DNA of 64,000 nucleotides from a virus. Below are positions 1 to 64,000 of this stretch, one piece after another. How positions within the stretch are numbered: the stretch's first letter is position 1; every line of letters begins with the position of its first letter. The stretch covers positions 48,863 through 112,862 of IMG/VR virus record IMGVR_UViG_3300033149_004566; one strand, written 5' to 3'. The notes below the pieces were generated by a model that saw only the letters and a program-made list of their open reading frames with translations, was not told the origin of the DNA and did no database searches. The position numbers and the translations under genes were made by a program.

Positions 1-1
1 C

Positions 2-262
2 ACTACAAGATTAAAAGAACTGGCATTAAAAGCTTCGCAGACCATACCGAAGCCGATGCCGACCCAGCAATCTTTATTGGACATACAATTATTCCTTCAG
101 CAAAATCCGGTTAGCGATGATCCGGCCGTTAATGAGGAAGTCTACAAGCACCTCGAAAACCTGGCCGGCATAGCACAGGCCGTTGCACAAAAAACTGGAA
201 ACTGTTACGTGATAAAAAGAGTGACGTGTGGCGGCGTTGAGGGGGGCGTTCAGGCTGAATGA
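2..262 (+). CDS. C-terminal part of an unrecognised protein, cut by window edge
   Basis: The frame is open from the left edge to the TGA at 260-262, so the gene starts outside the window; 86 residues are visible. An in-frame ATG at 56 could be an internal methionine or the true start. No domain is recognised. The tail carries two cysteines in a Gly/Val-rich segment. It overlaps the next gene by 35 bases, in keeping with the tightly packed plus-strand operon. Function unknown; position upstream of the terminase suggests a packaging or late-operon gene, which is inference only. Confidence 0.55.
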   Translation, partial: TTRLKELALKASQTIPKPMPTQQSLLDIQLFLQQNPVSDDPAVNEEVYKHLENLAGIAQAVAQKTGNCYVIKRVTCGGVEGGVQAE

Positions 263-773
263 GGCGTTTCCCGATTCTAACATTAAAAAGGTGAAAAAAG
301 AATTAAAAAAAGAAGAGCGCGGTGAAAAAAAATTGAAACAACAATTTGTCACTAAAGATAGAAAGGTCATGTTGGGCAAGGAGAGCAAGATTGGGCCAAT
401 TTCTGAGGCTCTTGAAGATTTCATTTCAAATCAACAGTACGATGAGGCCGCCGAATATAAATTCGTTGATAAAACGCCGGATATTCCGATAAAGTTCATG
501 CCCGGGTTGACATGCAATGCGTCAGACTCTTTCTATTATGGAATGGGAGTTTATCCTGGACAGGCGGCTTGTGCCATGTACGAGAGATTCGGCATGTGTG
601 GTAACTGTCCGAATGCCATCATGATGATGTCGCATCCGCTTAAAAAACCCAGCAGGCCATCGATAAGCAAGCGATATCCCGGCGAGGTTTCGGAGGGAAT
701 GATAAAAGTTCCCATGGATGAAATGAATTCCGTAAAGAACAGCGGAGGCCGCCAAAAATCAAGAAAAAAATGA
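228..773 (+). CDS. Hypothetical protein with C-x8-C-x2-C motif
   Basis: 181 residues from a GTG start; an in-frame ATG at 369 is an alternative. Residues about 20-50 are rich in Lys and Glu and probably helical. The second half has a cysteine cluster (C-x8-C-x2-C in ACAMYERFGMCGNC, preceded by another Cys about 20 residues earlier) that could bind a metal. The C-terminus is basic. It shares a 4-base ATGA overlap with the next gene. No family recognised; lies upstream of terL in the packaging operon. Confidence 0.6.
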   Translation: MAALRGAFRLNEAFPDSNIKKVKKELKKEERGEKKLKQQFVTKDRKVMLGKESKIGPISEALEDFISNQQYDEAAEYKFVDKTPDIPIKFMPGLTCNASDSFYYGMGVYPGQAACAMYERFGMCGNCPNAIMMMSHPLKKPSRPSISKRYPGEVSEGMIKVPMDEMNSVKNSGGRQKSRKK

Positions 774-1072
774 AAGAATCCGAATACATGGAGTCCAATC
801 CTGTAATACTCGACATGATACAGCAAGAAATGTGGGTAAGGGCTAGAAACAATCCCCAGCTCGGAAAAATGATGTACATGGAAAACATCAAGCTTCCGAA
901 AAAAAAAATTTACCTTGAAAGCGGGTTGAGAAGAGAAATACCGGTTGACGTGAAGCCCACGTTTAGCAGCCGATTGGATAGGATTTTGGCAAGGGGATTT
1001 GCTGGCACGAAATTGGAAGATGACTTTGTAAAATTGTTCTATGGGGGTAAGTTACCATCGAAGAAAAGTTGA
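770..1072 (+). CDS. Hypothetical small protein upstream of terminase
   Basis: 100 residues, methionine-rich N-terminus, basic C-terminus, no recognisable motif. The ATG overlaps the preceding stop by 4 bases (ATGA) and its own TGA overlaps the following TTG start (TTGA), so translation is probably coupled. Position two genes before terL would fit a packaging accessory or small terminase, but no DNA-binding motif is visible. Confidence 0.6.
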   Translation: MKESEYMESNPVILDMIQQEMWVRARNNPQLGKMMYMENIKLPKKKIYLESGLRREIPVDVKPTFSSRLDRILARGFAGTKLEDDFVKLFYGGKLPSKKS

Positions 1073-1458
1073 TTGAAAAGGGCATGTGCCCTATTAGAGC
1101 CCCACATAGAGCTAAAAAAATACGTGCCATGATTTCCGAGTTTGGATTTCGGATAGGCGACCCCGAGCTCAGATCTCCTTTAACTATGGACTTGCTTTTG
1201 AAAAATAGAGAAAAAATTCAAAAACAAATTGCCGAAGAAACGTCAGAAACTGCTCTGGAAATGCTGAATAAATCTCTAAATAAATTGAATGACAGGATAA
1301 AGTATCGCGAGGAAATGTTGCGGACGGTTTTATATCCGAAGGGTAAAGTTCCTTTCTCGATACAAAAAAAGTTTCCGATGTCGTTCTGGTCTACTAAAGG
1401 TGGGTTGAGAAATGTTCAAACGGTTGGTGTGAGAAGGCGTGGACGTAAGAAGCATTAG
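1069..1458 (+). CDS. Hypothetical basic protein, possible small-terminase position
   Basis: 129 residues from a TTG start that overlaps the previous stop (TTGA). A Lys/Glu-rich helical stretch lies in the middle (residues about 45-85, likely coiled coil) and the C-terminus is very basic (RRRGRKKH). It directly precedes and overlaps the large terminase by 20 bases. Small terminases usually sit here, but no helix-turn-helix is evident, so the role is inferred from context only. Confidence 0.6.
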   Translation: MIEKGMCPIRAPHRAKKIRAMISEFGFRIGDPELRSPLTMDLLLKNREKIQKQIAEETSETALEMLNKSLNKLNDRIKYREEMLRTVLYPKGKVPFSIQKKFPMSFWSTKGGLRNVQTVGVRRRGRKKH

Positions 1459-3127
1459 TCCGTTTTTGGATGATTTTCTAAAAAAATACGATTTCAAGGG
1501 CATGGATGATAACAGAATCATGAAGATGCTCTTGTCGTCTTTAGATTGGTCTACGTTTGCGGAAACGTGGTTTAGAAACCCAATAGATCCCACGCTACCA
1601 TTAAAATTGGAAAAGTTTCAGCGCCGCATCATAAATTATTTTCAATACGGCAAGTGCAGTAACATAATTGTCAAGTGCCCCCGTCAATTTGGTAAAACCA
1701 CTCTCATATCGATATTGTGTAATTTAATTGCCATTTTTGATCCGGGTGCTAAGATAGGCCTATTTTCTACATCACACGACCAGTCCAAGGAGATATTGGG
1801 TAAGGTCAGGAAATTCATGAGAACGTCGGCATTTTCTTACTTACTTGACGATAAAAGCGTTCAAACGCAAACCGAAATAAATTATAAGGATCCTCGCGGC
1901 CTTGGGCATGGGTGCAGGATTAAAGCGTATTCTAGTTCTGGCAAAACCGTTCGTGGCCCCGATTTGACTTACACGTTTATGGATGAAATGGGCCAAATGG
2001 ACGACGACTTCGTAAATCAGGTTGTCCGTCCGATGGGAAGGGCTGTTGGAAAGAAAGAACTCGGGGCAAGCACTCCTTTCGGTACGAGGGGCGAGTTTTG
2101 GAACTCACATGAGAAGCCGTATCATTGGGAATGTCAATCGTGTCATGCTAAGGGCTTTGATGAACCACACCCTTACACGTGCCCGAAATGCGGCGGTTCA
2201 GTTCAGACTCTTGGCCAATATAAAGTGTTTGATGTTTCACCTCTTGACGTGTCTTGGATCACGCCCGAAAAACTTGCGGCAGAAGCTGCACGTCTCGGCC
2301 CGATTGCAGCGCAACAGGAGCTGTTTGGAGAGTTTATCCCGGCCGGAGATACTTATTTTAGACACGACTGGATAGTGAATGCCAGGGTTTTCACGCCAGA
2401 GCAAAATTCAAGATTTTCATCCATGGGAAAACCGTATTATACCTATTATCTTTCCACGGATTATGGTAAACAACGTGATAGAGGCGTGATCATGATAGGC
2501 CATTTTCAGGATGACGTGTTGTATCTGGATTGGGTCGAATCACATCTAAAAATGCCGTATCCAAGATTTCAAGATAGAATGAAAACTCTTTGTGATAGAT
2601 ATAATGTTTCAGAGGCCATTTTGGATGGGAACGGTGTCGGAATTGCTCTCATAGATTATCTCCGCGAGGACGTGCAGGTGCCGATTTTTACCAACAAGCC
2701 CGATTTGGGCCCCGGATATAAGTACGGTAACAAGGAGAAATTTCAGATGTTGGAAGCTCTTGCCAACATGTTGATACGGAAGAGAGTTCGTTGGCCGTAT
2801 CATGAAAATCACTCTGACCCGAGGCAGGAAATGTATGAGTTATACATGATGGAGCAGGAGCTCATCAATTATTCTTATGAATGGGGAAAATCGTCAATCA
2901 TAATGGGAACTCAGAGCGAGCACGACGATAGGGTCATGGCTTTGGCACAGCTCGTTGGGGCAACAATGATGACACATTTTGACGATGTCATGCCGTATGG
3001 GGCTTCTGACGTGTCAAGAGATGATCGCGGATGGCCGGTTTTTGACGAGGTCGGGGAAGAATTTGACGTGATGTGGGTTGATAACACGACGGATCCGGAG
3101 TACGAAATATATGACACCATCTTCTGA
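1439..3127 (+). CDS. terL: Terminase large subunit (packaging ATPase/nuclease)
   Basis: 562 residues, GTG start. It is the motor that translocates DNA into the prohead and cuts the concatemer. The ATPase domain has Walker A CPRQFGKTT (residues 80-88) and Walker B YTFMDEM (178-184, Asp182-Glu183). The RNase H-fold nuclease has its acidic residues in STDYGK (Asp341), ILDGNG (Asp396) and HDDRV (about 495-499). A four-cysteine zinc ribbon is inserted between the domains (CQSC at 232-235, CPKC at 248-251), which is uncommon for terminases but known in some. Length is normal. It overlaps the preceding gene by 20 bases and leads into the PE-TFS gene. Confidence 0.95.
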   Translation: MDVRSISPFLDDFLKKYDFKGMDDNRIMKMLLSSLDWSTFAETWFRNPIDPTLPLKLEKFQRRIINYFQYGKCSNIIVKCPRQFGKTTLISILCNLIAIFDPGAKIGLFSTSHDQSKEILGKVRKFMRTSAFSYLLDDKSVQTQTEINYKDPRGLGHGCRIKAYSSSGKTVRGPDLTYTFMDEMGQMDDDFVNQVVRPMGRAVGKKELGASTPFGTRGEFWNSHEKPYHWECQSCHAKGFDEPHPYTCPKCGGSVQTLGQYKVFDVSPLDVSWITPEKLAAEAARLGPIAAQQELFGEFIPAGDTYFRHDWIVNARVFTPEQNSRFSSMGKPYYTYYLSTDYGKQRDRGVIMIGHFQDDVLYLDWVESHLKMPYPRFQDRMKTLCDRYNVSEAILDGNGVGIALIDYLREDVQVPIFTNKPDLGPGYKYGNKEKFQMLEALANMLIRKRVRWPYHENHSDPRQEMYELYMMEQELINYSYEWGKSSIIMGTQSEHDDRVMALAQLVGATMMTHFDDVMPYGASDVSRDDRGWPVFDEVGEEFDVMWVDNTTDPEYEIYDTIF

Positions 3128-3884
3128 CTTGCGGCCGAAAATATCCCTTTTTACGTTATTGCCTTACGTGATTCAGGAGCATAAAGCCAAGCGTGCCGGC
3201 TTACACTACGACTTTCGCGTGAAGCGCGGCGAAAATGATTGGGAATCCTGGGCGATAAGAAAGGGATTTCCGAAAAAGCCCGGGATAAAACATCTGGCCG
3301 CACCGACGCCGAGTCATGATGAATATTGGGCAAAATTTAGCGGCGTCATACCCAGGGGTTACGGCTCCGGTAGACAGAAAGTCGTTGAAAGCGGAAAAAT
3401 AGACGTGATAAGGGAGCGAAAGAAAAAAAATAAATCGATTACTTTCAAAAAGGGAAAAGATTATTACACCATGATAAAGTTAAAAAAGGGAAAAAATTGG
3501 TTGATTTTTAAAAACGAGTCGGTGAAGTGGCGCAGGACGAAGAGCGGGGGCAAATTTCCGAAGATCGATGAGATGGAAAAGGGAATGCCAAAAATGACGA
3601 ACAAGCAATATAAGGAGTTTTACAAGCGGATGTTGGACTTGGGCTTGTTGAATCAATATAAAACGATTGGTAAGCCCATAAAACAGGATCATGGGGGCAT
3701 ACCCATAATAGAAGATGGAATGTCGGCTCTTTCGGCTTATCCTACAGCTATAGGGGAAGTGTGTCCGAAATGTGGACACCCGGAAATAAAAACGTGGCAG
3801 CGTCAGACTAGATCTGCTGACGAACCGATGACGCAGTTTTTCAGATGTGTCAGGTGCGGATATACCTGGAGGGAATACGATTGA
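3111..3884 (+). CDS. LigD-type 3'-phosphoesterase fused to TFIIS/TFS zinc ribbon
   Basis: 257 residues from ATG 3111, with GGAG at 3097-3100. Residues 18-135 match the LigD 3'-phosphoesterase (PE) domain, which trims 3' ribonucleotides and phosphates at DNA ends. Seen are YVIQEH (His24), LHYDFR (His32, Asp34, Arg36), a WAIRKG strand, TPSHDE (His69), FSGVIP and the closing WLIF strand. The two-residue insert before LHYDFR is as in stand-alone archaeal PE proteins. Residues 218-257 are a TFIIS/TFS C-terminal zinc ribbon: CPKC (218-221), QTRSADEP with the catalytic Asp237-Glu238 hairpin, and CVRC (246-249). In TFS this ribbon enters the RNA polymerase funnel and triggers transcript cleavage. I know of no such fusion. 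It lies between terL and portal. Confidence 0.9.
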   Translation: MTPSSDLRPKISLFTLLPYVIQEHKAKRAGLHYDFRVKRGENDWESWAIRKGFPKKPGIKHLAAPTPSHDEYWAKFSGVIPRGYGSGRQKVVESGKIDVIRERKKKNKSITFKKGKDYYTMIKLKKGKNWLIFKNESVKWRRTKSGGKFPKIDEMEKGMPKMTNKQYKEFYKRMLDLGLLNQYKTIGKPIKQDHGGIPIIEDGMSALSAYPTAIGEVCPKCGHPEIKTWQRQTRSADEPMTQFFRCVRCGYTWREYD

Positions 3885-4192
3885 GCGTGACGTATAACGG
3901 TTACACGGCAATACAGCCGAGAGTCATGTTGAAAGAATATATTAAGAGGACAAATAATATTCCAGAAAGACGCGATGATAAATATGATAGAAATCCGAAA
4001 GGAAAACATGCTAAATTAAAAACAAAAGAACCGAAGAGACCCAAATATGATAAGAGTAATAGTAAGCCCGGACTTACCGATGATCAGATTCGTGGAAACC
4101 CGAAGGATTGGAAAAATTATACGATCGTGTTAAAAAATGTCAAAAAGATGCCGAAAATGGTTTTTGATCAATATGAGAGGTGTAGGGTTTAA
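3881..4192 (+). CDS. Hypothetical lysine-rich protein between PE-TFS and portal
   Basis: 103 residues from TTG 3881, chosen because GGAGGG at 3868-3873 sits 7 bases upstream and the TTG overlaps the preceding stop (TTGA). An upstream in-frame ATG at 3845 would lie inside the zinc-ribbon gene. The middle is very rich in Lys, Pro, Arg and Asp and looks disordered. The stop overlaps the portal ATG (TAATG). No family recognised. Confidence 0.6.
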   Translation: MSVTYNGYTAIQPRVMLKEYIKRTNNIPERRDDKYDRNPKGKHAKLKTKEPKRPKYDKSNSKPGLTDDQIRGNPKDWKNYTIVLKNVKKMPKMVFDQYERCRV

Positions 4193-6003
4193 TGGACGAC
4201 GAATATGACGCATGGATGGACGTGTACAAGCCGGAAAGAGTTGAAATTGAGAATTATGAAGATATAAATGATCTTTCTAATAGCATCGTGTCCATGGAGG
4301 TTGGGTACGAAGTTGCCATAAATATAGAAGATACGGCACAGGAAGACGTCAATTGGTATTATCAAACGCAGGACGAAGAAATACGCCGCCTGAAAAGGCA
4401 TCTCATTAAAAAAACACCGCAAAATTTGAGTTGGGCGTTTTGGGAAGATGATACTGCACAAGCATTTGCCATGGTTATAACTTATACTATAATAGGTGAT
4501 GGCATAAGAGTGCGACCGAGAAAGGACGGCTTGAAGAAAAAGAAAAAAGAAAAATTAGAAAGAATTATAGATGATTTCAATAACAATATCAACGAACGCG
4601 GAGAAGACGTGTATGATATAATTCATCAAGCCGTGATAGGTAACGTGATACATGGAAAACAATTATTTAAAAAGGTGTTTAGAAAAGATCCGTACACTGG
4701 AAAGGAATATTTGTCTCTTTATGAAATAGACATGAGAACCATATCTGAACTTGTAAATCCCATTCATGGATACAGGAAGTTCGTGCAGGATCATTACATT
4801 AATGAAGAATTGCGCGACATTGATAGAAAAACATTCATGGAAACGTACGATCCTTTTATAAATCCGGAAGATAAAAAAGTGATTAATATGGGAATTGCGA
4901 GGCACAGGGTTCCGGTTTATGATAATGAAGTTCTTTTCTTTAAATTTTATAAAAAGCCCCCAATGAGATCTATTGTTGATCTAATAGTTTATAAAAAATG
5001 GATTTATTATTTCATGAAACAGGCCGCCAAAGTTAGGGGCGTTCCGCCTCCAGTAATTACCGTTGGCAATCAGCAGAGCCATCCGACTTCACGTGATTAT
5101 CCAAAGTATCTAAAAAGGGCCGCTCAAATTGGTGGAAAATTAAAAAATTGGGATGCCCTTTCGATGCCTTGGAATTGGGCAGTACAGTGGATGGAAGGTG
5201 GAAGGCCGTTTGATTTCACGCCACATCTTCAATTTATCAATAGGAGAATTGTTTTCTCATTGCTCGGTTCGATATCTCTCTTGGAAGGCGCATCTGGAGA
5301 GCTTCATGGCCATGTCATAGAAACGGTTTGGCTTCGTGTAATTTCAGCATTTAGAAGAAAAATAGCTAGGGTGTTAGAAAAGTGCTACAATGAAGTACTC
5401 AAGATGAATGGCATCAACGAGGAAGTTGTCATTGAGTGGACGCCTTTACGTGAGCCCATTAGTAAAGCTGAAATTGCCGCGATATTATCATCGTTATTCC
5501 AATTGAATGCTCTGAAGGATGTTAATGAGTTACGTGAATTATTTTCAAAGAATGGCATAATAGATTTGTCTCCGATGGATGAAGATGAAGAAGAAAAAGG
5601 CTACGCTGGTACCGGAGTTGAAGAATTGATAACGTCGGTTATGCCGGTACAAATGGAAAATAAAATATTAAAACAAAAACTCGAAGAATTTAGTAAAACT
5701 GGCGATTTCAATAGAAAACAAGTTCACGTGAAAAATTTAAAAAGAAGCCTGTCGATGTTGAACAATTCTTTGGGAACTGAACAGGCAAGACCCGAAAAAG
5801 CCGTGAAAAAACCGTCGATAAAAACTCCCATGAATCCAAAACCGGATTCACTTGGTCATTCATCTTTGAAGATACCATCTTTGAAGGTAAAAAAGGAAGG
5901 ACAGCAATACATGGAAGCATCATCCGACGATGAAAGCACGTGTTATGAGGAAGACGGCGTGAAAAAAGGATATTGCCCGGAGGAAATAAAAAATGGAAAA
6001 TGA
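4192..6003 (+). CDS. Portal protein
   Basis: 603 residues. The portal is the dodecameric ring at the unique capsid vertex through which DNA passes. Evidence is position after terL, length, and the layout of a phage portal: an N-terminal alpha/beta region, a GNVIHGKQLF-type central segment, a YDNEVLFF strand followed by a long helix, then a region resembling the clip and stem (WNWAVQWMEGG, LLGSISLLEGASG). An acidic linker (DEDEEE, about residue 470) and a disordered basic C-terminal tail with two Cys follow. The tail contains the GGAGGA that serves the next small gene. Confidence 0.85.
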   Translation: MDDEYDAWMDVYKPERVEIENYEDINDLSNSIVSMEVGYEVAINIEDTAQEDVNWYYQTQDEEIRRLKRHLIKKTPQNLSWAFWEDDTAQAFAMVITYTIIGDGIRVRPRKDGLKKKKKEKLERIIDDFNNNINERGEDVYDIIHQAVIGNVIHGKQLFKKVFRKDPYTGKEYLSLYEIDMRTISELVNPIHGYRKFVQDHYINEELRDIDRKTFMETYDPFINPEDKKVINMGIARHRVPVYDNEVLFFKFYKKPPMRSIVDLIVYKKWIYYFMKQAAKVRGVPPPVITVGNQQSHPTSRDYPKYLKRAAQIGGKLKNWDALSMPWNWAVQWMEGGRPFDFTPHLQFINRRIVFSLLGSISLLEGASGELHGHVIETVWLRVISAFRRKIARVLEKCYNEVLKMNGINEEVVIEWTPLREPISKAEIAAILSSLFQLNALKDVNELRELFSKNGIIDLSPMDEDEEEKGYAGTGVEELITSVMPVQMENKILKQKLEEFSKTGDFNRKQVHVKNLKRSLSMLNNSLGTEQARPEKAVKKPSIKTPMNPKPDSLGHSSLKIPSLKVKKEGQQYMEASSDDESTCYEEDGVKKGYCPEEIKNGK

Positions 6004-6130
6004 TGAGGTTTATGCAACCGTTGTAAGATACGCGTGTAAGACACCGCATAAAAAAATACGATCCAAGGGAAAGGGACGCGGAAAAGCCAGGGGCAAGGGT
6101 AAAGGCCCGATTGGTATTCCTATAAAGTAG
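5993..6130 (+). CDS. Very small basic protein (45 aa)
   Basis: A 45-residue frame starting at ATG 5993 inside the portal's last codons and ending TAG 6128-6130. A strong ribosome binding site (GGAGGA, 5979-5984) lies 8 bases upstream, which supports expression. The second half is a run of Lys/Gly/Arg (KGKGRGKARGKGKG), like a nucleic-acid-binding tail. It fills what would otherwise be a gap between portal and the next gene. Function unknown; could condense or contact DNA in the head. Confidence 0.55.
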   Translation: MENDEVYATVVRYACKTPHKKIRSKGKGRGKARGKGKGPIGIPIK

Positions 6131-6140
6131 AGGTGTTAAA

Positions 6141-6401
6141 ATGGATTCATCCATATGGTTGATGGAAGTTGTTCGTCTCGAATCTGAAAAATGGAAAGAC
6201 GAGGATACTGAGCCATCTGAAGGAATGTCTGAAGAGGAAAAATCTGAAGTTGTAAAAAAAGCGAAAAAAGGTAAAGATATCGGTAAAAAGGGAAAAAAAT
6301 TTAAAGAAGTGGCTGAAAAAGCGGCAGAAAAGTACGGATCTAAAGAAGCCGGTGAAAAAGTTGCTGCTGCCGCAATGTGGAAAAATTTGAAAGGTAAATG
6401 A
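6141..6401 (+). CDS. Small charged protein with YGSKEAGEKVA motif
   Basis: 86 residues; AGAGGTG lies 6 bases before the ATG. The N-terminal half is acidic, the C-terminal half is Lys-rich with the segment EKYGSKEAGEKVAAAAMWKN. Short helical motifs of this type occur near the ends of various phage structural proteins, but I cannot assign a function. Located between portal and the MuF fusion gene, so a head-associated role is plausible. Confidence 0.6.
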   Translation: MDSSIWLMEVVRLESEKWKDEDTEPSEGMSEEEKSEVVKKAKKGKDIGKKGKKFKEVAEKAAEKYGSKEAGEKVAAAAMWKNLKGK

Positions 6402-6404
6402 TCA

Positions 6405-8663
6405 ATGATACCCGTGTCCGTATTGATGGAACCGCCCAAGGTGGTAAAAGATCCTTTAAAATCATCGTCATTGATAAAGTCATTCGTGATGATGAATAAA
6501 ATGAAATTTAAGGGTCTGGTTCCAAAAATAATGGACGCTATCAGGCAATCCAGGCGCGTTGTTCAGATGGAAACCGGTGCACGATATCTCAAGAGATACA
6601 TCGATAACATGTTATATAATAGCATTGTCGATCCGCATTTATTGGATAGGATGAAGTCATTCGTGGAAAACACGTATATTCAACACTCTAGAATGTTGCA
6701 AGAAGAATTGTATAAATTGAAGATGGTTCCCACGACAATGGCCGTCATGACTCCTACTGATGAGGACAGGGTAGAGGATAGAAAGGATACTATAGAAAAA
6801 ATGGCAAGCCTGGAAGCCGAACGCTTGAGTGCGAGGATTCATGACATAATAGATAGGGCTTATCATAATGCCGAACCGTTATACAAAATAAAAAAAGAAC
6901 TACAAAAATCCATAAAAGTTAGCAAGAAAGAATCCGCTAGAATTGCCAGAACCGAGCTCATAAAAACCATGAACTTGGCCAGGTTGGAACGTATGACTTC
7001 ATCGGGGATCGAATATTATCAGTGGGTTTCGGCTCCTTCGTTTGATGAGAGATTGTGTCCTTTATGTGGCGAATTAAATGGAAAAGTAATAAAGTTGGGC
7101 AGGTCGTTTTCGGATTTAGTGCGAAACGAATCATCCAAGAAAATAATGGGAACTAGACAGATCTATTATCCTCCGGCACATCCGAATTGCAGGTGCACTA
7201 TAAGGCCATCTTATGCTCCGGTAATTACCAGGCCGTTAAAAGAACCGAAATTTATAAAGAAAATATTCGATAAGTTTCCTGGCTTGAGGCCCAAAACCTT
7301 GATAACACAAAAGATCGGCCCGACTTCGATAGATATCATACAGGCGGAAGAATTAGAGGACTGGCACGAATTGCACGATTTATATTTAAATGAATCGAAA
7401 AGATGGGGTGGCGATCTTCGTAAGCGATTGATATATCAGGCGATGGAAGCAAAAAATAGGGCAATGAAGGAAGACATAGAATTATTCGAGCGCGATAACT
7501 TGGAGGAAATGGAAAAGCCGAAATGGACGCATTATCCTTTAACAAAAGATGAAATTTATTATCATTATGCGCGAAATTGGGATAAATTGTATCCGGAATT
7601 GAAGGGCCGAAGAGTGGCGATCCGTAACCGCAGGGGCGTCATTTTACGTAATTGGGAGCCCGGTGGAAAGCCCATAGAAATAAAAAATAAAAATGATTTA
7701 AAAAAAGTAGTCTATAATAAAAATGCGGTTGAATTGATTCCGGAGTTGAGCACCAAAAGGATGAAACCATCAAATACAAGAAGGTTTCTCGTGGATTTAG
7801 ATTCAAATAGACCGATAGACGAGACGGTTGTCAAAAAAACAGTTGAAAAAATGAAAACGCTGCCGGTCAATAATGTTCAGGTTATATTTTCCGGGAAGCG
7901 TGGATATCACGTTAGAGGTGATACAAAAAAGAGTTACACGTGGAAAAAAGCGAGAAAAATGCTTCGTGAGGCGATGAAGCCTCTATCAGAACAATACAAT
8001 GATATAATTTTTGATTTATCACCCATGAAAAGACGTGGAGTTAGTGTATCTCCTTATAGTTTGAGATATTTGCCGACAGAAAGACAGGGCGTTGCACATC
8101 ACGTGCAATTTGAAGAGTGGTATGAAAAGGGTGCGTTAGGCACGCGGGACATAATTCCGGAAAAATTAAAATTGCCTAGCGGAAGAAATGCTTTCTTCAG
8201 GAAAACGTTTCTTGGCATCCAAAAACGAAAGTTGTATACCGAACAGGAATATAAATTGCAGGCGGCTTTACCGATCATATCGGCATTGAAACACGATCTC
8301 GATTTATCCGATTCGGTACAAAAAGAAGCGAAAAGGATATTTAAAAAGGCTTATAGTAGCGGGATAACACAGGGTAGAAAAACATCGTCCAATGCCGCGG
8401 TATCTGTTTACAATGCCATGAGATCGTTGGGAATGAGCAGGCCGATAAAAGATTTTCTTCCGCATGCAAATGTAAAGACCGGATCTTTTGTCAGGGCGGT
8501 TAAAAAATTTCAGGACGCTTTAAACTTGCCAAAATTTAAAGTCGGAAAGCGCGCCGACGTGGAAGAGGCAAGAAAGTATTATAAAAGCATGAAACGTACC
8601 GGTATAAGCAAGCGTAAAGTTGCAAGAATGTTTGGCGTGTCTCCGTCGAGTATAGGTGATTAG
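6405..8663 (+). CDS. MuF minor head protein fused to LigD-type polymerase and TFB cyclin domains
   Basis: 752 residues. (1) About 40-270: MuF/SPP1 gp7 minor head domain, with IARTELIKTMNLAR, LCPLCGELNG and the closing PPAHPNCRC; such proteins enter the prohead and can be ejected with DNA. (2) About 375-590: a LigD-Pol-type archaeo-eukaryotic primase/polymerase (AEP). Its N-terminal LTKDEIYYHYA...LYPELKGRR matches the LigD-Pol entry segment. Motif I is VDLDS (Asp464, Asp466), motif II FSGKRGYH (His502), and motif III IIFDL (Asp537) followed by SVSPYSLR. (3) About 618-710: one TFB/TFIIB cyclin repeat, including LDLSDSVQKEAKRIFKKAY and AAVSVYNAMRSLGMSRPIKDF, then a helix-turn-helix (735-750). 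All AEP catalytic residues are present. I know of no precedent for this domain order. Confidence 0.88.
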   Translation: MIPVSVLMEPPKVVKDPLKSSSLIKSFVMMNKMKFKGLVPKIMDAIRQSRRVVQMETGARYLKRYIDNMLYNSIVDPHLLDRMKSFVENTYIQHSRMLQEELYKLKMVPTTMAVMTPTDEDRVEDRKDTIEKMASLEAERLSARIHDIIDRAYHNAEPLYKIKKELQKSIKVSKKESARIARTELIKTMNLARLERMTSSGIEYYQWVSAPSFDERLCPLCGELNGKVIKLGRSFSDLVRNESSKKIMGTRQIYYPPAHPNCRCTIRPSYAPVITRPLKEPKFIKKIFDKFPGLRPKTLITQKIGPTSIDIIQAEELEDWHELHDLYLNESKRWGGDLRKRLIYQAMEAKNRAMKEDIELFERDNLEEMEKPKWTHYPLTKDEIYYHYARNWDKLYPELKGRRVAIRNRRGVILRNWEPGGKPIEIKNKNDLKKVVYNKNAVELIPELSTKRMKPSNTRRFLVDLDSNRPIDETVVKKTVEKMKTLPVNNVQVIFSGKRGYHVRGDTKKSYTWKKARKMLREAMKPLSEQYNDIIFDLSPMKRRGVSVSPYSLRYLPTERQGVAHHVQFEEWYEKGALGTRDIIPEKLKLPSGRNAFFRKTFLGIQKRKLYTEQEYKLQAALPIISALKHDLDLSDSVQKEAKRIFKKAYSSGITQGRKTSSNAAVSVYNAMRSLGMSRPIKDFLPHANVKTGSFVRAVKKFQDALNLPKFKVGKRADVEEARKYYKSMKRTGISKRKVARMFGVSPSSIGD

Positions 8664-8664
8664 A

Positions 8665-9231
8665 TTGCCGATAACAGTAAAAATGAGCTCTTTAAAATTA
8701 AAAAGGTTGATTCCACAGGCAATATATCATATAAAAAGCGAAGCCGCGCAAATATTGATGTTTAGCATAATAGAAGTTTTCATGCAACAGGGACTTCCGG
8801 ATGAACAATGGAAGCAGTTGTCGGCGATAACTGTCGAGAAAAAACACTCCAGATCTATTTTGATAGATAAGGGATTTTTGATGAACTCCATTACGGTTGG
8901 GCCAATCGATGTTGATAAACCCGTGGAAGTTGGAATATTTGAAGGGCCCGCTCTCAGGTATGCTTGGATACATGAGTTTGGTGGCACGATTCCGGTTACT
9001 GACAGCATTAGAAAATTTTTTATAGCAAAGACCGCAGAAGAACGAAGACAACGTCCAGGATTGCCTGAAGATTCTTACACGTGGCATCCTTTGAGAAATG
9101 ATACTAACGTGATATCAATTCCGGCAAGACCCTTTATGAGGTGGGGCGCCATCATTGCACGTCCTAAAATTAGTAAAATGGCTGAAAGAGTTTGGTATAC
9201 GATGATTAATCAGGGATTGATAATTAAATGA
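8665..9231 (+). CDS. Virion morphogenesis protein, Mu gpG-like tail completion
   Basis: 188 residues from TTG 8665, with GGTGAT at 8655-8660 five bases upstream; a GTG at 8656 is the alternative. The sequence shows the pattern of the gpG/HK97 gp10 group: a GFLMNSI strand, YAWIHEFGGTIPV in the middle, and ISIPARPFMRWG near the end. These proteins act at the head-tail junction, commonly next to MuF proteins, as here. It shares ATGA with the following nucleotidyltransferase. Confidence 0.75.
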   Translation: MPITVKMSSLKLKRLIPQAIYHIKSEAAQILMFSIIEVFMQQGLPDEQWKQLSAITVEKKHSRSILIDKGFLMNSITVGPIDVDKPVEVGIFEGPALRYAWIHEFGGTIPVTDSIRKFFIAKTAEERRQRPGLPEDSYTWHPLRNDTNVISIPARPFMRWGAIIARPKISKMAERVWYTMINQGLIIK

Positions 9232-10064
9232 AAACATTACCCATTTATACGTTGCAAGACACTCTAAATCCTGAAATTTGGATAGGAGATGGTAAAAATG
9301 CAAGATTGCGAAAAAAAATTAAAAATGTCATCATGGATTCCGTTCGTAAATCTTTGGATAAATACGGTGGTAAGCCAAAGCGTATCATCATCGTTGGCTC
9401 CTCTGTTGCTTATAGATGGCGAAAAGACGGTGATATTGACGTACACGTTGAGGGAAAATTTCCCATCAATGACTATGAGGTGGACGAATATAAAATACCC
9501 GGATCAAAATTGACTATAGAGGTGGTATTAACCAATCAAAAATTTCCCAGTACAACGCGCGCTGAGGGCGTTTATAACGTGGTGATGGATAAATGGATTA
9601 AAACTCCAGAACGATTTCCGGGCAAGGTTTATTGGGATCCATTAATAGAGGAAGCGTCTTCATGGGCTAGAAAGGTGGATCTCGATATGGGCGAATTAAA
9701 ACGCGATCTTCTCGAATATATTTTATATAAAGAGAATGGCGGCGACGAGTCTGCCCTTGCAAGAAAAGCCGACGAAATAAAATCCGATTTGAATAGCATT
9801 GTTGATACTTGGGATGCTCTAAAAAATGAAAGAACGAAGGCACTTTCCGGCGATTCCGACGACACGAGGTTTTTTAAAAATCCGAGCAAGTCATCCATGT
9901 TGCAACCGGAAAATTTGATATTTAAAATACTGCAGAGATTTCAGTACAACGATTTGATGAAGCGCGTGAAACAACTCGTCAGGGATCTTCAGGACGAGAC
10001 GAATTTTGATGTTATTGAGAGGATAATAACGAGATTTTTGAAGAAGGAAAGGTGGATTAAATGA
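9228..10064 (+). CDS. Pol-beta superfamily nucleotidyltransferase
   Basis: 278 residues. The N-terminal half has the Pol-beta nucleotidyltransferase signature: IIIVGSSVAYRW (Gly57-Ser58) followed by GDIDVHV (Asp69, Asp71), with a third acidic residue in KLTIEVVL (Glu98). These enzymes transfer NMPs to nucleic acid, protein or small molecules. The C-terminal half is helical and unrecognised. It overlaps both neighbours by ATGA and stands inside the head operon, near the LigD-type PE and Pol domains. That raises the possibility of a joint role in DNA-end metabolism, but the substrate cannot be read from sequence. Confidence 0.75.
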   Translation: MKTLPIYTLQDTLNPEIWIGDGKNARLRKKIKNVIMDSVRKSLDKYGGKPKRIIIVGSSVAYRWRKDGDIDVHVEGKFPINDYEVDEYKIPGSKLTIEVVLTNQKFPSTTRAEGVYNVVMDKWIKTPERFPGKVYWDPLIEEASSWARKVDLDMGELKRDLLEYILYKENGGDESALARKADEIKSDLNSIVDTWDALKNERTKALSGDSDDTRFFKNPSKSSMLQPENLIFKILQRFQYNDLMKRVKQLVRDLQDETNFDVIERIITRFLKKERWIK

Positions 10065-10540
10065 ATAGGAAAGCCAAACTCATGCTCAAAGGTATGAACG
10101 AAAGAAATGCAAAGATTTCCAATGAATTAATGTCAATAGCCATACCCGGAGAACACGGCACGGGAATACCGGTTCTTCATCCGTATCAAAGATTGAGACA
10201 TTGGTATTTCAAGAAAAAAATGGAACAGGCCAAAAAATTGGCAAAAAAATATAAAGAAGGAACTCCTGAATACAGGGCATACATGGATGCATTTAATGTT
10301 GCAGTTGGTAAAACTTTAGCGGCTTATAGAAAGAGCCGCGATCTGACTTTCCCGATGATGGCCGAGTTTGAAGAATTAAAAGAAAAATTGGAAAGATTTG
10401 CGTGTCCTAAAAGTGGTGAACGCAGCGGTTATAACGTTCATGCTGTTTGTACTGAAAGTGTATGCGGCGACGCAGAAGACGTGGAAAAATGTAGAGAATC
10501 TGATAAATATAAGAGATGTACTGAAAAGGTAGGAAAATGA
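10061..10540 (+). CDS. Hypothetical protein with cysteine-rich C-terminus
   Basis: 159 residues: a basic helical middle (KKKMEQAKKLAKKYKEG) and a C-terminal region with five cysteines (ACPKSGERSGYNVHAVC, VCGDAEDVEKC, KRC). Spacing does not match a zinc ribbon I know. ATGA overlaps at both ends place it in the head operon. Function unknown. Confidence 0.6.
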   Translation: MNRKAKLMLKGMNERNAKISNELMSIAIPGEHGTGIPVLHPYQRLRHWYFKKKMEQAKKLAKKYKEGTPEYRAYMDAFNVAVGKTLAAYRKSRDLTFPMMAEFEELKEKLERFACPKSGERSGYNVHAVCTESVCGDAEDVEKCRESDKYKRCTEKVGK

Positions 10541-10776
10541 TACGTAAAGCTCGCTCTAAAAGACCGTATAAGCCGTTAGATCTATCAAAACGCTTACAGA
10601 TAATGTTGATGGCAATGGAAGATTATTCAATATCTTCCATATCTAAAGAGTTACGTGTTGCTCGTAATACCGTTAAAAAGTATATTGAGCCAAAAGAGAA
10701 GGATAGAACTATGACCGACATTGTAGAAGTGGTCAAGGTCTTGACAAAAAACAAGAAAAAAACTCCATTAGAATGA
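10537..10776 (+). CDS. Helix-turn-helix protein
   Basis: 79 residues with a clear homeodomain/resolvase-like helix-turn-helix: LSKRLQIMLMAMEDYSIS followed by SISKELRVARNTVKKYI (about residues 35-53). It is the last gene before a promoter-bearing gap. It may regulate the downstream capsid unit or act as a small terminase subunit; both are guesses. The C-terminus is Lys-rich. Confidence 0.7.
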   Translation: MIRKARSKRPYKPLDLSKRLQIMLMAMEDYSISSISKELRVARNTVKKYIEPKEKDRTMTDIVEVVKVLTKNKKKTPLE

Positions 10777-10807
10777 CGTACAGGCGATTTTAACCATACT
10801 TAAAATG

Positions 10808-10817
10808 ACTTATATGA
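10808..10817 (+). promoter_or_regulatory. Putative archaeal TATA box for the capsid unit
   Basis: The 93-base gap after the HTH gene holds ACTTATATGA, close to the archaeal TATA consensus (YTTATATA), preceded by an A-rich stretch that could be a BRE. The distance to the next start codon (ATG 10870) is about 55 bases, leaving room for initiation near 10840. No bacterial -35/-10 pair is evident. Assignment rests on motif and position only. Confidence 0.45.
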
Positions 10818-10869
10818 TTAATATTAGAGTTTTACGTTATTTTTAGTAATATACACTTGAGTGATCTCG

Positions 10870-12093
10870 ATGAAACATGATGAGTTGGAATACTACAATG
10901 AGCCAAAAATTACGAGTCTGGAGAGAAAAGGTAACAGTTTGATATTTGAAACCGTTACTCTCACGGATAAGTACGTGCCTACAAACGTTCTTAAAGAAAA
11001 TTACAACACAATAGAAAATAAAGAAATGAGATGGCGGCATTTACCTCCGGAAGAGAATGCGAGTTCTTTTATAGGGGTGGTAAAAAATGCCAGGCTTGAA
11101 GAGATCACTGATAAGTCTGGCGATAAAGTGACGGCGTTGATTACTAAAAATGAAATCTTTGGTAACACGAAGTCGCAAAAAAAAGCACAATCTCTGATAG
11201 AAAAATGTTATGAAAACGGCGAGGGCGTTTGTGGTGTAAGTGCCGGCTTTGTTAAATTATCTGATGATGATGGTAATGTTGTCGGCATGCATATAAGAGA
11301 ATTGAGTCTTACACCGAGACCTAAATGTAAGGAATGTGGTGTGTTGACTCCAGAAGGTGTCGTATTAGAGATGACAGATAAGTTAAAAGAACATTATAAA
11401 CCAGACATTGGCGACTCGCAAAAACCAAAAGGACACATGGAAGGCGGACAAAAAACATCTTCTGCCAAGTCCGACGTTGGAAGCGGAGTCAACGAAGAGT
11501 CTGGAAAACAGAAAAATAAAAAGAAAAAATTGAAACCATCTTCATATGGCATGGAAGACGATGAAAGTCTTCATGGTGCCATAGGGGTGTACGAAAAGAT
11601 GAACAAGGTTTTAGAAAATAGGAACATTGAACTCGAAGTTCTTTCCGAAGAGCTGGTAAGTAGGGTTGAATCTTATGAATCAAAAATAAAGCAATTGGAA
11701 GATTTATTGGTTCAGTCTACCGCTTATATTGAAGAGCTTGAGGATAAGAATGAAAAACTTGCTACGATTCCATTACGTATGAGAATTGCGGAACTAAAAG
11801 GCTTGGAAGATCCCGAAGAAATTAAAGAAGTTCTTGAACGATATGAAGACAGATCATTCGATTATTTAGTCGATATAGTTGAAGAATTGGAAGATTTGAA
11901 ATCTGAAGGGCAGGACAAGATTATAGCGGAAGAGTACGAGGAAAAACAACCCGATAAACAGGTAGCAATTGCCATGGAAGAAGAACAGGTCGTACAATTT
12001 GAAGATTTGACGGATCCCAATGACATATTAAAACATGCCGGTTTTTCGGAATATGAAATACAGCAAATTTCACGGGGAGCATCTGTTAGGTGA
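10870..12093 (+). CDS. Prohead protease fused to scaffold
   Basis: 407 residues from ATG 10870, preceded by GTGATC at 10861-10866 as ribosome binding site; GTG 10861 is an alternative start. Residues 1-160 fit the prohead (herpes-type) serine protease fold: WRHLPP (candidate His57), GVCGVSAGF (candidate Ser124) and IRELSLTPRPKC (143-153), the usual closing strand. After a Lys/Ser-rich linker, residues about 230-300 are heptad-like coiled coil, and the rest is acidic, as in scaffolds. Fused protease-scaffold genes directly before the capsid gene are common. It would process and shape the procapsid. Confidence 0.8.
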   Translation: MKHDELEYYNEPKITSLERKGNSLIFETVTLTDKYVPTNVLKENYNTIENKEMRWRHLPPEENASSFIGVVKNARLEEITDKSGDKVTALITKNEIFGNTKSQKKAQSLIEKCYENGEGVCGVSAGFVKLSDDDGNVVGMHIRELSLTPRPKCKECGVLTPEGVVLEMTDKLKEHYKPDIGDSQKPKGHMEGGQKTSSAKSDVGSGVNEESGKQKNKKKKLKPSSYGMEDDESLHGAIGVYEKMNKVLENRNIELEVLSEELVSRVESYESKIKQLEDLLVQSTAYIEELEDKNEKLATIPLRMRIAELKGLEDPEEIKEVLERYEDRSFDYLVDIVEELEDLKSEGQDKIIAEEYEEKQPDKQVAIAMEEEQVVQFEDLTDPNDILKHAGFSEYEIQQISRGASVR

Positions 12094-12098
12094 TTTAA

Positions 12099-12527
12099 AT
12101 GACAAATGTAAATTACATATTGAAACGAGATTTTCCGATCACGTTTGAAGCCACCGCAACAGAAGATTTGGGTATGGATAGTACCGGCAAAACATGGCCG
12201 GAAGCACCGGATACGACTGTTGGGTTATTGCTTCAATTTACAGGCGACGATCAGGTGGGATTGTGCGATCCGTCCAGTGGAACGTACTTTGCTGGAGTTA
12301 GTGAAATTCCAGTTTATTCCGGGCAAAAAGCCACGGTTAGAACATCAGGAATCATTTTGGTTGTTGCTGGCGAAACAATAGTCGCGGGACAACACGTGAA
12401 AGTTGACGAATCCACGTCTCAACGAGTTGCAGTAGCAGGCGCAACGGAAGCCACCAAGATTATTGGTAGAGCAATAACTGGCGGAAACGACGGAGACACG
12501 ATAAAAATCTTATTGAGAGGTTATTAA
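12099..12527 (+). CDS. Capsid decoration protein
   Basis: 142 residues, all-beta with many small residues: GLCDPSSGTYFAGVSEIPVYSGQ, then VVAGETIVAGQHVKVDE and a closing GGNDGDTIKILLRGY. This is the pattern of DUF2190-like decoration proteins, which stabilise the HK97 lattice and are encoded just before the capsid gene, as here. One base separates it from the next ATG. Confidence 0.7.
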   Translation: MTNVNYILKRDFPITFEATATEDLGMDSTGKTWPEAPDTTVGLLLQFTGDDQVGLCDPSSGTYFAGVSEIPVYSGQKATVRTSGIILVVAGETIVAGQHVKVDESTSQRVAVAGATEATKIIGRAITGGNDGDTIKILLRGY

Positions 12528-12528
12528 C

Positions 12529-13467
12529 ATGAGTGTTACACATTTAGCTAATACAGCATTACATCCGAGAGTTATTCTTGCAATCGCTGTAAAGCGAGCG
12601 CAGGGTGCGATGATCAGTACCGATTTCTTACCGGAACGTCCAGTAAATAATAAGGTATTTGAATATCGCGAGTACGGTCAAACAGATCGTGAAATCGGAA
12701 CGTTGGCTCCGGAAGTAAATGAAGGCGATACTACACCATTGGACAAACTTGGATACGAGATGCGAGTTAAACGAGCAAAGGAAATACGTTTGGGAACTCT
12801 AATTACAGAACAAGCACAAAAGTTCTTGTTTAGAGATGTGGTTAAAGACCACGTAACATATATTACGGATCGAATTGCTCTTAAACAGGAATCTATGGCA
12901 TTCGACGAATTATTTGAGGTAAGTTCTGTAACCGGTGCTTTAAAAACGACTAAAGATCTGACAACGTCATGGGACGAAACCGATGCCGAAATCCTTAACG
13001 ATTTAGCCGATGCTAAGAAACGGTTTAGGGATATTGCTCACGTCATTCCGGATTCTTTGGTTGTTGGTAGCGATGGTGAGAATGCTTTACTAAAGTCAGT
13101 TGAAATGAAATTATGGAGATATTCCGGGCCTTTCACTCAAACACCGATCATTGAAGGAACGATTGGTCGTCTTAGGGGATTGGACGTGTGGGTTACGGAT
13201 GCGGTTAAATTAAAAGATAATACAGATCCTACGGCTGGATTAATTCCGATTGTTCAGGATCGCGTTTTGGTCACGCGAAGAGGGCCAGATCTGGGTTTTA
13301 CTGCTATTGCCGAACCTTTTAATTCGCGACGAATTCCCAAGCCAGGTCGTCGATCCATCATGCTTCAAATGTTTAAGACATTTTTACCGGTGATCATACG
13401 ACCCAGGCGCATCTACATAATTAACAATATCAGTTCGTCTTTATCAACTGATACTGCTTTATCGTAA
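12529..13467 (+). CDS. Major capsid protein, HK97 fold
   Basis: 312 residues. It follows protease and decoration genes and is followed by a strong terminator, the usual setting of the capsid gene. The sequence fits gpE/HK97-type capsid proteins: an N-terminal region with LPERPVNNKVFEYREYG (E-loop type strand), a long helix QEKF-like region (LGTLITEQAQKFLFRDVVKDH), a central DSLVVGSDGENALL segment (A-domain) and a closing LGFTAIAEPFNSR strand. No long cleaved scaffold segment is visible, since the scaffold is encoded upstream. Confidence 0.85.
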   Translation: MSVTHLANTALHPRVILAIAVKRAQGAMISTDFLPERPVNNKVFEYREYGQTDREIGTLAPEVNEGDTTPLDKLGYEMRVKRAKEIRLGTLITEQAQKFLFRDVVKDHVTYITDRIALKQESMAFDELFEVSSVTGALKTTKDLTTSWDETDAEILNDLADAKKRFRDIAHVIPDSLVVGSDGENALLKSVEMKLWRYSGPFTQTPIIEGTIGRLRGLDVWVTDAVKLKDNTDPTAGLIPIVQDRVLVTRRGPDLGFTAIAEPFNSRRIPKPGRRSIMLQMFKTFLPVIIRPRRIYIINNISSSLSTDTALS

Positions 13468-13492
13468 AATGCCACCAGGCATTTATTTTTTT
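13467..13492 (+). terminator. Hairpin plus T-run after the capsid gene
   Basis: AAATGCC (13467-13473) pairs with GGCATTT (13478-13484) around the loop ACCA, followed by seven T (13486-13492). It starts on the capsid stop codon, so it would raise capsid over downstream gene expression. Confidence 0.75.
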
Positions 13493-13511
13493 ATATTAAG
13501 GAGGCTGTTAT

Positions 13512-14690
13512 ATGAAAAGAATACTTTTTTGTTCCGATAGTCCACTTGTAAATAGTGGGTTCGGACACCAATTACACGGTATATTGACGGGATTGAAACA
13601 ATTATATCCCGGAGCATACGATTTACATTGTATCGGATGGCAATACGTTGGCAGGCGATTGAATGTTGACGGATATACATTGTGGTCTAGAAGTGCCATG
13701 GGGTTTGGTGTTGACGTTACATCCGATTACTTGAATATATTAAAACCGGATATTTTATTTACTTTGGGCGATTTATGGATGATTGAATGGTTGACAAACG
13801 TAGATAGAGATTGTCCTTGGGTCGCTTATTATCCGCTTGATGGCACGCCGTTGCCGAAAAGATGGGTTGAAATAATTAAAAAAATGGATTATCCGGTAGT
13901 TTTTTCAAAATTTGCTTTAAATTTATGTAGAAAAGCCGGATTACGGCCTTATTACATACCGCATCATGTCGATACAAGCGTTTTCTTTCGCTTACCAGAT
14001 GAGACAAGATCCAAGTTAAAGGAAAAGTACGGCATTCCGCCGGATAAAAAGGTAATATTGACGGTTGCACGTCCCAATCCGAGAAAAAAATTGCATCTCG
14101 CGTGTAGAGCTCTGGACTTGTTGTATAAAAAAAGACAGGATTGGGTTTGGTATTATCACGGTGATATGGCTCACGATAAGATGTTGAGCAAGGGAACGTT
14201 CAAGGACGAATTGGAATATTCTTTATTCTATAAAAATGGCGCGTTTAAGAGATCTCATTTTAATTATTTCATGGGCGTGTCGGACGCGCATTTGAACGAA
14301 ATATATAACATGGCTGACGTTTATTTCATGCCAACTGGCGGCGAAGGATTTGGATTAACAGTTTTAGAGGCTGGAATGACCGGGTTACCATCCGTTTTAA
14401 CCGATTATACAACGTCAAGAGAGTTAATTGAGGGCAGAGGAGAATTGATAAATGTTAGATCTTATTCGCCCGATGGAAACTCCGAAGGCGTGTTAAAGGC
14501 CAATATAGATATTTACGATGCGGTAGAAAAACTCGACACGATGCTGTCGAATGATGATTTGAGAAAAGAATACGGTTATAAATGTCAGGAAGAATTCATC
14601 AAGTATGAAAAAATGCTGATAATGCCGATGTGGCACGAATTATTTTCAAAAATAAATTACAATTTGGTGGCTCCGGAATGGCAAGAATAA
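13512..14690 (+). CDS. GT-B glycosyltransferase (GT4-like), first of three
   Basis: 392 residues; AAGGAGG lies 7-8 bases before the ATG, right after the capsid terminator. GT4-type retaining transferase fold: an N-terminal ILFCSDSPLVNSGFG loop for acceptor binding, KKVILTVARPNPRKK at the start of the donor domain, and the donor signature PTGGEGFGLTVLEAGMTG (about 285-305). It transfers a sugar from a nucleotide donor. Its place between capsid and tail genes suggests modification of virion proteins or host surface mimicry. The acceptor is unknown. Confidence 0.85.
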   Translation: MKRILFCSDSPLVNSGFGHQLHGILTGLKQLYPGAYDLHCIGWQYVGRRLNVDGYTLWSRSAMGFGVDVTSDYLNILKPDILFTLGDLWMIEWLTNVDRDCPWVAYYPLDGTPLPKRWVEIIKKMDYPVVFSKFALNLCRKAGLRPYYIPHHVDTSVFFRLPDETRSKLKEKYGIPPDKKVILTVARPNPRKKLHLACRALDLLYKKRQDWVWYYHGDMAHDKMLSKGTFKDELEYSLFYKNGAFKRSHFNYFMGVSDAHLNEIYNMADVYFMPTGGEGFGLTVLEAGMTGLPSVLTDYTTSRELIEGRGELINVRSYSPDGNSEGVLKANIDIYDAVEKLDTMLSNDDLRKEYGYKCQEEFIKYEKMLIMPMWHELFSKINYNLVAPEWQE

Positions 14691-15787
14691 ATCTGACATA
14701 TATGGGACAGGTGGACGATCCATCCGGATATGGTAATGTTGCAAGAAATTACGTGGAAGAGCTTGCAAGAAGAAAAAATATAATTGATTTGAAAGTAATT
14801 CCTATCAATTTCATGCCTAGGTTAAAATGGTCTGAAGAACATCGGGATTTATTATTTAAAGATGGCGATAAAAAAGATATTGTAATACATCATATGACTC
14901 CTGACAATTGGAAAAGTGCGCCGGGAAGAATAAACATAGGATATGCTGCGTGGGAAACTAATATGATTCCGAGATATTGGTTGCCGCACTGCATGATGAT
15001 GGACGAAATATGGACACCGAGCGAATATTCCAGGCAAGCTTTTATTAATTCTGGCATACCTCCAAAAAAAGTGATAGTGATTCCGCACGGGGTTGACGTC
15101 GATAAATTTTCTCCAAATGATATTGCCAAGCTTCAGATGTTAAACAAGGAAAATTTTAATTTTCTTTCGGTATTTCAATGGAATTGGAGAAAAGGATACG
15201 ACGTGTTGTTGAAAGCGTATTTTAGAGAATTTGAAGACGATAGAGACGTGTCTTTAATATTAAAGACGTACGGATTTAACGAATCGGCAGCGGAAAATAA
15301 TAGAATACGAAAAGAGATAATGCATATAAAAGACATGACGATCGGCAACAAAAAAGGCCCGAAAGTGATTTTTATTCGAGGATTTTTACCAATGCCGGAG
15401 TATCTTTATCGTGCATCTGATTGTTTTGTTTTGCCCGCAAGATCTGAAGCGTGGGGCGTCACGTATTTGGAAGCCATGGGTTGTGGAGTTCCGGTGATTT
15501 CCACTAGATATGGTGGACAATTGGAATTTTTAAATGATGACAATTCCATGCTTGTCGAAATCGATGGCGAGGTGCCATGCATGAACATGCACGGTTACAA
15601 ATGGTACGAGCCAACTATGGTTTGGGCCGAACCGAGCGTGACAGATCTGATGGAAAAAATGAGATACATGCGTGAAAACGTGTGGCAGCGCGAAAAAATC
15701 GTTAAAAAAGGCCTTGAAACTGTAGAAAGATGGTCATGGAGTAATGCCGTGAATAAAATTATAACTAGATTAAAGAAAATAACGTGA
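14678..15787 (+). CDS. GT-B glycosyltransferase (GT4-like), second of three
   Basis: 369 residues from ATG 14678, just downstream of a GGTGG; an upstream in-frame start at 14630 is inside the previous gene. Features: N-terminal DDPSGYGNVARNYVEEL, IPHGVDVDKF linker, FQWNWRKGYDVLLKAY at the donor domain, and PARSEAWGVTYLEAMGCGVPVI as the nucleotide-sugar signature. It overlaps the first transferase by 13 bases, so the two are co-translated and probably act in sequence. Confidence 0.85.
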   Translation: MARINLTYMGQVDDPSGYGNVARNYVEELARRKNIIDLKVIPINFMPRLKWSEEHRDLLFKDGDKKDIVIHHMTPDNWKSAPGRINIGYAAWETNMIPRYWLPHCMMMDEIWTPSEYSRQAFINSGIPPKKVIVIPHGVDVDKFSPNDIAKLQMLNKENFNFLSVFQWNWRKGYDVLLKAYFREFEDDRDVSLILKTYGFNESAAENNRIRKEIMHIKDMTIGNKKGPKVIFIRGFLPMPEYLYRASDCFVLPARSEAWGVTYLEAMGCGVPVISTRYGGQLEFLNDDNSMLVEIDGEVPCMNMHGYKWYEPTMVWAEPSVTDLMEKMRYMRENVWQREKIVKKGLETVERWSWSNAVNKIITRLKKIT

Positions 15788-15792
15788 TATAA

Positions 15793-16272
15793 ATGGAGCG
15801 GGCTTTATTATGTACAACTCCTCGTCCTTATACGGGAACTTTTGACATAGATACGGGCGAATTTGATCCTCTTTCTGAACACGTTGAATACATTTCATTG
15901 CCTTCTTCTGATTTTAAATTTGGATTCTTAAAAGGGCATCAAAGTGAGTCAGCGGCGTGTCTTAAAAGACATCCAACATTTATTATGTTTACTACTGATA
16001 TAAATTTTGGAAACTCGATGAGTCCTGATGAAAAAGTTTATTATATTTATGGATACCTCTTTAAGTCGTGGCAATTGAATGGATATTGGTATCAATACGA
16101 CCAGAAACTCTCACCCGATGAGTTTTATGGAACTGTTGCGGGTGGAAGTTGGAGGAGCAGGATAAAGTCTTGCTTTATAGAAAATGATAATATAAAGATA
16201 ACCTGGTATAATCCAGGAACTGCAAACAAGTCGAGAGCATATTTTAAGGGGTCGTATTTTGTCTGGAGATAA
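15793..16272 (+). CDS. Hypothetical protein between glycosyltransferases
   Basis: 159 residues, rich in Tyr, Trp, Phe and Ser, probably beta-structured (YYIYGYLFKSWQLNGYWYQYDQ). No family recognised. It lies between the second and third glycosyltransferases and overlaps the third by 14 bases. It may be a glycan-binding or acceptor protein, which is speculation from composition and context. Confidence 0.55.
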   Translation: MERALLCTTPRPYTGTFDIDTGEFDPLSEHVEYISLPSSDFKFGFLKGHQSESAACLKRHPTFIMFTTDINFGNSMSPDEKVYYIYGYLFKSWQLNGYWYQYDQKLSPDEFYGTVAGGSWRSRIKSCFIENDNIKITWYNPGTANKSRAYFKGSYFVWR

Positions 16273-17434
16273 GTTAAAAGTATTAATGTTGTTGAGAGAA
16301 GACGTGGAAATGCCGTCTGGTGGGATGGGAGTCCATGTTATAAATATTATCAAGTATCTAAAGAATGACTTTGACATTACTATTGGGTGTCTTGCTTGTG
16401 ACCAAGTAACGTTAGTCAAGAAATGGAACGATTGTAGGTTATTAAAAATTGGATGCGAAAATACAATTAATAATACCCTTGAAATGCCGCTCACCGAGGA
16501 AATAATTGAATATAATATTCTTATGAAAATTTTTAGCACGTTTATGAAAGATTGGAAATTTGATATTATCCATATCCATGATAGTCCATTTTGGTTTTGG
16601 GTGTCTAATTTACTTGCACCTTATTATAACTCATCGGTTGTGATGACGGTTCATCTTTCTTATTTTCTCTCGATTACAGCTCCCGATCCTATGAATTACG
16701 CGTTTGAGTTTTATTCTTATCATGTACAAAAAGAAGGACAAGCAATAAACTATTGTGATAATTTGGTAACCGTGTCAAAAAAATATGCGAATTCTTTGAA
16801 GACTTTATTAATTAATGGAAAAAAAATTCACGTCATTCCAAATGGCGTGAATTATGACGAATTGAATAAGGTCAAATATGATAAAAAATTAAAAGAAATT
16901 TTTACCAATGGAAGAAAACTAGCGGTATTCGTGGGGCGAACGGTTTGGACAAAAGGAATTGATATGATATTAGACATTGTTTCCGAATTTCCTGATTATA
17001 ATTTTGTCTTTATTTCTAATATTTCGCCAACACTAGAGCCAATTGTTCCACTTATAGGAAGGATTATAAAATTAATGGATGAGTATGATAACTTGATTTG
17101 GCTTAGAGATGTTGATGATGAAATGAAGTTTAAGATAATGAAAGTAGCAGACGTGGGACTTATGCCATCAATTCATGAACCATTTGGAATTGTGGCTTTA
17201 GAATGGATGGCACTTGGAATTCCATTAATTGTAAGTAATTTAGTTCCACCATGTAATGATGATAATTCTATTTTGATTGAACCAAATTCGGAAGCTTTGG
17301 CTGCTGCTTTGAGAAAATTTGATCCAGATACATACCCCAATTACAAACGACATAATGGAAAAATGAATGCACGTAAACATAGTTGGGATGCAACGGCATC
17401 TAAACTAAAAGAGGTTTATGTTAAATGCCGATAG
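16259..17434 (+). CDS. GT-B glycosyltransferase (GT4-like), third of three
   Basis: 391 residues from TTG 16259, with AAGGGG about 8 bases upstream. GT4 features: VLMLLREDVEMPSGGMGVHV (acceptor loop), IHVIPNGVNYDE, LAVFVGRTVWTKGID at the donor domain and PSIHEPFGIVALEWMALGIP as the donor motif. It is more divergent from the first two than they are from each other, and its codons look more AT-rich, so it may have been acquired separately. Confidence 0.85.
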   Translation: MSGDKLKVLMLLREDVEMPSGGMGVHVINIIKYLKNDFDITIGCLACDQVTLVKKWNDCRLLKIGCENTINNTLEMPLTEEIIEYNILMKIFSTFMKDWKFDIIHIHDSPFWFWVSNLLAPYYNSSVVMTVHLSYFLSITAPDPMNYAFEFYSYHVQKEGQAINYCDNLVTVSKKYANSLKTLLINGKKIHVIPNGVNYDELNKVKYDKKLKEIFTNGRKLAVFVGRTVWTKGIDMILDIVSEFPDYNFVFISNISPTLEPIVPLIGRIIKLMDEYDNLIWLRDVDDEMKFKIMKVADVGLMPSIHEPFGIVALEWMALGIPLIVSNLVPPCNDDNSILIEPNSEALAAALRKFDPDTYPNYKRHNGKMNARKHSWDATASKLKEVYVKCR

Positions 17435-17580
17435 GTAAGATAATTTCAGTTAAGAAAGTTAAATGTGTTTGTGGATTTACTACTATGAATGGATGGATAA
17501 TAGAAGACGATATTATAAAAAAAATGAGATTTTGTAAAAATTGCGAGGCAGTGGTTGATAATAATGGAGATTATGTGTAA
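17425..17580 (+). CDS. Small zinc-ribbon protein (51 aa)
   Basis: 51 residues from ATG 17425 (GAGGTTT upstream) to TAA 17580, ending immediately before the next ATG. CVCG near residue 14 and CKNC near residue 37 give a C-x-C/C-x2-C pair, spaced as in small zinc ribbons. The start overlaps the stop of the third glycosyltransferase. Without it there would be a 146-base gap, so I take it as real. Function unknown. Confidence 0.6.
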   Translation: MPIGKIISVKKVKCVCGFTTMNGWIIEDDIIKKMRFCKNCEAVVDNNGDYV

Positions 17581-17937
17581 ATGACAGACGAAGGACTGAT
17601 TGAACTAACCGAGTCGATTCAAGTAAATGATAGTTTAACGTTAACTCACGTGAGTATTTGTAATATCACTATTGAAGAGTCTAGACCGTGGGCTAACAAG
17701 TTGGGCTACTTTGACATTTGGCTTGCGTACGGATATTTACGTTCAGATGGACACATGGTAGAGCCAGAATATAACGGTTTAAATATAATAATAAGTGAAA
17801 AAGACGAATTATCAGAATTCAATGAATTGTATAATAAAGTTACAACGTTAAAGTCTATAATGCTCGACGTCAAATTAATAATAGGCCAATTTTTAATCGA
17901 TAAAGGTTATATTGTAGGAAATCTAATAATGGAGTAA
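17581..17937 (+). CDS. Hypothetical structural-region protein
   Basis: 118 residues; ATG abuts the previous stop. The sequence is beta-rich at the start (SLTLTHVSICNITIEE) with a helical end. No family recognised. Context between glycosyltransferases and the neck/tail genes suggests a virion component. Confidence 0.5.
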   Translation: MTDEGLIELTESIQVNDSLTLTHVSICNITIEESRPWANKLGYFDIWLAYGYLRSDGHMVEPEYNGLNIIISEKDELSEFNELYNKVTTLKSIMLDVKLIIGQFLIDKGYIVGNLIME

Positions 17938-17941
17938 TTTT

Positions 17942-19159
17942 ATGTCAACAGTAACATATTGGGCAGAATGGAGAGATGCTGATGGAAATCTAATAACAGG
18001 ACTTAGTCCTTCTATTACTATTTATGAACAGGGCAACCCATCCCCAGTAGTTAATGACTCCATGACAAGATTTGTTACAACGGCAATTGATGGTGTTTTT
18101 TATTATTCTTTTACTGGATTTGACGTGACAAAATTATATTATGCTGTTTGTGATGCTGGTTTAACATTGGCTGAATGGAATCGGTATAGAATTCCCAATA
18201 TGATTCATAATCACATATTTACAAAAATCAAGGACGTTGAAGTTGACACGCAGAGCATAGAAGGAAAAGTTGATACAATTGATACTATTGTTGATACAAT
18301 AAAATTAAAGACCGATAATTTACCATTAGATCCAGCAAGTGAAACTAATGTTGATGCTAATGAAGTAAAAATTGATATAATTAATACAAATGTGGGCTTA
18401 ATTTTACCAGAAACGAATAAAATTCAAAGCATTCTAGATGATACGTCAGCAATCGATTCGCGTCTTCCTTCTGATCCGGCTGATCAGAGCCAAGTCGAAG
18501 CGGCAATATCGGCGTCAGAAACTAACATAATAACCGAAGTAAATGAAAACGAGTCAAAAATAGATATAATTGACGCGATTGTCGATGCCATATTGCCCGA
18601 GACCAATAAAATACAGGGCGTTCTTGACGATACTTCTGCCATTGATGCGAGATTACCATCGGATCCGGCAGATCAAAGTCAGGTAGAAGCCGCAATAACT
18701 GCATCGGAAAACAACATACGGGGAGCCGATTCGGATACTTTAAAGACTTTATCAGACCAATTAGATATTGCACAAGCCGATTTAGACAATCCGGATCAAT
18801 ATAAGGCCGATGTTTCTCTTCTTGCGCTTGAAGCAACGTCGCAGATAATAAAAGGACATCTTGAAAACGGTACCTATGGTCTGGATGCTTTGAGAATTTT
18901 GATAGAGGCGATAGATACATCGGCCGAAACTAAAGCAAGGTTTGACGAAATTAAAGGTGCCGGATGGACTGATGAAACGTTAAAATCCATTCGTGACGCC
19001 ATAGCTACTTGTGGTAGCGTGTGGTCTACCGCAGAGAAGGATCAGGCATTGCAAGACTTGATCGATTTAAAAGGAGATCTCGGAGATGCGTCTGCGGATG
19101 GATCAACAGTATATAAAGAGGCGAAACAGGATGGTTTTCCATCAATTAGAGATGCTTGA
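17942..19159 (+). CDS. Fibrous virion protein with internal repeats
   Basis: 405 residues. Residues 1-75 look like a beta-sandwich. Residues about 90-300 are a helical, coiled-coil-like region made of DTI/VD-type heptads and two copies of a 42-residue unit (LPETNKIQ..LDDTSAID.RLPSDPADQSQVEAAI). The last 100 residues are helical. Such proteins form neck whiskers or fibres. It sits just before head-tail connector genes. Specific role unknown. Confidence 0.6.
   Translation: MSTVTYWAEWRDADGNLITGLSPSITIYEQGNPSPVVNDSMTRFVTTAIDGVFYYSFTGFDVTKLYYAVCDAGLTLAEWNRYRIPNMIHNHIFTKIKDVEVDTQSIEGKVDTIDTIVDTIKLKTDNLPLDPASETNVDANEVKIDIINTNVGLILPETNKIQSILDDTSAIDSRLPSDPADQSQVEAAISASETNIITEVNENESKIDIIDAIVDAILPETNKIQGVLDDTSAIDARLPSDPADQSQVEAAITASENNIRGADSDTLKTLSDQLDIAQADLDNPDQYKADVSLLALEATSQIIKGHLENGTYGLDALRILIEAIDTSAETKARFDEIKGAGWTDETLKSIRDAIATCGSVWSTAEKDQALQDLIDLKGDLGDASADGSTVYKEAKQDGFPSIRDA
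18401..18718 (+). repeat. Two diverged copies of a 42-codon unit
   Basis: Copy 1 spans about 18401-18531 and copy 2 about 18590-18718 within the fibrous protein gene. The protein copies are nearly identical while many third positions differ (for example CCGGCTGATCAGAGC against CCGGCAGATCAAAGT). This points to an old duplication kept under protein-level selection. Confidence 0.7.
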
Positions 19160-19161
19160 AA

Positions 19162-19965
19162 ATGGGTAGAGAAGCTGCACAGCGCGGATCTTCAATCAAA
19201 TTGGTTGCATATATGCGAGATAGTGGAAACGTTTTACAAGATGCCGATTCATTACCGTTGGTAGAAATAAGAGATCCAACTGGAACGTCAATAGAATCTG
19301 GAAATGCAACCAAGGAAGATGTAGGTATTTATTATTATAATTATGACGTGGCATTCGATGCTACTTTAGGAACGTGGAACGATTATTGGACTGCGACTAT
19401 CAATGGCGTTGATGTTAGCACCACGTTATCTTTTGTTGTCGTAACACCAAATATATCTGGATACACGCCGAAGTGGACATCAAAAGCCAGAGTTGTTAGG
19501 TATACGGATCCACAAATAACTGTTTCCGATATAGATGATTTTACCATGGAAGAAGCGGAAACGTTAATGGAAGATATGATGTGGGAATATGGATACGATC
19601 CAGATGTAGTGTATAACAACATAAATAGTTATAGGGCTACTCGAAGGCTAACAATGGCTGCAACATTTTTTGTAATGCATTATTTGAGGATTCAAGGTAA
19701 AATATTTTATCATTCTCACGTTGTAGTGCAATCAGATGTTGGAGGTGGGATGATGCCGCCACGTCCTTTTGAGCGTGGATTGGGCACGTTTCCTCCACAA
19801 GAAGAGCCAACTGGCAACTATTTACAAAAAGGTAGAAGGGAATTGATGAGATTTGCTGAGGCTAACGATCCTAGATTTGATGAAATGTATGTAGAGAATA
19901 ATATAGATCCAGTAAAAGAAGCATATGGAGAGATATATTACCAAGAGACGGATTGGATTGGATGA
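19162..19965 (+). CDS. Head-tail connector candidate with N-terminal Ig-like domain
   Basis: 267 residues from ATG 19162; TTG 19156, overlapping the previous stop, is an alternative. Residues 1-95 look like a bacterial-Ig-type beta-sandwich (VEIRDPTGTSIESGNATK...IYYYNYDV). The rest is helical (MEEAETLMEDMMWEYG, TRRLTMAATFFVMHYLRIQG), as in neck connectors. Position before the terminator-like and sheath genes supports a neck role. Confidence 0.5.
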   Translation: MGREAAQRGSSIKLVAYMRDSGNVLQDADSLPLVEIRDPTGTSIESGNATKEDVGIYYYNYDVAFDATLGTWNDYWTATINGVDVSTTLSFVVVTPNISGYTPKWTSKARVVRYTDPQITVSDIDDFTMEEAETLMEDMMWEYGYDPDVVYNNINSYRATRRLTMAATFFVMHYLRIQGKIFYHSHVVVQSDVGGGMMPPRPFERGLGTFPPQEEPTGNYLQKGRRELMRFAEANDPRFDEMYVENNIDPVKEAYGEIYYQETDWIG

Positions 19966-21035
19966 CTCTAACACAAACTCAGAGAGAAGACATACTTTCA
20001 GCGGTTCCTACATCTTATGTGATAGATGAAGTTACGTTTGAGCCGTTAATAGAATATTGGAAATATCCTTTGGGTAGGTATAACACTTTTCCCGTGATAA
20101 GATTGTATGTCGTGGCTCAAGGAGTTCCGATGTTAGAGTTTCACGGTTATAAAATTACAGAAGACATATACGGTGCTGTAAACGTCTGTGAATTACAAGT
20201 AGATGTAATGGCCAGGGATTATTTAAAAAGTGATGGGTCAAAAATACATGGATTCATGATTGTAGAAGAAATAACGAGAAAATTAATTGATTATATAAGG
20301 CAAAGGTGGGATTATGACATACCGAATATCGCAATAAATTCCATAAATGTAATAACGAATCAAAGCGGAATGATGGCGGTTGGTTATGTTCATAGGCGCG
20401 CGTTTACGGTATCATTGAGATATTTAATTACTAACGACGTGTTAGATGATTTTAAGAGTGAAAAATTGGAAAAAGTCATTCCAATAATAGGAATGCCGGT
20501 AGAAGAGGATTTTTCGGGTGCGGTTAACGATACCCTGATTTTTTCCACGTTGTCGGGAAGCGGAGGATCCGTAAATTATTATGACGGATACGTTGAATTA
20601 AATTCTATATCCAGTGGATCCGTGTCGTATATGTATTGGGATTATCCCCTACCGTTTGAATACATGGTAGAAATTGACTTGCGAACTCACGATGGCTCGA
20701 TGGAAGTAAACATTTGGGACGAAGTGCCGTCCGTGAGTGCAAGTGACAAGAATAATAAAATATTAACGTTTTTTATGAGTAGTGGATCGGAAGCGTATGA
20801 AGTTTATGAATATGACACGTTGATGTCATCCGGAACTTACGATCCAGGCGAAGAAAATACAGTTAAGATAATTAAATCAACAGAACATTACCAAATATGG
20901 TTAAATGAAGAGCATTTAACAATGATTTCTGGAGCCGATGCCACGCAAGTGGAATATGTCGGTTTTGGGGATCCATACGACGACGAAATTTACGGAACGT
21001 CGAAAGTGTATAATGTAAAATTTTTGGTGAGATAA
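19962..21035 (+). CDS. Tail-terminator-like protein with C-terminal lectin-like domain
   Basis: 357 residues from ATG 19962, overlapping the previous stop (ATGA). The first 175 residues resemble a tail-terminator/neck fold (FPVIRLYVVAQGVPMLEFHGYKI). Residues about 185-357 look like a concanavalin/LamG-type jelly roll (DYPLPFEYMVEIDLRTHDG, IWLNEEHLTMISG), as found in glycan-binding virion parts. Directly followed by the sheath gene. Domain calls are by pattern only. Confidence 0.5.
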   Translation: MTLTQTQREDILSAVPTSYVIDEVTFEPLIEYWKYPLGRYNTFPVIRLYVVAQGVPMLEFHGYKITEDIYGAVNVCELQVDVMARDYLKSDGSKIHGFMIVEEITRKLIDYIRQRWDYDIPNIAINSINVITNQSGMMAVGYVHRRAFTVSLRYLITNDVLDDFKSEKLEKVIPIIGMPVEEDFSGAVNDTLIFSTLSGSGGSVNYYDGYVELNSISSGSVSYMYWDYPLPFEYMVEIDLRTHDGSMEVNIWDEVPSVSASDKNNKILTFFMSSGSEAYEVYEYDTLMSSGTYDPGEENTVKIIKSTEHYQIWLNEEHLTMISGADATQVEYVGFGDPYDDEIYGTSKVYNVKFLVR

Positions 21036-22124
21036 ATGGGTGGATTAGAATACGTCGATGTCTACGTGAATACTGAAGGACTGTATCAGCCATTAACTAG
21101 GTCTTACGGAAATATTGGAATTGTTGGAACCTGTTTGTCTGGCTCCGATAATGAAGTTGAACAATGGACAAGCCCGATAGATGAGGAAGCTGTTCATGCA
21201 TCTGGTGATTTGGTAAATGCCGTGTCGGATGCATTTGCTAATGGTGCTTTACGTGTTTTTACTGTAAAGTCGACGTCAGATAGCGAAACTGACATGTATG
21301 CGGCTTTATCAAAATTGGCATCTGAAGACGTGCAGCTCGTGCTGTACGCTGGACAACCGGCAACGGTTGCAAACACTGCGTCTGGAAGCACGTTATACGG
21401 ATTGTTTAAAACACACGTATTGAATGCGTCTGCAGCTGGAAGAACAAGGATGGGCATAATAATGTTGGCCAGTGGAGCCGATACATCAGATATGGACACG
21501 GTAGTATCTAATATGACGAGTGAACGAATGGTATTGTTAGCTCATCATTCTAGTAGCGATATAGCTGCTTGTGCTGCTGGAGTGATATCTTATAGAGAGC
21601 CTCCAACATCCATGACGTTAAAACCGATAGTGTGTGAACAGACAGAAGAATACAGCGACACCGATTTGGCTACGATTGTAGATTTACATATAATTCCTGT
21701 CACGGTTCCGTTATATTATAGTGGCAATGGTGAAGTAATGGGTAAAAACTTCACGTTGGACGGAAGCGGAACGCGAAAATACATCGATATAGTGAGAACA
21801 ATTGATGACGTTGTATTTTCATTGAAAGCTGGGTTGACCAGCCCGAAGGTCATGGGAAATTTCAGGATGAATCTCGTTGGCATGAGATTGTTGTATTCTG
21901 AAGTAGCTGGAATATTAAATTACAAAAAAACGCAAAAATACTTGGATGACTACAGGATAAACATACCATTATTGAATCTTCTCGAAAGGACAAACAGAAC
22001 CGATGCCGAAACTGCGACCATGAATCAGATCATAAACAGTCTAATAGCAACTGTAGAAGTTGACATAATATATCGTGGAGCTTTGGAATCGTTGATAATT
22101 AACGTGAATTTTGTACCAAGTTGA
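21036..22124 (+). CDS. Contractile tail sheath protein
   Basis: 362 residues. Sheath features: a repetitive alanine/serine-rich N-terminal half with GNIGIVGTCLSG, and a C-terminal core with GNGEVMGKNFTLDGSGTRKYIDIVRTIDDVVFSLKAGL, which is how sheath subunits interlock. The following gene is a tube protein. The presence of a sheath makes this a myovirus-type tail. The sheath is on the short side for the family. Confidence 0.85.
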   Translation: MGGLEYVDVYVNTEGLYQPLTRSYGNIGIVGTCLSGSDNEVEQWTSPIDEEAVHASGDLVNAVSDAFANGALRVFTVKSTSDSETDMYAALSKLASEDVQLVLYAGQPATVANTASGSTLYGLFKTHVLNASAAGRTRMGIIMLASGADTSDMDTVVSNMTSERMVLLAHHSSSDIAACAAGVISYREPPTSMTLKPIVCEQTEEYSDTDLATIVDLHIIPVTVPLYYSGNGEVMGKNFTLDGSGTRKYIDIVRTIDDVVFSLKAGLTSPKVMGNFRMNLVGMRLLYSEVAGILNYKKTQKYLDDYRINIPLLNLLERTNRTDAETATMNQIINSLIATVEVDIIYRGALESLIINVNFVPS

Positions 22125-22135
22125 GGTGAAAGAAT

Positions 22136-22672
22136 ATGTCTTTAAGTAACGATTGGAAAACAACTTTGGCGGTCTTTGTAAAAGATGAGAATGGAATGTA
22201 CATGGTGACACCGATATTATCTGTTGCACCAACTATAGCCACTCCTGCTGCGCCAATTGATAGTGTTAACATGACAAACATGGGCTACGTGCATGGCCCG
22301 ACCAGATTTTCTTTTAGGATGGCCGTACAGGCTCTACAATTAAAGGACTCGTCTGGCGTGCCGTTGTCCGCACTCGGGGACTCTAACATCACGAATGTGG
22401 CATATTTGATGAAAATGCAATTGAACAGGACGGAGTTTTCTTTAGTATTGGTAGAGCAGGGCGATGATGTTTCTCAGATGGATTGGGTATTTTCACAGGT
22501 GATATTTAATAGATGTATAATCATATCTTCAGATGCGCCTACAGTGCCTCCTCCGGGTGTTGTTCCCACGATAACTTTCAATTGTCTAGCATTGGAATTA
22601 CAGGCTGCTGCAACAGATCCTGCCGTAGAATTGACGATAGAAACAAAATTTCCATTGGATGAATTGTTATAA
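22136..22672 (+). CDS. Tail tube protein
   Basis: 178 residues; GAGGTGA precedes the ATG. Beta-rich sequence of tube type (TRFSFRMAVQALQLKDSSG, YLMKMQLNRTEFSLVLVEQGDD, a QVIFNRCIIISSD strand). It follows the sheath and precedes the tail chaperones, the standard order in contractile-tail viruses. Confidence 0.75.
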   Translation: MSLSNDWKTTLAVFVKDENGMYMVTPILSVAPTIATPAAPIDSVNMTNMGYVHGPTRFSFRMAVQALQLKDSSGVPLSALGDSNITNVAYLMKMQLNRTEFSLVLVEQGDDVSQMDWVFSQVIFNRCIIISSDAPTVPPPGVVPTITFNCLALELQAAATDPAVELTIETKFPLDELL

Positions 22673-22695
22673 AAATAAAAAAAGGAGGATGAAAA

Positions 22696-23181
22696 ATGAA
22701 TTCGAGTGAACTTACAAGATTGGAGAGTCTTTTACAAAAAGGAATCAATCATGAAGAAGAATTTTTCTTGCCGTATTATAAAACGAGTATAAAGATAAGA
22801 CCGTTATCTAAATTTGAAATTAACATGTGTACAGCAATGGCATTGGACGAAATTACGGATCCAGACACTGAATTGTATTTTTTTATGCGTAGTGATGAGC
22901 GCAAGGATTTCAAAAAAAGAATAAAGATGAAAGAATATATCAGGGCACAAAACATGTTGAATTTATACATAGTGTATGAATCCTTAAAAAAAATATATCC
23001 GAAATTATCGAAAGAGACAGTATCGAGGATAAACGGTCTTGAAGAAATTGCATCACGAATAATGGACATTTCATCAGCAAAGGAGGATGACGTGGAGTTT
23101 TTTCGTGGAGACGCTGAGGGGAGCTCAGCTAAGGATGTTGGTAATCGAAGCAGGACTAAAATTAGCGTCAAGACCTTGTGA
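22696..23181 (+). CDS. Tail assembly chaperone, upstream frame
   Basis: 161 residues; AGGAGG upstream of the ATG. FLPYYKTSIKIRPLSKFEINMC near the start resembles the first product of two-frame tail chaperone genes, between tube and tape measure. It ends inside a 95-base overlap with a second frame, the hallmark of these genes. The last 27 residues read as low-complexity and may be dispensable if the ribosome shifts frame before them. Confidence 0.7.
   Translation: MNSSELTRLESLLQKGINHEEEFFLPYYKTSIKIRPLSKFEINMCTAMALDEITDPDTELYFFMRSDERKDFKKRIKMKEYIRAQNMLNLYIVYESLKKIYPKLSKETVSRINGLEEIASRIMDISSAKEDDVEFFRGDAEGSSAKDVGNRSRTKISVKTL
23079..23105 (+). promoter_or_regulatory. Candidate programmed frameshift site
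   Basis: AAAGGAGG (23079-23086) lies 11 bases before six T (23098-23103), read as TTT TTT CGT in the upstream frame. Slippage by -2 or +1 on the T-run would continue in the downstream frame as TTC GTG GAG. An internal Shine-Dalgarno at this distance stimulates slippage in known cases, and tail chaperones are the classic site for it. Confidence 0.5.
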
Positions 23182-23368
23182 ATTATTGGCAAGTCAGATA
23201 TATCTTTATGAGTTATGGTTGAGTAAAAGGCTGACCAAAAAACAAAAAGAAGCCATTCGTAATAACGATAGCATAATAACGTCATTTGAAACGAGAGAAT
23301 CAATGCTCAGAAAAACAAAAAATTTAAGGGAATTGTATGTCGGTAGACAAAATCGTCACGGAATTTGA
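23087..23368 (+). CDS. Tail assembly chaperone, downstream frame
   Basis: Open in the +1 (equivalently -2) frame relative to the upstream chaperone, 93 residues if read from ATG 23087. That ATG directly abuts AAAGGAGG with no spacing, so independent initiation there is unlikely; GTG 23105 is another possibility. The sequence (LLASQIYLYELWLSKRLTKKQKEAI) fits the second part of a frameshifted tail chaperone. It overlaps the next gene's start. Confidence 0.6.
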   Translation: MTWSFFVETLRGAQLRMLVIEAGLKLASRPCELLASQIYLYELWLSKRLTKKQKEAIRNNDSIITSFETRESMLRKTKNLRELYVGRQNRHGI

Positions 23369-24332
23369 TGTCATAGGTCACGATAAATTGTTGTCCGTTT
23401 TAGACGAAGTAGAGCGCGGCGTCGAAAGGATGACTAGCAATGCTGAGAGACGCTTGGATGATTTAACTGAAAAAATACGGAACATGGGAACCGAATCCGA
23501 TAAGTCAACACCTCTCATACAAAAAATGGGAAACGCGCTTTCCAAGGTTGTTAGAAAGTTGAGAGGGGTTAAAAATGTCGGCAATATAAACATAACTACA
23601 GGTGGTGCGGATGTATCGGAGTTGGGAAAAACCGAAGAATTGGGCGGATTGACTCCGTTATCGTATTCAGGATTTAAATTGACAGAAGAGGAAAAAGAAT
23701 ACATTAAAAAATCCGACATAGAGTTACCAGAAGGCATTACGCCGGAGGAATTGTTAAAAACTTTATCCAGCGTGAGGAAGAGATATCAGGAAAGTCAGAA
23801 AAATGTGAGCGGGCCAGACGTGTCGATGCTTCCCTTTGAGGACGTGTTAAAATATGGAGAAAGTGGAACCGAGACAGCGGGCCAAATGCGTAGCACATAT
23901 GAAGATCTTTTGTACGAGACATTAAAAGAATTTACCACTTCTGGAAGCACGTCAGTAACAAGACCCGAAGACGTCGAAGAGTTATTAAAAAAAGGGTTGG
24001 AAGTCGAGAGCGCATTGAGAAAAAAAAGAGTTCCCATCACTGAAAAAGTTAGAGAAGTCGCCAAGAGTAGCGAAACATACGCTGGAAAACCCTCCGAAGA
24101 AGTCGAGGCATGGATGGGGGCTATAATGGGATTTCAAGAGATAGAAGCGCCGTTCAAAAAAATAGCAAATGAACTCGATAAAAGGGCAAGAGAAAGCAAG
24201 AAAGAGGCCGATGAAATATATGAAGCATTGGTCAGAATGATAGAAGCCGAAAAAGAGGGCATAAAAAAATTCATAAAAGGAATAACAGAATCATCTGAAG
24301 TATTTAGAGATATAAGTGAGAGGCTCGGATGA
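23337..24332 (+). CDS. Tape measure protein candidate (short)
   Basis: 331 residues, mostly helical and highly charged, starting MSVDKIVTEFDVIGHDKLLSVLDEVERGVERM as tape measures often do. Its position right after the chaperones and before baseplate genes is that of the tape measure. No hydrophobic segment is seen. At about 1.5 angstrom per residue it would set a tail of roughly 50 nm, which is short but possible. If wrong, it could be another tail-tip protein, and the tape measure would be missing. Confidence 0.6.
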   Translation: MSVDKIVTEFDVIGHDKLLSVLDEVERGVERMTSNAERRLDDLTEKIRNMGTESDKSTPLIQKMGNALSKVVRKLRGVKNVGNINITTGGADVSELGKTEELGGLTPLSYSGFKLTEEEKEYIKKSDIELPEGITPEELLKTLSSVRKRYQESQKNVSGPDVSMLPFEDVLKYGESGTETAGQMRSTYEDLLYETLKEFTTSGSTSVTRPEDVEELLKKGLEVESALRKKRVPITEKVREVAKSSETYAGKPSEEVEAWMGAIMGFQEIEAPFKKIANELDKRARESKKEADEIYEALVRMIEAEKEGIKKFIKGITESSEVFRDISERLG

Positions 24333-25255
24333 TGGAGTCTGACATGGCTGTTTTAATTGGATGGGTTCCGTTATTTTCCGTGGAATATATAGAACACACG
24401 CAAGGAACTGCAGTTTCGATATATAAGTCGGATATAGGATATTGGGCTCCACAGGCGGTTGAAGACACGGCCGATCAAATAATTTTAAAGGGCGTGTTAT
24501 ATGGTGAAATGTGGCGTACTTGGAAGTTGATGTTGGAAGCACAGAAGAGCTCAAAAATGGCGTACTGGTTCATATCCAACATGTCACAATTATTTTATTG
24601 CGTCATAACGGCCCTGAAGTTTACAAATTCTTCGCAGAGAAGAAACGTTATAGATGTCGAGATTACCATAAGACAGGTTAAAAAAGTGGCCCAAGCCAGA
24701 TGGTTGACAATAGCCAGTGCCGTATCGGCCATAGCAACATTCATGACGAGGGGCGCAAATGACATGGCGATAACATTAAATCCGTTTAACTTTACAGATA
24801 ACGTCGTGAGAATAGCCACGTCTCTTGAAACTTTAGAAACAAGAAAAGAATTGGTCGCAGAACTCCAAAAATATGCCTGGAATATATGGTACGCTAAAGA
24901 GTGGTTGAGTGCAAATGTTGCAAATACAATTACTGGTGACGGAACAATTTATTACACGTTTTTTGAAGAGAATTCTGGCATCTATCCTAGAAATTATGAG
25001 ATGTTTATAAATAATAGTGCCATTGTTGATATAGGCACGATTGATTTTGGATTTTTTGGCAACAAAGACATAAATTACATGCCTCCGGGGACGATGGGTC
25101 GAATCATGACGGAAAAAATGGACGAAAACAACGAGCCGGTGTTGTATTATTTTCTCGCTGTAAACGATTCGGATTCCAATATGGTTAATGGCCAGGCAGT
25201 GACGATAACGGGAGTTGTGGGCACCGAGAAAAATCCCATTATGGTGGTCGAATGA
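24329..25255 (+). CDS. Tail tip / hub-associated protein
   Basis: 308 residues, ATGA overlap with both neighbours. The first 120 residues (VEYIEHTQGTAVSIYKS, LKGVLYGEMWRTWKLML) are of the type seen in tail proteins between tape measure and hub. A stretch around residue 125-145 is Ala/Ile-rich (TIASAVSAIATFMTRG) and the end is beta-rich. Comparable to XkdP or DNA-circularisation-like tail proteins by position only. Confidence 0.5.
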   Translation: MMESDMAVLIGWVPLFSVEYIEHTQGTAVSIYKSDIGYWAPQAVEDTADQIILKGVLYGEMWRTWKLMLEAQKSSKMAYWFISNMSQLFYCVITALKFTNSSQRRNVIDVEITIRQVKKVAQARWLTIASAVSAIATFMTRGANDMAITLNPFNFTDNVVRIATSLETLETRKELVAELQKYAWNIWYAKEWLSANVANTITGDGTIYYTFFEENSGIYPRNYEMFINNSAIVDIGTIDFGFFGNKDINYMPPGTMGRIMTEKMDENNEPVLYYFLAVNDSDSNMVNGQAVTITGVVGTEKNPIMVVE

Positions 25256-25614
25256 GCACGAGTTTGGATGATTATTTATCGCAGTTCTCCGTCCTTCCGG
25301 TAGATCAAAACGAAAGATTTCCTCAACGTTGGAGCGTGACGATAAATGACGAATTATACACGTTTGATGTTAGAGCTAATACGAGCATTATAGATCCGTT
25401 GTTTGAGGAGAATCCGAGATTATCCCTGACCGTGTATGATTCTAATGATGAGATGTTGTTTACAAATCCTATTGGAGTTGGATACGAGGAAAAGATTTAC
25501 GACGAAGACGGGATAAAATTTAGGATTTCCGTGCTTATTGCCGATATTGCCAGAGAAAACGCGCTTGGAGAAACTGGCAATTTTGGAACGAATTTGGTGG
25601 TTGTTGTCAGGTGA
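25252..25614 (+). CDS. Baseplate plug-like protein
   Basis: 120 residues, beta-rich. QRWSVTINDELYTFDVRANT at the start and ALGETGNFGTNLVVVVR at the end match the small baseplate plug family (DUF6983-like) encoded just before the hub. ATGA overlap upstream. Confidence 0.55.
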   Translation: MSTSLDDYLSQFSVLPVDQNERFPQRWSVTINDELYTFDVRANTSIIDPLFEENPRLSLTVYDSNDEMLFTNPIGVGYEEKIYDEDGIKFRISVLIADIARENALGETGNFGTNLVVVVR

Positions 25615-27218
25615 TAAATCCTTTAAACGTGGTTTCTATACCGCTCAATTTCACTTCTATAAAGGATTTCCATCCCATATTTGAGTTGTATATGAGTGGA
25701 TCTGGCGTATCCAGATTATGGGTTAGTAATGAAAATGTAGAAGGAAACATAATAATAGAGCGAGAGATAGATGGAATTACGAGGCTTAAGATGGATCTTT
25801 TCAATTTGAGTGAAAGCAAGTTGAATACCGGATTATTATTGGTAAATGAATCTGAAAGATGGTATTTAACAATAAAGCTCGGTTTTGAAAGCGACGTGTC
25901 TAGACATATTTCATCTGTTGGTGATTTTTGGATAGATTACGTGTATATTAATAAATTGGAAGACGGAACCATACATCTTCATATTAAAGGCACTGGATAT
26001 TTGGATAAATATTTATCGGACGTGACCATAGATAATCCGATATATTTGGGAGTCATTACTACAAATTCATTCATCACGTTGTTAGGCGGTATATTGTCCG
26101 TATTTAATTATCCGAGGGTGAAAAAATATTCCATAGAGTTGCTGTCAGTTCCTCCGAAAAAATCGGACGAAGCATTGAGATGGAACGGCTCGGATGTTCC
26201 CGAAATGACAATACATGTCGGAAGTGTTAAGGCTGATAAAACTGGAGTGGAAATATCGAACGTGATTCCCATTCTTGGTGAAAGCTTGATCGATTTAATA
26301 ACAAAATTTATGGTAAATAACGGTCTCAATGATGGCGTTCATTATTCTATAATAAATCGAAATATATTCATATCCGATAAAATATATGAATTGAGCTTGA
26401 GTGGAAAGGTCAATATAGGCAATTACGACATCATAAACATTAATCGAAAAAACATATCCGGAACCTATTATTACGAATTGACGCTTAATGGAAAGCCAGA
26501 AATTTTTCCCGGAAAATCAGTAATTTTCAGGTCTAAAAATTTAATAGAGTCTGAATTTTCGCTCAATGAGTTGAATCGGGGACAAAAAGATATTTTGAAT
26601 TTATCAAAAAAAGAAATGATAGTTATCAGTGCATCACACGAGTTTAGAGCGAAAGAGGGTTTCTTGACAAAAGTGGTATTGGTTGATAACTCGTTAAAAT
26701 CAAACGACTTGAAAAAGATATTGATGCATTCTTTATCACCGTCTGCTAGGGTTTCTTTCAATATAAGACAACACGTGAATAGAAAATCGGAGATAAATAA
26801 AAATCCCTCATCGTATGCACAAATTGCAAACGTGGGACAAAATGTATGCGAGTTAAAAGTTCCGAATCAAAAAAACATAATTCCACCACAAAAGTTAAAA
26901 CGATTGACGAATTATTCTAACGTGTTAAACGTTACTAGACTATATCCATTTATGGGAACCAAATTTGGAATGTCGGCTCCTTTAGGTATAGATGATTGGG
27001 TGGTATATGATAAGCTTGATGGTGAAAATCCAATTATTTTGGGTTGTATAAAGAATGAGACACAGACACTTCCATTTGGTGTTACGGAAAGTGATCTATT
27101 ATCCAAGATAATTTTATATTATGGTAATAATTTGATAATGATGGACGAACAGGAAATAACGTTGAAGGTCGGAGTCAGGACTTTTAAATTGACCGCTACC
27201 GGAGTTTCCGTGTCATGA
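25611..27218 (+). CDS. Baseplate hub protein with spike-like C-terminus
   Basis: 535 residues from GTG 25611. The first 400 residues look like a gp27/gpD-type hub (WYLTIKLGFESDVSRHI, IHLHIKGTGYLDKYLSD, GESLIDLITKFM). The last 110 (VTRLYPFMGTKFGMSAPLGIDDWVVYDKLDGENPIILGCI) read like the OB-fold of gpV/gp5 spikes, ending in a short beta tail. A hub-spike fusion would fit the gene order plug, hub, small spike-tip protein, gp25, gpJ. Confidence 0.6.
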   Translation: MINPLNVVSIPLNFTSIKDFHPIFELYMSGSGVSRLWVSNENVEGNIIIEREIDGITRLKMDLFNLSESKLNTGLLLVNESERWYLTIKLGFESDVSRHISSVGDFWIDYVYINKLEDGTIHLHIKGTGYLDKYLSDVTIDNPIYLGVITTNSFITLLGGILSVFNYPRVKKYSIELLSVPPKKSDEALRWNGSDVPEMTIHVGSVKADKTGVEISNVIPILGESLIDLITKFMVNNGLNDGVHYSIINRNIFISDKIYELSLSGKVNIGNYDIININRKNISGTYYYELTLNGKPEIFPGKSVIFRSKNLIESEFSLNELNRGQKDILNLSKKEMIVISASHEFRAKEGFLTKVVLVDNSLKSNDLKKILMHSLSPSARVSFNIRQHVNRKSEINKNPSSYAQIANVGQNVCELKVPNQKNIIPPQKLKRLTNYSNVLNVTRLYPFMGTKFGMSAPLGIDDWVVYDKLDGENPIILGCIKNETQTLPFGVTESDLLSKIILYYGNNLIMMDEQEITLKVGVRTFKLTATGVSVS

Positions 27219-27544
27219 GTGCAATTTTGGTTAGGCCGCGGGGCGGATTTAATGCTAGCAATATTTCGACGTATTTCGTTATGGTTCCACCGATGGTAGC
27301 TCTATTAAACGTCACGGACACGTATCATGATAAATTAAAGGTGAATGACTTGCCGGCCGTATCCATGGTGACAATTCAATGGCAATCAACCGTGCCTCCA
27401 TACGTGTTTAATTCGACTGTCAATGGATCCAGCATGACGGATGTAGATGGAATGAAGATCATTAAAGTTGGAGATATTGGTGTCGGTAACGGCGTGGCCA
27501 CGGTGATAAATTCACCGATAACTACGGAGTGGGTTTCTTTATGA
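27215..27544 (+). CDS. Small spike-region protein
   Basis: 109 residues, all-beta, Gly- and Val-rich at the end (IIKVGDIGVGNGVATVI). Located between the hub/spike and gp25, where PAAR-like or spike-tip proteins often are. No His/Cys metal cluster typical of PAAR is seen, so the assignment is weak. Confidence 0.45.
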   Translation: MSAILVRPRGGFNASNISTYFVMVPPMVALLNVTDTYHDKLKVNDLPAVSMVTIQWQSTVPPYVFNSTVNGSSMTDVDGMKIIKVGDIGVGNGVATVINSPITTEWVSL

Positions 27545-27924
27545 GTAATAATTACGGCATAACTTGGAAGCTTGATGATGATTTCGACATCGAGTTTGAT
27601 GATGACGGTGATGTTAAAATTATAGAAGATGTCGAAACAGTATCGCAATCTTTAAGAGTATTATTTATGACACAATTTAAAGAAGATTTATTGGTTCCGG
27701 TATATGGTTTTGATAGAGAATCTATATTGGGGGCAGATTTAAGATATGATGATCAGGTCAAATTGTTCGAGTTAAACGTGCAACAGGCGGCATATCAGGA
27801 CGATAGGGTTGCTTACATCGTGGATTTGGTCACTATGACCGAAAAAAGAGTTGGAACAATTGACATGAAATTACAATTATTGAATGGCGAGATGATTTCG
27901 CTCAGCATAGAGGAAATATTATGA
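27541..27924 (+). CDS. Baseplate wedge protein, gp25/gpW-like
   Basis: 127 residues from ATG 27541 (ATGA overlap); GTG 27529 is an alternative. EDVETVSQSLRVLFMTQFKEDLLVPVYGFD (residues about 27-56) matches the gp25-like lysozyme-related wedge family, with the usual helix, then a VVARIDLVT-like strand region. gp25 joins sheath to baseplate. It precedes the J-like gene as is standard. Confidence 0.8.
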   Translation: MSNNYGITWKLDDDFDIEFDDDGDVKIIEDVETVSQSLRVLFMTQFKEDLLVPVYGFDRESILGADLRYDDQVKLFELNVQQAAYQDDRVAYIVDLVTMTEKRVGTIDMKLQLLNGEMISLSIEEIL

Positions 27925-29030
27925 CTGATTATGGCATATCTGATGACGGCTTTCTGATCAAGAGTTATGATGTCATTTTGGCCGAAATGATTGCGAGAGC
28001 GCAGGAATATTTTGGCGAGAATGTCGATCTCAGGCCGACATCGAGTCTTTATAAATTCATTCAAGTCGTGGCATATGAGATTTCCACGCAATGGGAAGCC
28101 ATGGAAGCATATTGGTCTTCCAGTTTTTTAAAAACGGCAACTGGTTCGCCTCTAGATTATTTATGTAGTGATCTTGGTATAGAGAGAGAACAACCGGCCG
28201 CTGCTACGGGTTTTGTAACGTTTACATTATCTTCTGGAGCTCCAACCACGGAAGTTCCCGTTGGATCTACGGTTAGAACTAGCAATTATATATATTTTTC
28301 CACCGATATTGAAGTAAACATATCATCTGGATCCGCAACCGTTCCAGTTACCGCGGTGGAAACCGGATCAAATGGCAACGTAGCGGAGGGATCAATAAAC
28401 GTGATAGATCCGGAAATTACCAACATAGAATCCGTCATAAATAACAGCGCAACGACCGGAGGATTGGATCTGGAAACTGACGTGTCTTTGAGACGGCGGG
28501 GACTTAACATACGGAGGTTCAATTACACCGCGTCTAAAATTTTAGCGGACGTAGAGGAAGTATCCGGTATAAGACAAGCCAAGATAATTGAAAATTATCC
28601 CACGGAATATCAATTCACGTTATACGTGGCTCCTGACGTAGCTGGCTCGTTATCAAGCGGTAGCGAATATTACAGTCAGGCACTATATGATTCCATAGAA
28701 GATGCCGTGAATAACGCCAGGCCAGTATGTTCTGAAATAATAATAGACGAAGTTACTCCAGTATCGGTTGAGATAGAAGCCGAAATGATGATTAAAGCCG
28801 GAGTTGACGTGTCGACAATAACTAATGGAATTTCCGATAGGATAAATAGTTACATCTCCTCGTTGGAAATTGGCGATACCGTGTATCTTTCGCAAATTTC
28901 GTGGTGTTTCACGGAAGATAACAGCGTGATTGACGTGTATTCCATAAAATTGAACGGCGTTGAATCCAATTTAAATCTATCTCCCGATGAGATAGCAACG
29001 TTTGGATCGTTATCCGTAACGGTGATTTGA
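27921..29030 (+). CDS. Baseplate J-like wedge protein
   Basis: 369 residues. Recognisable gpJ pattern: helical start (DVILAEMIARAQEYFG), ATGSPLDYLCSDLGIEREQPAAATG, VPVGSTVRTSNYIYFSTD, GNVAEGSINVI, then ETDVSLRRRGLNIRR and a C-terminal beta domain (SVEIEAEMMIKAGVD). The protein forms the baseplate wedges with gp25 and gpI. Length is typical. Confidence 0.9.
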   Translation: MTDYGISDDGFLIKSYDVILAEMIARAQEYFGENVDLRPTSSLYKFIQVVAYEISTQWEAMEAYWSSSFLKTATGSPLDYLCSDLGIEREQPAAATGFVTFTLSSGAPTTEVPVGSTVRTSNYIYFSTDIEVNISSGSATVPVTAVETGSNGNVAEGSINVIDPEITNIESVINNSATTGGLDLETDVSLRRRGLNIRRFNYTASKILADVEEVSGIRQAKIIENYPTEYQFTLYVAPDVAGSLSSGSEYYSQALYDSIEDAVNNARPVCSEIIIDEVTPVSVEIEAEMMIKAGVDVSTITNGISDRINSYISSLEIGDTVYLSQISWCFTEDNSVIDVYSIKLNGVESNLNLSPDEIATFGSLSVTVI

Positions 29031-31972
29031 TGAGCTACGAACGAATGCGCGGCGTTTTTACCACGCCGTATTTGAAAACTTTGTTGTTGGATAAGATAGG
29101 ATCTGTATCGATCGTGTCTAACATTGCATCATATACGTACGTGACCACAGTTGACGCGCCGTCTTCGTTGCTTTTAAAGATTTTTCAATTAAATGAAAAT
29201 GATGTGAAAATCAGGATTTCTTATGATGATGAAAATCTGATCACTAGAACCGTCGAACACACCATAGAGAGAAACACGCTGGCCGACGAATATTTGTACG
29301 TGGATTTGAATGGATATAAAGTAAGAAAAGTAAACGATGTTACCATAATAGACGGCACGGCTAATGACGGAACGTGGGAATTTTACACGTTGTCTTGGAA
29401 TAATAGCAAGTTGTTCATGTTGTGTGCAAATTTTCTTTCAGAGATGTCGAAAACCAATAGAGATATCATGATGGAAAATTTTATAGATTATGCTACCACG
29501 ATTGGATTGGAAAGGTGGGGGCAAGATTTAGATGTTGCCATAGGCGAAGGTTGGTCTGAAGAGATATACAGGACTATACTCAAAGCCATAAGAAGCTTTC
29601 ACAATCCATCGGTTAATTCGTTGTATGACCTCATAAATAGCTTTGAGGACGATGAGTTTTTCCACATTTTTGAGTTACACGATGGCGAATATCAATATAA
29701 TGGTGGAATTACAAATGGTTGGCTTTTATATGCGACACATGACATGCCGACATCGTTTGAGATACAACGGGTTGTTGGCCAAGAAAATTTGACGGACGAA
29801 CAATTGAGTTCCATATTGGATTATGTCAGGCCGGTTAACACGCATTATTCGATAACACATCCGATACCCGAAGACGCCGATGAGTGGACTGATACCGATT
29901 TTAGAGATTATCAAGTTCAGTTAGATCACGATTCTACAGCAACTCCCATATGTGATACCACGTATAATGTCGGACAGACGATATCAAATGTCAGAACATC
30001 TCCTGGGATGGTATTGAGGGTGCGAAAAGTTACAAATTCATACACTCCTTCGTTTGATTATTACCGGGAATTGAGCTTGACCGAATCAAATGGCGTCGAC
30101 AGAACTGATGAAGTGATTGTCACAAGCGTGTCTTCAATAACATCTGGAAATTGTTATCATGATTCAATTAGAGTATATAATAGATATTCTACAGAAACGG
30201 AAATAACATCTCAAGTATTCAATAAGATACACGATACATTCGATACTGATCATAATTTTACGAGTTCTACAGATTGGTCAGATCCTACTGGTTGGACTGT
30301 ATCTGAAACTGTAAATTCATCTGTTCAAGTTTTACCACATTTCATGGGACATAAAAAAGTTGTTGAAATGTATTATGATGGCTCTGGATACATGTCTTTA
30401 ACCGACACGTTTGCCAGCAGTCAAGTTGACGAAGTTATAGAATTTTGGATCAGAATAGACGATGCTACTAATGGTGGATTTGCTGTTAATATAGATTCTA
30501 GTTCAACTAACGCAATTTTATTTGCAATATATCAAGGAAAATGGCAATATTATGATGGCTCGTCGTGGAACGATGTTGGAGAAAACGCATCTAGCGACAC
30601 GTGGTATCATGTAAAATGTGATTTTGATTGCGATACTGATACGTATAGCTTAACGATAAATAATGGAACAACACACGCTTCAATTCCTTTTAGAAATTCA
30701 GTATCAAATGTTGATAAAATAACTTTTGATAGACTTTCTGGTAATAGTTATACGGCTTATGTTGGTGCTGTCGATTACTCTTGGGAAACGGATTATTATG
30801 ATGGAAGAATAAAATATCTAACGTCGTTTGACGTTGCATTTCTTGCTGATGTGTCAGCAAATTCTACAGAATACTATAGGATATATTATCATTCGTCGTC
30901 AAAAGGAGATCCAGGATATACGGGAATTAGTAGATCTGGCAACGAAGTTACCTGTTCGGACAATACCACGTATCTTTTGGAATCTAGTACTACTTCGAGA
31001 TTGATGGGTAATACACAAGAAGATAAAAACGGCGTGGATTGGGCACTATATACTAATTATTTTAATTCGATTCTGAATTTATTTGACAGCAATCAGTCGC
31101 CGATTTGGTTGGAAGATGGAGCCGTATTTTGCGAGGGCGTTTTTTACGAGTCATCAAACGAATATGCCTATTTCACGTTTTACGATAACGATCTGATCAA
31201 GGAAACGTGGAAAGCCGATGCAGTACATACGACCGATTACGTGCATGATTATGATGTTGGCGGCACGTTTGTTGATTATACGCGTTTATATTACAACAAT
31301 GATTGGCAATCACATGCCTCTGGAGACGGAAATACCAATTACGTGATCCAAACTGGAAAAATATTTTGGGATGACTCCGGCGACAAGGAAATAATTTACG
31401 TGTGGCTTTATTCAATAACCGATGAATCAAAAAACGTATTGGTATATTCCAATCAAGTAGATCGCGTCATATTAAATATAGGTCATGATGGATCGGACAC
31501 TCTTTTAGCAAATACGGAATATGAAGTATGGCACGGGTTTAGAGACGTAGGATCAACGTCTTTTAATTTAAAGAAATCTTATGTGGATGATTTATACACG
31601 GAAGTGGTGTCAAATCCGCTCACGCAGAGCTTGACATCTGAAAATAGTGAGGATACTATCACAGAGTTTTCAACTTCGTTAAAAATTGAAGTTTACGAGT
31701 GGGATACCGATTATTCCACCACGATTGCGGCCCCTCTGGTCACGAGTGGTGAAATCGATTTTAGCGACGTGCAGGTAGATTTTCAAGACATTCAAGTGAC
31801 GTTTACGGATGTTGACTTGGACGAAACAAAAACTTATCTGATACACGTGTACACTACTGGTGGCAATGCAACATCTGATCCAGAAGGATATGGAAATTAT
31901 TATGAAATTAGATACCAGAGTGGAAATCCATATCCATATGGATCTGCATATCAAAATGGGAGTGAAATATAA
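29030..31972 (+). CDS. Tail protein I-like baseplate/receptor-binding protein with lectin domains
   Basis: 980 residues from ATG 29030, with GGTGAT at 29021-29026. Residues about 110-285 fit gpI (tail protein I): LEMSKTNRD-like helix, IGLERWGQDLDVAIGEGWSEEIYRTILKAI, and a DYVRPVNTHYSIT end. The following 700 residues are Ser/Thr/Tyr/Asp-rich beta structure with at least one LamG/concanavalin-type domain (VIEFWIRIDDATNGGFAVNID...GKWQYYDGSSWNDVG...DTWYHVKCDFD). This suggests a fusion of baseplate attachment and glycan-binding parts, so probably a host-recognition protein. Confidence 0.7.
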   Translation: MSYERMRGVFTTPYLKTLLLDKIGSVSIVSNIASYTYVTTVDAPSSLLLKIFQLNENDVKIRISYDDENLITRTVEHTIERNTLADEYLYVDLNGYKVRKVNDVTIIDGTANDGTWEFYTLSWNNSKLFMLCANFLSEMSKTNRDIMMENFIDYATTIGLERWGQDLDVAIGEGWSEEIYRTILKAIRSFHNPSVNSLYDLINSFEDDEFFHIFELHDGEYQYNGGITNGWLLYATHDMPTSFEIQRVVGQENLTDEQLSSILDYVRPVNTHYSITHPIPEDADEWTDTDFRDYQVQLDHDSTATPICDTTYNVGQTISNVRTSPGMVLRVRKVTNSYTPSFDYYRELSLTESNGVDRTDEVIVTSVSSITSGNCYHDSIRVYNRYSTETEITSQVFNKIHDTFDTDHNFTSSTDWSDPTGWTVSETVNSSVQVLPHFMGHKKVVEMYYDGSGYMSLTDTFASSQVDEVIEFWIRIDDATNGGFAVNIDSSSTNAILFAIYQGKWQYYDGSSWNDVGENASSDTWYHVKCDFDCDTDTYSLTINNGTTHASIPFRNSVSNVDKITFDRLSGNSYTAYVGAVDYSWETDYYDGRIKYLTSFDVAFLADVSANSTEYYRIYYHSSSKGDPGYTGISRSGNEVTCSDNTTYLLESSTTSRLMGNTQEDKNGVDWALYTNYFNSILNLFDSNQSPIWLEDGAVFCEGVFYESSNEYAYFTFYDNDLIKETWKADAVHTTDYVHDYDVGGTFVDYTRLYYNNDWQSHASGDGNTNYVIQTGKIFWDDSGDKEIIYVWLYSITDESKNVLVYSNQVDRVILNIGHDGSDTLLANTEYEVWHGFRDVGSTSFNLKKSYVDDLYTEVVSNPLTQSLTSENSEDTITEFSTSLKIEVYEWDTDYSTTIAAPLVTSGEIDFSDVQVDFQDIQVTFTDVDLDETKTYLIHVYTTGGNATSDPEGYGNYYEIRYQSGNPYPYGSAYQNGSEI

Positions 31973-32451
31973 TGGGTGACCTATATTTTAAGTGGCTAGG
32001 CATACCATACGGTTGGGATTCTGATATTGGTACACAGACAGAAGAATTAGTAAATAATTATATCGGAGATGCTGCTGTAAAATGGATTTTTACTGGTGAT
32101 GGATTAACGCATTGGTTAGAATATGAAATACCTTCCGGTTCGGAAGTTAACCTAGCAAGTGGATCCCACACGCAAATGTGGGCAAAAATAAACTCGTCGC
32201 ACGATATAAATTTTGATGACGTGTACATATATGATTTAAACGATAATTATTTTAGCAAGACAGCCGGATTGACAATATCTTCTGGATCGTTTCAGGACGT
32301 TCACGTGGATTTACGAAATCCGGATATTATGAGCGGTTCGTTGGATACGACCGCAATACATAGATTTAGAATGAATTTTGATACGGTTAATGGTGTTGAA
32401 TACACTGTAATTGTAGACATGTTTAGATTTGAAAAGCCGTGGTCAAAATGA
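31972..32451 (+). CDS. Small beta-rich fibre-associated protein
   Basis: 159 residues with jelly-roll-like alternation (VKWIFTGDGLTHWLEYEIPSGSEV...SHTQMWAKINSSH) and an Asp/Asn/Ser-rich surface. Composition resembles the lectin segments of the preceding gene. The start overlaps the previous stop by one base. Probably part of the fibre or receptor-binding assembly. Confidence 0.5.
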   Translation: MGDLYFKWLGIPYGWDSDIGTQTEELVNNYIGDAAVKWIFTGDGLTHWLEYEIPSGSEVNLASGSHTQMWAKINSSHDINFDDVYIYDLNDNYFSKTAGLTISSGSFQDVHVDLRNPDIMSGSLDTTAIHRFRMNFDTVNGVEYTVIVDMFRFEKPWSK

Positions 32452-32552
32452 TGATAATTGATAAGAGAAAATTAAAGGATAAAAAGAAAAAAACATCATA
32501 CGGTTATACAGCCGAACAAAAAGAAAAATGGATTAAGAAAAGGCGACAATGA
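32448..32552 (+). CDS. Very small basic protein (34 aa)
   Basis: 34 residues from ATG 32448 to TGA 32550-32552. It overlaps the previous stop by ATGA and the next start by ATGA, so it bridges a 97-base gap in perfect operon style. Thirteen or so of the residues are Lys/Arg (KRKLKDKKKKTS, KKRRQ). Function unknown; such tiny linkers may maintain translational coupling. Confidence 0.45.
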   Translation: MMIIDKRKLKDKKKKTSYGYTAEQKEKWIKKRRQ

Positions 32553-33529
32553 TGTCTGATCCCAGTGATGAATATACTATTCATGTAAATCATACTAATA
32601 CAAATCATTATCCCGTGTATTCTGATCATTTTAATGATGTCGTGAGAAGTAGCGGGGGCGATGCACCGTATGGTTTACAAAGAACAGTTGAAATGCGTTC
32701 ATATGATAAGTTTGGCAATGTTGTCGGAAATACAAGAGAAGATGGCTCAGATTTAGAACCTGTTAGCGGTACTACTACCACGTTTACAATACTTAGTGGA
32801 TCGGCTTATATAAAAGGTGTTAGATGTGATTTAGTAGAGAATGTTCCCATAACAATAGGCCCAAATGGCTATTATACATATTACGCAGAATTACCACCCG
32901 AATACGAAGATTCGTCCGATTACGAACCACCATACACTTTGGATAGCAACAACATATCCTATTATTATGATCCATCATCGTATCCTGATATCGTGGACGT
33001 CAATAAATTACCCATTGCTAAGGTTGATGTCGGATCCACGTTTAGCGGCACGATGAATGAGTTAATAGATATACGGCAAATGTATTGTAAAGGACATGGA
33101 ACAGATCAAGTTGTTCAAATCAGGCAATTAAACATTACGGAAAGTGCAACGTTTAATGGGGTTAATATCACCGATTATACAGTACCAGTAGGAATGATAG
33201 GAATTTTTGACGCATCATGTCCATCTGGATGGACTCACGTGTCTGCGTATAATGGAAAGTTTATCAGGGGAGCCGCATCTGCGGGTGCAACGGGCGGATC
33301 TGACACTATAGCAGCACATCACCATACAATACCATCAATGTCTTATACAGGCAATACAGGAAGCGGCATAGGAACTTTTTCTCTCGTGTTACTTGGAGTG
33401 CCATCTGTTGTATTATTGGATCACACGCATTCTATGAACCACACGCATTCGGCACAAACATCATCTGATGACGGCGGACACGATAACCGCCCATCATACA
33501 TAGAAGTAGTGTTTTGCAAGAAGGATTAA
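32549..33529 (+). CDS. Tail fibre with tail-collar domain, copy 1
   Basis: 326 residues. The C-terminal part (about 215-326) is a phage tail-collar domain: PVGMIGIFDASCPSGWTHVS, GKFIRGAASAGATGGSD, then His-rich AAHHHT and LDHTHSMNHTHS, ending DNRPSYIEVVFCKKD. HxH motifs in T4-type fibre tips bind iron and stabilise the trimer. The N-terminal part resembles fibre adaptor strands (YGLQRTVEMRSYDKFGNVVGN). Probably host binding. Confidence 0.8.
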   Translation: MMSDPSDEYTIHVNHTNTNHYPVYSDHFNDVVRSSGGDAPYGLQRTVEMRSYDKFGNVVGNTREDGSDLEPVSGTTTTFTILSGSAYIKGVRCDLVENVPITIGPNGYYTYYAELPPEYEDSSDYEPPYTLDSNNISYYYDPSSYPDIVDVNKLPIAKVDVGSTFSGTMNELIDIRQMYCKGHGTDQVVQIRQLNITESATFNGVNITDYTVPVGMIGIFDASCPSGWTHVSAYNGKFIRGAASAGATGGSDTIAAHHHTIPSMSYTGNTGSGIGTFSLVLLGVPSVVLLDHTHSMNHTHSAQTSSDDGGHDNRPSYIEVVFCKKD

Positions 33530-33530
33530 A

Positions 33531-34466
33531 ATGGTAGATAAATACACCACCAAAATAGAGACACATTTATCATTAATGGACGAAATGATAAATGATGTTA
33601 ATAGAGATAACGATAAAGTGGGATTACAGCGAGCTATCGAGAACAGGATATTTGATAAGTTTGGAAACTTGGTGGGAAATACGAGTGAAAATGGAACCGA
33701 TTTACAATGTGTTATGGATGAATCTATTACCATATCTATAAAAAAAGGATGTGGATATATAAATGGTGTTAGATGCGTGTTGGAAAATGACATTTCATTC
33801 ACTTTGAGTCAAGAAGACGGTTATTATATGATCTATTGTGAAGCACCGTCTAACGACATTCCACCTTATAATTTGACGTCTGAAAATTTTGGTTATGTCT
33901 ATGATGAGGCATCGGTTCCGACCACGACTGAAATAGATAGATTAATATTATCACGCGCCGTGATACAAAATGGCATAATTACAAGCATACATGATATGAG
34001 ACAAATGTTTAATAACACGGCTTCTGGAATGATTGTTCAAGTTAGAAAAATAATAGGTATAGAAACAAGTGTTGCAAACATATTTGGTGACGAGCCATTG
34101 AGTGACTATCTAATACCTCCGGGCTTTATAGGAATATTTGACACCTTGTGTCCAAGTGGATGGACTCGATTGAGCGGTTCTGGAGAGCCGTTTTATAACA
34201 GGTTTATAGTGGGATCTTCGTCATATGGAAGCACTGGAGGCAGTGATTTTATAGATAATCACACGCATGTTGGTACTTATACGTTTACTGGCACTACGTC
34301 ACAACATGGGGGCATAATAGGTTCGTCTCCTGGAATTCCATCTGTATTTCAATGGATAATACATTGGCATAATATAGATCACACGCACAATGTTACAACT
34401 ATAGAGAATGGTGGGCACGACAATAGGCCAAGTTATATAAATGTCGTGTTTTGTAAGAAAGATTAA
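33531..34466 (+). CDS. Tail fibre with tail-collar domain, copy 2
   Basis: 311 residues, a tandem paralogue of the preceding gene. Shared segments include VGLQRAIENRIFDKFGNLVGN, PPGFIGIFDTLCPSGWTRLS, STGGSDFIDNHTH, and the ending DNRPSYINVVFCKKD. The ends are conserved while the middle differs, so the two may form a heteromeric fibre or alternative receptor-binding proteins. Confidence 0.8.
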   Translation: MVDKYTTKIETHLSLMDEMINDVNRDNDKVGLQRAIENRIFDKFGNLVGNTSENGTDLQCVMDESITISIKKGCGYINGVRCVLENDISFTLSQEDGYYMIYCEAPSNDIPPYNLTSENFGYVYDEASVPTTTEIDRLILSRAVIQNGIITSIHDMRQMFNNTASGMIVQVRKIIGIETSVANIFGDEPLSDYLIPPGFIGIFDTLCPSGWTRLSGSGEPFYNRFIVGSSSYGSTGGSDFIDNHTHVGTYTFTGTTSQHGGIIGSSPGIPSVFQWIIHWHNIDHTHNVTTIENGGHDNRPSYINVVFCKKD

Positions 34467-34480
34467 AAGGAGGTCTTTGT

Positions 34481-34729
34481 ATGCAAGATATCTTGAATTT
34501 GAAAAGAAAATGTAAGTACATCAAAACGGATCGTGGCCCTGAGCCATGTCCAAGAAAAGAAGAGGACATCACGGATGCCACTTGTATTGCTTGTTTGAGC
34601 AATTTAAATCTGATAGTACTTACTGATCTTAAAGCAAATACATACAATGCTCTTGAAACAATTTCAAACCAGATCAGAAAGATCTGTGGAAGATTAAAGA
34701 ATATAGAGAGCGCGCTTTATGAAAAGTAA
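34481..34729 (+). CDS. Small four-cysteine protein
   Basis: 82 residues with strong AAAGGAGGT 6 bases before the ATG. Cysteines in RKCKYIK, EPCPRK and TCIACLSN suggest one zinc site, followed by a helical C-terminus. No family recognised. Last small gene before the membrane proteins. Confidence 0.55.
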   Translation: MQDILNLKRKCKYIKTDRGPEPCPRKEEDITDATCIACLSNLNLIVLTDLKANTYNALETISNQIRKICGRLKNIESALYEK

Positions 34730-34740
34730 ATGGTGAAAAC

Positions 34741-35295
34741 ATGATTGAAATAGTTCAACTGATTCTTTTGGTATTGTTGAATTGTTCTATAGGAGCTATA
34801 ACAGCTGGAGTATATCGTTTATGTCAGGAAAATTTAGCCGATGGTCTTCAAAGATCGGAAGCGGTACGCATTCTTCAACAATCTGGATTTGGCGCACTTT
34901 ATGGTAGTCTGGTAGTAGTGGTTTTATGGACTGCAATTGGATGGCTAGTTTTATTTCATCCATGGATGGGCGTGACCATTATTTCTACTATAACTCCCAT
35001 TTTGGGCGGATCGGATCTGACAATCCTTATAAAAAATAAGGTAAAACAATTGATCAGGCCGAAAACGGACGATGAGAAAGCCGTGATAATCAAGGAACAA
35101 CTCGCAGAAATAAAGAATTTACAAGAAACAGTAGAATCTCTAACGGATCAGGTTGATGACTTGTTAAATGGCAAGAATATAGAATTGAGACCACTTCTTA
35201 ATGAACCAAACACAACGGATGTCGAAGATAAAGAGGACAATGAGTTATTAAAAGCTGCAGAGGCACCCAATGGTGATGAAACGGAAGAACTTTAA
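34741..35295 (+). CDS. Membrane protein with cytoplasmic coiled coil, holin-like possibility
   Basis: 184 residues. Three hydrophobic segments: residues 3-25 (VQLILLVLLNCSIGAITAGVY), 48-72 (GALYGSLVVVVLWTAIGWLVLF) and 75-90 (MGVTIISTITPILGG). They are followed by a charged tail with heptads (KEQLAEIKNLQETVESLTDQVDDLL). Size and position after the tail fibres fit a holin or a lysis-related membrane protein, but no lysin was found nearby. Overlaps the next gene by 26 bases. Confidence 0.5.
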   Translation: MIEIVQLILLVLLNCSIGAITAGVYRLCQENLADGLQRSEAVRILQQSGFGALYGSLVVVVLWTAIGWLVLFHPWMGVTIISTITPILGGSDLTILIKNKVKQLIRPKTDDEKAVIIKEQLAEIKNLQETVESLTDQVDDLLNGKNIELRPLLNEPNTTDVEDKEDNELLKAAEAPNGDETEEL

Positions 35296-35938
35296 AACGT
35301 TGGAAAAAATATACACGCGAGTTTTTCTCGCACCATTTTTTATTTTATCCATCATTACGCTGATGGGTTGCTACTTGCATTATCCCGTGCAAATAGTGTC
35401 GTTCATCTGTGCCATGCTCTTATTGGTTGATGTGGAGCTCTATTACTTGGGAATGACCAAGCGAGATCTAGAGAGAAGATTTGGAATGAGCACCGGTAAG
35501 CTGGCATTATCAAAACATGTTTTGAGAAAACAGATATTCAATTTTATAAGATACGATTTGAGAATTTATATTTTTGCATTATTATCGTTGATATTTTTCA
35601 TAATTTCATTATACGGCGCGACTTTTATAATACCAATGATATATAGTTATGCGCCGTTTCTCATATTTTCCACTACAATACCACAATCTTACAAGTTAAA
35701 AAAATTGGGCAATGAGGCTTGTCAAATACAGAAAAAATGCCACGAGCAAATAGAAATGATTACTAGAACGTATTCAAAGATGGATGTAGGTAGCAGGAAG
35801 TATGCATCCAGAGAAATAAGAAATAAGTCCATGATAGCAAAAAGACAAGTTGAATTCATTGAAAAAACTACTGCCGGAATGAATTATAAGTTTGAAATAT
35901 TCAAGTACGTGTTTACTGCAATAGTATTATTATTATGA
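35270..35938 (+). CDS. Membrane protein with four predicted spans
   Basis: 222 residues from ATG 35270 (ATG 35276 also possible). Hydrophobic hairpins at about 18-60 (APFFILSIITLMGCYLHYP...VSFICAMLLLVDVEL) and 98-145 (IYIFALLSLIFFIISLYG...YSYAPFLIF), a charged cytoplasmic helix, and a short hydrophobic C-terminus. No family recognised. Co-transcribed with the preceding membrane protein and the ParA-like gene. Confidence 0.55.
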   Translation: MVMKRKNFKTLEKIYTRVFLAPFFILSIITLMGCYLHYPVQIVSFICAMLLLVDVELYYLGMTKRDLERRFGMSTGKLALSKHVLRKQIFNFIRYDLRIYIFALLSLIFFIISLYGATFIIPMIYSYAPFLIFSTTIPQSYKLKKLGNEACQIQKKCHEQIEMITRTYSKMDVGSRKYASREIRNKSMIAKRQVEFIEKTTAGMNYKFEIFKYVFTAIVLLL

Positions 35939-35947
35939 GGTGATGCA

Positions 35948-36880
35948 ATGAAAGAAATAAAAATAATCTGTGGAAATCGTGGAGGTTGCGGAAAAACCAG
36001 GTTGATGGTTGCGGAAACAATCTTTCACATTCGCAAGAATCAGAAAACGGTGACGTTCGATTGGAATCTTAATAATCCGGATTTTCTCGCCATAATGCAT
36101 TTCTTTAACAAGGATCACACTGAGATAGACAATAGGATAATTTCTACTGAAGTTTTCGTGGACAACACAAAAAAGAGGCTGAAAATATTTTATCCGATGA
36201 ATGCACATCAATTACAGGACGATGAATTTTGGAAATATTTAAAAGGTGTTTTAGATTCGACAAGAAGAGACACCATACTCATTGTTGATACCAGGGTAGA
36301 TATAACCAGATTGCCGTGCTGGAATGGCGAGTGCGTCAAGTACATGGAGAGATTTAAGGACATCAAAATAACCATTTATTATATTTGGGGTTGGGTCTAT
36401 AGATATGATGAGCTCGATCTCATCAAGCAATCGTACGGATGGCTGAGAAAATATCTTCCAAATGTCAACTTCGTGCACGTGTGGAACGTAAACGAGCAAA
36501 AAAATCCCAAGAAATTGTTCAAGTCAATATACAAAAAATACAAGAAATTGTTGTTGAAAAGCACTAAAAGAAGAATTTCAATAAGGACGTTATTGGAATT
36601 GATAGAATCTTTAAACTTCTCGCACGATACGGATGAAGTTGATGCAAACGACATACCTGAAGCGATATGGGAAGAATGTTTTGAAAAGATGATAGACATG
36701 GTTTCGGGAAAGCACGCGATTTACAACTGGCTTCTGATACCGGAAAAAATCGACATGTCGTTCAGCACCGATGCAGATATAGCCGGAAATAGAAGCGATA
36801 TAAGATTATTGGAAAGCAACATGAAAAAGTTTTACAAATACGTTTACGATTTTGAAAAAATGCGCGATAAACTGGCCTAG
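35948..36880 (+). CDS. ParA/MinD-like P-loop ATPase
   Basis: 310 residues; GAGGTGATG before the ATG. The start KEIKIICGNRGGCGKTRLMVAE is a deviant Walker A of the ParA/MinD/SIMIBI type, though the signature lysine position is Asn-Arg rather than Lys-Gly (GNRGGCGKT). A DTILIVDTRVD strand (about 115-125) is the Walker B equivalent. The C-terminal half is unusual and unrecognised. ParA-like proteins partition DNA or position complexes; here it follows two membrane proteins, so membrane-linked action is possible. Last plus-strand gene. Confidence 0.65.
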   Translation: MKEIKIICGNRGGCGKTRLMVAETIFHIRKNQKTVTFDWNLNNPDFLAIMHFFNKDHTEIDNRIISTEVFVDNTKKRLKIFYPMNAHQLQDDEFWKYLKGVLDSTRRDTILIVDTRVDITRLPCWNGECVKYMERFKDIKITIYYIWGWVYRYDELDLIKQSYGWLRKYLPNVNFVHVWNVNEQKNPKKLFKSIYKKYKKLLLKSTKRRISIRTLLELIESLNFSHDTDEVDANDIPEAIWEECFEKMIDMVSGKHAIYNWLLIPEKIDMSFSTDADIAGNRSDIRLLESNMKKFYKYVYDFEKMRDKLA

Positions 36881-37016
36881 AGTTTGCGATTATTGCGCGG
36901 GTTTTGTGCCTCCTTTCCCGCGCGTGTTCCGGACGGACTGTCCCGCGGACAGGTTTACGGTTTTATCGTGCCAAAAAAAAATAAAATGTAAAAAGAGTTT
37001 GAATAAAAAAATTAAT
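36881..37016. other. GC-rich convergent intergenic region with two hairpins
   Basis: No convincing gene. GCGCGGG (36895-36901) pairs with CCCGCGC (36917-36923), and CTGTCC (36938-36943) pairs with GGACAG (36947-36952). The stretch 36890-36960 is strikingly G+C-rich for this genome, then turns into A-rich sequence. It may be the end of the plus-strand transcript or a small structured RNA. Confidence 0.5.
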
Positions 37017-37044
37017 AAAAAAAGGCCCGCCTCTCGGCAGGGCC
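37017..37044 (-). terminator. Terminator of the 23-kb minus-strand unit
   Basis: On the minus strand, GGCCC (complement of 37040-37044) and GGGCC (complement of 37024-37028) form a stem, with inner GCC/GGC pairing, followed by seven T (37017-37023). It lies 4 bases after the stop of the last minus-strand gene. Confidence 0.8.
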
Positions 37045-37047
37045 TGT

Positions 37048-37401
37048 TCATTCATCCAATTCCAATGCTTCTTCAGGATACCAGAAGTCGTTTTCCAGAA
37101 GGTAGAGTCCGTTTGATATCAACACGTCTTTTATTTTAAATGTCTTTCCGATAAATTTCTCCATTTTGCCGTCTATCCAAATGATTCCATCGTGTAGAAG
37201 CACTTTTTTTACTTTTACACTGTCGTTTATTTTAAACATTTTTGGCGATTTATCGGTTATTTCCTGACATGTCGACGAACTACTGCTCTTATCGCACGAC
37301 ATGGCGCATTTTATTTTACATAAATGACAACATCTGTAAGATTTTACGATTTCGTTTTTACAACCATTATTTTTTATATGGATCTTACAATATATATTCA
37401 T
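37048..37401 (-). CDS. Zinc-knuckle plus SH3-like protein, stand-alone copy of the E2-like protein's N-terminus
   Basis: 117 residues. The first 45 residues hold many Cys/His (YCKIHIKNNGC, KSYRCCHLCKIKC) and the rest is a small beta domain ending ENDFWYPEEALEL. Both parts align with residues 5-115 of the E2-like protein at 45118-46341 (YCKKHIKAGGC, KSYKCCAAC, EDNMWFPDEVV). It therefore looks like a detached adaptor domain, possibly sharing a binding partner with that protein. Last gene before the terminator. Confidence 0.65.
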   Translation of the reverse strand: MNIYCKIHIKNNGCKNEIVKSYRCCHLCKIKCAMSCDKSSSSSTCQEITDKSPKMFKINDSVKVKKVLLHDGIIWIDGKMEKFIGKTFKIKDVLISNGLYLLENDFWYPEEALELDE

Positions 37402-37402
37402 G

Positions 37403-37756
37403 TTACAACCTTCCTAACACGTCTTTTAACGTGTCTGTTACCGTTAGAGGAATGTTTTTTATTTTTTCTTTACTTTCGGTGTTATCTTTTTTATATTTTA
37501 CGTGTTTCATTACAATGTACCACATCTGTATTATAAATGCGGCCAGATGTGTCAACTTCATGGTATCTCCATTCTCTATCTCTATAAAAGTCTCGAGAAG
37601 AGAATTAAGATCTTCTTCAAATTTACTTCCAGAAAAATCTCCTGCTGTTATGTGTAGCAGGTAAATCATTTCCATGGTTTCCGCAAAGTTTAATTTCTCG
37701 CGGAATAATTTATTTTTTAACTCGTATTTTCTTTTATCAATATCTACGCTTTTCAT
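37403..37756 (-). CDS. Hypothetical helical protein at the end of the knuckle array
   Basis: 117 residues, mostly helical and charged, with no cysteines and none of the knuckle motif of its upstream neighbours. EEDLNSLLETFIEIENGDTMKLTHLAAFIIQMW is a possible coiled coil plus hydrophobic helix. It overlaps the upstream gene by 4 bases. Function unknown. Confidence 0.55.
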   Translation of the reverse strand: MKSVDIDKRKYELKNKLFREKLNFAETMEMIYLLHITAGDFSGSKFEEDLNSLLETFIEIENGDTMKLTHLAAFIIQMWYIVMKHVKYKKDNTESKEKIKNIPLTVTDTLKDVLGRL

Positions 37757-38142
37757 GTTCTATCACGCATTATATTTAATATGTTTCTATCATTATTTAT
37801 TTTTTTTACCATATATTTAAATATGGTATCTTCGGATAAGTGTGTTATTATGACCGATGGATTACTTAAGGCACACATGATGTTTTCTTCGGTCGGGTTT
37901 TCATCGCAAATGTATGAACAATCCTTGCACGGATTGCATGATTTGCAATAATATTCGAGAGCGGCCTTGATAAATAAGTCTATGATTATCGAACCAGTAT
38001 TTTTCTTGAATCTGGTAATCATCCCGAAAAAATCTCCATCTGTTATTCTTTTATTATTCGGTTGTTTACCAGACATCTTACATATTATTAAGTTTCCATA
38101 TAAATTATAAATGATGACATTTGTTATTTCCACAATTATCAT
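37753..38142 (-). CDS. Knuckle-array protein 15
   Basis: 129 residues. Core YCKSCNPCKDCSYIC (C-x2-C-x2-C-x2-C plus one more Cys) around residue 66-80. The C-terminal helical part (LSEDTIFKYMVKKIN) matches the array pattern. The N-terminal segment, FFGMITRFKKNTGSIIIDLFIKAALEY, is longer than in most members. Last member in transcription order. The cysteines probably bind Zn; an Fe-S cluster is less likely. Confidence 0.6.
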   Translation of the reverse strand: MIIVEITNVIIYNLYGNLIICKMSGKQPNNKRITDGDFFGMITRFKKNTGSIIIDLFIKAALEYYCKSCNPCKDCSYICDENPTEENIMCALSNPSVIITHLSEDTIFKYMVKKINNDRNILNIMRDRT

Positions 38143-38507
38143 CCTTCTACAGTTCTATAAATTTTGAGCAAGCGTCTTATTTCCGGAATCGTAAGCTCGT
38201 CAATAATATCTTCTATCTGGAACTCATCGAGATAGTTTTCAATGTTTCCCCATGTGTTTTCGACGATCTTTATCAGATCATCATGGTTGCATCTTGCCGG
38301 CAGCGTGCATTTTCTACCGGCACATATACGACAGTTTTTTACATGGGGATTATTATATATTATCGAACACACGTCATATTTGGTCATCAAATTTGTCTTT
38401 TCTATTATAAATTTAACGATGTCTGAAATAGCGTCTTGATCGTATTCATCTTTTATGAACACTTTTTTTAATATTATGTTGCCAGACAATATTTCCATGC
38501 ATATCAT
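38139..38507 (-). CDS. Knuckle-array protein 14 (divergent spacing)
   Basis: 122 residues. Cysteine core is CRICAGRKCTLPARC, so spacing is C-x2-C-x4-C-x5-C rather than the array's regular C-x2 ladder. Helical C-terminus IEDIIDELTIPEIRRLLKIY matches the array's closing helices. ATGA overlap with member 15. Confidence 0.6.
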   Translation of the reverse strand: MICMEILSGNIILKKVFIKDEYDQDAISDIVKFIIEKTNLMTKYDVCSIIYNNPHVKNCRICAGRKCTLPARCNHDDLIKIVENTWGNIENYLDEFQIEDIIDELTIPEIRRLLKIYRTVEG

Positions 38508-38872
38508 GTATTCATCTCCACCAGATATTTCATGATTAGATAGTCGAGCGGCAATTTTTCAGTTATTTTGTCCTTTGACACGAACTTCAATATTGATTTC
38601 ACGTCGTAATATTCTCTTATGACAATACTAAATGGCGTTGTAGTGTAGTCGATCTCAACCAGATGACAGTCCAGACATTTTTTACAATTAAACCAATAGC
38701 ATTCTATTTCTCTCATTAGCATATCTCCGTATTTTTTTTGTATTTTTTTCCAATCATTGAAATCTCTTGACGCTTGCCTGATCTCCAAGTAAACGTAATA
38801 TCGTTCGGCTTTTACTGAAGTTCTCTCCATGATGGCATTTTCTTTGTATATTTTACAAGTTACAACGTTCAT
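38504..38872 (-). CDS. Knuckle-array protein 13
   Basis: 122 residues. Core CYWFNCKKCLDCHLVE (C-x4-C-x2-C-x2-C) near residue 58-69. The N-terminus starts MNVVTCKIYKEN in the same short-strand style as the others. C-terminal VKSILKFVSKDKITEKLPLDYL is the conserved helical end. Overlaps member 12 by 20 bases. Confidence 0.6.
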   Translation of the reverse strand: MNVVTCKIYKENAIMERTSVKAERYYVYLEIRQASRDFNDWKKIQKKYGDMLMREIECYWFNCKKCLDCHLVEIDYTTTPFSIVIREYYDVKSILKFVSKDKITEKLPLDYLIMKYLVEMNT

Positions 38873-39200
38873 GATAATACTCCAGTAAGATTTTGTTGTC
38901 TATACTTTTTAATCTGCGCTGCTCGGGTATTTCGATTATTACTGCCGTTGCTCCGATAAAGTAGTACACGATATCGTGTAAAGTTAGTCCGCTGGCGTTA
39001 AAATAATTACAATATTCACACTTGTAGCATTCATCGAGTCTAAGATCACATGAAAGGACGTTTCCTATGATCTTAGATGTTAACAGATGGTGTCTGCGCA
39101 ATATGATGAAAATTTTTTCCGCAATGACGTTGATATAACGCATAACGTTTTTTGATAATATGTTTAAGGAATTCTTGAAGTCTATCACTTCAATTTTCAT
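38853..39200 (-). CDS. Knuckle-array protein 12
   Basis: 115 residues. Core CDLRLDECYKCEYCNYFNASGL: the first Cys is displaced (C-x6-C-x2-C-x2-C), and the NYFNA ending is shared with members 5 to 7. Starts MKIEVIDF. ATGA-type 4-base overlap with member 11. Confidence 0.6.
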   Translation of the reverse strand: MKIEVIDFKNSLNILSKNVMRYINVIAEKIFIILRRHHLLTSKIIGNVLSCDLRLDECYKCEYCNYFNASGLTLHDIVYYFIGATAVIIEIPEQRRLKSIDNKILLEYYHERCNL

Positions 39201-39532
39201 CTTATTGCCCCCGTTTTTCTAAGATATGCTTTCTTCAATTGTTTTTTAGAGAAACGTTTGAATATGTATTTTAAATCGACATGTTGTAATAATGCCCGCG
39301 GAGTGTAAACGGTATATATGATGTCTTCGAGTCCTTCGTAAAGGTTAATGTTGATGTAATCACAATCATCGCATGCTAACGGGCAGTCATCGCATAAATA
39401 TTCATATACCGCTTTTTTTATTTCCGGGTTTATTACCGATAAAACCCTAATGTTGACTGAAAATACGTCTGTGCTCTTACTAGATGCAGTTATTATATTT
39501 TTATAGGTTTCATTTAGAGATATCTTTAACAT
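39197..39532 (-). CDS. Knuckle-array protein 11
   Basis: 111 residues. Core CDDCPLACDDCDYIN (C-x2-C-x3-C-x2-C). Followed by the usual LEDIIYTVYTPRALLQHVDLKYIF, the helix-turn-helix-like closing segment seen in most members. Basic C-terminus. Overlaps member 10 by 23 bases. Confidence 0.6.
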   Translation of the reverse strand: MLKISLNETYKNIITASSKSTDVFSVNIRVLSVINPEIKKAVYEYLCDDCPLACDDCDYININLYEGLEDIIYTVYTPRALLQHVDLKYIFKRFSKKQLKKAYLRKTGAIR

Positions 39533-39830
39533 TATAATCGACCATTAAATTAATATCAGATAGATATTTTAATATTAACTCTTTTCCTATGCATGTAAGT
39601 AAGATTTCTACGTTAAATATCGCGTATATCATCTTTCTCAAGCTGAAAAACGAGTTAAAATCGGCTCCATCACAATCGTCACACTTGTCGCAATTTTCAC
39701 ACAATTTTTCATACACTATTTTTTTCATGTCGGTTTTTGTCATCGTGATAATCAATTGTATTAATTTTATAATGTTGCCAGACGACATTAATCTATTTTT
39801 ATGTATCTCACAATATATTATTTTTATCAT
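39510..39830 (-). CDS. Knuckle-array protein 10
   Basis: 106 residues. Regular core CENCDKCDDCDGADF (four Cys at C-x2 spacing). Closely related to member 9 in both core and C-terminus (GKELILKYLSDINLMVDYN against GKSEILKHLHDEILIVDYN), so the pair is a recent duplication. Confidence 0.65.
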   Translation of the reverse strand: MIKIIYCEIHKNRLMSSGNIIKLIQLIITMTKTDMKKIVYEKLCENCDKCDDCDGADFNSFFSLRKMIYAIFNVEILLTCIGKELILKYLSDINLMVDYNVKDISK

Positions 39831-40125
39831 TATAATCGACTATCAAGATTTCATCGTGCAAGTGTTTTAATATTTCCGACTTTCCTATAAAAGAAAGCAC
39901 GGTTTTTATATTGTATATATCATATATCAATTTTTTCAGGTCTAAAATAACCCTCATGTTTAATCCATCACATACATCACACATATCACATTCGTTGCAA
40001 TAATCTGGAATTGCTTTTTTTAATGCATAACGAAGATCGTAAATGACTGCAAGCCCCTTTAATTCAAAATCGTTTTTTTTGGACTGTAATTTCAAATTTT
40101 TATGATACAGGATTATATAATTCAA
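39808..40125 (-). CDS. Knuckle-array protein 9
   Basis: 105 residues. Regular core CNECDMCDVCDGLNM. Shares the VDYND ending with member 10. N-terminus MNYIILYHKNLKLQ. One base separates it from member 8. Confidence 0.65.
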   Translation of the reverse strand: MNYIILYHKNLKLQSKKNDFELKGLAVIYDLRYALKKAIPDYCNECDMCDVCDGLNMRVILDLKKLIYDIYNIKTVLSFIGKSEILKHLHDEILIVDYNDKNNIL

Positions 40126-40126
40126 C

Positions 40127-40438
40127 TCACTCCACTGTCCTCAATTCCAGTTCGTTTAACAGGTCTCCGGTTTTTAATTTCTCGAGGATGTCTTTCACGT
40201 TTATATGTTTTAATACGTTCAAAAAACCAAATACATAATATATCATGTAGAAAATAGATTTATTGCGGCTATCCACGAATTCGCATCTCTCACACATGTT
40301 ACATTTGTTACAATAATCCTGAAATATAGTTATCTTGACAGCTGGATGCATGTACATGGGATCGACAATTAATGAGATTGACGAATTGTCTAAGGACATA
40401 AATTTCAAGTTTAAATATTTAGTTCTCAATATTTTCAT
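40127..40438 (-). CDS. Knuckle-array protein 8
   Basis: 103 residues. Regular core CNKCNMCERCEFVDS, followed by IFYMIYYVFGFLNVLKHINVKDILEKL, the conserved helical end. Starts MKILRTKYLNLKF. ATGA overlap with member 7. Confidence 0.65.
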   Translation of the reverse strand: MKILRTKYLNLKFMSLDNSSISLIVDPMYMHPAVKITIFQDYCNKCNMCERCEFVDSRNKSIFYMIYYVFGFLNVLKHINVKDILEKLKTGDLLNELELRTVE

Positions 40439-40779
40439 ATCGTCGCATCCGTAAGACGATTTAATAAGTAATCAGTGTCAATATTTTTGAGCAGAATTGT
40501 TTTCTCTATGCATGTTATTATGTCAAATAATTCAAAATAATCGTTTACTATTTGTCTGATTGTCATAAAAGATGCATCAAAATATTCACAGTTATCACAT
40601 CGCACGCAATAGTTACAAATATTATCCCAGAGCACGTCGTAATACTCCGTGCTTCCAAAAAATTCACTTGTAATTAACATGTATGATAACAACTTGTATA
40701 CGCTTGCTCTATCATCAAGACCCACTGATATTTTTTCGCCACTCATATTTTGCACGATATCGACAAACATAATTTTCAT
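40435..40779 (-). CDS. Knuckle-array protein 7
   Basis: 114 residues. Regular core CNYCVRCDNCEYFDAS; the EYFDA ending is shared with members 5, 6 and 12. Starts MKIMFVDIVQNMSG. Helical end EKTILLKNIDTDYLLNRL. Single-base overlap with member 6. Confidence 0.65.
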   Translation of the reverse strand: MKIMFVDIVQNMSGEKISVGLDDRASVYKLLSYMLITSEFFGSTEYYDVLWDNICNYCVRCDNCEYFDASFMTIRQIVNDYFELFDIITCIEKTILLKNIDTDYLLNRLTDATI

Positions 40780-41120
40780 TAACCATGCTCCTCCAAGTGT
40801 TGCATTAATTTTTTCGTGCTCAGATATTTTAGCATTGTTTTTTTATCCACATAATTCATAATTTCATATATATCAAAATATTCGTATATAATATCTCCTA
40901 AATACATTGCAGCGGCGTTGAAGTAGTCACAGTCGCTACATATTTCACAACTGTCACACACGCCACTAAATTCATCATGTATCATGGAGTACAATTTTTC
41001 GCATCTAATTGCATTCAGAAAGAAACCAATATTTTCACATTTGATGACGTTTGACTGCAATCTTTTCAGGTTTCTTACATCCAAATCATGAATTACGGAT
41101 ACGGACATTGCCATTTTCAT
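40779..41120 (-). CDS. Knuckle-array protein 6
   Basis: 113 residues. Regular core CDSCEICSDCDYFNAAAM, followed by LGDIIYEYFDIYEIMNYVDKKTMLKYL. This is one of the most typical members: short N-terminal strands, four-Cys ladder, YF[ND]A, then a closing helical pair. ATGA overlap with member 5. Confidence 0.65.
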   Translation of the reverse strand: MKMAMSVSVIHDLDVRNLKRLQSNVIKCENIGFFLNAIRCEKLYSMIHDEFSGVCDSCEICSDCDYFNAAAMYLGDIIYEYFDIYEIMNYVDKKTMLKYLSTKKLMQHLEEHG

Positions 41121-41485
41121 GCTATCGTCGCCCTTTCAAAATAAGATTTTAACATGTCGGTGGACACGTGATCGAGCAACACGCGCTTGCTCCATTTTGA
41201 TGCAATGTGTTTTAAGATCTCATAATCGCCAAATTTACTATATATGATGTTATCAAGTGATGGATCGGTTGCATCAAAAAAATTACAGTAAATGCATTTA
41301 TCACATTTATAACATATATATTTTTTAATAAATTCTCTATCGTGTATCATTCTATCTGGATCTGCGATTTTTCTCGACAGATAATATATGATGTCGTCGT
41401 CGTCTACATTTAACATATAAAGATAATAATCGGTTTTTAAGTTTCTTGTTGTCAAAAGCATCCCATCAAACAATAATATTTTCAT
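41117..41485 (-). CDS. Knuckle-array protein 5
   Basis: 122 residues. Regular core CYKCDKCIYCNFFDATDPSL. Starts MKILLFDGMLLTTRN. C-terminal segment YEILKHIASKWSKRVLLDHVSTDML is the family end with a short insert. Overlaps member 4 by 20 bases. Confidence 0.65.
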   Translation of the reverse strand: MKILLFDGMLLTTRNLKTDYYLYMLNVDDDDIIYYLSRKIADPDRMIHDREFIKKYICYKCDKCIYCNFFDATDPSLDNIIYSKFGDYEILKHIASKWSKRVLLDHVSTDMLKSYFERATIA

Positions 41486-41795
41486 CCTTTTTCACCAATG
41501 CGTTCGTATCGATGTGTTTTAGTATGGCAGTTTTTTCCACGTATTTCAATAATTCGTGGCTATCAAACATCAAATATATCATTTCCTCCAAGCTTTTAAA
41601 TATGGAGTAGTTGATATATTCGCATCCCACGCATGTTTGACATTGCCCACATTTCACGTGCTTGAAGGTGGCAAGCGCGTCTTCTTCTAACATGGCGTCT
41701 TGAAAAGGCTCTAAAAAATACGGATCGATACCGTTATATTTACAAAATTTAAAAGATAGATTTTGTTTATCTGTGCAAAATAACAATACTTTCAT
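41466..41795 (-). CDS. Knuckle-array protein 4
   Basis: 109 residues. Regular core CGQCQTCVGCEYINYS. Starts MKVLLFCTDKQNLSF; closing helices HELLKYVEKTAILKHIDTNAL. Overlaps member 3 by 29 bases. Both lie in the same operon direction with no spacing for a promoter. Confidence 0.65.
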   Translation of the reverse strand: MKVLLFCTDKQNLSFKFCKYNGIDPYFLEPFQDAMLEEDALATFKHVKCGQCQTCVGCEYINYSIFKSLEEMIYLMFDSHELLKYVEKTAILKHIDTNALVKKDENIIV

Positions 41796-42135
41796 TCTTC
41801 AACCTCCATAAAGTCCGCAGTGAATCATTTGACAAGTGCGAAAGCATGTGAATTTTTTTGACGTGGGCTAAAATTAATCTGACTCCGAACACCGAATATA
41901 TTATTTCTCTTAGAATTTCATTGCCGTCAAAGTATTCGCATCTATTGCATTTATCACAGTTGCAGCACAGCACTTCGTACAGCTTTTCAAATAACATGTC
42001 ATTGTTAAAAAATCCCACGCATGATAACGTTTTTTTCATGCCATTATGGCCCAATAGATACGATGAATGTTTCCGTATCAGTATTTCAAGAGCAGCTTTA
42101 TTGTGTATGATGTATTTCAACAATTTAATATTCAT
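41767..42135 (-). CDS. Knuckle-array protein 3
   Basis: 122 residues. Core LCCNCDKCNRCEYFDGN (regular ladder plus an extra Cys). A longer N-terminal region (residues 1-50) than the typical member. Overlaps member 2 by 11 bases. Confidence 0.65.
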   Translation of the reverse strand: MNIKLLKYIIHNKAALEILIRKHSSYLLGHNGMKKTLSCVGFFNNDMLFEKLYEVLCCNCDKCNRCEYFDGNEILREIIYSVFGVRLILAHVKKIHMLSHLSNDSLRTLWRLKNESIVILHR

Positions 42136-42466
42136 GGCAAGCTGTCCCGTATCTTTGTAATAAAACTTCGTTGGATATTCTATGCATCATTTCTGATGCC
42201 GTTAAACCAACATTATTTTTTAGTTCTTCGAGAATATTTCTTGTATAGTATATGTTTTTTACTACATATTCTAATGGAAACATGTTTACGAGAATTCTGC
42301 CCCGTTTACAGATACAAACATTACATAATTTATCACTCAGCTCTTTTGAAAAATATTTTAATTTTCTATAAACACGTTTTATCGGCCACATGTTTACGTG
42401 ATCGTTCAATATGAGATGATATTTTGAACGATTATTGTTATTAAATTCTGTTATTATTGCTTTCAT
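42125..42466 (-). CDS. Knuckle-array protein 2 (degenerate motif)
   Basis: 113 residues from ATG 42466, chosen because GGTGA lies about 10 bases upstream and the MKAII start matches other members; an upstream ATG at 42505 overlaps member 1. The metal site is reduced to LCNVCICKRG (three Cys), so metal binding may be lost or altered. The rest keeps the family length and helical end. Confidence 0.55.
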   Translation of the reverse strand: MKAIITEFNNNNRSKYHLILNDHVNMWPIKRVYRKLKYFSKELSDKLCNVCICKRGRILVNMFPLEYVVKNIYYTRNILEELKNNVGLTASEMMHRISNEVLLQRYGTACHEY

Positions 42467-42491
42467 TTTTTCTTTCACCAAAAAAGTGGAG

Positions 42492-42857
42492 TTATAAAAC
42501 TCCACGCCTGATTAACTCGTTTTTTATGTCGTCTATCGAAAGAAAATCCAACATGTCTTCGACGTCTATGGCATCCAATAGTTCGTCCATTGTAATTCTC
42601 CCGTCCATTAGAGTCGTGACGAAGTGGTGGGCGTCGTATAATACCTTATCACAGTTTTCACACCTGTCGCAATTTTCACAGAAAACGTCCTCGATCGCTC
42701 CGCGTAATACTGACAGCAATTTACTTTCGTCGTCTTCGAGGACATAATATATATCGTGTATGAATTCCTCCATCTCCTCATATAAAGACAGGTTGTAGAT
42801 TTTTTTGAATAATTTTTTATCTTTGCCTACCGTGGTGTTATATATAATCACGTACAC
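42492..42857 (-). CDS. Knuckle-array protein 1
   Basis: 121 residues. First member in transcription order, next to the E1-JAMM-E2 cluster. Regular core FCENCDRCENCDKVLYD. Acidic N-terminal region (YEEMEEFIHDIYYVLEDDESK) and closing MDELLDAIDVEDMLDFLSIDDIKNEL. Its start overlaps the stop of the zinc-ribbon gene upstream by one base. Confidence 0.65.
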   Translation of the reverse strand: MYVIIYNTTVGKDKKLFKKIYNLSLYEEMEEFIHDIYYVLEDDESKLLSVLRGAIEDVFCENCDRCENCDKVLYDAHHFVTTLMDGRITMDELLDAIDVEDMLDFLSIDDIKNELIRRGVL

Positions 42858-43312
42858 TACAGCACCTCAACGTATTCATTGCAATAGAAGCAAAAATACT
42901 TCTTTTCTCTTCTATCATACGCGGATTTTTTTCCGCACACGACACACGACCTTTTATGAAGATCTTCCACGCTATCACATGGTATCGGCTCCAATTTTTC
43001 AAACAAACTGTCGTCGCGTTTTGATATTCCTTGTACTATGTTTACCAACATGTGCCATATTTTTGCTACCTGTATTGGGTCGTATTCATATTTTAATGCG
43101 TCGAGCACGTATGCTTGTGTTTTATTTTTTATAATCACGTGTCCGAGATATTCTGATTTGGCAATATTCTCCGGCGTGTTCCATGGATGAGACCAGAACA
43201 GTATGGCGGATAATCTGACGTCATAATTTCCGCCTTTTTCAACGTCTCTTTTTTCGCAATACCTGAAAATCTTGTCTATGGTGTTGTAATAATACATGCC
43301 TAGGAAATTCAA
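42857..43312 (-). CDS. Hypothetical protein with C-terminal zinc ribbon
   Basis: 151 residues. Residues 118-148 form a C-x2-C...C-x2-C ribbon (CVVCGKKSAYD, FCFYCNEYVEV) resembling the end of the E2-like protein (CVSCGKMFALD, LCMGC). The N-terminal 110 residues are helical and unrecognised. It overlaps the E1 stop by ATGA, so it belongs to cluster B and may be its adaptor or substrate. Confidence 0.6.
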   Translation of the reverse strand: MNFLGMYYYNTIDKIFRYCEKRDVEKGGNYDVRLSAILFWSHPWNTPENIAKSEYLGHVIIKNKTQAYVLDALKYEYDPIQVAKIWHMLVNIVQGISKRDDSLFEKLEPIPCDSVEDLHKRSCVVCGKKSAYDRREKKYFCFYCNEYVEVL

Positions 43313-43983
43313 GACGTGAGCACCATGAAATTTTCTACATCATAATCATATCTGAAATGATTTTTGTCCGCGTTATCACGGATTTCATTAAATATCAGGG
43401 CGCAGGCGGTTGCTGCGACTTGATTCAACGTGAAAATTATGGTTTGCTGTGTACACGGAATGTCAAGTGTTTTTCTATCTAATGTCTCTGCCCAATTATC
43501 GATTTTTTCTGGTGTCACGTAGAACACCGCGCAGAATAGTCCTCCTGTTCTTGCGTCGATTATAGTTCTCTTGTTTTTTAAAAGGACGTCTTTCACTATT
43601 TTTCTAGAGGTCATCGAGTCGACTCCGAGAACGACAAAGTCGCACTCTTTGAACTCATTCACGTGGTTTTTTCCGAACAATTCGTTGTACTTGATGACTT
43701 CAACTCTTCCAGGAGATACTTGCTTGATTCGGTTTTCAAGAGCGTCTACCTTTGGAAGATCTACTTCGTCCCTGAAGAAGAATTGATTCGGAAGGTTGTG
43801 CTCTTCGATCACGTCATCATCAAACAGCACGAATTTTCCGACGCCCATTTTTGCCAGCATCGTGCATATGATGGAGCCGACAGAGCCACATCCTATCATC
43901 ATGACGCTTACATCCTGTATTGTTTCGGGATTAATCCATCCCGATTGCCTCAAAAAGGTATTTATAATGTTCATCTTTATCAA
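43309..43983 (-). CDS. E1-like (ThiF/MoeB-type) activating enzyme, cluster B
   Basis: 224 residues, a minimal adenylating domain that would activate the C-terminus of a ubiquitin-like protein. Seen: MMIGCGSVGS (29-37, nucleotide-binding glycine loop), VLFDDDVIEEHNLPNQFFFR (52-71) with the ribose-binding Asp and the Asn-Arg region, K78VDAL, VVLGVDS (117-123), IIDART, and a candidate catalytic Cys177 in DIPCTQQT before the closing helix. Length is that of a bare ThiF domain. It overlaps the JAMM gene by 4 bases. Confidence 0.88.
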   Translation of the reverse strand: MIKMNIINTFLRQSGWINPETIQDVSVMMIGCGSVGSIICTMLAKMGVGKFVLFDDDVIEEHNLPNQFFFRDEVDLPKVDALENRIKQVSPGRVEVIKYNELFGKNHVNEFKECDFVVLGVDSMTSRKIVKDVLLKNKRTIIDARTGGLFCAVFYVTPEKIDNWAETLDRKTLDIPCTQQTIIFTLNQVAATACALIFNEIRDNADKNHFRYDYDVENFMVLTS

Positions 43984-45125
43984 CTATAATAATTGATTCT
44001 TTTTCTCGATTTTTTGATTATATAACTTCGTTTATTCACGTTGTAATAATTATGATAATCGCTTTTCGCTACGACGACGTCTTTTTTGTCAATCCATTCA
44101 TATATGCCGTCTATTTTGACTAGATATTTGTCATTGCCTTCGATTATTATCTCGCCAGGTTTCATCGCATAGTTGTCATTTTTTACAGCACATTTTTTAA
44201 GAGATCGTGAGCTGTAAGATTTTTTTATCATTGTTTTTACCTTTTCTACGAACTCTATGACTTTCGGATCGTTCATCATGGAATCTGGATCTCCGTAGAA
44301 TTTTATCTCCTTGCATTTTTTGTGAACGTCTCCAGGATAATCTATTTGCACGTGCGACTTCATGGTTGTAAAATTCATGTTTTCAGTGAACGACGTTACT
44401 ACACTGAGTACGGCCGGCCATCCCATTTTTAGGAATAGATCGATCGTTGATTTATCTGTTCCGGATATGAACGTTGACATTGATCCGTGGCTATGCCACG
44501 TGCCTATTATTGACTCCTTTTCAAATGGTTTTGTTGGAGCTTTTATCATTTCGATGTTAGAGATTCCGTAATCCTCCAACGCATCTTTTTCATAGTCAAC
44601 CGAACCGGACGTTACGCTCTGTTTGATTATCACCAACTCAGTGATGAGTATTTTCATCAGTTTGCCATCGTCGTATGTTTTTTTACCTATTATTAGGCCT
44701 CCAATTTCGCTGTTGCCAAATGACAACGTGAGAAGGGCTATTTCAGCTGCAACCTGTTCGCTAAAATATACTTCAAAGTCCTGTTTTATTTCTTTCTTTT
44801 TCGTATATTTCGCGAGCGTTTTTATCTTCTTCTTTTTTAGATCTCTCTCCTGCCATAAAGTATAGATTTTGTAGTTCCCAACCCATTTTATACATAAGTC
44901 GCGAGCGTCGCACAACTTTTTATTGTCAGTATTTTTACACGTCAGACATTTTTCGTCGTAGCTGTAATCATCTAAATGACGATCGATTTCGTTCTCATAT
45001 AGATCTACATCGTAAAGCACGTAATATGGGTCATAATGCTTGTAGTCCTCGTTCTTACAAACTTTACATAGATCGTCATTGCCATTGAGATACCACGCGC
45101 ATTTTTCGCATATTCTTTCATCCAT
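43980..45125 (-). CDS. JAMM/MPN+ isopeptidase-like protein, cluster B
   Basis: 381 residues from ATG 45125 (GGGGTG about 5 bases upstream; it overlaps the E2 stop by 8 bases). N-terminal 80 residues contain zinc pairs (CEKCAW, CKVCKNE, CLTCKN, LCDARDLC). The JAMM core follows: SEIGGLIIGK (Glu140), then GTWHSHGSMSTFISGTD, giving the exact H-x-H-x7-S-x2-D (His211, His213, Ser221, Asp224). The C-terminal 60 residues look like an SH3/KOW-type beta barrel. Such enzymes remove or mature ubiquitin-like proteins. Next to E1 and E2, so the protease of cluster B. Confidence 0.88.
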   Translation of the reverse strand: MDERICEKCAWYLNGNDDLCKVCKNEDYKHYDPYYVLYDVDLYENEIDRHLDDYSYDEKCLTCKNTDNKKLCDARDLCIKWVGNYKIYTLWQERDLKKKKIKTLAKYTKKKEIKQDFEVYFSEQVAAEIALLTLSFGNSEIGGLIIGKKTYDDGKLMKILITELVIIKQSVTSGSVDYEKDALEDYGISNIEMIKAPTKPFEKESIIGTWHSHGSMSTFISGTDKSTIDLFLKMGWPAVLSVVTSFTENMNFTTMKSHVQIDYPGDVHKKCKEIKFYGDPDSMMNDPKVIEFVEKVKTMIKKSYSSRSLKKCAVKNDNYAMKPGEIIIEGNDKYLVKIDGIYEWIDKKDVVVAKSDYHNYYNVNKRSYIIKKSRKRINYYS

Positions 45126-46341
45126 TTCTACACCCCATGCATAGTCCATCTTTATCCAAGGCAAACATTTTTCCGCATGATACACATTCGTCATAGCCGA
45201 CGACTATTTTACAGAAATCCGTTATATATGAATCTTCTGGATTGTATGTCACGCACATTTCTCTAATGAGTAGTACCAGGTTAACTATGTCCAACTGTGC
45301 AGACGCATTTTTTATGGCAACGCTAAAGCTGCCCATGCATATCTTATCTGTACCGATATGTGGCGTGATATACGCATCATACGGGGCAAATGTTGGGCCC
45401 TCGTGTTTTACCAACACGGGATCCATTCCGATAGAGCAAGACCATGTGAACGTTCCGATCGGGATGTATTCCTCGCAATGATCGTTCTCGAAGTATAATT
45501 CTAGATCGTGATACACGACGTTTATTCCGTTGTCCACGACCTCTACGTCGATGTTATCAAGTTTTTTTAATATTTCCAACGTTTTTGGCAAGTTTAATAG
45601 ATTTTTATGACAGTTTTTGATGTTTTGTGATATTTCTCTTTTCTTAACGGCTGATTTGACGTTTGCAAGTAGGTTAAAATTGTACTTGAGAGCAATGTTA
45701 AATAACGGCAAGAATTCCGCAATTTTTTTGTCTGTTAATTTTATCTCGTCTCCATTGACCACCGTTTCAACAAAGTTTTCTAAGACCGTATTTACGTTCG
45801 TTATGGCGTAAAAGTTTTCATCCAGTTTGGACGCTATGATTTCGCCCTTCTCATTTACTATGATGGACTTGGCAATGAACGCGTCGCCGACTCTATCCAT
45901 TAATATGAGGTGCGGGATTTCACCCTTGACGTCCGAGTTTAGATAATCGTCTATTGTCGACACCAACTTACCACCTTCAAAGTTAAATCTGTTAACGACC
46001 TCGTCTGGAAACCACATGTTGTCTTCCGATAAGTTAACGAATCCCGGAATCCTGTCGACGACTATTTGAATTTTATTTAATGAATCAATTGCGTCTTCAT
46101 CCCAATATATGGCTTTTGAAGCCAATACTCTGGTTATATATGCCATGTCTCCAATTCTTAATCTTTTATCGTGTTCAAGAGTCTTATGTTCGCATTCGTT
46201 GTCGATGCCGATTGCACATCTATACGTTTCACAGTCTTCGTGGATCACGTCGCAAGCGGCACAGCACTTGTAACTTTTAATTATCTGGTTCGGACATCCG
46301 CCCGCTTTTATATGCTTTTTGCAATACATCGATGTTATCAT
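45118..46341 (-). CDS. E2-like (UBC-fold) protein with N-terminal zinc module, cluster B
   Basis: 407 residues; GGTGAT precedes the ATG. Order: Cys/His module (residues 6-52), SH3-like segment ending EDNMWFPDEVV (to 115), an unassigned helical middle, then a region that fits a divergent UBC fold (about 265-375). In that region strands lead into GPTFAPYDAYITPHIGTDKICMGSF, where Cys335 is placed like the catalytic Cys of E2 enzymes (pHi...G.iC), followed by a long helix and YNPED, like the NPxD end of E2s. A C-terminal ribbon (CVSCG, CMGC) closes the chain. Standing between ubiquitin-like genes and JAMM/E1 supports the call; similarity is by motif only. Confidence 0.65.
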   Translation of the reverse strand: MITSMYCKKHIKAGGCPNQIIKSYKCCAACDVIHEDCETYRCAIGIDNECEHKTLEHDKRLRIGDMAYITRVLASKAIYWDEDAIDSLNKIQIVVDRIPGFVNLSEDNMWFPDEVVNRFNFEGGKLVSTIDDYLNSDVKGEIPHLILMDRVGDAFIAKSIIVNEKGEIIASKLDENFYAITNVNTVLENFVETVVNGDEIKLTDKKIAEFLPLFNIALKYNFNLLANVKSAVKKREISQNIKNCHKNLLNLPKTLEILKKLDNIDVEVVDNGINVVYHDLELYFENDHCEEYIPIGTFTWSCSIGMDPVLVKHEGPTFAPYDAYITPHIGTDKICMGSFSVAIKNASAQLDIVNLVLLIREMCVTYNPEDSYITDFCKIVVGYDECVSCGKMFALDKDGLCMGCRNG

Positions 46342-46356
46342 ACAAAATCACCACGT

Positions 46357-46638
46357 TTATCGAGGTAAAACTGTCATAAAAATGGGAAATAGGGGATTTT
46401 TATCATTTGTAATTCTTGTAGATTTGAAAGAAATTATTCCTTCCGGAATATCTTTTACGAGCGTGCTCTTGTTAATTATTTTTCCAGATATTACCATGGG
46501 TTGAGTACCATCTTTTACACTGATCTTTTCATCATCTATTAATTGTTCAACGACCTGACTACAGGTCATATCCTCGTCAAATTCGACAGTATAGATGCCA
46601 ATGCCCCAAATGGCGAAGTTAAGTTTTCTTTTTGTCAT
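46357..46638 (-). CDS. Ubiquitin-like beta-grasp protein B1
   Basis: 93 residues; GAGTTGA before the ATG. Layout follows ubiquitin: strand KLNFAIWGIG, strand IYTVEFDEDMT, helix CSQVVEQLIDDEKIS, strand MVISGKII, then STLVKDIPEGIISF, which lines up with ubiquitin's LIFAGKQLEDGRTLSDY segment. The tail runs on to LFPIFMTVLPR with no diglycine, so it would need trimming, an unusual linkage, or works unconjugated. Paralogous to the gene immediately upstream. Confidence 0.78.
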   Translation of the reverse strand: MTKRKLNFAIWGIGIYTVEFDEDMTCSQVVEQLIDDEKISVKDGTQPMVISGKIINKSTLVKDIPEGIISFKSTRITNDKNPLFPIFMTVLPR

Positions 46639-46642
46639 GTTT

Positions 46643-46930
46643 TCAACTCTTTTGAGGAAAATTATTATAAAAAATAGGGAAAAGGGCTTTTTTGCCCTGT
46701 TTGATTTCCGGTGGCGTGAAGCTAATCATTCCTTCTGGAATGTCTTTCACGAGAGTGCTCACGTCAATCACTCTGCCAGATACTTTCATTACCTGGGCCC
46801 CGTCTTCTACACGAAGCTTTCCATCGATAATTAATTGTTCAACGACCTGACTGCAGGTCATATCCTCGTCAAATTCGGCAGTGTAAAGGCCAACGCCCCA
46901 AATGCCGAAGTTAAGTTTTCTTTTGGCCAT
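46643..46930 (-). CDS. Ubiquitin-like beta-grasp protein B2
   Basis: 95 residues from ATG 46930, aligned with the paralogue's start and with GAGTTGA at the same distance; TTG 46939 is an alternative. About two thirds identical to B1 over the fold (KRKLNFGIWGVGLYTAEF, DEDMTCSQVVEQLI, STLVKDIPEGMISF). The tail ends LFPIFYNNFPQKS, again without Gly-Gly but with the conserved LFPIF. It appears to be a local duplication. Confidence 0.78.
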   Translation of the reverse strand: MAKRKLNFGIWGVGLYTAEFDEDMTCSQVVEQLIIDGKLRVEDGAQVMKVSGRVIDVSTLVKDIPEGMISFTPPEIKQGKKALFPIFYNNFPQKS

Positions 46931-46935
46931 TTTTT

Positions 46936-47382
46936 TCAACTCATCGGTTTTATCGTTGCACTGAAAGACGATTTTACAGGCACGTCTTCGAGGTGCAATA
47001 AAAATTCTTCATTTTCATTTATTTCGTTATTTCCTTTCGGATAATCTATCATGATGACACTTTCAATGTCATTCGCTTTTTTATAGATTATCCTGTACGA
47101 ATTGTTTAAAATGCATCCTTTTTGGTATGCTAATACGAAGGCTTCATATTTGAGCCTTCCATTACATGATCTACATTGGGTTTTTTCAAGTTCGTTTACC
47201 GAATAATTTAAAAACCCCTGTTTCAACGCCAATAGCATGTTTTGCGTTGAGTTTTCTGTAACGGTTACCGACCTTGTCCTACATCTCGTGCATTTAAAAA
47301 TCATGGACATTATAGATGCATGGAAGTCGGTCTTTAATAGGTTCTCCATATAGGAGCTTATTGGGTCAATGTACTCTGACAT
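46936..47382 (-). CDS. Hypothetical zinc-finger protein upstream of the Ubl genes
   Basis: 148 residues from ATG 47382, overlapping the previous stop by one base; TTG 47400 is an alternative. Two C-x2-C pairs (KCTRCRTRS near 30, QCRSCNGRL near 70) suggest one zinc ribbon; the rest is beta-rich and unrecognised. Its stop overlaps the possible TTG of Ubl B2. It may be part of cluster B. Confidence 0.6.
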   Translation of the reverse strand: MSEYIDPISSYMENLLKTDFHASIMSMIFKCTRCRTRSVTVTENSTQNMLLALKQGFLNYSVNELEKTQCRSCNGRLKYEAFVLAYQKGCILNNSYRIIYKKANDIESVIMIDYPKGNNEINENEEFLLHLEDVPVKSSFSATIKPMS

Positions 47383-48053
47383 TATTTGTTCATCTCGCAA
47401 TACTCATCGCTAATGATGATCGGAGTGATAGTTTCCGGTAAGTGCACGTGACTGCACGCGTGCAGTCTATTGTCTTTTACCACAATGGTATTACAACGTT
47501 GTTTTACGTTGAACACTCTATCCATGATGTATTTTTCACACCTGATCATATTTGCCCAGATTTTTCCGATCTCGAGAATTTTTTGCTTCATGATTGGAAC
47601 GTCTTCGTCTTTTATTTGATTTGCAACGGATAGTCTCATTCCGTGCAGTGTTGGAAAACACCACAAGAAGAATTCAAATGCCAACACTTTCATGCGATCA
47701 AAGTCAACCGGAAAATCATCGATGACAAATTCAACGACGCATACGCTTTCATTGATAAAGAATTTTTCCATTGCTTCTATCAACGTTTTTATCGTTTTTT
47801 CATCGTAAAACTCTTTTGATATTCGGAAGATCATGTTCGACACGTTGAATTTCGGCAGCTCGTCGTAGTAAACGTATCTATCGGCACGTATTTTCAACAT
47901 CATGTTGAATATTTTTTTGTCTTCGTAGATGCTGTCATCGATTATTAAATTGACCACATTATTGCTTGCAATGTTTTTTATATCAGCGACTATGTCTTCC
48001 GAAGGCACGTTCTTTACGTAGATTTTATATTTAATAATAATCACCCATTTCAT
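47382..48053 (-). CDS. Hypothetical protein linked to VWA/MoxR pair
   Basis: 223 residues, from ATG 48053 (a TTG three bases upstream is less likely). Alternating alpha/beta sequence without known motif. A Cys/His pair near the end (LHACSHVHLP) might bind metal. It overlaps the VWA gene by 23 bases. Function unknown; its partners are inferred from this tight coupling. Confidence 0.55.
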   Translation of the reverse strand: MKWVIIIKYKIYVKNVPSEDIVADIKNIASNNVVNLIIDDSIYEDKKIFNMMLKIRADRYVYYDELPKFNVSNMIFRISKEFYDEKTIKTLIEAMEKFFINESVCVVEFVIDDFPVDFDRMKVLAFEFFLWCFPTLHGMRLSVANQIKDEDVPIMKQKILEIGKIWANMIRCEKYIMDRVFNVKQRCNTIVVKDNRLHACSHVHLPETITPIIISDEYCEMNK

Positions 48054-49641
48054 CAATGCTGTTTCCTTCTATAATATTGTTTATTATAGAAGATATTGCG
48101 GTCGGAATGTTGCTGCTATCAACATATAACATTTTCTTACCCCACATTTTTTTTAATGTTGCTTGTGAAGACGTGCAACATATCGGTATGAAATGCACTC
48201 CTTCGCGTTTCACGTCGTAGTACATGTACAACGTGTCTGCTATTGCTTCGTTGCCACTGTAGGCACATCCTCCGTGATGCGGTAACCCATCCGATATGAA
48301 CATGATTATCTTTAATTTTTCCGGTCTGTCCAGAATTTTCTCGAGCTCATATCTTATACTGTATCCGTCGGCGTTTTCATAGTCCGCAATCACGGACTTG
48401 TACATCCTGCTCGTTATCGTATTTTCATTATCATCATCAAAATCTCTAAAGACGTGATGATAACATGTGTATCCACTGGAAGATGCCTCGAAGCTTATGG
48501 CGCGTATGTTCGCGCCCAATTCTATTAATATGTTCTCGATGTTTGACGCTATGTCCCGTAATGTGTCTTCGGTAAATCCCTGTACCGAGCCGGAGCCGTC
48601 CATCATTATTGTTGCCGCCATCGATATCCTTTGTTTTTGCGGTAAATAAAATCTTTTCGGTTCATGTATTGACGTCGGTATGCTGAAGTCGTATATTTCG
48701 CCTTCGTAGTCCAATTTTGCCGTCCTTTTTTCCATCAGTGTTTGTTCCAGCAATTTTAATTCTTCGTCTTTTATTTTATGCATCTTTATTTTATTATTTT
48801 TCAGTGAATGAATCTTGATTTCCTTATATTCATACGGTAGATTAATGGGTTGTGGTGTAAATTTTGTCCTTTTTACCATGGTTTTGAATCTTTCTGTTGT
48901 CTTTTTTATCGTTTCTTTGTATTTTTCGATGAATTCGTTCATGTCTTTTTCCAGTTCTTCCAACGACTTATCAGAATTTAGAATATCTTTCATCATTTTA
49001 CAATGTTCTGTATTCTTGCGCTCTTCAGTTTCCAGCTCTGTTGTGGTAGATATAATTCTACTTCTATTTGGCAGCTCGGCTCTGATTCTGGATCTATCCT
49101 TCATCCACATCTTGAGGATTTCTATTGTTGCCCATAATCCTCTGACAGGATTGGGATCTTCTAACAACGTGTCGAATATTTCTCTTATCCGCGGCATGTC
49201 TATGTCGTCAAAATTTCTATGTCTTGCTCTTTCTAGGTCGATTACGAATAATGAGAGGCTTTTCAACGGCTCTACATTATCGCGATATATTTTCAGATAT
49301 TTTCTTGTTCCGGGCAATAACTCTTGAATTATTGTTTGAACTCTGACGTCTTCCACGACGTTAAAAATGTACCTATATGTTTCGTCTATATTCGCCACTA
49401 TTGTGGGATCTGAGAAAATAACAAACGCAGAGGCATAATGACTAAAGCCTCTCACGTATTCTTCGCTTTCAACGTTTTTTTCGTAAGTCAAAATTACTTT
49501 TTTATCCGTGTCCATTGTCACTATTGGAATTATAGATCTATCGATAGTTTCAAATGTTGTTATTTCAACATTTCCCTTTTCGATGCCGGACAACGTGCTG
49601 AGTATCGTTTTGATCATGTTTTCTCTTTCTTGGTTATTCAT
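48031..49641 (-). CDS. VWA-domain protein, CobT-like partner of MoxR
   Basis: 536 residues. The C-terminal half is a von Willebrand A domain with an intact MIDAS: MDGSGS (Asp348, Ser350, Ser352) and FISDGLPHHGG downstream. The N-terminal part has a FNVVEDVRVQTIIQELLPG segment, as in CobT-type chelatase partners, then a long charged helical linker. With the adjacent AAA+ it forms a MoxR-VWA pair. Such pairs remodel or load metal into client proteins. The ATG overlaps the MoxR stop (ATGA). Confidence 0.85.
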   Translation of the reverse strand: MNNQERENMIKTILSTLSGIEKGNVEITTFETIDRSIIPIVTMDTDKKVILTYEKNVESEEYVRGFSHYASAFVIFSDPTIVANIDETYRYIFNVVEDVRVQTIIQELLPGTRKYLKIYRDNVEPLKSLSLFVIDLERARHRNFDDIDMPRIREIFDTLLEDPNPVRGLWATIEILKMWMKDRSRIRAELPNRSRIISTTTELETEERKNTEHCKMMKDILNSDKSLEELEKDMNEFIEKYKETIKKTTERFKTMVKRTKFTPQPINLPYEYKEIKIHSLKNNKIKMHKIKDEELKLLEQTLMEKRTAKLDYEGEIYDFSIPTSIHEPKRFYLPQKQRISMAATIMMDGSGSVQGFTEDTLRDIASNIENILIELGANIRAISFEASSSGYTCYHHVFRDFDDDNENTITSRMYKSVIADYENADGYSIRYELEKILDRPEKLKIIMFISDGLPHHGGCAYSGNEAIADTLYMYYDVKREGVHFIPICCTSSQATLKKMWGKKMLYVDSSNIPTAISSIINNIIEGNSIDEMGDYY

Positions 49642-50435
49642 AGTTCCACGTCGTGTGCAATTAATAGCTCTTTTATTGCGTCTCTCTGTTTCTTTTCCAC
49701 CTGATCGACAATAGTTTTATTTATGCTCAGCCCGTGTTCATATGCGAAGAGCATTTTGAACAACAGTCTCATGGTGACATACTTGGATGATTTTCTCATG
49801 TTGTAAAATGCATTGATGATTTTGTTGTTCGGAGTAAGATCTTTAGTCTTGCATATTTCATGTACCACGTTTTTTGGTGGAAAGTCCATGATGTAATTAA
49901 AAAATCTCGAGACCGTTGCTTCGTTTTGTTTAAAGGTTCCTCTAAGCCCCGGATTTTCCGTAGACGCCATCAAAACCTTGCATTCGATTGGAATTTGAAT
50001 TCCCAGGGCACCAACATGATATGATTTTCTAAAATCGGTTAGCTGATTTATTGCAGCTATCACGTTCGGCTCTCCGAGATTTCTTTCATCCAATACGATA
50101 ATTACATCTCCCGGTCTTTCATGATCCATGTTTTTTGCCATCCAATTGCCCATTAGTAGAGCATTGGTTATGAATCCCGGCCTAAAGCTTCCATCCGCCA
50201 GAGGCGATCCTTCAAAATGAAAGTTTCTCGTCTCATTATTGATCGGAATCACCATGATCGGAATTTTCCAATCTTTTGCCAATGACATTAATAGCGTGGT
50301 TTTTCCGATTCCTGGCTCTCCGATCAAGTTTATCGGCATGTTTTCTATTATTTCACTAACTTCTTCTCTATACATGTTGTAATTTATAAATCCCGGAATG
50401 TCCGGGATATAAGAGTTTACAAACTCTTTATTCAT
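49638..50435 (-). CDS. MoxR-type AAA+ ATPase
   Basis: 265 residues from ATG 50435 (TTG 50453 possible). Walker A is GEPGIGKT (39-46), Walker B VIIVLDERN (111-119), with the characteristic IPINNETRNFHFEGSPLADG insert, a sensor region VLMASTENPGLRGTF and a candidate arginine finger in EATVSRFFNY. It lies between the VWA gene and the two E1-like genes, so the remodelling pair is transcriptionally tied to both ubiquitin-like clusters. Confidence 0.85.
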   Translation of the reverse strand: MNKEFVNSYIPDIPGFINYNMYREEVSEIIENMPINLIGEPGIGKTTLLMSLAKDWKIPIMVIPINNETRNFHFEGSPLADGSFRPGFITNALLMGNWMAKNMDHERPGDVIIVLDERNLGEPNVIAAINQLTDFRKSYHVGALGIQIPIECKVLMASTENPGLRGTFKQNEATVSRFFNYIMDFPPKNVVHEICKTKDLTPNNKIINAFYNMRKSSKYVTMRLLFKMLFAYEHGLSINKTIVDQVEKKQRDAIKELLIAHDVEL

Positions 50436-50445
50436 TTCTGGTAAT

Positions 50446-51540
50446 TTATTCAATCTGTCTTACCACCAAACTTCTCATTGAATAATATATTGTTGTATAT
50501 TTTTTATATTTTATCATGCCGGCAATTATATTTGCGCCAAAATCTGCCGTTGTCGGCAGTATTACCGGTGTTGTTATGTTGGTACTCACGGGTCGTACCA
50601 ACCTTCCGTCAATCATTTTACAATTTATCCTTTCTTTAAGGGTTTTTGTAGCACCATGCTTGACGGGAATGATGACGCCGTCAAATCCATCCGGTGAGAT
50701 GGTTATGTCAAAGAGGGGCTTTTTATAATATTCGGCAATTTCATCGATATAAAACTTTAGTTCTATATCGTTAACCGTATTTATAATAAAATCTACATCT
50801 TTCATAAGACTTTCATTGAAATCTATCTCATATACATTTTTATCTATAAATCTTCTTCTATACTGTCTCGCTGCGCTGCTTTTCCTTGACATTAGATCGT
50901 CGTATGCAAATCCAGCTGCTATATTTTTATCATTGATATATCCGTCATCTATGATTATTACATGGTCATGATAATTTTGAACGTAAAATCCCACTGAGCC
51001 CAAGCCAATTAACAATATATTGTACGGATTGAAAAAAATCTTTTGTTTTTTATATGGCAACATACATTTTACATGCCTAAGCGTTTTTCCAATACAATGA
51101 TTTAATACTTCTTGCGATACTACCGTTTTCATGGCACACGCATATGAAGCGAATAAATAATATGGGATTATAACTGGAGGACGCGTGGGATTGTACGCGA
51201 AAACGTTAAATCCAGACAAGCTATCAACATCAAATAATGACACTACTTTTCTACACGCTCCACGTGAGTCAAGTACATATACTGTATTTATTATATCGGC
51301 AATTTTATTGCAATTCATGACACATGTCTTGTGGTCATTTTTTTTAATAATTCTATGTTTTATAAGACTTTCCACAGTTGAATAACAAGCGTTATATACC
51401 AATGATGGAAATCCAAGAGTGTGCATATTTTCAAAATCACCATAAGTTCGGTATCCCTTATATCTAATAATTACTTGCTTATTTGCAAGCTTGGATACAT
51501 CATACGCGTTATTTAATATCCTATGATAATCAATATTCAT
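50446..51540 (-). CDS. Degenerate E1-like protein, likely inactive subunit
   Basis: 364 residues. The C-terminal half is an E1/ThiF fold (NILLIGLGSVGFYV, IIIDDGYINDKN, FIINTVNDIELKFYIDE), related to its upstream neighbour through DGFDGVIIPV and TLKER. It lacks the NLNR arginine region (INDKNIAAGF instead) and the catalytic Cys near the end (STNITTPVILPTT where the neighbour has CSSSLCTTH). N-terminal 170 residues unrecognised. Adjacent active and inactive E1 copies recall heterodimeric eukaryotic E1s; that parallel is inference. Confidence 0.75.
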   Translation of the reverse strand: MNIDYHRILNNAYDVSKLANKQVIIRYKGYRTYGDFENMHTLGFPSLVYNACYSTVESLIKHRIIKKNDHKTCVMNCNKIADIINTVYVLDSRGACRKVVSLFDVDSLSGFNVFAYNPTRPPVIIPYYLFASYACAMKTVVSQEVLNHCIGKTLRHVKCMLPYKKQKIFFNPYNILLIGLGSVGFYVQNYHDHVIIIDDGYINDKNIAAGFAYDDLMSRKSSAARQYRRRFIDKNVYEIDFNESLMKDVDFIINTVNDIELKFYIDEIAEYYKKPLFDITISPDGFDGVIIPVKHGATKTLKERINCKMIDGRLVRPVSTNITTPVILPTTADFGANIIAGMIKYKKYTTIYYSMRSLVVRQIE

Positions 51541-52684
51541 CCATATCCACCGAAAATGCTGAAAAATCTCTGAGAGAGAACTTTATACATGATTTTCTTT
51601 CGTTACCACAAGAAAGTAGTTGCGATAACATCAGCTCCGCTACTAACGAATGCGTGGTGCACAGGCTACTGGAACAACTGTAATCGCTCACATTCTTATT
51701 TTCAAAAAAGTCACCTATGTAAGTCATTTTTAACATCTCTTTTAATGTCGGCGTAGTCCCCGGAACGACATGTCTTATAGAACCACCAAATCCGTCAAAC
51801 GAACTTCCCCCGTCTATCAGCGGGATATTATATTGTTGCGAAATTTCATCCATGTATATTCTTGCCTCCTTGTTGTCAACCGCTAAAACGATATATGAAA
51901 TGCTTTTCATGAAATCGCTGTTAAAATTATAGTCAAAAATGTTCATGACCATTGGTATTATTCCGATGTCATTCTTCTCGGTCACGGCTATCGATTTATA
52001 CTTGCCGATGTCTTCAATGTTGAACGATCTGTTTAGATTGACCTCATTGACTATATCGTCGTCAAATACGTACATTCTATCGCGGGAATTATATGTCCTG
52101 CACGTCTTGACGAAATTGGATCCTATTCCACCGGCCCCAATCAACATTATATTTCCCGGATATTTCAATTTTACGGGTTTGCCGTGAAATAGTACTTTTT
52201 TGGTTGGTATGCCTATGACGTAATTTAATATTGTTTGCGTTAACAATATCTCTTCAATATTACCAATTTTGCAGGGCGGAAAACTTATCGTGCTGGTATC
52301 ATCGCCGATTTCTTCATCGGTGTTTATTTCCACCCCATAATACGTGTTTCCATTAGCCACGATAGTATTGAATCTCACAACTGCGGCACTTTTTTCATTT
52401 TTCAATATTTCTACAAAACATCCTCTTTCCGTCTTTTGATCGGGATTGACGTTTATTTTCCACCTGTAATCCGACGTCCGAATTATTCTTTTAGCAAGTC
52501 TCCGCACGCACCCTGGCTTGTACGAATAACCTGGATCGGTAAAAAATTCGCGAAATCCCAGCCTTATTAACAATTCGTACATGTCTATGTTCGCGTCGAA
52601 TCCGAAGCGCAACGTTACGTTGAACAACTTGGACAGGTCATATGTTCCTATGAGTCTCGAAAAACACAGCGGTATGTCATTCAT
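51530..52684 (-). CDS. E1-like activating enzyme, cluster A
   Basis: 384 residues. Residues 175-384 hold a complete adenylation domain: IMLIGAGGIGSNF (179-191), YVFDDDIVNEVNLNRSF (205-221) with Asp and the NLNR arginine, YIVLAVDNKEAR, IPLIDGGSS, and candidate catalytic cysteines in DYSCSSSLCTTH (Cys337 or Cys342). The N-terminal 170 residues are an extra domain of unknown fold, a size and place also used by E2-like or adaptor domains in prokaryotic E1 fusions. It overlaps the JAMM gene by 8 bases. Confidence 0.85.
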   Translation of the reverse strand: MNDIPLCFSRLIGTYDLSKLFNVTLRFGFDANIDMYELLIRLGFREFFTDPGYSYKPGCVRRLAKRIIRTSDYRWKINVNPDQKTERGCFVEILKNEKSAAVVRFNTIVANGNTYYGVEINTDEEIGDDTSTISFPPCKIGNIEEILLTQTILNYVIGIPTKKVLFHGKPVKLKYPGNIMLIGAGGIGSNFVKTCRTYNSRDRMYVFDDDIVNEVNLNRSFNIEDIGKYKSIAVTEKNDIGIIPMVMNIFDYNFNSDFMKSISYIVLAVDNKEARIYMDEISQQYNIPLIDGGSSFDGFGGSIRHVVPGTTPTLKEMLKMTYIGDFFENKNVSDYSCSSSLCTTHSLVAELMLSQLLSCGNERKSCIKFSLRDFSAFSVDMDEY

Positions 52685-53432
52685 ACGCTTTTATCACGTC
52701 CTTTATTATTTCATCGTACATTTTTGACATCATCATTATGTCTTCTTCTTTCATGAATCGGTTTATCTTCTTGATTATTTTTATTTTTTCGTCATATTTT
52801 TCAGTCACCGGCGGCGTCCCGAAATATATGTAAGGTATTCCGCGCACGACCGTCTCTTTACTCTTTCCGATCTTCTTGTTTTTCACGGAATTCATCGTGA
52901 AATATGATGAAGACAACATGGATATTTTTTCGCTGAAATATGTTTGCATTTGCGGACGATTTGCGCCGCCGTTAATCATAAAAAATGGAAACGGATAATT
53001 CTTCCTGTCAAATTTCGGAAGGCTCCTGTCGTCTGTCGTTATAGTTTCCACGGAGTACGCCTCGTCGTTTATTATTTCATAGATATTCAACTCGTTGTTG
53101 TTATATATCATGAATATGGGCGTCGTCGCAGTTAAAGATTCCCATCTTATGAAATTTTTCATATCGGATTTTGACGGCACTGTTTCGCTCGCATGTGAAT
53201 GAGCGTGTCCAACAACATGCAATCCTATCGGTAATCCCAATTCTATATCGTGTCTCCGTTTTGATGACGATATGACGTGATCTACGTCATTTTCAATGTA
53301 TTTCATCTGTACGACGTCATATATTCTTATCGTGTTATTAAAATCCGTTCCTATGAGATAGAATGCGATCTCTTTTCTCGCCAATTTCGATAGAAATCGC
53401 ATTTTTTTCACGATGTAATCCGGAATGATCAC
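52677..53432 (-). CDS. JAMM/MPN+ protein, cluster A
   Basis: 251 residues from GTG 53432, which overlaps the Ubl stop (GTGA); ATG 53456 is an alternative but abuts its AAGGGAG. JAMM features: KEIAFYLIGT (Glu21), VVGHAHSHASETVPSKSD (His78, His80, Ser87, Asp90). The spacing is H-x-H-x6-S-x2-D, one residue shorter than canonical, so activity needs testing. The C-terminal 150 residues are unrecognised. It lies between the cluster A Ubl and E1 genes. Confidence 0.8.
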   Translation of the reverse strand: MIIPDYIVKKMRFLSKLARKEIAFYLIGTDFNNTIRIYDVVQMKYIENDVDHVISSSKRRHDIELGLPIGLHVVGHAHSHASETVPSKSDMKNFIRWESLTATTPIFMIYNNNELNIYEIINDEAYSVETITTDDRSLPKFDRKNYPFPFFMINGGANRPQMQTYFSEKISMLSSSYFTMNSVKNKKIGKSKETVVRGIPYIYFGTPPVTEKYDEKIKIIKKINRFMKEEDIMMMSKMYDEIIKDVIKAYE

Positions 53433-53902
53433 TTTTTCGATTGCCAAAAAGAACATCTCCCTTCTGCAGATAATCCGTCTTTCTTACAGATATGATATAT
53501 TTTTCCAGTGACATCGCTGACACTCGTGACGTGCCTGCAGTTCTTACAGGAAGAGTCCGTGAACACCACTTTGAATTTTTTTATGGCTTCATCGAGAGCG
53601 TCCATCAGGATTTCATCGACGCTCCCGAGAAGATCGGGAGTCAAGATTTTAAAGGAAGAGTTTTCATTTTGAGTTATTTCTCCCACCGTTTTCTTGTCCC
53701 ACTCGTCATCTATGATGTTGTTTTCATTGTCTACTAATTGTACTGTATCTGGTATGGGATAATTTCCCCTAAAAGATGTCAATGCATCGACAATGGCATC
53801 TATCATTGGCGAATTATTGTCCGCCACGATCGTTACACCTTTCCTCGCTCCGACGAGCGAGAATTTTATTTTGACTTTATCTCCTAATTTTAACACCTCC
53901 AA
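53429..53902 (-). CDS. Ubiquitin-like (YukD-type) protein with C-terminal zinc module, cluster A
   Basis: 157 residues. Residues 8-88 follow the beta-grasp order: strand VKIKFSLVGA, strand GVTIVADN, helix MIDAIVDALTSF, strand TVQLVDNENNII, then TVGEITQNENSSFKIL. An acidic helix leads into a zinc module (CKNCRHVTS, YHICKK, RCSFWQ). There is no diglycine, and the domain is followed by more sequence, so it may act as a scaffold or adaptor rather than a modifier. First solid member of cluster A. Confidence 0.6.
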   Translation of the reverse strand: MEVLKLGDKVKIKFSLVGARKGVTIVADNNSPMIDAIVDALTSFRGNYPIPDTVQLVDNENNIIDDEWDKKTVGEITQNENSSFKILTPDLLGSVDEILMDALDEAIKKFKVVFTDSSCKNCRHVTSVSDVTGKIYHICKKDGLSAEGRCSFWQSKK

Positions 53903-54299
53903 TAATAAGGCCGTAAACCATGATCATGGACACGACCCACGCAATGCCGTGCTCTTTCGGCTTGAACTTGGGAAGTTTTACATTTCCCTTAAAACATAAT
54001 CTTTCGCTGCTCCTATACATGTTGAAAGATAAGTTTTTTTTACCGTATTCCACGGCACTCCACACGTACTCCAACATGTTCACGCGCGGGTAGTCCGGCG
54101 TCAACATTATTGGAACGAGCATGTTGTTTCCATTACGATAAAAGTGCACCTTTACCCAATATACCGGAAATTTGGGATAATTATCCCAATAAACCTTCTT
54201 TAAGAATAACTTTTTATCGAAGGTTCTCGGTATTTTTTGTAGGTTTTCTTCCTCTTCACGCTTGCGTAGCTCCCATTCATCATCAAATGGACTGCACAT
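53877..54299 (-). CDS. Possible E2-like protein, cluster A
   Basis: 140 residues from ATG 54299, four bases after the stop of the small gene upstream; GTG 54329 is an alternative. PVYWVKVHFYRNGNNMLVPIML then TPDYPR resembles the central strands and YP turn of UBC folds. SERLCFKGN places Cys102 where E2 enzymes carry the active Cys, and a long hydrophobic helix follows (AWVVSMIMVYGLIIGG), which could instead be a membrane segment. The neighbouring Ubl, JAMM and E1 support the E2 reading, but the call is tentative. Confidence 0.45.
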   Translation of the reverse strand: MCSPFDDEWELRKREEEENLQKIPRTFDKKLFLKKVYWDNYPKFPVYWVKVHFYRNGNNMLVPIMLTPDYPRVNMLEYVWSAVEYGKKNLSFNMYRSSERLCFKGNVKLPKFKPKEHGIAWVVSMIMVYGLIIGGVKIRR

Positions 54300-54303
54300 T
54301 ATC

Positions 54304-54465
54304 TTATGTTTCTTGAGATACTGGAACACCTTTTTTGACTCTCTTTTCTTTTTTTAATATGTTTAATATTGTTGGGTATTCATATTCAATGATGCTTCTT
54401 CTCCGCAATGACGATGCTTTCATTAGCTCTTTTTGATACAATATTTTCAGCTTTCTCAGATTCAA
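54304..54465 (-). CDS. Small basic protein (53 aa)
   Basis: 53 residues from a TTG at 54465 that overlaps the preceding stop (TTGA), ending TAA at 54304-54306 just before the next start. Lys/Arg-rich throughout (NLRKLKILYQKE, SLRRRSII, KKEKRVKK). It exactly fills an otherwise empty 160-base gap in a packed operon, so I take it as a gene. Function unknown. Confidence 0.5.
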   Translation of the reverse strand: MNLRKLKILYQKELMKASSLRRRSIIEYEYPTILNILKKEKRVKKGVPVSQET

Positions 54466-54683
54466 GTCCTATCCGGCCTCTGATTTATTGAAAATTCATC
54501 AATGATGTCATCGCAGATGTTTCTCCACAACGACATCTCCTCGTAAAACATTGATATTGATTGTGTCAATATCGTTCCAATAAAATCGAACAGTCGTTCG
54601 ACTTGCGCCGTGTCGTATTTTTTATCGATGAGGAGTATTTCATTAAACAATATCATCAGTGCTTCCTTTCTCAAGGAATTCAT
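54462..54683 (-). CDS. Hypothetical small helical protein
   Basis: 73 residues, ATG with strong GGAGGAG 7 bases upstream inside the preceding gene. Helical throughout (ALMILFNEILLIDKKYDTAQVERLFDF). The preceding gene is overlapped by 41 bases. No family recognised. Confidence 0.6.
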   Translation of the reverse strand: MNSLRKEALMILFNEILLIDKKYDTAQVERLFDFIGTILTQSISMFYEEMSLWRNICDDIIDEFSINQRPDRT

Positions 54684-54843
54684 TTTTATACTCCTCCAGT
54701 ACAGTTATCATGTACCATATGGGAAAATTCGTGAGGTCTATGCCGAGAAATTTGCTTCTCGCGTTGATCTCGTCATCATTGCCCCTGCATTCCTGTTGGA
54801 GAAATGCATACAACTTTGAAATTTTTACATCAGACATCATCAT
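54643..54843 (-). CDS. Hypothetical small protein
   Basis: 66 residues starting MMMSDVKISKLYAFLQ; any of the first three Met could be used. One Cys, mostly helical. It overlaps its upstream neighbour by ATGA. No function can be assigned. Confidence 0.55.
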   Translation of the reverse strand: MMMSDVKISKLYAFLQQECRGNDDEINARSKFLGIDLTNFPIWYMITVLEEYKNEFLEKGSTDDIV

Positions 54844-55367
54844 CGTTTCACGTAAAGCGGCGGTTGTGTCTTTTCACCGGACGCAATGACCGCGTCTTTA
54901 AGACCGATAAGATGTAATGGAATGTTTTTATTGAACGATCCAGTCCACATTACATTGTACTTGACGCGTATTAATCCTTCGTCAAAATTTCTCCTGGCGG
55001 AAAACTTCTCTATAGAAATTGTTCTATCATTGAAATTTCTCACAACTCTCATAAAAGAGTTGAGTACCCAAAATCTGGCTGTTATTGTGCCATTTTTATC
55101 AATTGCATACGGCTTCAGTCTTTTGCCAGTCGTGCTGCATACGACTATTTTTGTTTTGTCATGTACCGCTTCGTATGCTTCGATGTATATCTTGAAATCT
55201 CCACCGATACCTCTCGGTATTATGAAAAATTGCTCTCCTGGTTTCGTTTTTTTCTTAAACGTTTCCTTTAATATTAATCCTACCTTCCCAGAGCTGAGGA
55301 TCTTTATGTTGTCGTATTCGGAAACGTACTTTAACTTGTTAGTCACGAGCTCTACTCTTGGACTCAT
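54840..55367 (-). CDS. Hypothetical beta-rich protein
   Basis: 175 residues with alternating hydrophobic strands (KVGLILKETF, FFIIPRGIGGDFKIYIEAYEAV, TARFWVLNSFMRVV, LIRVKYNVMWTGSF). It resembles a compact beta sandwich but matches no family I know. ATGA-type overlap on both sides within the third minus-strand unit, between the small helical genes and cluster A. Confidence 0.55.
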   Translation of the reverse strand: MSPRVELVTNKLKYVSEYDNIKILSSGKVGLILKETFKKKTKPGEQFFIIPRGIGGDFKIYIEAYEAVHDKTKIVVCSTTGKRLKPYAIDKNGTITARFWVLNSFMRVVRNFNDRTISIEKFSARRNFDEGLIRVKYNVMWTGSFNKNIPLHLIGLKDAVIASGEKTQPPLYVKR

Positions 55368-55612
55368 GTATATAACCTCGAGTTGCTCTTGACTTTTTCA
55401 TCTTTTTTGCCTTTTATTTTTATGTATTCTTCGAGCATTTGCTTCAATGCACCTATTGATGAGAATATAAGTATGAGCTTCTCATCGAACTCGCTTATCT
55501 TGCAATTTTCATCGGTACATTTATTTTTTTCATGCTCTATCATTTTTACCAACACTTCACTCACTTCTTTATGAGTGTAAATGACTGTTTTTAACAATTC
55601 ATCAATGTCCAT
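55364..55612 (-). CDS. Hypothetical small helical protein
   Basis: 82 residues, GGGGGT upstream. Helical (LLKTVIYTHKEVSEVLVKMIEHE, KLILIFSSIGALKQMLEEYIK) with a single C-x4-C. Possibly a coiled-coil partner of the next gene. Function unknown. Confidence 0.55.
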   Translation of the reverse strand: MDIDELLKTVIYTHKEVSEVLVKMIEHEKNKCTDENCKISEFDEKLILIFSSIGALKQMLEEYIKIKGKKDEKVKSNSRLYT

Positions 55613-55838
55613 TTTTTCTACCCCCGGAAAGCCACTTTAAATCGACCTTTCCAGTTATATCTGATTTTTTAAGCCATGAGGTCTGTTCCTCTAGCTTATA
55701 AATAAATAGTTTTACTTTGTCCAAGTCTTGTAATATCTTTACAATAGTATCATCGAAAGATAGGACTTGTACCTTGTGCTCGTTATCTTCTGATAACAAT
55801 AACACCTCTTTTATTACATTGTTAATCTTCTTTTCCAT
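55602..55838 (-). CDS. Hypothetical small helical protein
   Basis: 78 residues; helical with heptads around TIVKILQDLDKVKLFIYKLEEQ. Overlaps both neighbours by 11-25 bases. No family recognised. Confidence 0.55.
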   Translation of the reverse strand: MEKKINNVIKEVLLLSEDNEHKVQVLSFDDTIVKILQDLDKVKLFIYKLEEQTSWLKKSDITGKVDLKWLSGGRKNGH

Positions 55839-56095
55839 CTATCTATCATCCCTCTCATTCTAGTTTCTCCATAATTGATTATGTAGTGCACGAAATCCGG
55901 CATATTCAAAATTATGAAATGGCCATTTTCATAAGTAATCTTTATGCCGTATATCTCGTCTTGCAATATTTTTGCAATCGGAGATAACATTCCGTGTATG
56001 CTAAATTTACACAACGTTGCGTCGCCGTTTATTGTGACGACACACAACATGTTTTTTTGCGCGAGATCCAATATTTTTTCAAGCGTTTTGGTCAT
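55814..56095 (-). CDS. Hypothetical small alpha/beta protein
   Basis: 93 residues: helix (LEKILDLAQK), strands (CVVTINGDATLCKF, GIKITYENGHFIIL), then helix. No motif recognised. Its end overlaps the next gene. Confidence 0.55.
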   Translation of the reverse strand: MTKTLEKILDLAQKNMLCVVTINGDATLCKFSIHGMLSPIAKILQDEIYGIKITYENGHFIILNMPDFVHYIINYGETRMRGMIDRWKRRLTM

Positions 56096-56534
56096 ATATA
56101 TCTTTGTCCAACTCCTCGAGTGTTTCTATAAATGATTTTCCGAATGCTATTGGATTGTTTGTGAAAAAATATTCAATAGCATCCTCTAACGTGTCAAATG
56201 TCCTCTCGTCCTCTTCTGTGGTTGTTATCACAGATATTTTTTCCAGCTTGTTGCAACAATCTTTTGGTATTCTACCGACCATGTTTCTAATTCTACTCGG
56301 AATTGCCGTATTCTTCTCCAATTTTATATCATCATACGGCAACACCATTTTTATCGGCGTTCCGTAACCCCAATAATCTCCGTTAGCATAGAGCATCGGA
56401 TTTTCCTTCATGTCGTCTTTTGAAACGCTGTTGAACAACACTCCCATTATTTTTTCTTCTGGCGAATGGTATATTAATTCATTGGGATATCTATTCCATT
56501 TATTTTTTCGCACGTTCGGTATTTTTTTCTTCAT
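56079..56534 (-). CDS. Hypothetical protein
   Basis: 151 residues. Contains YANGDYWGYGTPIKMVLPYDDI and a C-terminal helical part (TFDTLEDAIEYFF). A CC pair at residue 93-94 is the only notable cysteine feature. Not recognised. Overlaps the coiled-coil gene upstream by 35 bases. Confidence 0.55.
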   Translation of the reverse strand: MKKKIPNVRKNKWNRYPNELIYHSPEEKIMGVLFNSVSKDDMKENPMLYANGDYWGYGTPIKMVLPYDDIKLEKNTAIPSRIRNMVGRIPKDCCNKLEKISVITTTEEDERTFDTLEDAIEYFFTNNPIAFGKSFIETLEELDKDIYDQNA

Positions 56535-57057
56535 TAATCATTTTCTCCATTTCTATCAATTTTTTTGCCTGCAAGTCTATTGTTCTCCGCAGGTCTTTTA
56601 TCACCGCGTCTTTTTCCTTTACTGATGCCTTTACGGCATCTTTAATCTCTTTTCGCGCGAGCTTTTCTATTGATTTAATTTTTTTATCGTAATATTCGTT
56701 GGATCTTCGCGCGAAGTCATCGATCTTTTTTTCGCACTCATTTATTACCTCGTTAAGGTAATTTAATGCATTGTCCCTTTCTTTTAATGATTCATTTATT
56801 AATTTAAGAGCATCATCTTTGGATTTTTCAATTGACTGAATGGAAAACCTCAACAACGACTTTATGAGAGTGTTCATCAGGAACACGATATCGTCCAGAC
56901 TTTCCTCCAGCTCAATTGCCCATCCGTACCATTCATCCTTATCGAACGTTATCTTTTCAAATGGAACGAATGAAAATCTCGCGAGCGAATACAGACCCTG
57001 TATTGCATCTCCGAGAGAGACGATGATGTCTTTTATCCTATTTTTTTCTTCATCCAA
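56500..57057 (-). CDS. Coiled-coil protein
   Basis: 185 residues. Residues about 70-180 form a long coiled coil (SIEKSKDDALKLINESLKER, CEKKIDDFARRSNEYYDKKI, DLQAKKLIEMEKMI). Probably oligomeric. Lies directly after the seven-member zinc family, 12 bases away. Function unknown. Confidence 0.6.
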   Translation of the reverse strand: MDEEKNRIKDIIVSLGDAIQGLYSLARFSFVPFEKITFDKDEWYGWAIELEESLDDIVFLMNTLIKSLLRFSIQSIEKSKDDALKLINESLKERDNALNYLNEVINECEKKIDDFARRSNEYYDKKIKSIEKLARKEIKDAVKASVKEKDAVIKDLRRTIDLQAKKLIEMEKMINEEKNTERAKK

Positions 57058-57069
57058 TTAACATGCCTC

Positions 57070-57552
57070 CTAAAAAACAATTGCGCTTGGCTTGCTTTTA
57101 TTATAACAATTAATACACATGCGTTGTATCATAACAATTCCAAATGGATTTATCGTGACTATGAATATTTTTGCCCTCATGTTGCAACAAATACCATCTC
57201 GCGTTTCGCTGCACTGAAAAATCGTGGAATTTGATTTATAATATACACGCGCACTGTATCCTTTGCTGACACTCACGTCTTTTATTTTTTTAAACTCAGA
57301 ATTCATTTCGTCAAATGCTTCATTTTGTAAAAATTCCCTAGCAAGTTCATCGGTAAATATTATAATTGCTACCAAGCAATTATAACACGTCCTTTTTATT
57401 TCTTCGCTTTTTAAGTTTACAATTACATACTCGACATGGTGTTGTTTGCAGATGTCACAGGTCTCAAAATTTTCTACAATCCTCGAAAAATGCTTGTAAA
57501 TGGCCATTGTTTTGTCGGAATACAATAGGTTATATTCCTTCGGTTTCATCAT
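57070..57552 (-). CDS. CNMRAK-family protein 7
   Basis: 160 residues from ATG 57552, which aligns with the start of its paralogues; ATG 57579 is an alternative. N-terminal pairs CDICKQHH and CYNC, middle helical region, then CCNMRAKIFIVTI and a final CINCYN. Last of seven tandem paralogues in transcription order. Domain layout: strand pair, zinc ribbon, helical insert, second zinc ribbon containing the signature. Confidence 0.65.
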   Translation of the reverse strand: MMKPKEYNLLYSDKTMAIYKHFSRIVENFETCDICKQHHVEYVIVNLKSEEIKRTCYNCLVAIIIFTDELAREFLQNEAFDEMNSEFKKIKDVSVSKGYSARVYYKSNSTIFQCSETRDGICCNMRAKIFIVTINPFGIVMIQRMCINCYNKSKPSAIVF

Positions 57553-58003
57553 ATATACACGACCTAAAGTGCCTGTCATAACAAATAGGACATAAATAAT
57601 TTCTAGACATCGTGTTGTTATCTATGTTCTCATAGATCACTATTATTTTTGCCCTCATGTTGCACGTTTTATTTTCTTGTATGTGATTACATTGACGCGA
57701 TATCATGTCTGGATCATAAAATACTGTAACTTGAACATCACTACCATATCTAAAAGAATTTATCATTTTCTTGTTAGATATAGTAAACTCTTTAAGAAAA
57801 GCTCCTGAGACGCGAATTCCCATGGTGTATATTCTTGCATAGAAACATATTTCACACATCCGTAATTCTTTTCCACTTTTGTACTTGATTTTTATTCTTG
57901 TATAATTACTGCAAAAATTACACGCTTCATGTCTTTTATCATGGCGAAGAGTGTAAAATATCCTACTTATTTCCACTCTATCGTCCTTGTACAACGTGTT
58001 CAT
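57530..58003 (-). CDS. CNMRAK-family protein 6
   Basis: 157 residues: NTLYKDDRVEISRIFYTL start, CNFCSNY and MCEICF pairs, RQCNHIQENKTCNMRAKIIVIYE signature, closing CPICYDRHF. Full complement of cysteines, so likely both zinc sites are intact. Overlaps member 7 by 23 bases. Confidence 0.65.
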   Translation of the reverse strand: MNTLYKDDRVEISRIFYTLRHDKRHEACNFCSNYTRIKIKYKSGKELRMCEICFYARIYTMGIRVSGAFLKEFTISNKKMINSFRYGSDVQVTVFYDPDMISRQCNHIQENKTCNMRAKIIVIYENIDNNTMSRNYLCPICYDRHFRSCIYDETEGI

Positions 58004-58388
58004 CAGTTATCTCCTCGTAATGTATCATACAGAGATATATCAACGTGAATTTTATTTCGGCATTGTGCGGCTCCACGTCTATCAGTACCACCTTTGCCTT
58101 CATGTTGCAATACATGCCATTCTCACTGGCATTACAATTATATAATTCCAAGTTTGGCATGTAGTTTGCCATATAATAACCACAAGGAGGTATTATTGGT
58201 TTGGCTTGCAATTGTTTTTTTATAAATGACAAGAGCTCGTCTTCGTCTTGATATTCCTCTATGAACGCGTCCACGCTCATCATTGACGTTTTGTCCCCCA
58301 TTTTTATATATATCACGTCAGTTGGACATTTTTTATTAAATGTTTTATATACGACGACATCATCGTCTTCGTATAGTATGTTGATCAC
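57978..58388 (-). CDS. CNMRAK-family protein 5 (lost first ribbon)
   Basis: 136 residues from GTG 58388, chosen because it overlaps the previous stop (GTGA) and aligns with sister starts (INILYEDDDVVVYKTF); ATG 58412 is an alternative. The first ribbon is nearly gone (single KKCPTD), while the second keeps NCNASENGMYCNMKAKVVLI and a final LCMIHY, where His replaces a Cys. Confidence 0.6.
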   Translation of the reverse strand: MINILYEDDDVVVYKTFNKKCPTDVIYIKMGDKTSMMSVDAFIEEYQDEDELLSFIKKQLQAKPIIPPCGYYMANYMPNLELYNCNASENGMYCNMKAKVVLIDVEPHNAEIKFTLIYLCMIHYEEITDEHVVQGR

Positions 58389-58840
58389 GTTAGATCTAAT
58401 ACCACATTCCACCTCATGATTTTTTTAAAGCATTTAATGCATAAGATCTTATCAATGTAAATCGTGGTTTCATTTTTATACTTTTTGTGTCTAGTTATTT
58501 TTGCGACAAAATTACAGTTAATGTTAGAACACTTGATGGCATTCATTTTATCATGATAAAACGTCAAGATTTCGTACGTTTCTCTGTCTTCTATGGAGAT
58601 TGGATCCATATTTTTCGCGTTTATGTATTCTATTTGCTCGTAAAACCATTCGAGCATTTTTACATTTCTTGATTTGATAATAAAATCTTCCAGGCAGTCC
58701 CAACAATAACTTATGCGTTCAAGGCCGCGAAATACCGTAAAACTGGCACTGCATGTCATGCATACATTACACGTTAAATTGACACCATGTGTTTTTTTTA
58801 TGATGTTGTCTTCATCGCGATATACGACATTTAAAATCAT
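58385..58840 (-). CDS. CNMRAK-family protein 4 (variant signature)
   Basis: 151 residues. First ribbon CNVCMTC and YCWDC; signature changed to KCSNINCNFVAKITRH; closing LCIKCFK. The central helix LEWFYEQIEYINA matches other members. ATGA overlaps both neighbours. Confidence 0.65.
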   Translation of the reverse strand: MILNVVYRDEDNIIKKTHGVNLTCNVCMTCSASFTVFRGLERISYCWDCLEDFIIKSRNVKMLEWFYEQIEYINAKNMDPISIEDRETYEILTFYHDKMNAIKCSNINCNFVAKITRHKKYKNETTIYIDKILCIKCFKKIMRWNVVLDLT

Positions 58841-59265
58841 TTGTCCAACCTCGGTTCATATTCTCTTTTGAAATGCATTGGACATATGTAAAACATTTTC
58901 ATATATTTAACGCGTGAGTTAGTAATGCATGCCGTTATTTTCGCTTTCATGTTGCAACCCAACACGGCACACGGCTGTATCTCCATGTCATGATTGTAAA
59001 AAAATATGATATCGCCGTATCTTTCACGTATCGTGCCCAATTTTACGTGATCCAAGCTCGTTTGCTCGTGAAACCACGCGTTTATTTCCGGATAGGTTTC
59101 GTCGGTAAAGCGATCGAAGCAAAATGAACAGAGGTTAGTGGTTTTTCCATCACTATTCATGACGAATGACGCAAATCTCGAGCAAACATCACAAAAGAGG
59201 GTACTTTTATTATTAAAAGTCTTATAAATGGTAGTATCACCAGCAATATATATCGGATTTTTCAT
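58837..59265 (-). CDS. CNMRAK-family protein 3
   Basis: 142 residues: DTTIYKTFNNK start, CDVCSRF and LCSFCFDRF pairs, central WFHEQTSLDHVKLG helix, PCAVLGCNMKAKITACI signature and closing ICPMHFKREYE (Cys-Pro-Met-His as last metal pair). Confidence 0.65.
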   Translation of the reverse strand: MKNPIYIAGDTTIYKTFNNKSTLFCDVCSRFASFVMNSDGKTTNLCSFCFDRFTDETYPEINAWFHEQTSLDHVKLGTIRERYGDIIFFYNHDMEIQPCAVLGCNMKAKITACITNSRVKYMKMFYICPMHFKREYEPRLDK

Positions 59266-59722
59266 CCTTGATCATCTCGTAAAGCATGTTAAAATGCATC
59301 GGACACATGAAGATTGCATCCGTTGGATCAATGCCCGTTTTTGTTCTTTCTACCGACATTATATATATACGGGCTCTCATGTTGCATCCGACAATGAAGC
59401 ACAATTTAATTGGTTCGTCCTTGCAAAGAAAGTGATAATATTTATATGATGTGGCTTTTGACCTGACAATTCCCTTGTATTCGGCGTTTTCTATTTGATT
59501 TTTTACACGCTTCCACATCCACGAACCGATCTCGGGATACAGTTCGTCCAAAAATTCCAATATACAAAGACGACAAAGCAACAACGAACAATCGCGATTT
59601 ACCATGTAATGGGCTATTTGACCGCACGAGATGCAAAAATGTGTCCGTCTTTTCGTGTGATAATAAATATAGTACAACGTAATTTCTCCTTCGTATATCA
59701 TGTTTACGACCAGATCATTCAT
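59237..59722 (-). CDS. CNMRAK-family protein 2
   Basis: 161 residues: CISCGQI and LCRLC pairs, helix DELYPEIGSWMWKRVKNQI, LCFIVGCNMRARIYIM signature and closing CPMHFNMLYE. Closest to member 3 (shared YPEI, CPMHF). Overlaps member 3 by 29 bases. Confidence 0.65.
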   Translation of the reverse strand: MNDLVVNMIYEGEITLYYIYYHTKRRTHFCISCGQIAHYMVNRDCSLLLCRLCILEFLDELYPEIGSWMWKRVKNQIENAEYKGIVRSKATSYKYYHFLCKDEPIKLCFIVGCNMRARIYIMSVERTKTGIDPTDAIFMCPMHFNMLYEMIKDEKSDIYCW

Positions 59723-60158
59723 ACAATCTCGACCTATAAAATCTATTAAAACATTTCGGACAAATGTAGTTCACGATCAATCCATTCTTGTAACCAAACA
59801 ACGTTTTATATTCAATTATTTTGGCCCTAAAGTTGCATTTGGATTTGACCGTGCACATCTGGGACGTCAATTTCTCGTGATAATAAAACTCTATGGTGCC
59901 ACAATTGTGTAGATGAAAACCCATAAATTTTGCGCCAACTATGTCCCCGTATTGAATGTTCATCCATCTCATCGCATCATCATTACTAGCTAATTGTAGT
60001 TCCAGACAATGGCGACACAACTTTATTTTTTTTCCATCGTCGTACACGAACCTTGTCGTTTTAAAATCACATAATTCACAAAAATACGGTTTAAAACAGA
60101 ATTCATTGTAAGCGATGTAAATTTTAATGAGTTTATCGTCGTATACCAGATTGAGCAT
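59715..60158 (-). CDS. CNMRAK-family protein 1
   Basis: 147 residues, first gene of the 23-kb unit after the 60.2-kb terminator; GGAG about 10 bases before the ATG. LNLVYDDKLIKIYIAY start, CELCDF and LCRHCLE pairs, RWMNIQYGDIVGAKFMG helix, MCTVKSKCNFRAKIIEY signature, closing CPKCFNRFY. Confidence 0.65.
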   Translation of the reverse strand: MLNLVYDDKLIKIYIAYNEFCFKPYFCELCDFKTTRFVYDDGKKIKLCRHCLELQLASNDDAMRWMNIQYGDIVGAKFMGFHLHNCGTIEFYYHEKLTSQMCTVKSKCNFRAKIIEYKTLFGYKNGLIVNYICPKCFNRFYRSRLYE

Positions 60159-60182
60159 TTCATCTTCTCCATAATTTTAAAT

Positions 60183-60209
60183 AAAAACGCGATGGATCCG
60201 TGATCCATC
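60183..60209 (-). terminator. Terminator between second and third minus-strand units
   Basis: GATGGATC (60191-60198) and GATCCATC (60202-60209) form a perfect 8-bp stem with a 3-base loop; on the minus strand it is followed by GCG and five T (60183-60187). The AT-rich stretch just beyond, ATTTAAAAT on the minus strand, could be the next unit's TATA element. Confidence 0.7.
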
Positions 60210-60217
60210 AGATCGCA

Positions 60218-60667
60218 TCAGTACACCACAAAATCGTCAGCCCATTCAAATTCCGGCATTCCGTTTTCTATTTTTACCAGAACCAGGCGTTTTTTGTCAT
60301 AAATGTCGTCAGTTTGGATATCGTAATGATTTATGGCCCACACGTTCCACTCCAAGATTTCCAATTCAAATAACCCGTGATCCCTGATGTCACAGTTGTA
60401 ATCGTATTCTATACTATCAAACGGTGGATCGTACAACACGTTGTACATGGCGGCCGTAAGCCTTCTTATATCCAAGTCCGGCCTCAATGCACTACCGAAT
60501 ATCATGCTGCCCACTCCCAAAGCACCCCCATTGAGCGTGCATATCACGCGTTCTATCAATGATTTTAACGATTCTTTATCGCCGCCTTGATACCACTGTT
60601 TTCGCATCATGTGTGAAAATGCCAGTCCGTCCCTGACCCTATATGCGGCCCTTTCACCCATTTTCAA
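60218..60667 (-). CDS. Hypothetical protein
   Basis: 149 residues. A Gly-rich segment (LNGGALGVGSMIFGSALRPDLD) and C-terminal LEWNVWAINHYDIQTDD are the only notable features; no family recognised. Last gene of the second minus-strand unit, ending 9 bases before the terminator. Confidence 0.6.
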   Translation of the reverse strand: MKMGERAAYRVRDGLAFSHMMRKQWYQGGDKESLKSLIERVICTLNGGALGVGSMIFGSALRPDLDIRRLTAAMYNVLYDPPFDSIEYDYNCDIRDHGLFELEILEWNVWAINHYDIQTDDIYDKKRLVLVKIENGMPEFEWADDFVVY

Positions 60668-60905
60668 TCATCCTCTTGGCTTCATCGTACAACCATTCGT
60701 GTTGTTCAAATTTCACGAGATCCCCGAAAAATTGGGTGAGAAAATAGGCCGCAAACTTTACATACGTTGATTGAGACGTTTTATTGTCTTCTCCACAGTA
60801 TTTTACCATAGCGTATGTAAAATTTGCCAGGTTATTAAAACAAGAAAACGATAGATGTTTTCCGTAATGCATGTTTGATCTGCACAACAATTCATAATCT
60901 TTCAT
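60654..60905 (-). CDS. Hypothetical small protein
   Basis: 83 residues, aromatic and Cys-containing (LSFSCFNNLANFTYAMVKYCG). Helical. Not recognised. Overlaps both neighbours by 14 bases. Confidence 0.55.
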   Translation of the reverse strand: MKDYELLCRSNMHYGKHLSFSCFNNLANFTYAMVKYCGEDNKTSQSTYVKFAAYFLTQFFGDLVKFEQHEWLYDEAKRMIENG

Positions 60906-61362
60906 TTTTCAAACGCTCCATAATTTTTTTCACGTGATGGCTTGCAACGGATACTTTTATTTTGCATTCGTCTGCAAGCTCTCCAAGCTCTACAGAGCTC
61001 CCTTTTTTTACGAGATATTTTTTTATTTTATCGTCTATCATTTGATCTCTCGCCTTATTGCATGCTCTCAAGTCTATTTCATCGCATACCACGTCGCACC
61101 AAGCCGAAGATTCCCAACACTCGGTGTTAGACAAATTGTATATGATTTCATATAAAGAAGTCATGAAGTTGATTTTCCTTAGCTTCCTACATTTTTCGGA
61201 AGCTTTATCAAAAAATTGACGCTCTTTCTCCAACTTTTCCTCAAAATTTTCGATCTTGTCCAACTGTTCCGGCGTTAAATCTAATAACAGCGAAACTTTA
61301 ACAAAATCGGATAACTCGCTTAAATATATTTTTAATTTATCTTTCACGACATAACAATTCAT
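60892..61362 (-). CDS. Winged-helix-like protein
   Basis: 156 residues from ATG 61362 (ATGA overlap with the upstream gene); earlier in-frame Met at 61392 and 61374 are alternatives. The C-terminal 50 residues read as a winged helix: IKKYLVKKGSSVELGELADECKIKVSVASHHVKKIMERLK. The middle has several Cys (ECWESSAWCDVVCDEIDLRAC). Probably a regulator, given its position early in the second unit. Confidence 0.6.
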   Translation of the reverse strand: MNCYVVKDKLKIYLSELSDFVKVSLLLDLTPEQLDKIENFEEKLEKERQFFDKASEKCRKLRKINFMTSLYEIIYNLSNTECWESSAWCDVVCDEIDLRACNKARDQMIDDKIKKYLVKKGSSVELGELADECKIKVSVASHHVKKIMERLKNERL

Positions 61363-61580
61363 TTCAACAACCATGTAAACAGCTCCGTACACAGCGTTAA
61401 TGCTGCTGTCATCTCTTTTCTGGACAGTCCGCTGATGATGGTTCTCATCATCTTTTCATCACTGCAGTATAAATCTATGGCGTAGTAACCGTACCTTCTG
61501 GCGACTACCACATTACATTCTGGCATGGCATCGTTAATGACGGATACCATGTAATCCACTTCTTCGTTACTGATTTTCAT
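61359..61580 (-). CDS. Hypothetical small protein
   Basis: 73 residues from ATG 61580. The frame stays open to 61664, but that part overlaps a structured hairpin, so the later ATG is preferred. Sequence KISNEEVDYMVSVINDAM...RYGYYAIDLYCSDEKMMRTIISGLSRKEM is a small alpha/beta protein of unknown type. First gene of the second unit. Confidence 0.55.
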   Translation of the reverse strand: MKISNEEVDYMVSVINDAMPECNVVVARRYGYYAIDLYCSDEKMMRTIISGLSRKEMTAALTLCTELFTWLLK

Positions 61581-61642
61581 GAAAAATTCCACAAAAAAAA
61601 ATTTGAATTTTTTTGATATAACGGCGTTATGACGCATCAACG

Positions 61643-61681
61643 AAACGCAACCCGAAAATTGCACTAATTCGGGCCGCGTTT
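61643..61681 (-). promoter_or_regulatory. Long leader hairpin upstream of the second unit
   Basis: On the minus strand AAACGCGGCCCGAA pairs with TTCGGGTTGCGTTT over 14 positions, two of them G-U. The pairing is complete only in RNA of the minus strand. Just downstream lie the inverted repeat ATAACG-C-CGTTAT and a TATA-like GTTATATC about 40 bases before the first gene. Likely leader or operator structure. Confidence 0.55.
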
Positions 61682-61726
61682 CAAAATAAAAAAAAATGAT
61701 TTTTTGCGGTTCAAAAAACTCACCGC

Positions 61727-61771
61727 AAAAAAAAACCTCCAGTGGACAGACTTGCGTCCATCCACTGGAGG
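61727..61771 (-). terminator. Strong terminator of the first minus-strand unit
   Basis: CCTCCAGTGGA (61736-61746) and TCCACTGGAGG (61761-61771) are a perfect 11-bp inverted repeat with a 14-base loop. On the minus strand it is followed by nine T (61727-61735). A second hairpin (GCGGT/ACCGC, 61706-61726) follows. Confidence 0.85.
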
Positions 61772-61950
61772 GCGTTTGTTGTACATGTTTAAGACCAATA
61801 CTATATACTTGAGGGAGAGACGCCTAAGCATCTCTATCATTACTCGTGCCGGGCCTCCTATAAGTCTTAGGCCATATAGGACGCAGATCAGGCTTGGCAG
61901 CCCCAGGTCACGGGCCATTGCCCAGCACGAAACCCTCAATAATATGGTGT
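61772..61950 (-). ncRNA. Candidate structured noncoding RNA ahead of the terminator
   Basis: About 180 bases, clearly richer in G+C than the flanks. Local hairpins on the minus strand include GGGC/GCCC around AATG, GGCT/AGCC around GCCA, CCTATA/TATAGG and GAGATGC/GCGTCTC around TTAG with a G-U pair. It ends at the strong terminator. A minus-strand frame covers it but its codon use is unlike neighbouring genes and it runs through the terminator. It could be the 3' tail of the first unit or an independent small RNA. Confidence 0.4.
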
Positions 61951-61957
61951 ATGAACT

Positions 61958-62284
61958 TTACATCTTTTTGGACACGAGATATGATTTATTTTCCTCGTAC
62001 TTGTCGTCCGGCCTCTCAAGACCGATCCCGAAAGCGTCGAAAATCTTTTTTATCTCGGGATCGACGTCATATTCGTTGCCGGAATGATAAAAGTACATGA
62101 AAGACTCCTCAAATCCTCTCATGTCCACTATTATTTCTGCAGCCTCTTTCCACGTGTATTGCACGGCTTCGGAGCCGTACAAGAGGCGATTGCAAAGCGC
62201 ATCATATAACTTGCGCGCAAATTCGTCATCCGTTATCCTTTCACGAGCTCTTCTCAGAGCTTCGGAAATTTTTTTTTCGATCAT
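61958..62284 (-). CDS. Hypothetical helical protein
   Basis: 108 residues: IEKKISEALRRARERITDDEFARKLYDAL then YTWKEAAEIIVDMRGFEESFMYFYHSG. Acidic C-terminus. No family recognised. ATGA overlap with the gene upstream; last gene before the candidate ncRNA and terminator. Confidence 0.6.
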   Translation of the reverse strand: MIEKKISEALRRARERITDDEFARKLYDALCNRLLYGSEAVQYTWKEAAEIIVDMRGFEESFMYFYHSGNEYDVDPEIKKIFDAFGIGLERPDDKYEENKSYLVSKKM

Positions 62285-62793
62285 GAAATTTCATCTCTTT
62301 CTATTTTTATTATTTCCGAGTTCAGCTCGTGAACAAAATATTTGTCGTCATTCATTTTTAAAAAATCAAAATCTCCAGACAGTTCCCATGCCATGTCCTC
62401 ATTTTCTGCCCATATTTCTCCAATTTTCATGTATTCTTCTATGAATTTTATGAATACCTTGTATCTCCGATGGCCTACAATCTTTTTATACATTACATGA
62501 AAGAATTTTTTTAACATTGATAAAAACTCAATTTCTTTACGATGTATATCATAAAATATACATCTTGTGGTCTTTTCAAATATTTTAAAAATTTTTTCAA
62601 TAATGGATAAAATTCTATTTTGTTCTTTCCATATCGCCATGTGGCTATCGTTTATATTTAATTTGTCTAAAAGATTTACAGTATTTTCATTTAGACATTT
62701 TATGGGACATTTTCTTGTAAGGAATTTTTTACCTTCCTCTTCTCCATGGAGTTTTATAAAAAACTCCCTGTAATTAAATTTTATTTTTTTCAT
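62281..62793 (-). CDS. Hypothetical protein following RNA ligase
   Basis: 170 residues from ATG 62793, which overlaps the ligase stop (ATGA) and follows GGGGATGG; the open frame upstream is inside the ligase gene. Basic, helical, with KCPIKCLNEN as the only Cys pair. No family recognised. Tight coupling suggests it works with the RNA ligase. Confidence 0.6.
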   Translation of the reverse strand: MKKIKFNYREFFIKLHGEEEGKKFLTRKCPIKCLNENTVNLLDKLNINDSHMAIWKEQNRILSIIEKIFKIFEKTTRCIFYDIHRKEIEFLSMLKKFFHVMYKKIVGHRRYKVFIKFIEEYMKIGEIWAENEDMAWELSGDFDFLKMNDDKYFVHELNSEIIKIERDEIS

Positions 62794-63869
62794 AATTTTC
62801 CATCCCCTATCATTTTTAGAATTTCGACAAAAAGTTTTCTTTCGTCGCACAAGTAATACAATTTGAGCAGTCTCTTGTACGTCTTGTCTATTGCAAGCGC
62901 ATCTAATCTCACGAAGTATTCCTTGCGGCTCTTCCTGTCGCAAAGATAGTCCAAGTACATTTTTTCCAATTTTCTTTCAACATTGTAGTATACCGATCTA
63001 ACATAGTCCGATATTTCATAAGCTGTCTCGTGAAAGACGTCCGGAACGCCTTTGATAATTGCGTTATCTTTTAACATGTTGTCCACGACTATTTTTTTAA
63101 GGCCGTGTTCCGTGCCGCATGACTTCTTGACCTTGAACATTTTAAAGTATTCGGGTCTCTTTACCTTCATCATATTCACACGGCCGTTAACTTTTGAATA
63201 TACGACCCATCCTTCTCGATCGCATCCAATCTCGTGCTTTTTTATGATGATATCGCTCATCGTCAAATCATCGTATATCTCACACGTTTTCAAGTCGAGA
63301 TTTTCCGCAACTTTTTTCATCTCATTCGGCATGAGAAGGCTCCAATCCTCTTTTGATCTCAGGCCAATTAATCTCAGTTCGGTTTTTTCATATTTCGTCA
63401 CTAGAAAATTGAGAAAGTCCGGCGATATGAGCTCAAACATGAACGTGTATTTTTCCGTGGGAAGATCGTCGAAGGTTGCAACTTGCTCCGCCATCTCTGT
63501 AAATCTATTGGAGAAAGATCCTCTCGTCGAAAATTTCAATTTTCCTTCGTGCTTGTATGGTATAATGAGAACTCCATCCAATTTTTCCGTGACTTGCGTG
63601 TCCTGTGTTAGAAACAATGGATCAATGCTTCTCGGCTCTTCAAAGTCATTGTAAAATTTATCAAACGGATATTCAATTATTTTTTTGTCGGAATTTCTCA
63701 AGATTATGCCCCTACACATTTTTATGTACCTATTGCTGCTCATGACGTTGCTAATCGATTTTCTACAATTTATCTTGAAAAGCGTTCTATTATAATTGAA
63801 CACGTATTTTACGACGTTGTCAAACTCAAAAACGAGATCGACAAGCCTTTTTCCGAGATCTATTACCAT
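62790..63869 (-). CDS. RNA ligase, T4 Rnl1-like
   Basis: 359 residues. Nucleotidyltransferase motifs in order: upstream RGIILRN and FPF-like segment (EYPFDKFYNDFEE), motif I TEKLDGVL (Lys96 nucleophile), FSTRGSF (114-120), motif III YTFMFELISP (141-150), motif IV DREGWVVY (217-224) and motif V MMKVKRPEYF (233-242). Rnl1-type enzymes join 5'-phosphate and 3'-OH RNA ends, typically to repair tRNAs cut by host defence. The last third is helical and specific. Its start overlaps the preceding stop. Confidence 0.88.
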   Translation of the reverse strand: MVIDLGKRLVDLVFEFDNVVKYVFNYNRTLFKINCRKSISNVMSSNRYIKMCRGIILRNSDKKIIEYPFDKFYNDFEEPRSIDPLFLTQDTQVTEKLDGVLIIPYKHEGKLKFSTRGSFSNRFTEMAEQVATFDDLPTEKYTFMFELISPDFLNFLVTKYEKTELRLIGLRSKEDWSLLMPNEMKKVAENLDLKTCEIYDDLTMSDIIIKKHEIGCDREGWVVYSKVNGRVNMMKVKRPEYFKMFKVKKSCGTEHGLKKIVVDNMLKDNAIIKGVPDVFHETAYEISDYVRSVYYNVERKLEKMYLDYLCDRKSRKEYFVRLDALAIDKTYKRLLKLYYLCDERKLFVEILKMIGDGKL

Positions 63870-64000
63870 AATAATTCCGCCGCTTCCCTGTACTTGTTCA
63901 CGTCGCCGTGAACGAATTTCAGTTTAAACTTGTTTTTTTCAAGATCTTTTATGGTCTCCTTCATGTCGTCTTCTGGAGTCCAATAGCACTCGTATCCGTA
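63863..64000 (-). CDS. C-terminal end of an unrecognised protein, cut by window edge
   Basis: 45 residues visible, open to the right edge, ending TAA at 63863-63865, which overlaps the ligase start. Sequence includes CYWTPEDDMKETIKDLEKNKFKLKFVHGD. No family recognised from this fragment; Rnl1-type ligases often follow Pnkp-like end-processing genes, so the upstream gene should be checked. Confidence 0.5.
   Translation of the reverse strand, partial: YGYECYWTPEDDMKETIKDLEKNKFKLKFVHGDVNKYREAAELLW

Follow-up and report, generated by a model that had tools for sequence, protein, structure and literature searches.

Two catalytic modules of LigD, a 3'-phosphoesterase (PE) and a primase-polymerase (Pol), are encoded among the head genes of what its gene content identifies as a tailed virus of an archaeon, and each is joined to a domain whose cellular counterpart contacts RNA polymerase (RNAP) or promoter complexes. 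We tentatively propose that they form a Ku-less, LigD-derived kit that sits within the head gene module and would heal 3'-ends on entering DNA while tethered to transcription, a reading that we consider plausible though somewhat short of probable. The stretch analysed (the window) comprises 64,000 nt, positions 48,863-112,862 of IMGVR_UViG_3300033149_004566 (112,862 bp); coordinates are those of the window and features lie on the plus strand unless stated otherwise. At the level of sequence the proposal is based on the covalent joining of Pol to a MuF domain, on the overlap of the PE gene with the terminase gene and on the fusions to transcription-factor domains (TFS and TFB). The location of LigD modules among head genes was claimed in an earlier note on this DNA, and it is borne out by profile and PDB matches to both enzymes and by confirmation of the terminase, MuF and neck genes.

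The first fusion protein, PE-TFS (3111-3884), is encoded in an ORF that is open from 3078, with an ATG at 3111, and overlaps the stop of the terminase large subunit (TerL) gene by 17 nt. Its two parts are matched by Pfam (LigD_N, E=8e-16; TFIIS zinc ribbon, E=1e-17), by NCBIfam (LigD_PE_dom, 1.5e-16; TFS_arch, 1.3e-13) and by PDB entries, namely archaeal PE structures (3p4h, 3p43 and 5dmp) and TFIIS/RPC10-type ribbons. Within the PE domain (3162-3518; LigD_N, PDB matches and residue alignment) the metal ligands H42, H48 and D50, which are invariant in an alignment of the window, viral and cellular relatives, are kept together with R52 and H84, while Y88 is replaced by Trp. Y88 is essential in the PE of P. 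aeruginosa LigD (PMC8656161). We considered and dropped the replacement as proof of inactivity because the same swap is frequent among PE relatives (10/45 viral and 9/39 cellular, about a fifth), and the predicted PE active site is nearly complete. A 2-residue insert between H42 and H48 was likewise dropped as a virus-specific signature: it is common to most viral PEs and to archaeal stand-alone PEs, the latter found in a genome scan. In the PE tree the window sequence sits on a long branch and falls in no supported group.

The C-terminal zinc ribbon of PE-TFS (3753-3875; Pfam, NCBIfam and PDB matches) contains the CxxC...CxxC pattern and keeps the catalytic Asp-Glu tip (RSADEP); it is the single ribbon matched by the Pfam and NCBIfam profiles, the N-terminal TFS zinc ribbon being absent. 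An Asp-Glu tip is found in cleavage-factor ribbons, whereas the tip of the paralogue TFS4 is Lys (PMC5715097). Since TFS4 can block RNAP (PMC5715097) and an RNAP inhibitor of an archaeal virus is known (PMC5123050), the TFS and TFB domains might instead inhibit or redirect host RNAP, with the LigD domains as mere nucleic-acid-binding scaffolds. The cleavage-factor tip, the almost complete PE active site and the complete Pol active site described below argue against such a takeover of host transcription, which we regard as very unlikely.

The second fusion protein, MuF-Pol-TFB (6405-8663; 752 aa), was delineated with Pfam, PHROG, NCBIfam, a viral Pol profile and PDB matches. Its MuF (minor head/portal-associated) domain (6837-7202) matches PF04233 (1.2e-14) and PHROG minor head and head morphogenesis families, and lies in a head operon with terminase and neck genes on its flanks. 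The LigD-type Pol domain (7527-8084) is matched by NCBIfam ligD_pol (1e-4) and by the viral Pol-domain profile, which was built with the window sequence left out and which matches MuF-Pol-TFB at 2.2e-15 while giving no match up to E=10 in 2000 shuffles or in the remaining reading frames of the record's left part. The AlphaFold model of the protein is poor (mean pLDDT 56), too poor for the domain arrangement to be read from it, and its best PDB match is M. tuberculosis LigD Pol (2iru, E=2e-4). Residues D464, D466, S496, H502, D537 and R554 correspond to motifs I-III of LigD and to the 2iru Arg, with the stretch PYSLR identical between the two proteins, so that by alignment all six residues of the predicted Pol active site are in place. 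A role for the domain as the replicative primase of the virus was rejected, because the virus has a distinct PriS-PriL-like fusion encoded at another site. Pol matches in Bathyarchaeota-type genomes resembled ordinary mobile-element primases.

C-terminal to Pol, a single TFB/TFIIB cyclin repeat (8226-8543; PF00382, 3.1e-12; TFB structures 1d3u/1ais, 7e-10) is followed by an HTH-like tail (8544-8660; PHROG HTH, 0.049; locally confident model helices). The fusion of the LigD modules to TFS and TFB domains described in the earlier note therefore stands in that both domains were matched, but on the TFB side it is confined to one repeat and the tail: the second cyclin repeat, the N-terminal ribbon and the B-reader are absent from MuF-Pol-TFB in Pfam and structure matches, the latter two being the parts of TFB that recruit RNAP.

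The module opens with the terminase large subunit (1439-3127; Pfam TerL_ATPase, 1.5e-7; PHROG terminase, 4.6e-30), which has a zinc-ribbon-like insert at residues 229-256. PE-TFS is followed by a small basic ORF of 115 aa without a family in the Pfam search (3845-4192) and by the putative portal (4192-6003). The portal had been listed among the neighbours and its position fits, but the ORF has no significant match among the profiles searched, which include Pfam and PHROG, and the call therefore rests on position. A neck/tail-completion protein (8656-9231; PHROG, 9.6e-16) follows MuF-Pol-TFB. The adjoining Pol-beta-type nucleotidyltransferase (9228-10064), previously counted with the LigD modules, is present as a weak match (NTP_transf_2, E=0.0025, below the family cut-off) with phage relatives, but its membership of the kit did not hold up: its profile finds no match in viral PE loci, and in the one neighbourhood examined, that of Maribacter phage Molly_1, the relative sits outside a head module. 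It is probably unrelated to the kit.

The gene order would also suit enzymes that act late, on terminase-made ends or concatemer nicks, with MuF merely anchoring Pol at the portal during packaging. In line with this, the PE gene overlaps the terminase gene, the MuF protein gp7 of SPP1 binds the portal (PMC5576092), and giant ligase-Pol-PE proteins of other viruses likewise come after terminase and portal. Such healing of packaging ends leaves the TFS/TFB fusions and the placement of LigD parts in RNAP operons unexplained, and we consider it unlikely.

The reported lack of a DNA ligase and Ku extends to the whole 112.9-kb record, which has no match to PF01068 (ATP-dependent DNA ligase) up to E=10 or to PF02735 (Ku) in its 112,862 bp and is possibly incomplete. 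An RNA ligase is present, though: a T4 Rnl1-like protein (62790-63869, minus strand; RNA_lig_T4_1, 1.7e-17; TIGR02308, 4.9e-11) keeps an intact KLDG motif and is a candidate sealing partner of PE and Pol. No RNAP was found in the whole record; the window virus instead fuses each LigD part to an RNAP-partner domain. Its assignment as a tailed virus of an archaeon draws on the TFS/TFB domains, PolB, the PriS-PriL-like primase and an XPF-type nuclease. Scans of viral contigs with PE-TFS, MuF-Pol-TFB and TerL as single proteins returned no close relative, so that the PE-TFS and MuF-Pol-TFB pair is known from one record only, and tblastn found no PE or Pol relative among 50,697 phage records.

LigD parts were found in 44 further viral records, and their sequences indicate a real, recurring viral set; Ku was found in none of the 12 such records tested. 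In five (G003, G004, G006, G008 and G010) PE, Pol and ligase are all present without Ku. TerL, portal and then ligase-Pol-PE proteins follow in the same order and on the same strand in G003, G006 and G010, while in G004 and G008 the portal lies upstream of these proteins; in one phage family the three enzymes are carried in giant proteins just downstream of terminase and portal. Elsewhere the neighbours are RNAP genes: in the L090 family Pol-PE genes lie back to back between the beta and beta' genes of a multisubunit RNAP, and a PE-ligase adjoins a fused RNAP in L016 and lies close to one in L080. RNAP is present in 25/44 PE-bearing records compared with 0/27 random viral stretches used as the control, and in 10/19 compared with 0/24 when records are limited to 34-130 kb; a control built on NRDD yielded no loci. 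PE lies within 10 kb of RNAP in 8 of 18 RNAP-bearing records, a moderate excess over the 3.6 expected by chance (p=0.013). The linkage whose conservation the earlier note proposed to check recurs as LigD parts near head or RNAP genes, but not as the PE-TFS and MuF-Pol-TFB pair.

These placements after TerL and portal or in RNAP operons imply that the head-module and transcription links of the window genes are more than coincidence. To this extent they support the reading in the earlier note, of a virion-carried system that would process genome ends or capture host RNAP. Tailed viruses are mosaic, stand-alone PEs are common in archaea (genome scan), and many single viral PEs, several of them single-domain proteins, lie far from terminase; independent gene captures lying close by, with no joint function, could on these grounds be imagined. 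We hold a chance mosaic to be highly improbable, since distant viruses likewise bring PE, Pol and ligase together and combine them with head or RNAP genes. Their joint recurrence across the giant proteins also fits a repair pathway better than a toxin, and this bears on a further alternative, a MuF-delivered polyvalent effector in which PE and Pol would serve counter-defence, either by acting on nucleic acids or nucleotide signals of the host or by reversing damage done by its nucleases. Many fusions of MuF to effector enzymes are known (PMC5512222, PMC5576092), and the giants L008, L009 and L010 bear extra domains such as TopoIB, ASCH, LigT and DJ-1; even so, we find an effector rather unlikely.

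In the favoured 3'-end-healing kit, MuF would position Pol next to the end of the packaged DNA at the portal vertex, in keeping with the portal binding of SPP1 gp7, and MuF-Pol-TFB would enter the cell together with the DNA. The TFS ribbon would dock PE onto host RNAP, chiefly onto polymerase that has stalled or backtracked, while Pol would be kept on DNA or at promoter complexes by the TFB repeat and HTH-like tail. PE would turn 3'-phosphate or 3'-ribonucleotide ends into clean 3'-OH, Pol would fill gaps or add ribonucleotides, and sealing would fall either to a ligase of the host or to the Rnl1-like ligase of the virus, leaving an incoming genome in which nicks, gaps or ends could be transcribed and joined early. 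In phages with an RNAP of their own, by contrast, these enzymes lie within the RNAP operon or close to it. Against the kit we counted Trp for Y88, the lack of DNA ligase and Ku in the record, a TFB part without its RNAP-recruiting elements, the occurrence of the pair in a single record, the only moderate closeness of PE to RNAP and the single-domain PEs far from terminase. A broader and more doubtful extension is transcription-coupled end repair without Ku, whereby LigD-type enzymes would ride RNAP and heal the incoming genome at its nicks, gaps or ends during its first transcription, carried by a virus-encoded RNAP in some phages and, through TFS and TFB, by host RNAP in the window virus.

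Ku-dependent LigD repair is the well-described form of prokaryotic NHEJ. The window enzymes share the PE and Pol catalytic residues of bacterial LigD and of the split archaeal set (Methanocella PE, 5dmp; Pol, 5dmu), and are encoded separately as in the latter; the record differs in having no Ku or DNA ligase, in the MuF, TFS and TFB fusions and in the viral head operon. As in other MuF minor-head proteins and effector fusions (SPP1 gp7; MuF polymorphic toxins), MuF lies near the N-terminus and the gene among head genes, but a LigD Pol with a TFB repeat was not found among the MuF fusions of the cited literature. As a single chain that combines several enzymatic or nucleic-acid domains and is encoded alongside virion genes, MuF-Pol-TFB resembles the polyvalent phage proteins, which include AEP primases, MuF fusions and multidomain enzymes (Iyer et al. 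2017, PMC5512222). LigD goes unmentioned in the main text of that study, and the domains from archaeal transcription factors are a new element. NHEJ is likewise used for infection by mycobacteriophages Omega and Corndog, which encode Ku and supply it to host LigD (PMC7719229), whereas the window virus brings LigD parts of its own and no Ku. In several related viral records, genes for PE, Pol-PE or PE-ligase have as neighbours homologues of the beta and beta' subunits of jumbo-phage multisubunit RNAPs (phiKZ/AR9 type); the window virus, in contrast, has domains that partner host RNAP.

We found no paper describing such a viral LigD set; phages had been known to join NHEJ only by supplying Ku. 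If the proposal is true, a Ku-less viral LigD set repeatedly tied to head genes and RNAP would represent a novel strategy for repair as viruses enter the cell, and would account in part for the giant polyvalent proteins that uncultured phages encode. PE-TFS offers a natural fusion for testing whether RNAP can carry end repair. The recurrence of LigD sets near head or RNAP genes may point to a hitherto undescribed means by which viruses repair or ready their DNA on entering a cell.

The window spans bases 48863-112862 of a viral record of 112,862 bp. The terminase gene of its head operon (1439-3127, + strand) overlaps at its 3' end the start of a gene (ATG at 3111, end at 3884, + strand) in which a LigD 3'-phosphoesterase (PE) domain is joined to an archaeal TFS-type zinc ribbon. 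This fusion, proposed in the earlier note, is borne out by Pfam (E = 8e-16 for PE and 1e-17 for the ribbon), by the NCBIfam models LigD_PE_dom and TFS_arch, and by PDB matches to crystal structures of archaeal PEs and to TFIIS/RPC10 ribbons. The PE domain retains His42, His48, Asp50, Arg52 and His84, and has Trp in place of Tyr88, a change shared with 10 of 45 viral and 9 of 39 cellular relatives. The ribbon retains the Asp-Glu tip that cleavage factors insert into the secondary channel of RNA polymerase (RNAP); the inhibitor TFS4 has a Lys tip instead (PMC5715097). The terminase itself contains a zinc-ribbon-like insert (residues 229-256; DUF7129, 3e-5).

A putative portal gene downstream (4192-6003, + strand) gave no match in profile searches and is assigned by position. 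It is followed by a gene for a 752-aa protein in which a MuF domain (1.2e-14) and a single TFB cyclin repeat (3.1e-12) flank a middle domain. This domain belongs to the LigD-type primase-polymerases (Pol). Its match to ligD_pol is 1e-4, and its top PDB match by sequence, an archaeal NHEJ polymerase, is weak on its own; a profile from ten other viral Pol domains, with the window left out, matches it at 2.2e-15, with 2000 shuffles and the other frames silent up to E=10. In a low-confidence model of the protein (pLDDT 56) M. tuberculosis LigD Pol is still the first structural match. Residues D464, D466, S496, H502, D537 and R554 correspond to LigD Pol D137, D139, S172, H178, D227 and R244, the metal, nucleotide and phosphate ligands (PMC8656161). 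The PYSLR segment occurs unchanged in 2iru, and together with the MuF and TFB matches these results uphold the assignment of a Pol module to a MuF and TFB protein. The ribbon and reader of TFB are its usual route of RNAP recruitment. The viral TFB part lacks both, and so may bind DNA/TBP but would not be expected to recruit RNAP in that way.

The absence of an ATP-dependent DNA ligase and Ku from the window extends to the whole 112,862-bp record, which also lacks an RNAP; it does encode a T4 Rnl1-like RNA ligase (62790-63869, - strand). A PriS-PriL-like fusion primase (L002:9526-10575 of the same record, - strand) adjoins a PD-(D/E)XK nuclease and a family B DNA polymerase, and the presence of this separate primase rules out the MuF-borne Pol as the replicative primase. 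The nucleotidyltransferase (9228-10064), previously counted with these genes, matches proteins of Maribacter and Prevotella Lak phages over nearly its full length (E ~1e-6 to 1e-4); in Maribacter phage Molly_1 the relative lies near a NUDIX gene, outside a head module, and we exclude the nucleotidyltransferase from the proposed kit. Elsewhere in the record (L003:8108-8938, - strand) a glycosyltransferase-like domain carries an Elf1-like zinc ribbon (E=7.5e-7), the third ribbon of transcription-factor type in this virus to sit on an unrelated protein. One gene run (43980-53456, - strand) encodes a ubiquitin-like conjugation set of two ThiF/E1-like proteins, two JAB peptidases, an AAA ATPase and a CobT-like VWA protein, and 37403-43312 (- strand) is taken up by ~16 ORFs in a row, all of much the same length (103-151 aa).

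Viral contig scans yielded no close relative of the virus, and 50,697 sequenced phages no relative of PE or Pol. Alignment-based scans recovered 55 viral PE loci and 41 in cellular genomes, the latter mostly archaeal stand-alone PEs of ~120 aa. None of these viral and cellular loci carries a TFS or TFB fusion, and such fusions are thus so far unique to this virus. Other domain combinations were seen, among them a fusion of PE to an ASCH domain and the core of a eukaryote-type topoisomerase I (L008:9560-12556), and a 1329-aa viral protein that combines PE with a ligase-like, an inorganic pyrophosphatase and an SNF2 helicase domain (L074:9908-13894). A genome binned as Woesearchaeota (G064) has a Pol of viral type immediately next to a ligase-like ORF (L257, G064:C2:148374-148940) and a viral-type PE elsewhere (L126), and may hold a large virus within the MAG.

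Two settings of LigD enzymes were seen in other viruses, a head module and an RNAP operon. In the first (family B), PE, Pol and an ATP-dependent ligase are present in each of five records (G003, G004, G006, G008 and G010), and PE and Pol in a sixth (G005); Ku was found in 0 of 12 tested LigD-bearing viral records. G003, G006 and G010 share one gene order: terminase and portal come first, then a protein of 446-536 aa and a ligase-Pol giant (2273-3474 aa), with PE within the giant or in the next protein. The portal lies upstream of the ligase, Pol and PE proteins in G004 and G008, and in G008 and G005 a head protease and major head protein lie further on. The slot of the giants resembles that of MuF-Pol in the window virus. 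One 3178-aa ligase-Pol-PE giant (L014:794-10330) has an intein with a LAGLIDADG endonuclease inside its PE domain, and portal genes in its phage group are interrupted by several hundred extra residues that may be inteins too.

In the second setting (family C), a Pol-PE protein of ~500-540 aa lies between two RNAP genes at five loci (L079, L083, L086, L089 and L090), one of which encodes beta together with the N-terminal portion of beta' and the other the remaining beta'; at L016, L080 and L055 PE-ligase proteins are adjacent or close to RNAP genes. An RNAP homologue lies within ~10 kb of 18 of the 55 viral PE loci (15 with four near-identical L090-type loci counted once), compared with 0/120 stretches drawn at random from viral sequence, comparable in total length, and 0/41 cellular PE loci. 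Per record, RNAP occurs in 25/44 PE-bearing and 0/27 random viral records, and among records of 34-130 kb in 10/19 and 0/24 (Fisher p ~5e-5), p-values for this association being optimistic because related records are not independent. Within RNAP-bearing records the closeness is only moderately above chance (PE within 10 kb of RNAP in 8/18 versus 3.6 expected, p=0.013).

The SPP1 MuF protein gp7 binds the portal, and each capsid holds one or two copies of it (PMC5576092). Fusions of MuF to effectors, and AEP primases within polyvalent proteins, have been described in work whose main text does not mention LigD (PMC5512222). A survey of ~3000 actinobacteriophages found no NHEJ component and noted that the LigD of the host receives its Ku from the phage in Omega and Corndog (PMC7719229). 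The parts consulted of the jumbo-phage and archaeal tailed-virus literature hold no report of LigD parts; as the comparison covers open-access papers, the novelty of a viral LigD kit is provisional.

The window virus, itself without RNAP, shows both the head-module link and the RNAP link covalently, with Pol on MuF and TFB, and PE on TFS beside the terminase. Healing of packaging ends is the best rival explanation of this anatomy, which is read from sequence; delivery, enzyme activity, RNAP binding and the purpose of the kit are what we infer. The reading we favour is that of a Ku-less 3'-end-healing kit that would act on the incoming viral genome and would be tethered to transcription.

Follow-up and report, generated by a model that had tools for sequence, protein, structure and literature searches.

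Introduction

Most of what is known of MuF fusions concerns bacterial phages, in which they carry toxin-like domains. Polymorphic MuF toxins with variable C-termini have been described (PMC5576092), and such fusions are considered to be effectors that are delivered (PMC5512222). A 2017 survey of polyvalent proteins found their PrimPol domains to be limited to conjugative elements and archaea to be poor in such proteins, the words LigD and TFIIB being absent from its text (PMC5512222). Two further precedents are of interest here: virion RNA polymerases, like conjugative primases, work on DNA as it enters the cell (PMC5512222), and one archaeal virion protein, ORF145/RIP of ATV, acts on host RNA polymerase (PMC5123050). 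In archaeal NHEJ, a polymerase (Pol) adds ribonucleotides and displaces strands, whilst a 3'-phosphoesterase (PE) trims the excess such that ligation becomes possible; the two enzymes cooperate biochemically (PMC4797286).

Here, we describe a virus with genes of archaeal type in which relatives of both of these NHEJ end-processing halves lie in the head module, each tied to part of a basal transcription factor; a combination for which our search of openly licensed papers returned no report. The window analysed (64,000 nucleotides) covers positions 48863–112862 of an IMG/VR virus record of 112,862 bases.

Results

The head-gene block and its likely host

The structural genes that surround the locus, all on the plus strand, are as follows:

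1439..3127, + strand: terminase large subunit (phrog_2, 4.6e-30)
4192..6003, + strand: portal-like protein (by size and position only; no profile match)
8656..9231, + strand: neck / tail completion protein (phrog_26, 9.6e-16)
12099..12527, + strand: head scaffolding-like protein (phrog_673, 1.8e-9)
12529..13467, + strand: major head protein (phrog_1650, 2.3e-14)

Reading along the late strand, we see the terminase, a PE-TFS fusion, a 115-aa ORF, the portal-like gene, an 86-aa ORF, a MuF-Pol-TFB fusion and the neck gene; then a possible nucleotidyltransferase (0.0025, under the cut-off), the scaffold-like and major head genes, glycosyltransferases, sheath and baseplate. The MuF gene thus lies in a head/packaging block, with terminase, neck and major head genes nearby and the portal assigned by position. 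Glycosyltransferase-like genes occupy 13512–17434 (+), between the major head protein and the tail genes, the first of them (13512–14690) matching phrog_2170 at 5e-36.

Elsewhere, the record encodes PolB, a primase-like gene and other DNA genes. Taken together with the TFB and TFS matches described below, PolB and the primase-like gene indicate that this tailed virus probably has an archaeal host. Neither Ku nor an ATP-dependent DNA ligase domain (PF01068) was matched anywhere in the 112.9-kb record, which therefore holds no complete end-joining set. A KLDG-motif protein at 62790–63869 (−) is most likely the record's one match to a T4 Rnl1-type RNA ligase (PF09511, 1.7e-17). Outside the window, a corrinoid-protein-like gene at 34813–35571 of the record (−; L003:14813–15571), the one B12-binding match present (3.2e-25), might be a pointer to a methanogen host.

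One uninterrupted frame joins a MuF domain to two further modules

The first of the two fusion genes is composed of the following parts:

6405..8663, + strand: MuF – LigD-type Pol – TFB-repeat fusion protein, 752 aa
6819..7232, + strand: MuF minor head domain, aa 139–276 (PF04233 1.2e-14; phrog_595 1.8e-21; phrog_115 1.2e-19)
7497..8129, + strand: LigD/NHEJ-type polymerase domain, approximately aa 365–575 (D464, D466, H502, D537, S552)
8226..8543, + strand: single TFB/TFIIB cyclin repeat, aa 608–713 (PF00382 3.1e-12; phrog_20431 9.1e-10; 1d3u 1.7e-7)
8550..8654, + strand: probable C-terminal helix-turn-helix, aa 716–750 (helices at pLDDT 70–84; weak match to phrog_517, 0.049)

The frame runs uninterrupted from an ATG at 6405 to the stop at 8663. 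Its start lies 3 bases past the end of the preceding ORF and its end overlaps the next start (GTG, 8656), an arrangement as in a polycistronic late operon. G+C remains at 39–42% over all domains; this even composition, and the tight packing of the neighbouring genes, make a chimeric join unlikely. An internal start at M369, beside the polymerase domain, was considered and set aside, as the GGAGG lies only two bases upstream of it; too close to convince.

Working from the N-terminus, the Phage_Mu_F match spans aa 145–266 and scores 55.5 bits against a curated Pfam cut-off of 29.6; the SPP1 gp7 domain is also recognised (NCBIfam TIGR01641, 3.2e-15), as are many PHROG head families. The first-pass annotation, made from the letters alone, had proposed a single 752-residue frame with a MuF head domain, and had described MuF fusions as carriers of cargo: the frame is indeed open over 2.26 kb with no stop, the head domain is found by all three profile collections, and MuF proteins are documented as effector carriers (PMC5512222). 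With a MuF domain, polymerase and TFB repeat on one polypeptide encoded in the late block, the protein combines several effector or enzymatic domains and is a polyvalent protein in the published sense (PMC5512222). Structure prediction for the whole fusion protein gave a pLDDT of 45 and was not used as evidence for either the polymerase or the TFB repeat. No close relatives were found when the whole fusion protein, the terminase and the PE protein were used as queries.

The middle domain resembles the polymerase of LigD

Pfam returned no match to the middle domain of the fusion protein, and the match to TIGR02778 (ligD_pol; 1e-4, 22 bits) lies far under the curated cut-off of 214.7. The assignment is carried by profile comparison: aligned with hhalign to a profile built from five LigD polymerases, the domain gives a P of 1.2e-6 over 205 columns, the N-terminal segment being covered, with a score of 50.1 versus at most 18.4 in 60 shuffles. 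The primase-like protein of the same virus aligned to that profile over only 45 columns. D464, D466, H502, D537 and S552 are invariant in an alignment with five bacterial and two viral LigD polymerases; the catalytic Asp-x-Asp (D464, D466), the SGxxGxH motif (H502) and the third Asp (D537) are all kept. A profile of the domain together with its relative from the viral contig L030 reached E ≤ 0.001 only for the NHEJ polymerases of Mycobacterium, Methanocella and Pseudomonas, a supporting rather than independent result given that L030 is itself a clear LigD polymerase. Used as a single sequence, the domain found Methanocella NHEJ Pol as its best PDB match, at an insignificant 0.35.

Correspondence extends in part to the 5'-phosphate pocket of NHEJ polymerases (Lys16, Lys26, Asn13), where the two lysines have counterparts in K371 and K381 and Asn13 is replaced by Glu; Arg407 may be the counterpart of the strictly conserved Arg53, going by a gapped alignment. 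The phenylalanine pair, like Asn13, is not evident in the alignment. We conclude that the middle domain is a diverged LigD/NHEJ-type polymerase; the LigD-Pol assignment with intact catalytic residues proposed at first pass thus holds in the profile alignment, the shuffle test and the invariant residues alike.

A single TFB repeat and a probable helix-turn-helix

Beyond the polymerase, PF00382 matches aa 617–703 above its curated cut-off, and the best solved structures for this repeat are those of archaeal TFB (1d3u/1ais; 1.7e-7, phmmer versus PDB), in keeping with the earlier call of a TFB/TFIIB cyclin repeat. It is the only TFIIB match in the 112.9-kb record. The zinc ribbon, linker and second cyclin repeat of TFB are all absent from the fusion protein, which carries one PF00382 repeat only; with a single repeat, no zinc ribbon and no second repeat, it is not a TFB. 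Promoter recruitment in archaea needs TBP and a full TFB. The further proposal that the TFB part guides the polymerase to promoters is consequently unsupported in that form and speculative, there being just the one repeat. The helix-turn-helix that follows is probable, judged by eye from the sequence and from a locally acceptable part of an otherwise poor model.

A partner gene couples a PE domain to a TFS ribbon

Three ORFs upstream of MuF-Pol-TFB, between the terminase and portal-like genes, lies a second fusion:

3078..3884, + strand: LigD 3'-phosphoesterase fused to a TFS/TFIIS zinc ribbon (partner gene), 268 aa
3159..3518, + strand: LigD PE domain, aa 28–147 (H35, H43, D45, R47, H80; PF13298 8.1e-16)
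3753..3881, + strand: TFS/TFIIS-type zinc ribbon, aa 226–268 (RSADEP acidic hairpin; PF01096 1.2e-17; TIGR01384 (TFS_arch) 1.3e-13)

Here, both modules are recognised well above threshold. PF13298 scores 58.5 bits against a cut-off of 31.1, and the protein retains five of the six residues described as catalytic in archaeal PE; the remaining one, a Tyr in the archaeal enzyme, is replaced by Trp84 at a position that varies among viral PEs in the alignment. AlphaFold models the PE part at a pLDDT of approximately 97, and the best Foldseek matches are archaeal PEs (3p4h, 3p43), the Pseudomonas PE and Methanocella PE 5dmp, with TFIIS and RPB9 ribbons among the weaker ones. For the ribbon, PF01096 scores 63.8 bits against a cut-off of 21, with the RSADEP acidic hairpin present; TFS_arch is matched only over positions 56–101 of 101, and neither an N-terminal ribbon nor a full TFS was found in the protein. 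No other significant TFIIS ribbon was matched in the record.

The head-gene block thus encodes the two LigD end-processing partners, Pol and PE, and in each gene the enzyme is linked to a module from a basal transcription factor. The first-pass annotation had overlooked this partner gene and pictured an isolated, injected polymerase; its domain calls stand, and the presence of PE-TFS points instead to the processing of DNA ends.

LigD parts in other viral contigs

Searching with the PE profile identified twelve viral loci. In one 159-kb contig (L030/L032; L032:577–15533), successive ORFs encode a ligase domain (5.3e-29) and a LigD Pol (4.8e-15), with PE (1.1e-26) following after one intervening ORF and a head-maturation-protease polyprotein a few ORFs further; in L031 (5988–9364), the tape-measure gene is preceded by a ligase ORF (4.7e-23) and the gene for a Pol-PE protein. 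As here, these split sets place LigD parts among virion genes with no Ku; unlike here, a ligase is present and a MuF domain is not, the carrier of the L030 Pol having a rubrerythrin-like domain in place of MuF. Two other loci hold a PE-ligase fusion (L027) and PE joined to PolX domains (L022). Neither Ku nor MuF was matched in these PE-profile records, which may be fragments. LigD parts without Ku inside virion-gene clusters therefore appear, from these contigs (L030/L032, L031), to be recurrent; fusions to MuF and to TFB/TFS were found only in this virus, and the searches found no relative with the same fusion or the same C-terminus.

Several candidates did not hold up. L024, at first taken as a PE-TFS relative (match over aa 22–266), proved from its sequence to hold PE next to a ligase-like KxDG stretch, and L034, from a scan for the TFS ribbon, is a zinc-ribbon protein without PE. 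A DNA pattern for FSGKRGYH gave nine stretches, the translated ones being large terminase-like ORFs in which the peptide occurs by chance, with no polymerase; scanning with the Pol alignments led back to L030 and, beyond that, to a single bacterial locus. Within the window, comparison of the 9228–10064 protein with the C-terminal portion of Pol-PE from L031 did not establish homology (best E 0.015, over 42 aa only).

Other features of the window

On the minus strand, 43309–53456 encodes three ThiF/E1-like proteins (3.7e-32, 6.7e-20, 1.3e-8), an AAA ATPase, a weakly VWA-like protein and two JAB-like proteins under the cut-off, one of which (52677–53456) carries an HxH...SxxD motif; two similar proteins of 93–98 aa at 46357–46939 (−) look ubiquitin-like by eye. 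The cluster is possibly a viral ubiquitin-like conjugation pathway. At 37753–42857 (−) are some 15 small Cys-containing ORFs in tandem, many of them mutually similar (for instance 39510–39830 versus 39808–40125; 42%, 4e-17), and at 57070–60158 (−) seven related Cys-rich ORFs, of approximately 140–170 aa, form another array.

Discussion

The reading we prefer, whilst holding it tentatively, is of a split, Ku-less LigD end-processing pair in the virion module of a tailed, probably archaeal virus. The MuF domain would fix the polymerase to the head interior or neck, next to the portal; Pol would fill gaps with ribonucleotides and extend primers, and PE would strip 3'-phosphates and 3'-ribonucleotides. 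Together, the two could process ends, nicks and gaps of the viral DNA during cell entry, leaving a host ligase to seal the product, with the TFB repeat and its helix-turn-helix, and likewise the TFS ribbon, tethering the enzymes to DNA or to host TBP/RNA polymerase. The arrangement is suggestive of a repair ‘kit’ that accompanies the viral DNA into the cell. A more specific form, in which a virion-packaged, Ku-less end-joining/priming kit docks on the archaeal transcription machinery through the TFB repeat and TFS ribbon, and thereby directs repair or priming of the incoming DNA to the sites of host RNA polymerase loading, strikes us as unlikely.

Each of the two LigD modules, encoded separately, has its own kind of basal transcription-factor module attached, and these are the record's only TFIIB repeat and only significant TFIIS ribbon; this can also be read as a sign of host takeover or early priming. 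The TFB repeat would recruit injected Pol to TBP, promoter DNA or RNA polymerase, whilst the ribbon would direct PE to the secondary channel of RNA polymerase, the outcome being priming of viral replication from transcripts or a disturbance of host transcription. The retained RSADEP hairpin and the ATV ORF145/RIP precedent of a virion protein acting on host RNA polymerase (PMC5123050) both agree with this, but the single repeat lacks a TFB zinc ribbon and could simply bind DNA, and the TFS part lacks its N-terminal ribbon; we regard such a role as somewhat unlikely. Repair confined to assembly, with head-bound Pol and PE mending nicks, gaps and ends during packaging and nothing injected, would suit a PE gene lying between the terminase and portal-like genes, a Pol carried on a head protein, and a virus that has its own PolB and primase-like gene available for replication. 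It leaves the transcription-factor modules unexplained, however, and the general interpretation of MuF fusions is one of delivered cargo (PMC5512222), such that this seems quite unlikely to us.

Less probable again is that the C-terminal part is a passenger. MuF genes acquire variable C-terminal domains, as the polymorphic MuF toxins illustrate (PMC5576092), and Pol-TFB, for whose C-terminus no relative was found, might act against the host or competing elements or be a DNA-binding remnant; yet the catalytic residues of Pol are intact, and random cargo would not explain a functionally matching PE three ORFs away. That unrelated genes were joined in frame during assembly we consider highly improbable: the fusion is indeed on one contig only, but composition is even, the frame is open for 2.26 kb between tightly spaced neighbours, and a second LigD-plus-transcription-factor fusion lies within the same block.

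Should the preferred reading of a packaged end-processing pair hold, viruses would mend or prime their own entering DNA by means of packaged NHEJ enzymes without Ku, and detached TFB/TFS modules would serve archaeal viruses as tethers. The partner gene makes the functional idea testable, and two proteins suffice for both ideas. LigD parts recur in further virion-gene clusters, hinting at a wider theme, one for which we found no name in the literature searched.

How, then, does the locus compare with the described systems? With MuF effector fusions and polyvalent proteins it shares the MuF domain, the enzymatic domains, the multi-domain build and a place in a virion gene block; the cargo here, in contrast, is a LigD-type polymerase with a TFB repeat. 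With bacterial LigD it shares homologous Pol and PE domains and their catalytic residues, and with the NHEJ system of Methanocella paludicola (5dmu/5dmp) also their encoding by separate genes. It departs from archaeo-prokaryotic NHEJ in that the record holds no Ku or ligase and the domains reside on virion-module proteins along with transcription-factor modules. ATV ORF145/RIP (PMC5123050) is an unrelated helical protein with no enzyme domain. The virion RNA polymerase of N4-like phages is, as here, a nucleic-acid polymerase encoded with virion genes, and that of N4 is injected (PMC5512222); the enzymes are unrelated, however, and in the present virus anchoring to the head would be by way of MuF, with delivery into the cell a likeness that we propose.

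Follow-up and report, generated by a model that had tools for sequence, protein, structure and literature searches.

Canonical eukaryotic E1 enzymes consist of an active half and an inactive half: UBA1 has an IAD and an AAD, and in the two-part enzymes NAE1 pairs with UBA3 and SAE1 with SAE2. How the active/inactive asymmetry of E1s originated is an open question. In bacteria, the Ubl conjugation defence system Bil (BilABCD) includes BilD, a single fused protein with its inactive half first and a Cys domain of ~80 residues, which forms an IAD+AAD pseudodimer and whose gene has Ubl, E2 and JAB genes as neighbors (PMC11354881). Genes for E1 and JAB proteins are also carried by mobile elements, as in PRTRC (compare type 6d of Iyer et al. 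2006, PMC1779556) and CBASS type II (E1-E2/JAB). The locus described here, referred to as cluster A, is a real and unusual variant of the active/pseudo E1 kind, encoded by a virus that has a further Ubl-type gene set (cluster B) in the same gene run.

The DNA analyzed (the window, 64,000 nucleotides) comprises bases 48863-112862 of a virus record of 112,862 bases. An archaeal tailed virus is its most likely source, because the named phages nearest to its DNA polymerase B are haloarchaeal tailed viruses (27-28%) and the window encodes a terminase, a Mu F-like protein, an anaerobic ribonucleotide reductase, TFIIB- and Elf1-type domains and a protein with a weak small-primase match. A 752-aa ORF on the plus strand (6405-8663) combines the phage Mu F-like domain (E=1.2e-14) with a TFIIB cyclin repeat (E=3.1e-12), that is, a transcription-factor repeat is carried by a virion-type protein.

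Cluster A consists of five overlapping ORFs on the minus strand (50446-54329), two of them with ThiF matches and one with a JAMM match, which supports the proposal of a first-pass annotation that a second, distinct Ubl-type module lies in the gene run of cluster B. The run extends from 54329 down to 43309 in the order 150-aa protein, 157-aa zinc-tailed protein, JAMM-A, E1-A, E1-A', MoxR-type ATPase, VWA protein, two unknowns, Ubl-B1, Ubl-B2, E2-like protein, JAMM-B and E1-B (Table 1). Its genes overlap or are separated by at most about 15 bases, which suggests that clusters A and B belong to one transcription unit. The ATPase also matches PHROG 249 ("porphyrin biosynthesis," CobS-like; E=8.7e-10). 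Arrays of Cys-rich paralogues occur on the same strand at both sides of the run: seven in tandem upstream of cluster A (57070-60158; 142-169 aa), and at least 12 diverged copies in tandem directly downstream of E1-B (37753-42857; ~105-130 aa, typically with CxxCxxC).

Table 1. Features of clusters A and B and of the genes between them (window coordinates).
Feature	Coordinates	Strand	Description
150-aa protein	53877..54329	-	Candidate Ubl precursor, end LIIGG-VKIRR (putative cleavage after GG); tentative assignment
157-aa candidate Ubl	53429..53902	-	Helix and four-Cys zinc-type tail; candidate cleavage after ...FKILTPDLLG
JAMM-A	52677..53456	-	JAMM/Prok-JAB metalloprotease, motif E...HSH-x6-S-x2-D
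E1-A	51530..52684	-	~170-aa extension and ThiF domain; complete catalytic residues
E1-A'	50446..51540	-	Pseudo-E1 paralogue, same extension as E1-A
MoxR-like AAA+ ATPase	49638..50453	-	Overlaps E1-A'; AAA_5 E=2.6e-8
VWA (CobT-like) protein	48031..49641	-	Overlaps ATPase; CobT_C E=0.0016, under cut-off
Ubl-B1	46643..46939	-	65% identical to Ubl-B2
Ubl-B2	46357..46638	-	65% identical to Ubl-B1
E2-like protein, 407 aa	45118..46341	-	TPHIGTDKICMG; sole E2 candidate in the run
JAMM-B	43980..45194	-	PADLOC JAB E=3.7e-9
E1-B	43309..43983	-	ThiF E=3.7e-32; viral E1 group without Arg finger

Both E1-type proteins of cluster A belong to the Pfam ThiF family (PF00899; cut-off 28.1 bits). E1-A matches it over residues 178-363 (E=6.7e-20; 71.7 bits) and, in an alignment with 52 other E1-type domains, has all catalytic positions, namely both loop glycines, D208, R219, K230, D270 and C337, the equivalence of positions with MoeB Gly41, Arg73, Lys86 and Asp130 being taken from PMC12355090. 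E1-A' (E=1.3e-8; 34.7 bits) is an intact ORF of 364 codons overlapping both neighboring genes; it keeps the Gly loop, the Asp and the Lys and has lost Arg219 (to Ala), the Mg-Asp270 (to Asn) and Cys337 (to Thr; numbering of E1-A). Comparison with PDB sequences places E1-A closest to the adenylation domains of UBA1, UBA3, and UBA2. The two proteins share 27-33% identity, and in each of them an N-terminal extension of ~170 residues precedes the ThiF domain; global alignment of the extensions gives a score that none of 1000 shuffles reached. Thus, the long extension of E1-A and the degenerate second E1 listed in the first-pass annotation are both confirmed, and the extension is a feature of the pair.

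As MoeB, ThiF, and UBA5 are homodimers (PMC12355090) and E1-A has each residue needed, E1-A could function as a homodimer, and E1-A', which keeps the Gly loop and Lys of the ATP site, could then be an independent pseudo-enzyme, such as a regulator or a decoy binding a host Ubl or E1. This alternative is considered unlikely: adjoining, overlapping genes of the same full-length architecture favor a complex, and active/pseudo pairs are known in BilD and in fused proteins of Woesearchaeota.

The relationships of the E1s were examined in an IQ-TREE tree of 55 E1-type domains. E1-A and E1-A' are sisters (support 99/97) and fall outside the viral B-type group (92/84), which contains E1-B, as well as outside the active (95/89) and pseudo (100/100) groups of Woesearchaeota; cluster A had indeed been described as not made of close copies of cluster B. 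The branch of E1-A' is long (1.62), so its exact place in the tree could be pulled. Given the sister placement and the extensions that align above every shuffle, E1-A and E1-A' are best read as a pair that a single local duplication produced and of which one member later decayed. The Mg-Asp position is Asn in 10 of 11 Woesearchaeota pseudo-domains, as it is in E1-A'. Orthology of E1-A' with these pseudo-halves, as the shared ND signature might indicate, is disfavored by the tree and by the AU test (p 0.022 with E1-A' forced among them; p 0.0127 with E1-A forced among the Woesearchaeota active halves), the hypotheses having been prompted by the signature and run after the tree was seen, on a tree with long branches. 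The shared Asn would therefore be convergent.

Scans of viral contigs with the single proteins E1-A, JAMM-A and TerL gave no match, and alignment scans for relatives of the E1-A type gave either none or only five generic viral E1s (three PRTRC-like by inspection). The corresponding scan of genome contigs yielded a single match, a Woesearchaeota operon. No other carrier of the ~170-residue extension was found in the sequences searched; among 371 genomes of the Woesearchaeota phylum no match spans it (the matches begin at model position 158 or beyond, except one that begins at 116); where the matched ORFs are long, they probably represent the tandem E1 type. As regards selection on E1-A', the lack of relatives of the pair would count against a two-subunit E1.

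JAMM-A matches Pfam Prok-JAB (PF14464) below the cut-off (E=1.9e-4; 21.7 bits against 25 bits). An independent JAMM profile, built from 24 viral and archaeal JAMMs plus JAMM-B and excluding JAMM-A, was run against all window ORFs: JAMM-B ranked first (5.4e-35), JAMM-A second (E=7.8e-8) and a non-JAMM third (0.41). JAMM-A carries HxH, Ser and Asp in the order of the broad JAMM superfamily, and its HSH-x6-S-x2-D motif is one residue short, as first noted, most profile members having x7. With one residue missing from the metal-site loop, it might be a weak enzyme.

The two small proteins at the start of cluster A are more difficult to assign. The 150-aa protein has no Pfam, PHROG, PADLOC, NCBIfam or PDB sequence match worth naming, and its C-terminus (IAWVVSMIMVYGLIIGGVKIRR) has Gly-Gly followed by five residues. 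A Gly-Gly within the last 10 residues is found in 4 of the 157 window ORFs of at least 90 aa, so this end alone is weak evidence; several Woesearchaeota Ubl-position proteins have similar ends (NPAVGGK, GQGGQ, RNKGGKY, KRDGGGVY). The protein had first been taken for a possible E2, which would make cluster A a complete second set, and by eye it does show E2-like letters (LTPDYPR and, ~30 residues on, ERLCFKG). This is regarded as quite improbable. No E2 profile match was obtained, the hhalign comparison with two archaeal E2-like profiles gave E values at the level of unrelated controls (0.69 and 0.2, with a sensitivity limited by the single-sequence query), the single-sequence AlphaFold model has three strands, a helix and two strands at pLDDT 38, and the C-terminal Gly-Gly also argues against it. 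Because of the missing E2 signal, the Gly-Gly end and the like ends in Woesearchaeota, a role as Ubl precursor is preferred to that of an E2, at roughly an even chance.

The 157-aa protein had been described as a zinc-tailed beta-grasp protein. The tail (CxxC...C...C, zinc-type) is present in the sequence; a beta-grasp-like fold is suggested by inspection and by a single-sequence AlphaFold model (pLDDT 45) with the order beta-beta-alpha-beta-beta-helix-beta, then a helix and beta hairpins. No database sequence matches this protein, and no fold match to it is significant. Structure prediction was thus carried through for both small proteins with models of low confidence, and in the fold comparison no E2 or ubiquitin chain was significant for either. 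A Ubl profile made from crAss-like phages and cluster B picks up neither of them.

In cluster B, the E2-like protein is the best of 14 window proteins against the same two archaeal E2-like profiles (hhalign, E=0.008 and 0.025). Because it is the only E2-like gene of the run, the earlier notion of two complete sets is not supported. A 117-aa protein (37048-37401, minus strand) resembles by eye its Cys-rich N-terminus (CKxHIK..GC.N.I.KSY.CC..C) and is a possible adaptor paralogue. Ubl-B1 and Ubl-B2 align with Ubl-position proteins of crAss-like phages, a comparison whose seeds are partly circular. Relatives of E1-B with a JAMM cassette occur in crAss-like Steigviridae, in Flavobacterium phage FpV4 and in archaeal-type virus contigs, and several of these cassettes also have E2-like and Ubl-position genes. 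Viral B-type E1s (E1-B and those of L064-L092) lack the arginine of NxxRQ, which is replaced by Asn, Gly or Tyr in each of the 18 relatives tabulated, the other catalytic residues being retained almost throughout. Among 25 viral loci with E1-B relatives (one being the contig of L064 again), many have a JAMM match beside the E1 and none has a second E1 in the flanking sequence covered, which was at most 10 kb per side. Locus L064, from another archaeal-type virus, has six E2-like paralogues in tandem adjoining the JAMM and E1 genes (9070-14879, minus strand), three with an HPH...PCWG-type motif and others lacking its Cys; these are possibly active/inactive E2 pairs.

Judged from sequence, cluster A would, with moderate confidence, represent a module for Ubl activation and deconjugation with a two-subunit E1 made of an active and a pseudo-E1 subunit. 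E1-A would adenylate the C-terminal glycine of the Ubl and take it as a thioester on Cys337, and E1-A', the duplicate devoid of catalysis, would be its structural partner in an E1 dimer, in the way that NAE1 serves UBA3, SAE1 serves SAE2 and the N-terminal half of BilD serves the C-terminal one. JAMM-A would trim the Ubl precursor or precursors (the GG-VKIRR tail of the 150-aa protein and/or the zinc-tailed protein after LLG) and may also free targets of the tag. From E1-A, the Ubl would most likely be handed to the one E2 that cluster B provides, or be transferred with no dedicated E2. A broader proposal, put forward tentatively as somewhat short of an even chance, is that the virus built its own two-subunit E1 independently of eukaryotes, Bil and DPANN archaea, by duplicating a gene of which one copy then decayed, and that a single shared E2 serves both its Ubl modules. 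Sulfur-carrier or cofactor chemistry of the ThiS/MoaD kind, instead of protein tagging, is highly improbable: the ThiF family includes ThiF and MoeB, and the best NCBIfam models for E1-A are of the MoeB/ThiF type, but these score far under their cut-offs, the genes scanned include no recognizable rhodanese, ThiG or MoaE-type gene, and a JAMM and a pseudo-E1 are present in the run.

Candidate purposes of cluster A may include counter-defence, control of host proteins and tagging of virion parts. The first-pass annotation proposed that the two sets might modify targets sequentially or regulate each other, perhaps to counter a Ubl-type defence of the host. Both clusters might strip or jam a Ubl-type antiviral system of the host, the E1s and Ubls being competitors and the JAMMs deconjugases; bacterial Ubl tagging interferes with phage assembly, according to what PMC12660748 cites of Hor et al. 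2024, the same idea has been put forward for the numerous deSAMPylase-like JAMMs of Borg elements, and Bil-like operons exist in Woesearchaeota. B-type cassettes, however, adjoin replication genes in crAss-like phages, which fits a core role in infection equally well, and anti-defence is judged possible but on the doubtful side. It is a statement of purpose and is compatible with a two-subunit E1. The Bil-like sets of Woesearchaeota and the bipartite E1 of Bil are relevant to such a defence role but do not demonstrate it.

Among cellular organisms, Woesearchaeota (DPANN) have operons of similar gene content. Of 103 genomes from a single order, about a dozen encode a tandem E1 with a length of about 430-535 aa, pseudo-domain N-terminal and active domain C-terminal, which is the layout of BilD (PMC11354881); no description of this layout in Woesearchaeota was found in a literature search of limited breadth. 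Several of these operons are Bil-like, with Ubl-, E2- and JAMM-type genes (L096, L127-L138), and their Ubl-position proteins often end in GG plus a short tail. Operon L096 has in addition a VWA gene, and at 2188-3969 on its plus strand the gene for an E2-like protein precedes a second copy in which the candidate active-site Cys is changed to Asp (SICYDGG to SIDYDGG), possibly a UEV-like pseudo-E2. Unlike the E1s of cluster A, those of Woesearchaeota are fused and form a separate tree group.

E1-A scores 27.6 bits against PRTRC_ThiF (cut-off 144.75), it shows no CBASS-type E1-E2 fusion (PADLOC E1-E2 models match the E1 part only, residues 169-290), and no CD-NTase was recognized among the genes scanned. 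Viral B-type cassettes have an E1 and a JAMM in common with cluster A, and E2-like and Ubl-position genes often accompany these, but their E1 is single, short and without the Arg finger. Ubl gene sets are a recurrent content of archaeal and bacterial tailed viruses and do not belong solely to host defence.

With Bil, cluster A has in common a Ubl (here a candidate), a JAB/JAMM and inactive and active adenylation domains; in contrast to BilD, these are two separate ORFs with the active one first, each with the unique ~170-aa extension and without the ~80-residue insert between Mg-Asp and Cys, they are virus-encoded, and no E2 of their own was found. NAE1-UBA3, SAE1-SAE2 and UBA1 likewise join an active and an inactive adenylation unit, whereas in cluster A no Cys half-domains or UFD are recognized and the duplication appears local to the lineage. 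Active/pseudo E1s were already known in eukaryotes and Bil, and the version of cluster A, whose decayed copy lost the Asp that unrelated pseudo-E1s also lack, appears to have arisen separately; if this is true, the sister pair with its common extension would provide a fresh, testable case of how the asymmetry of E1s arises.
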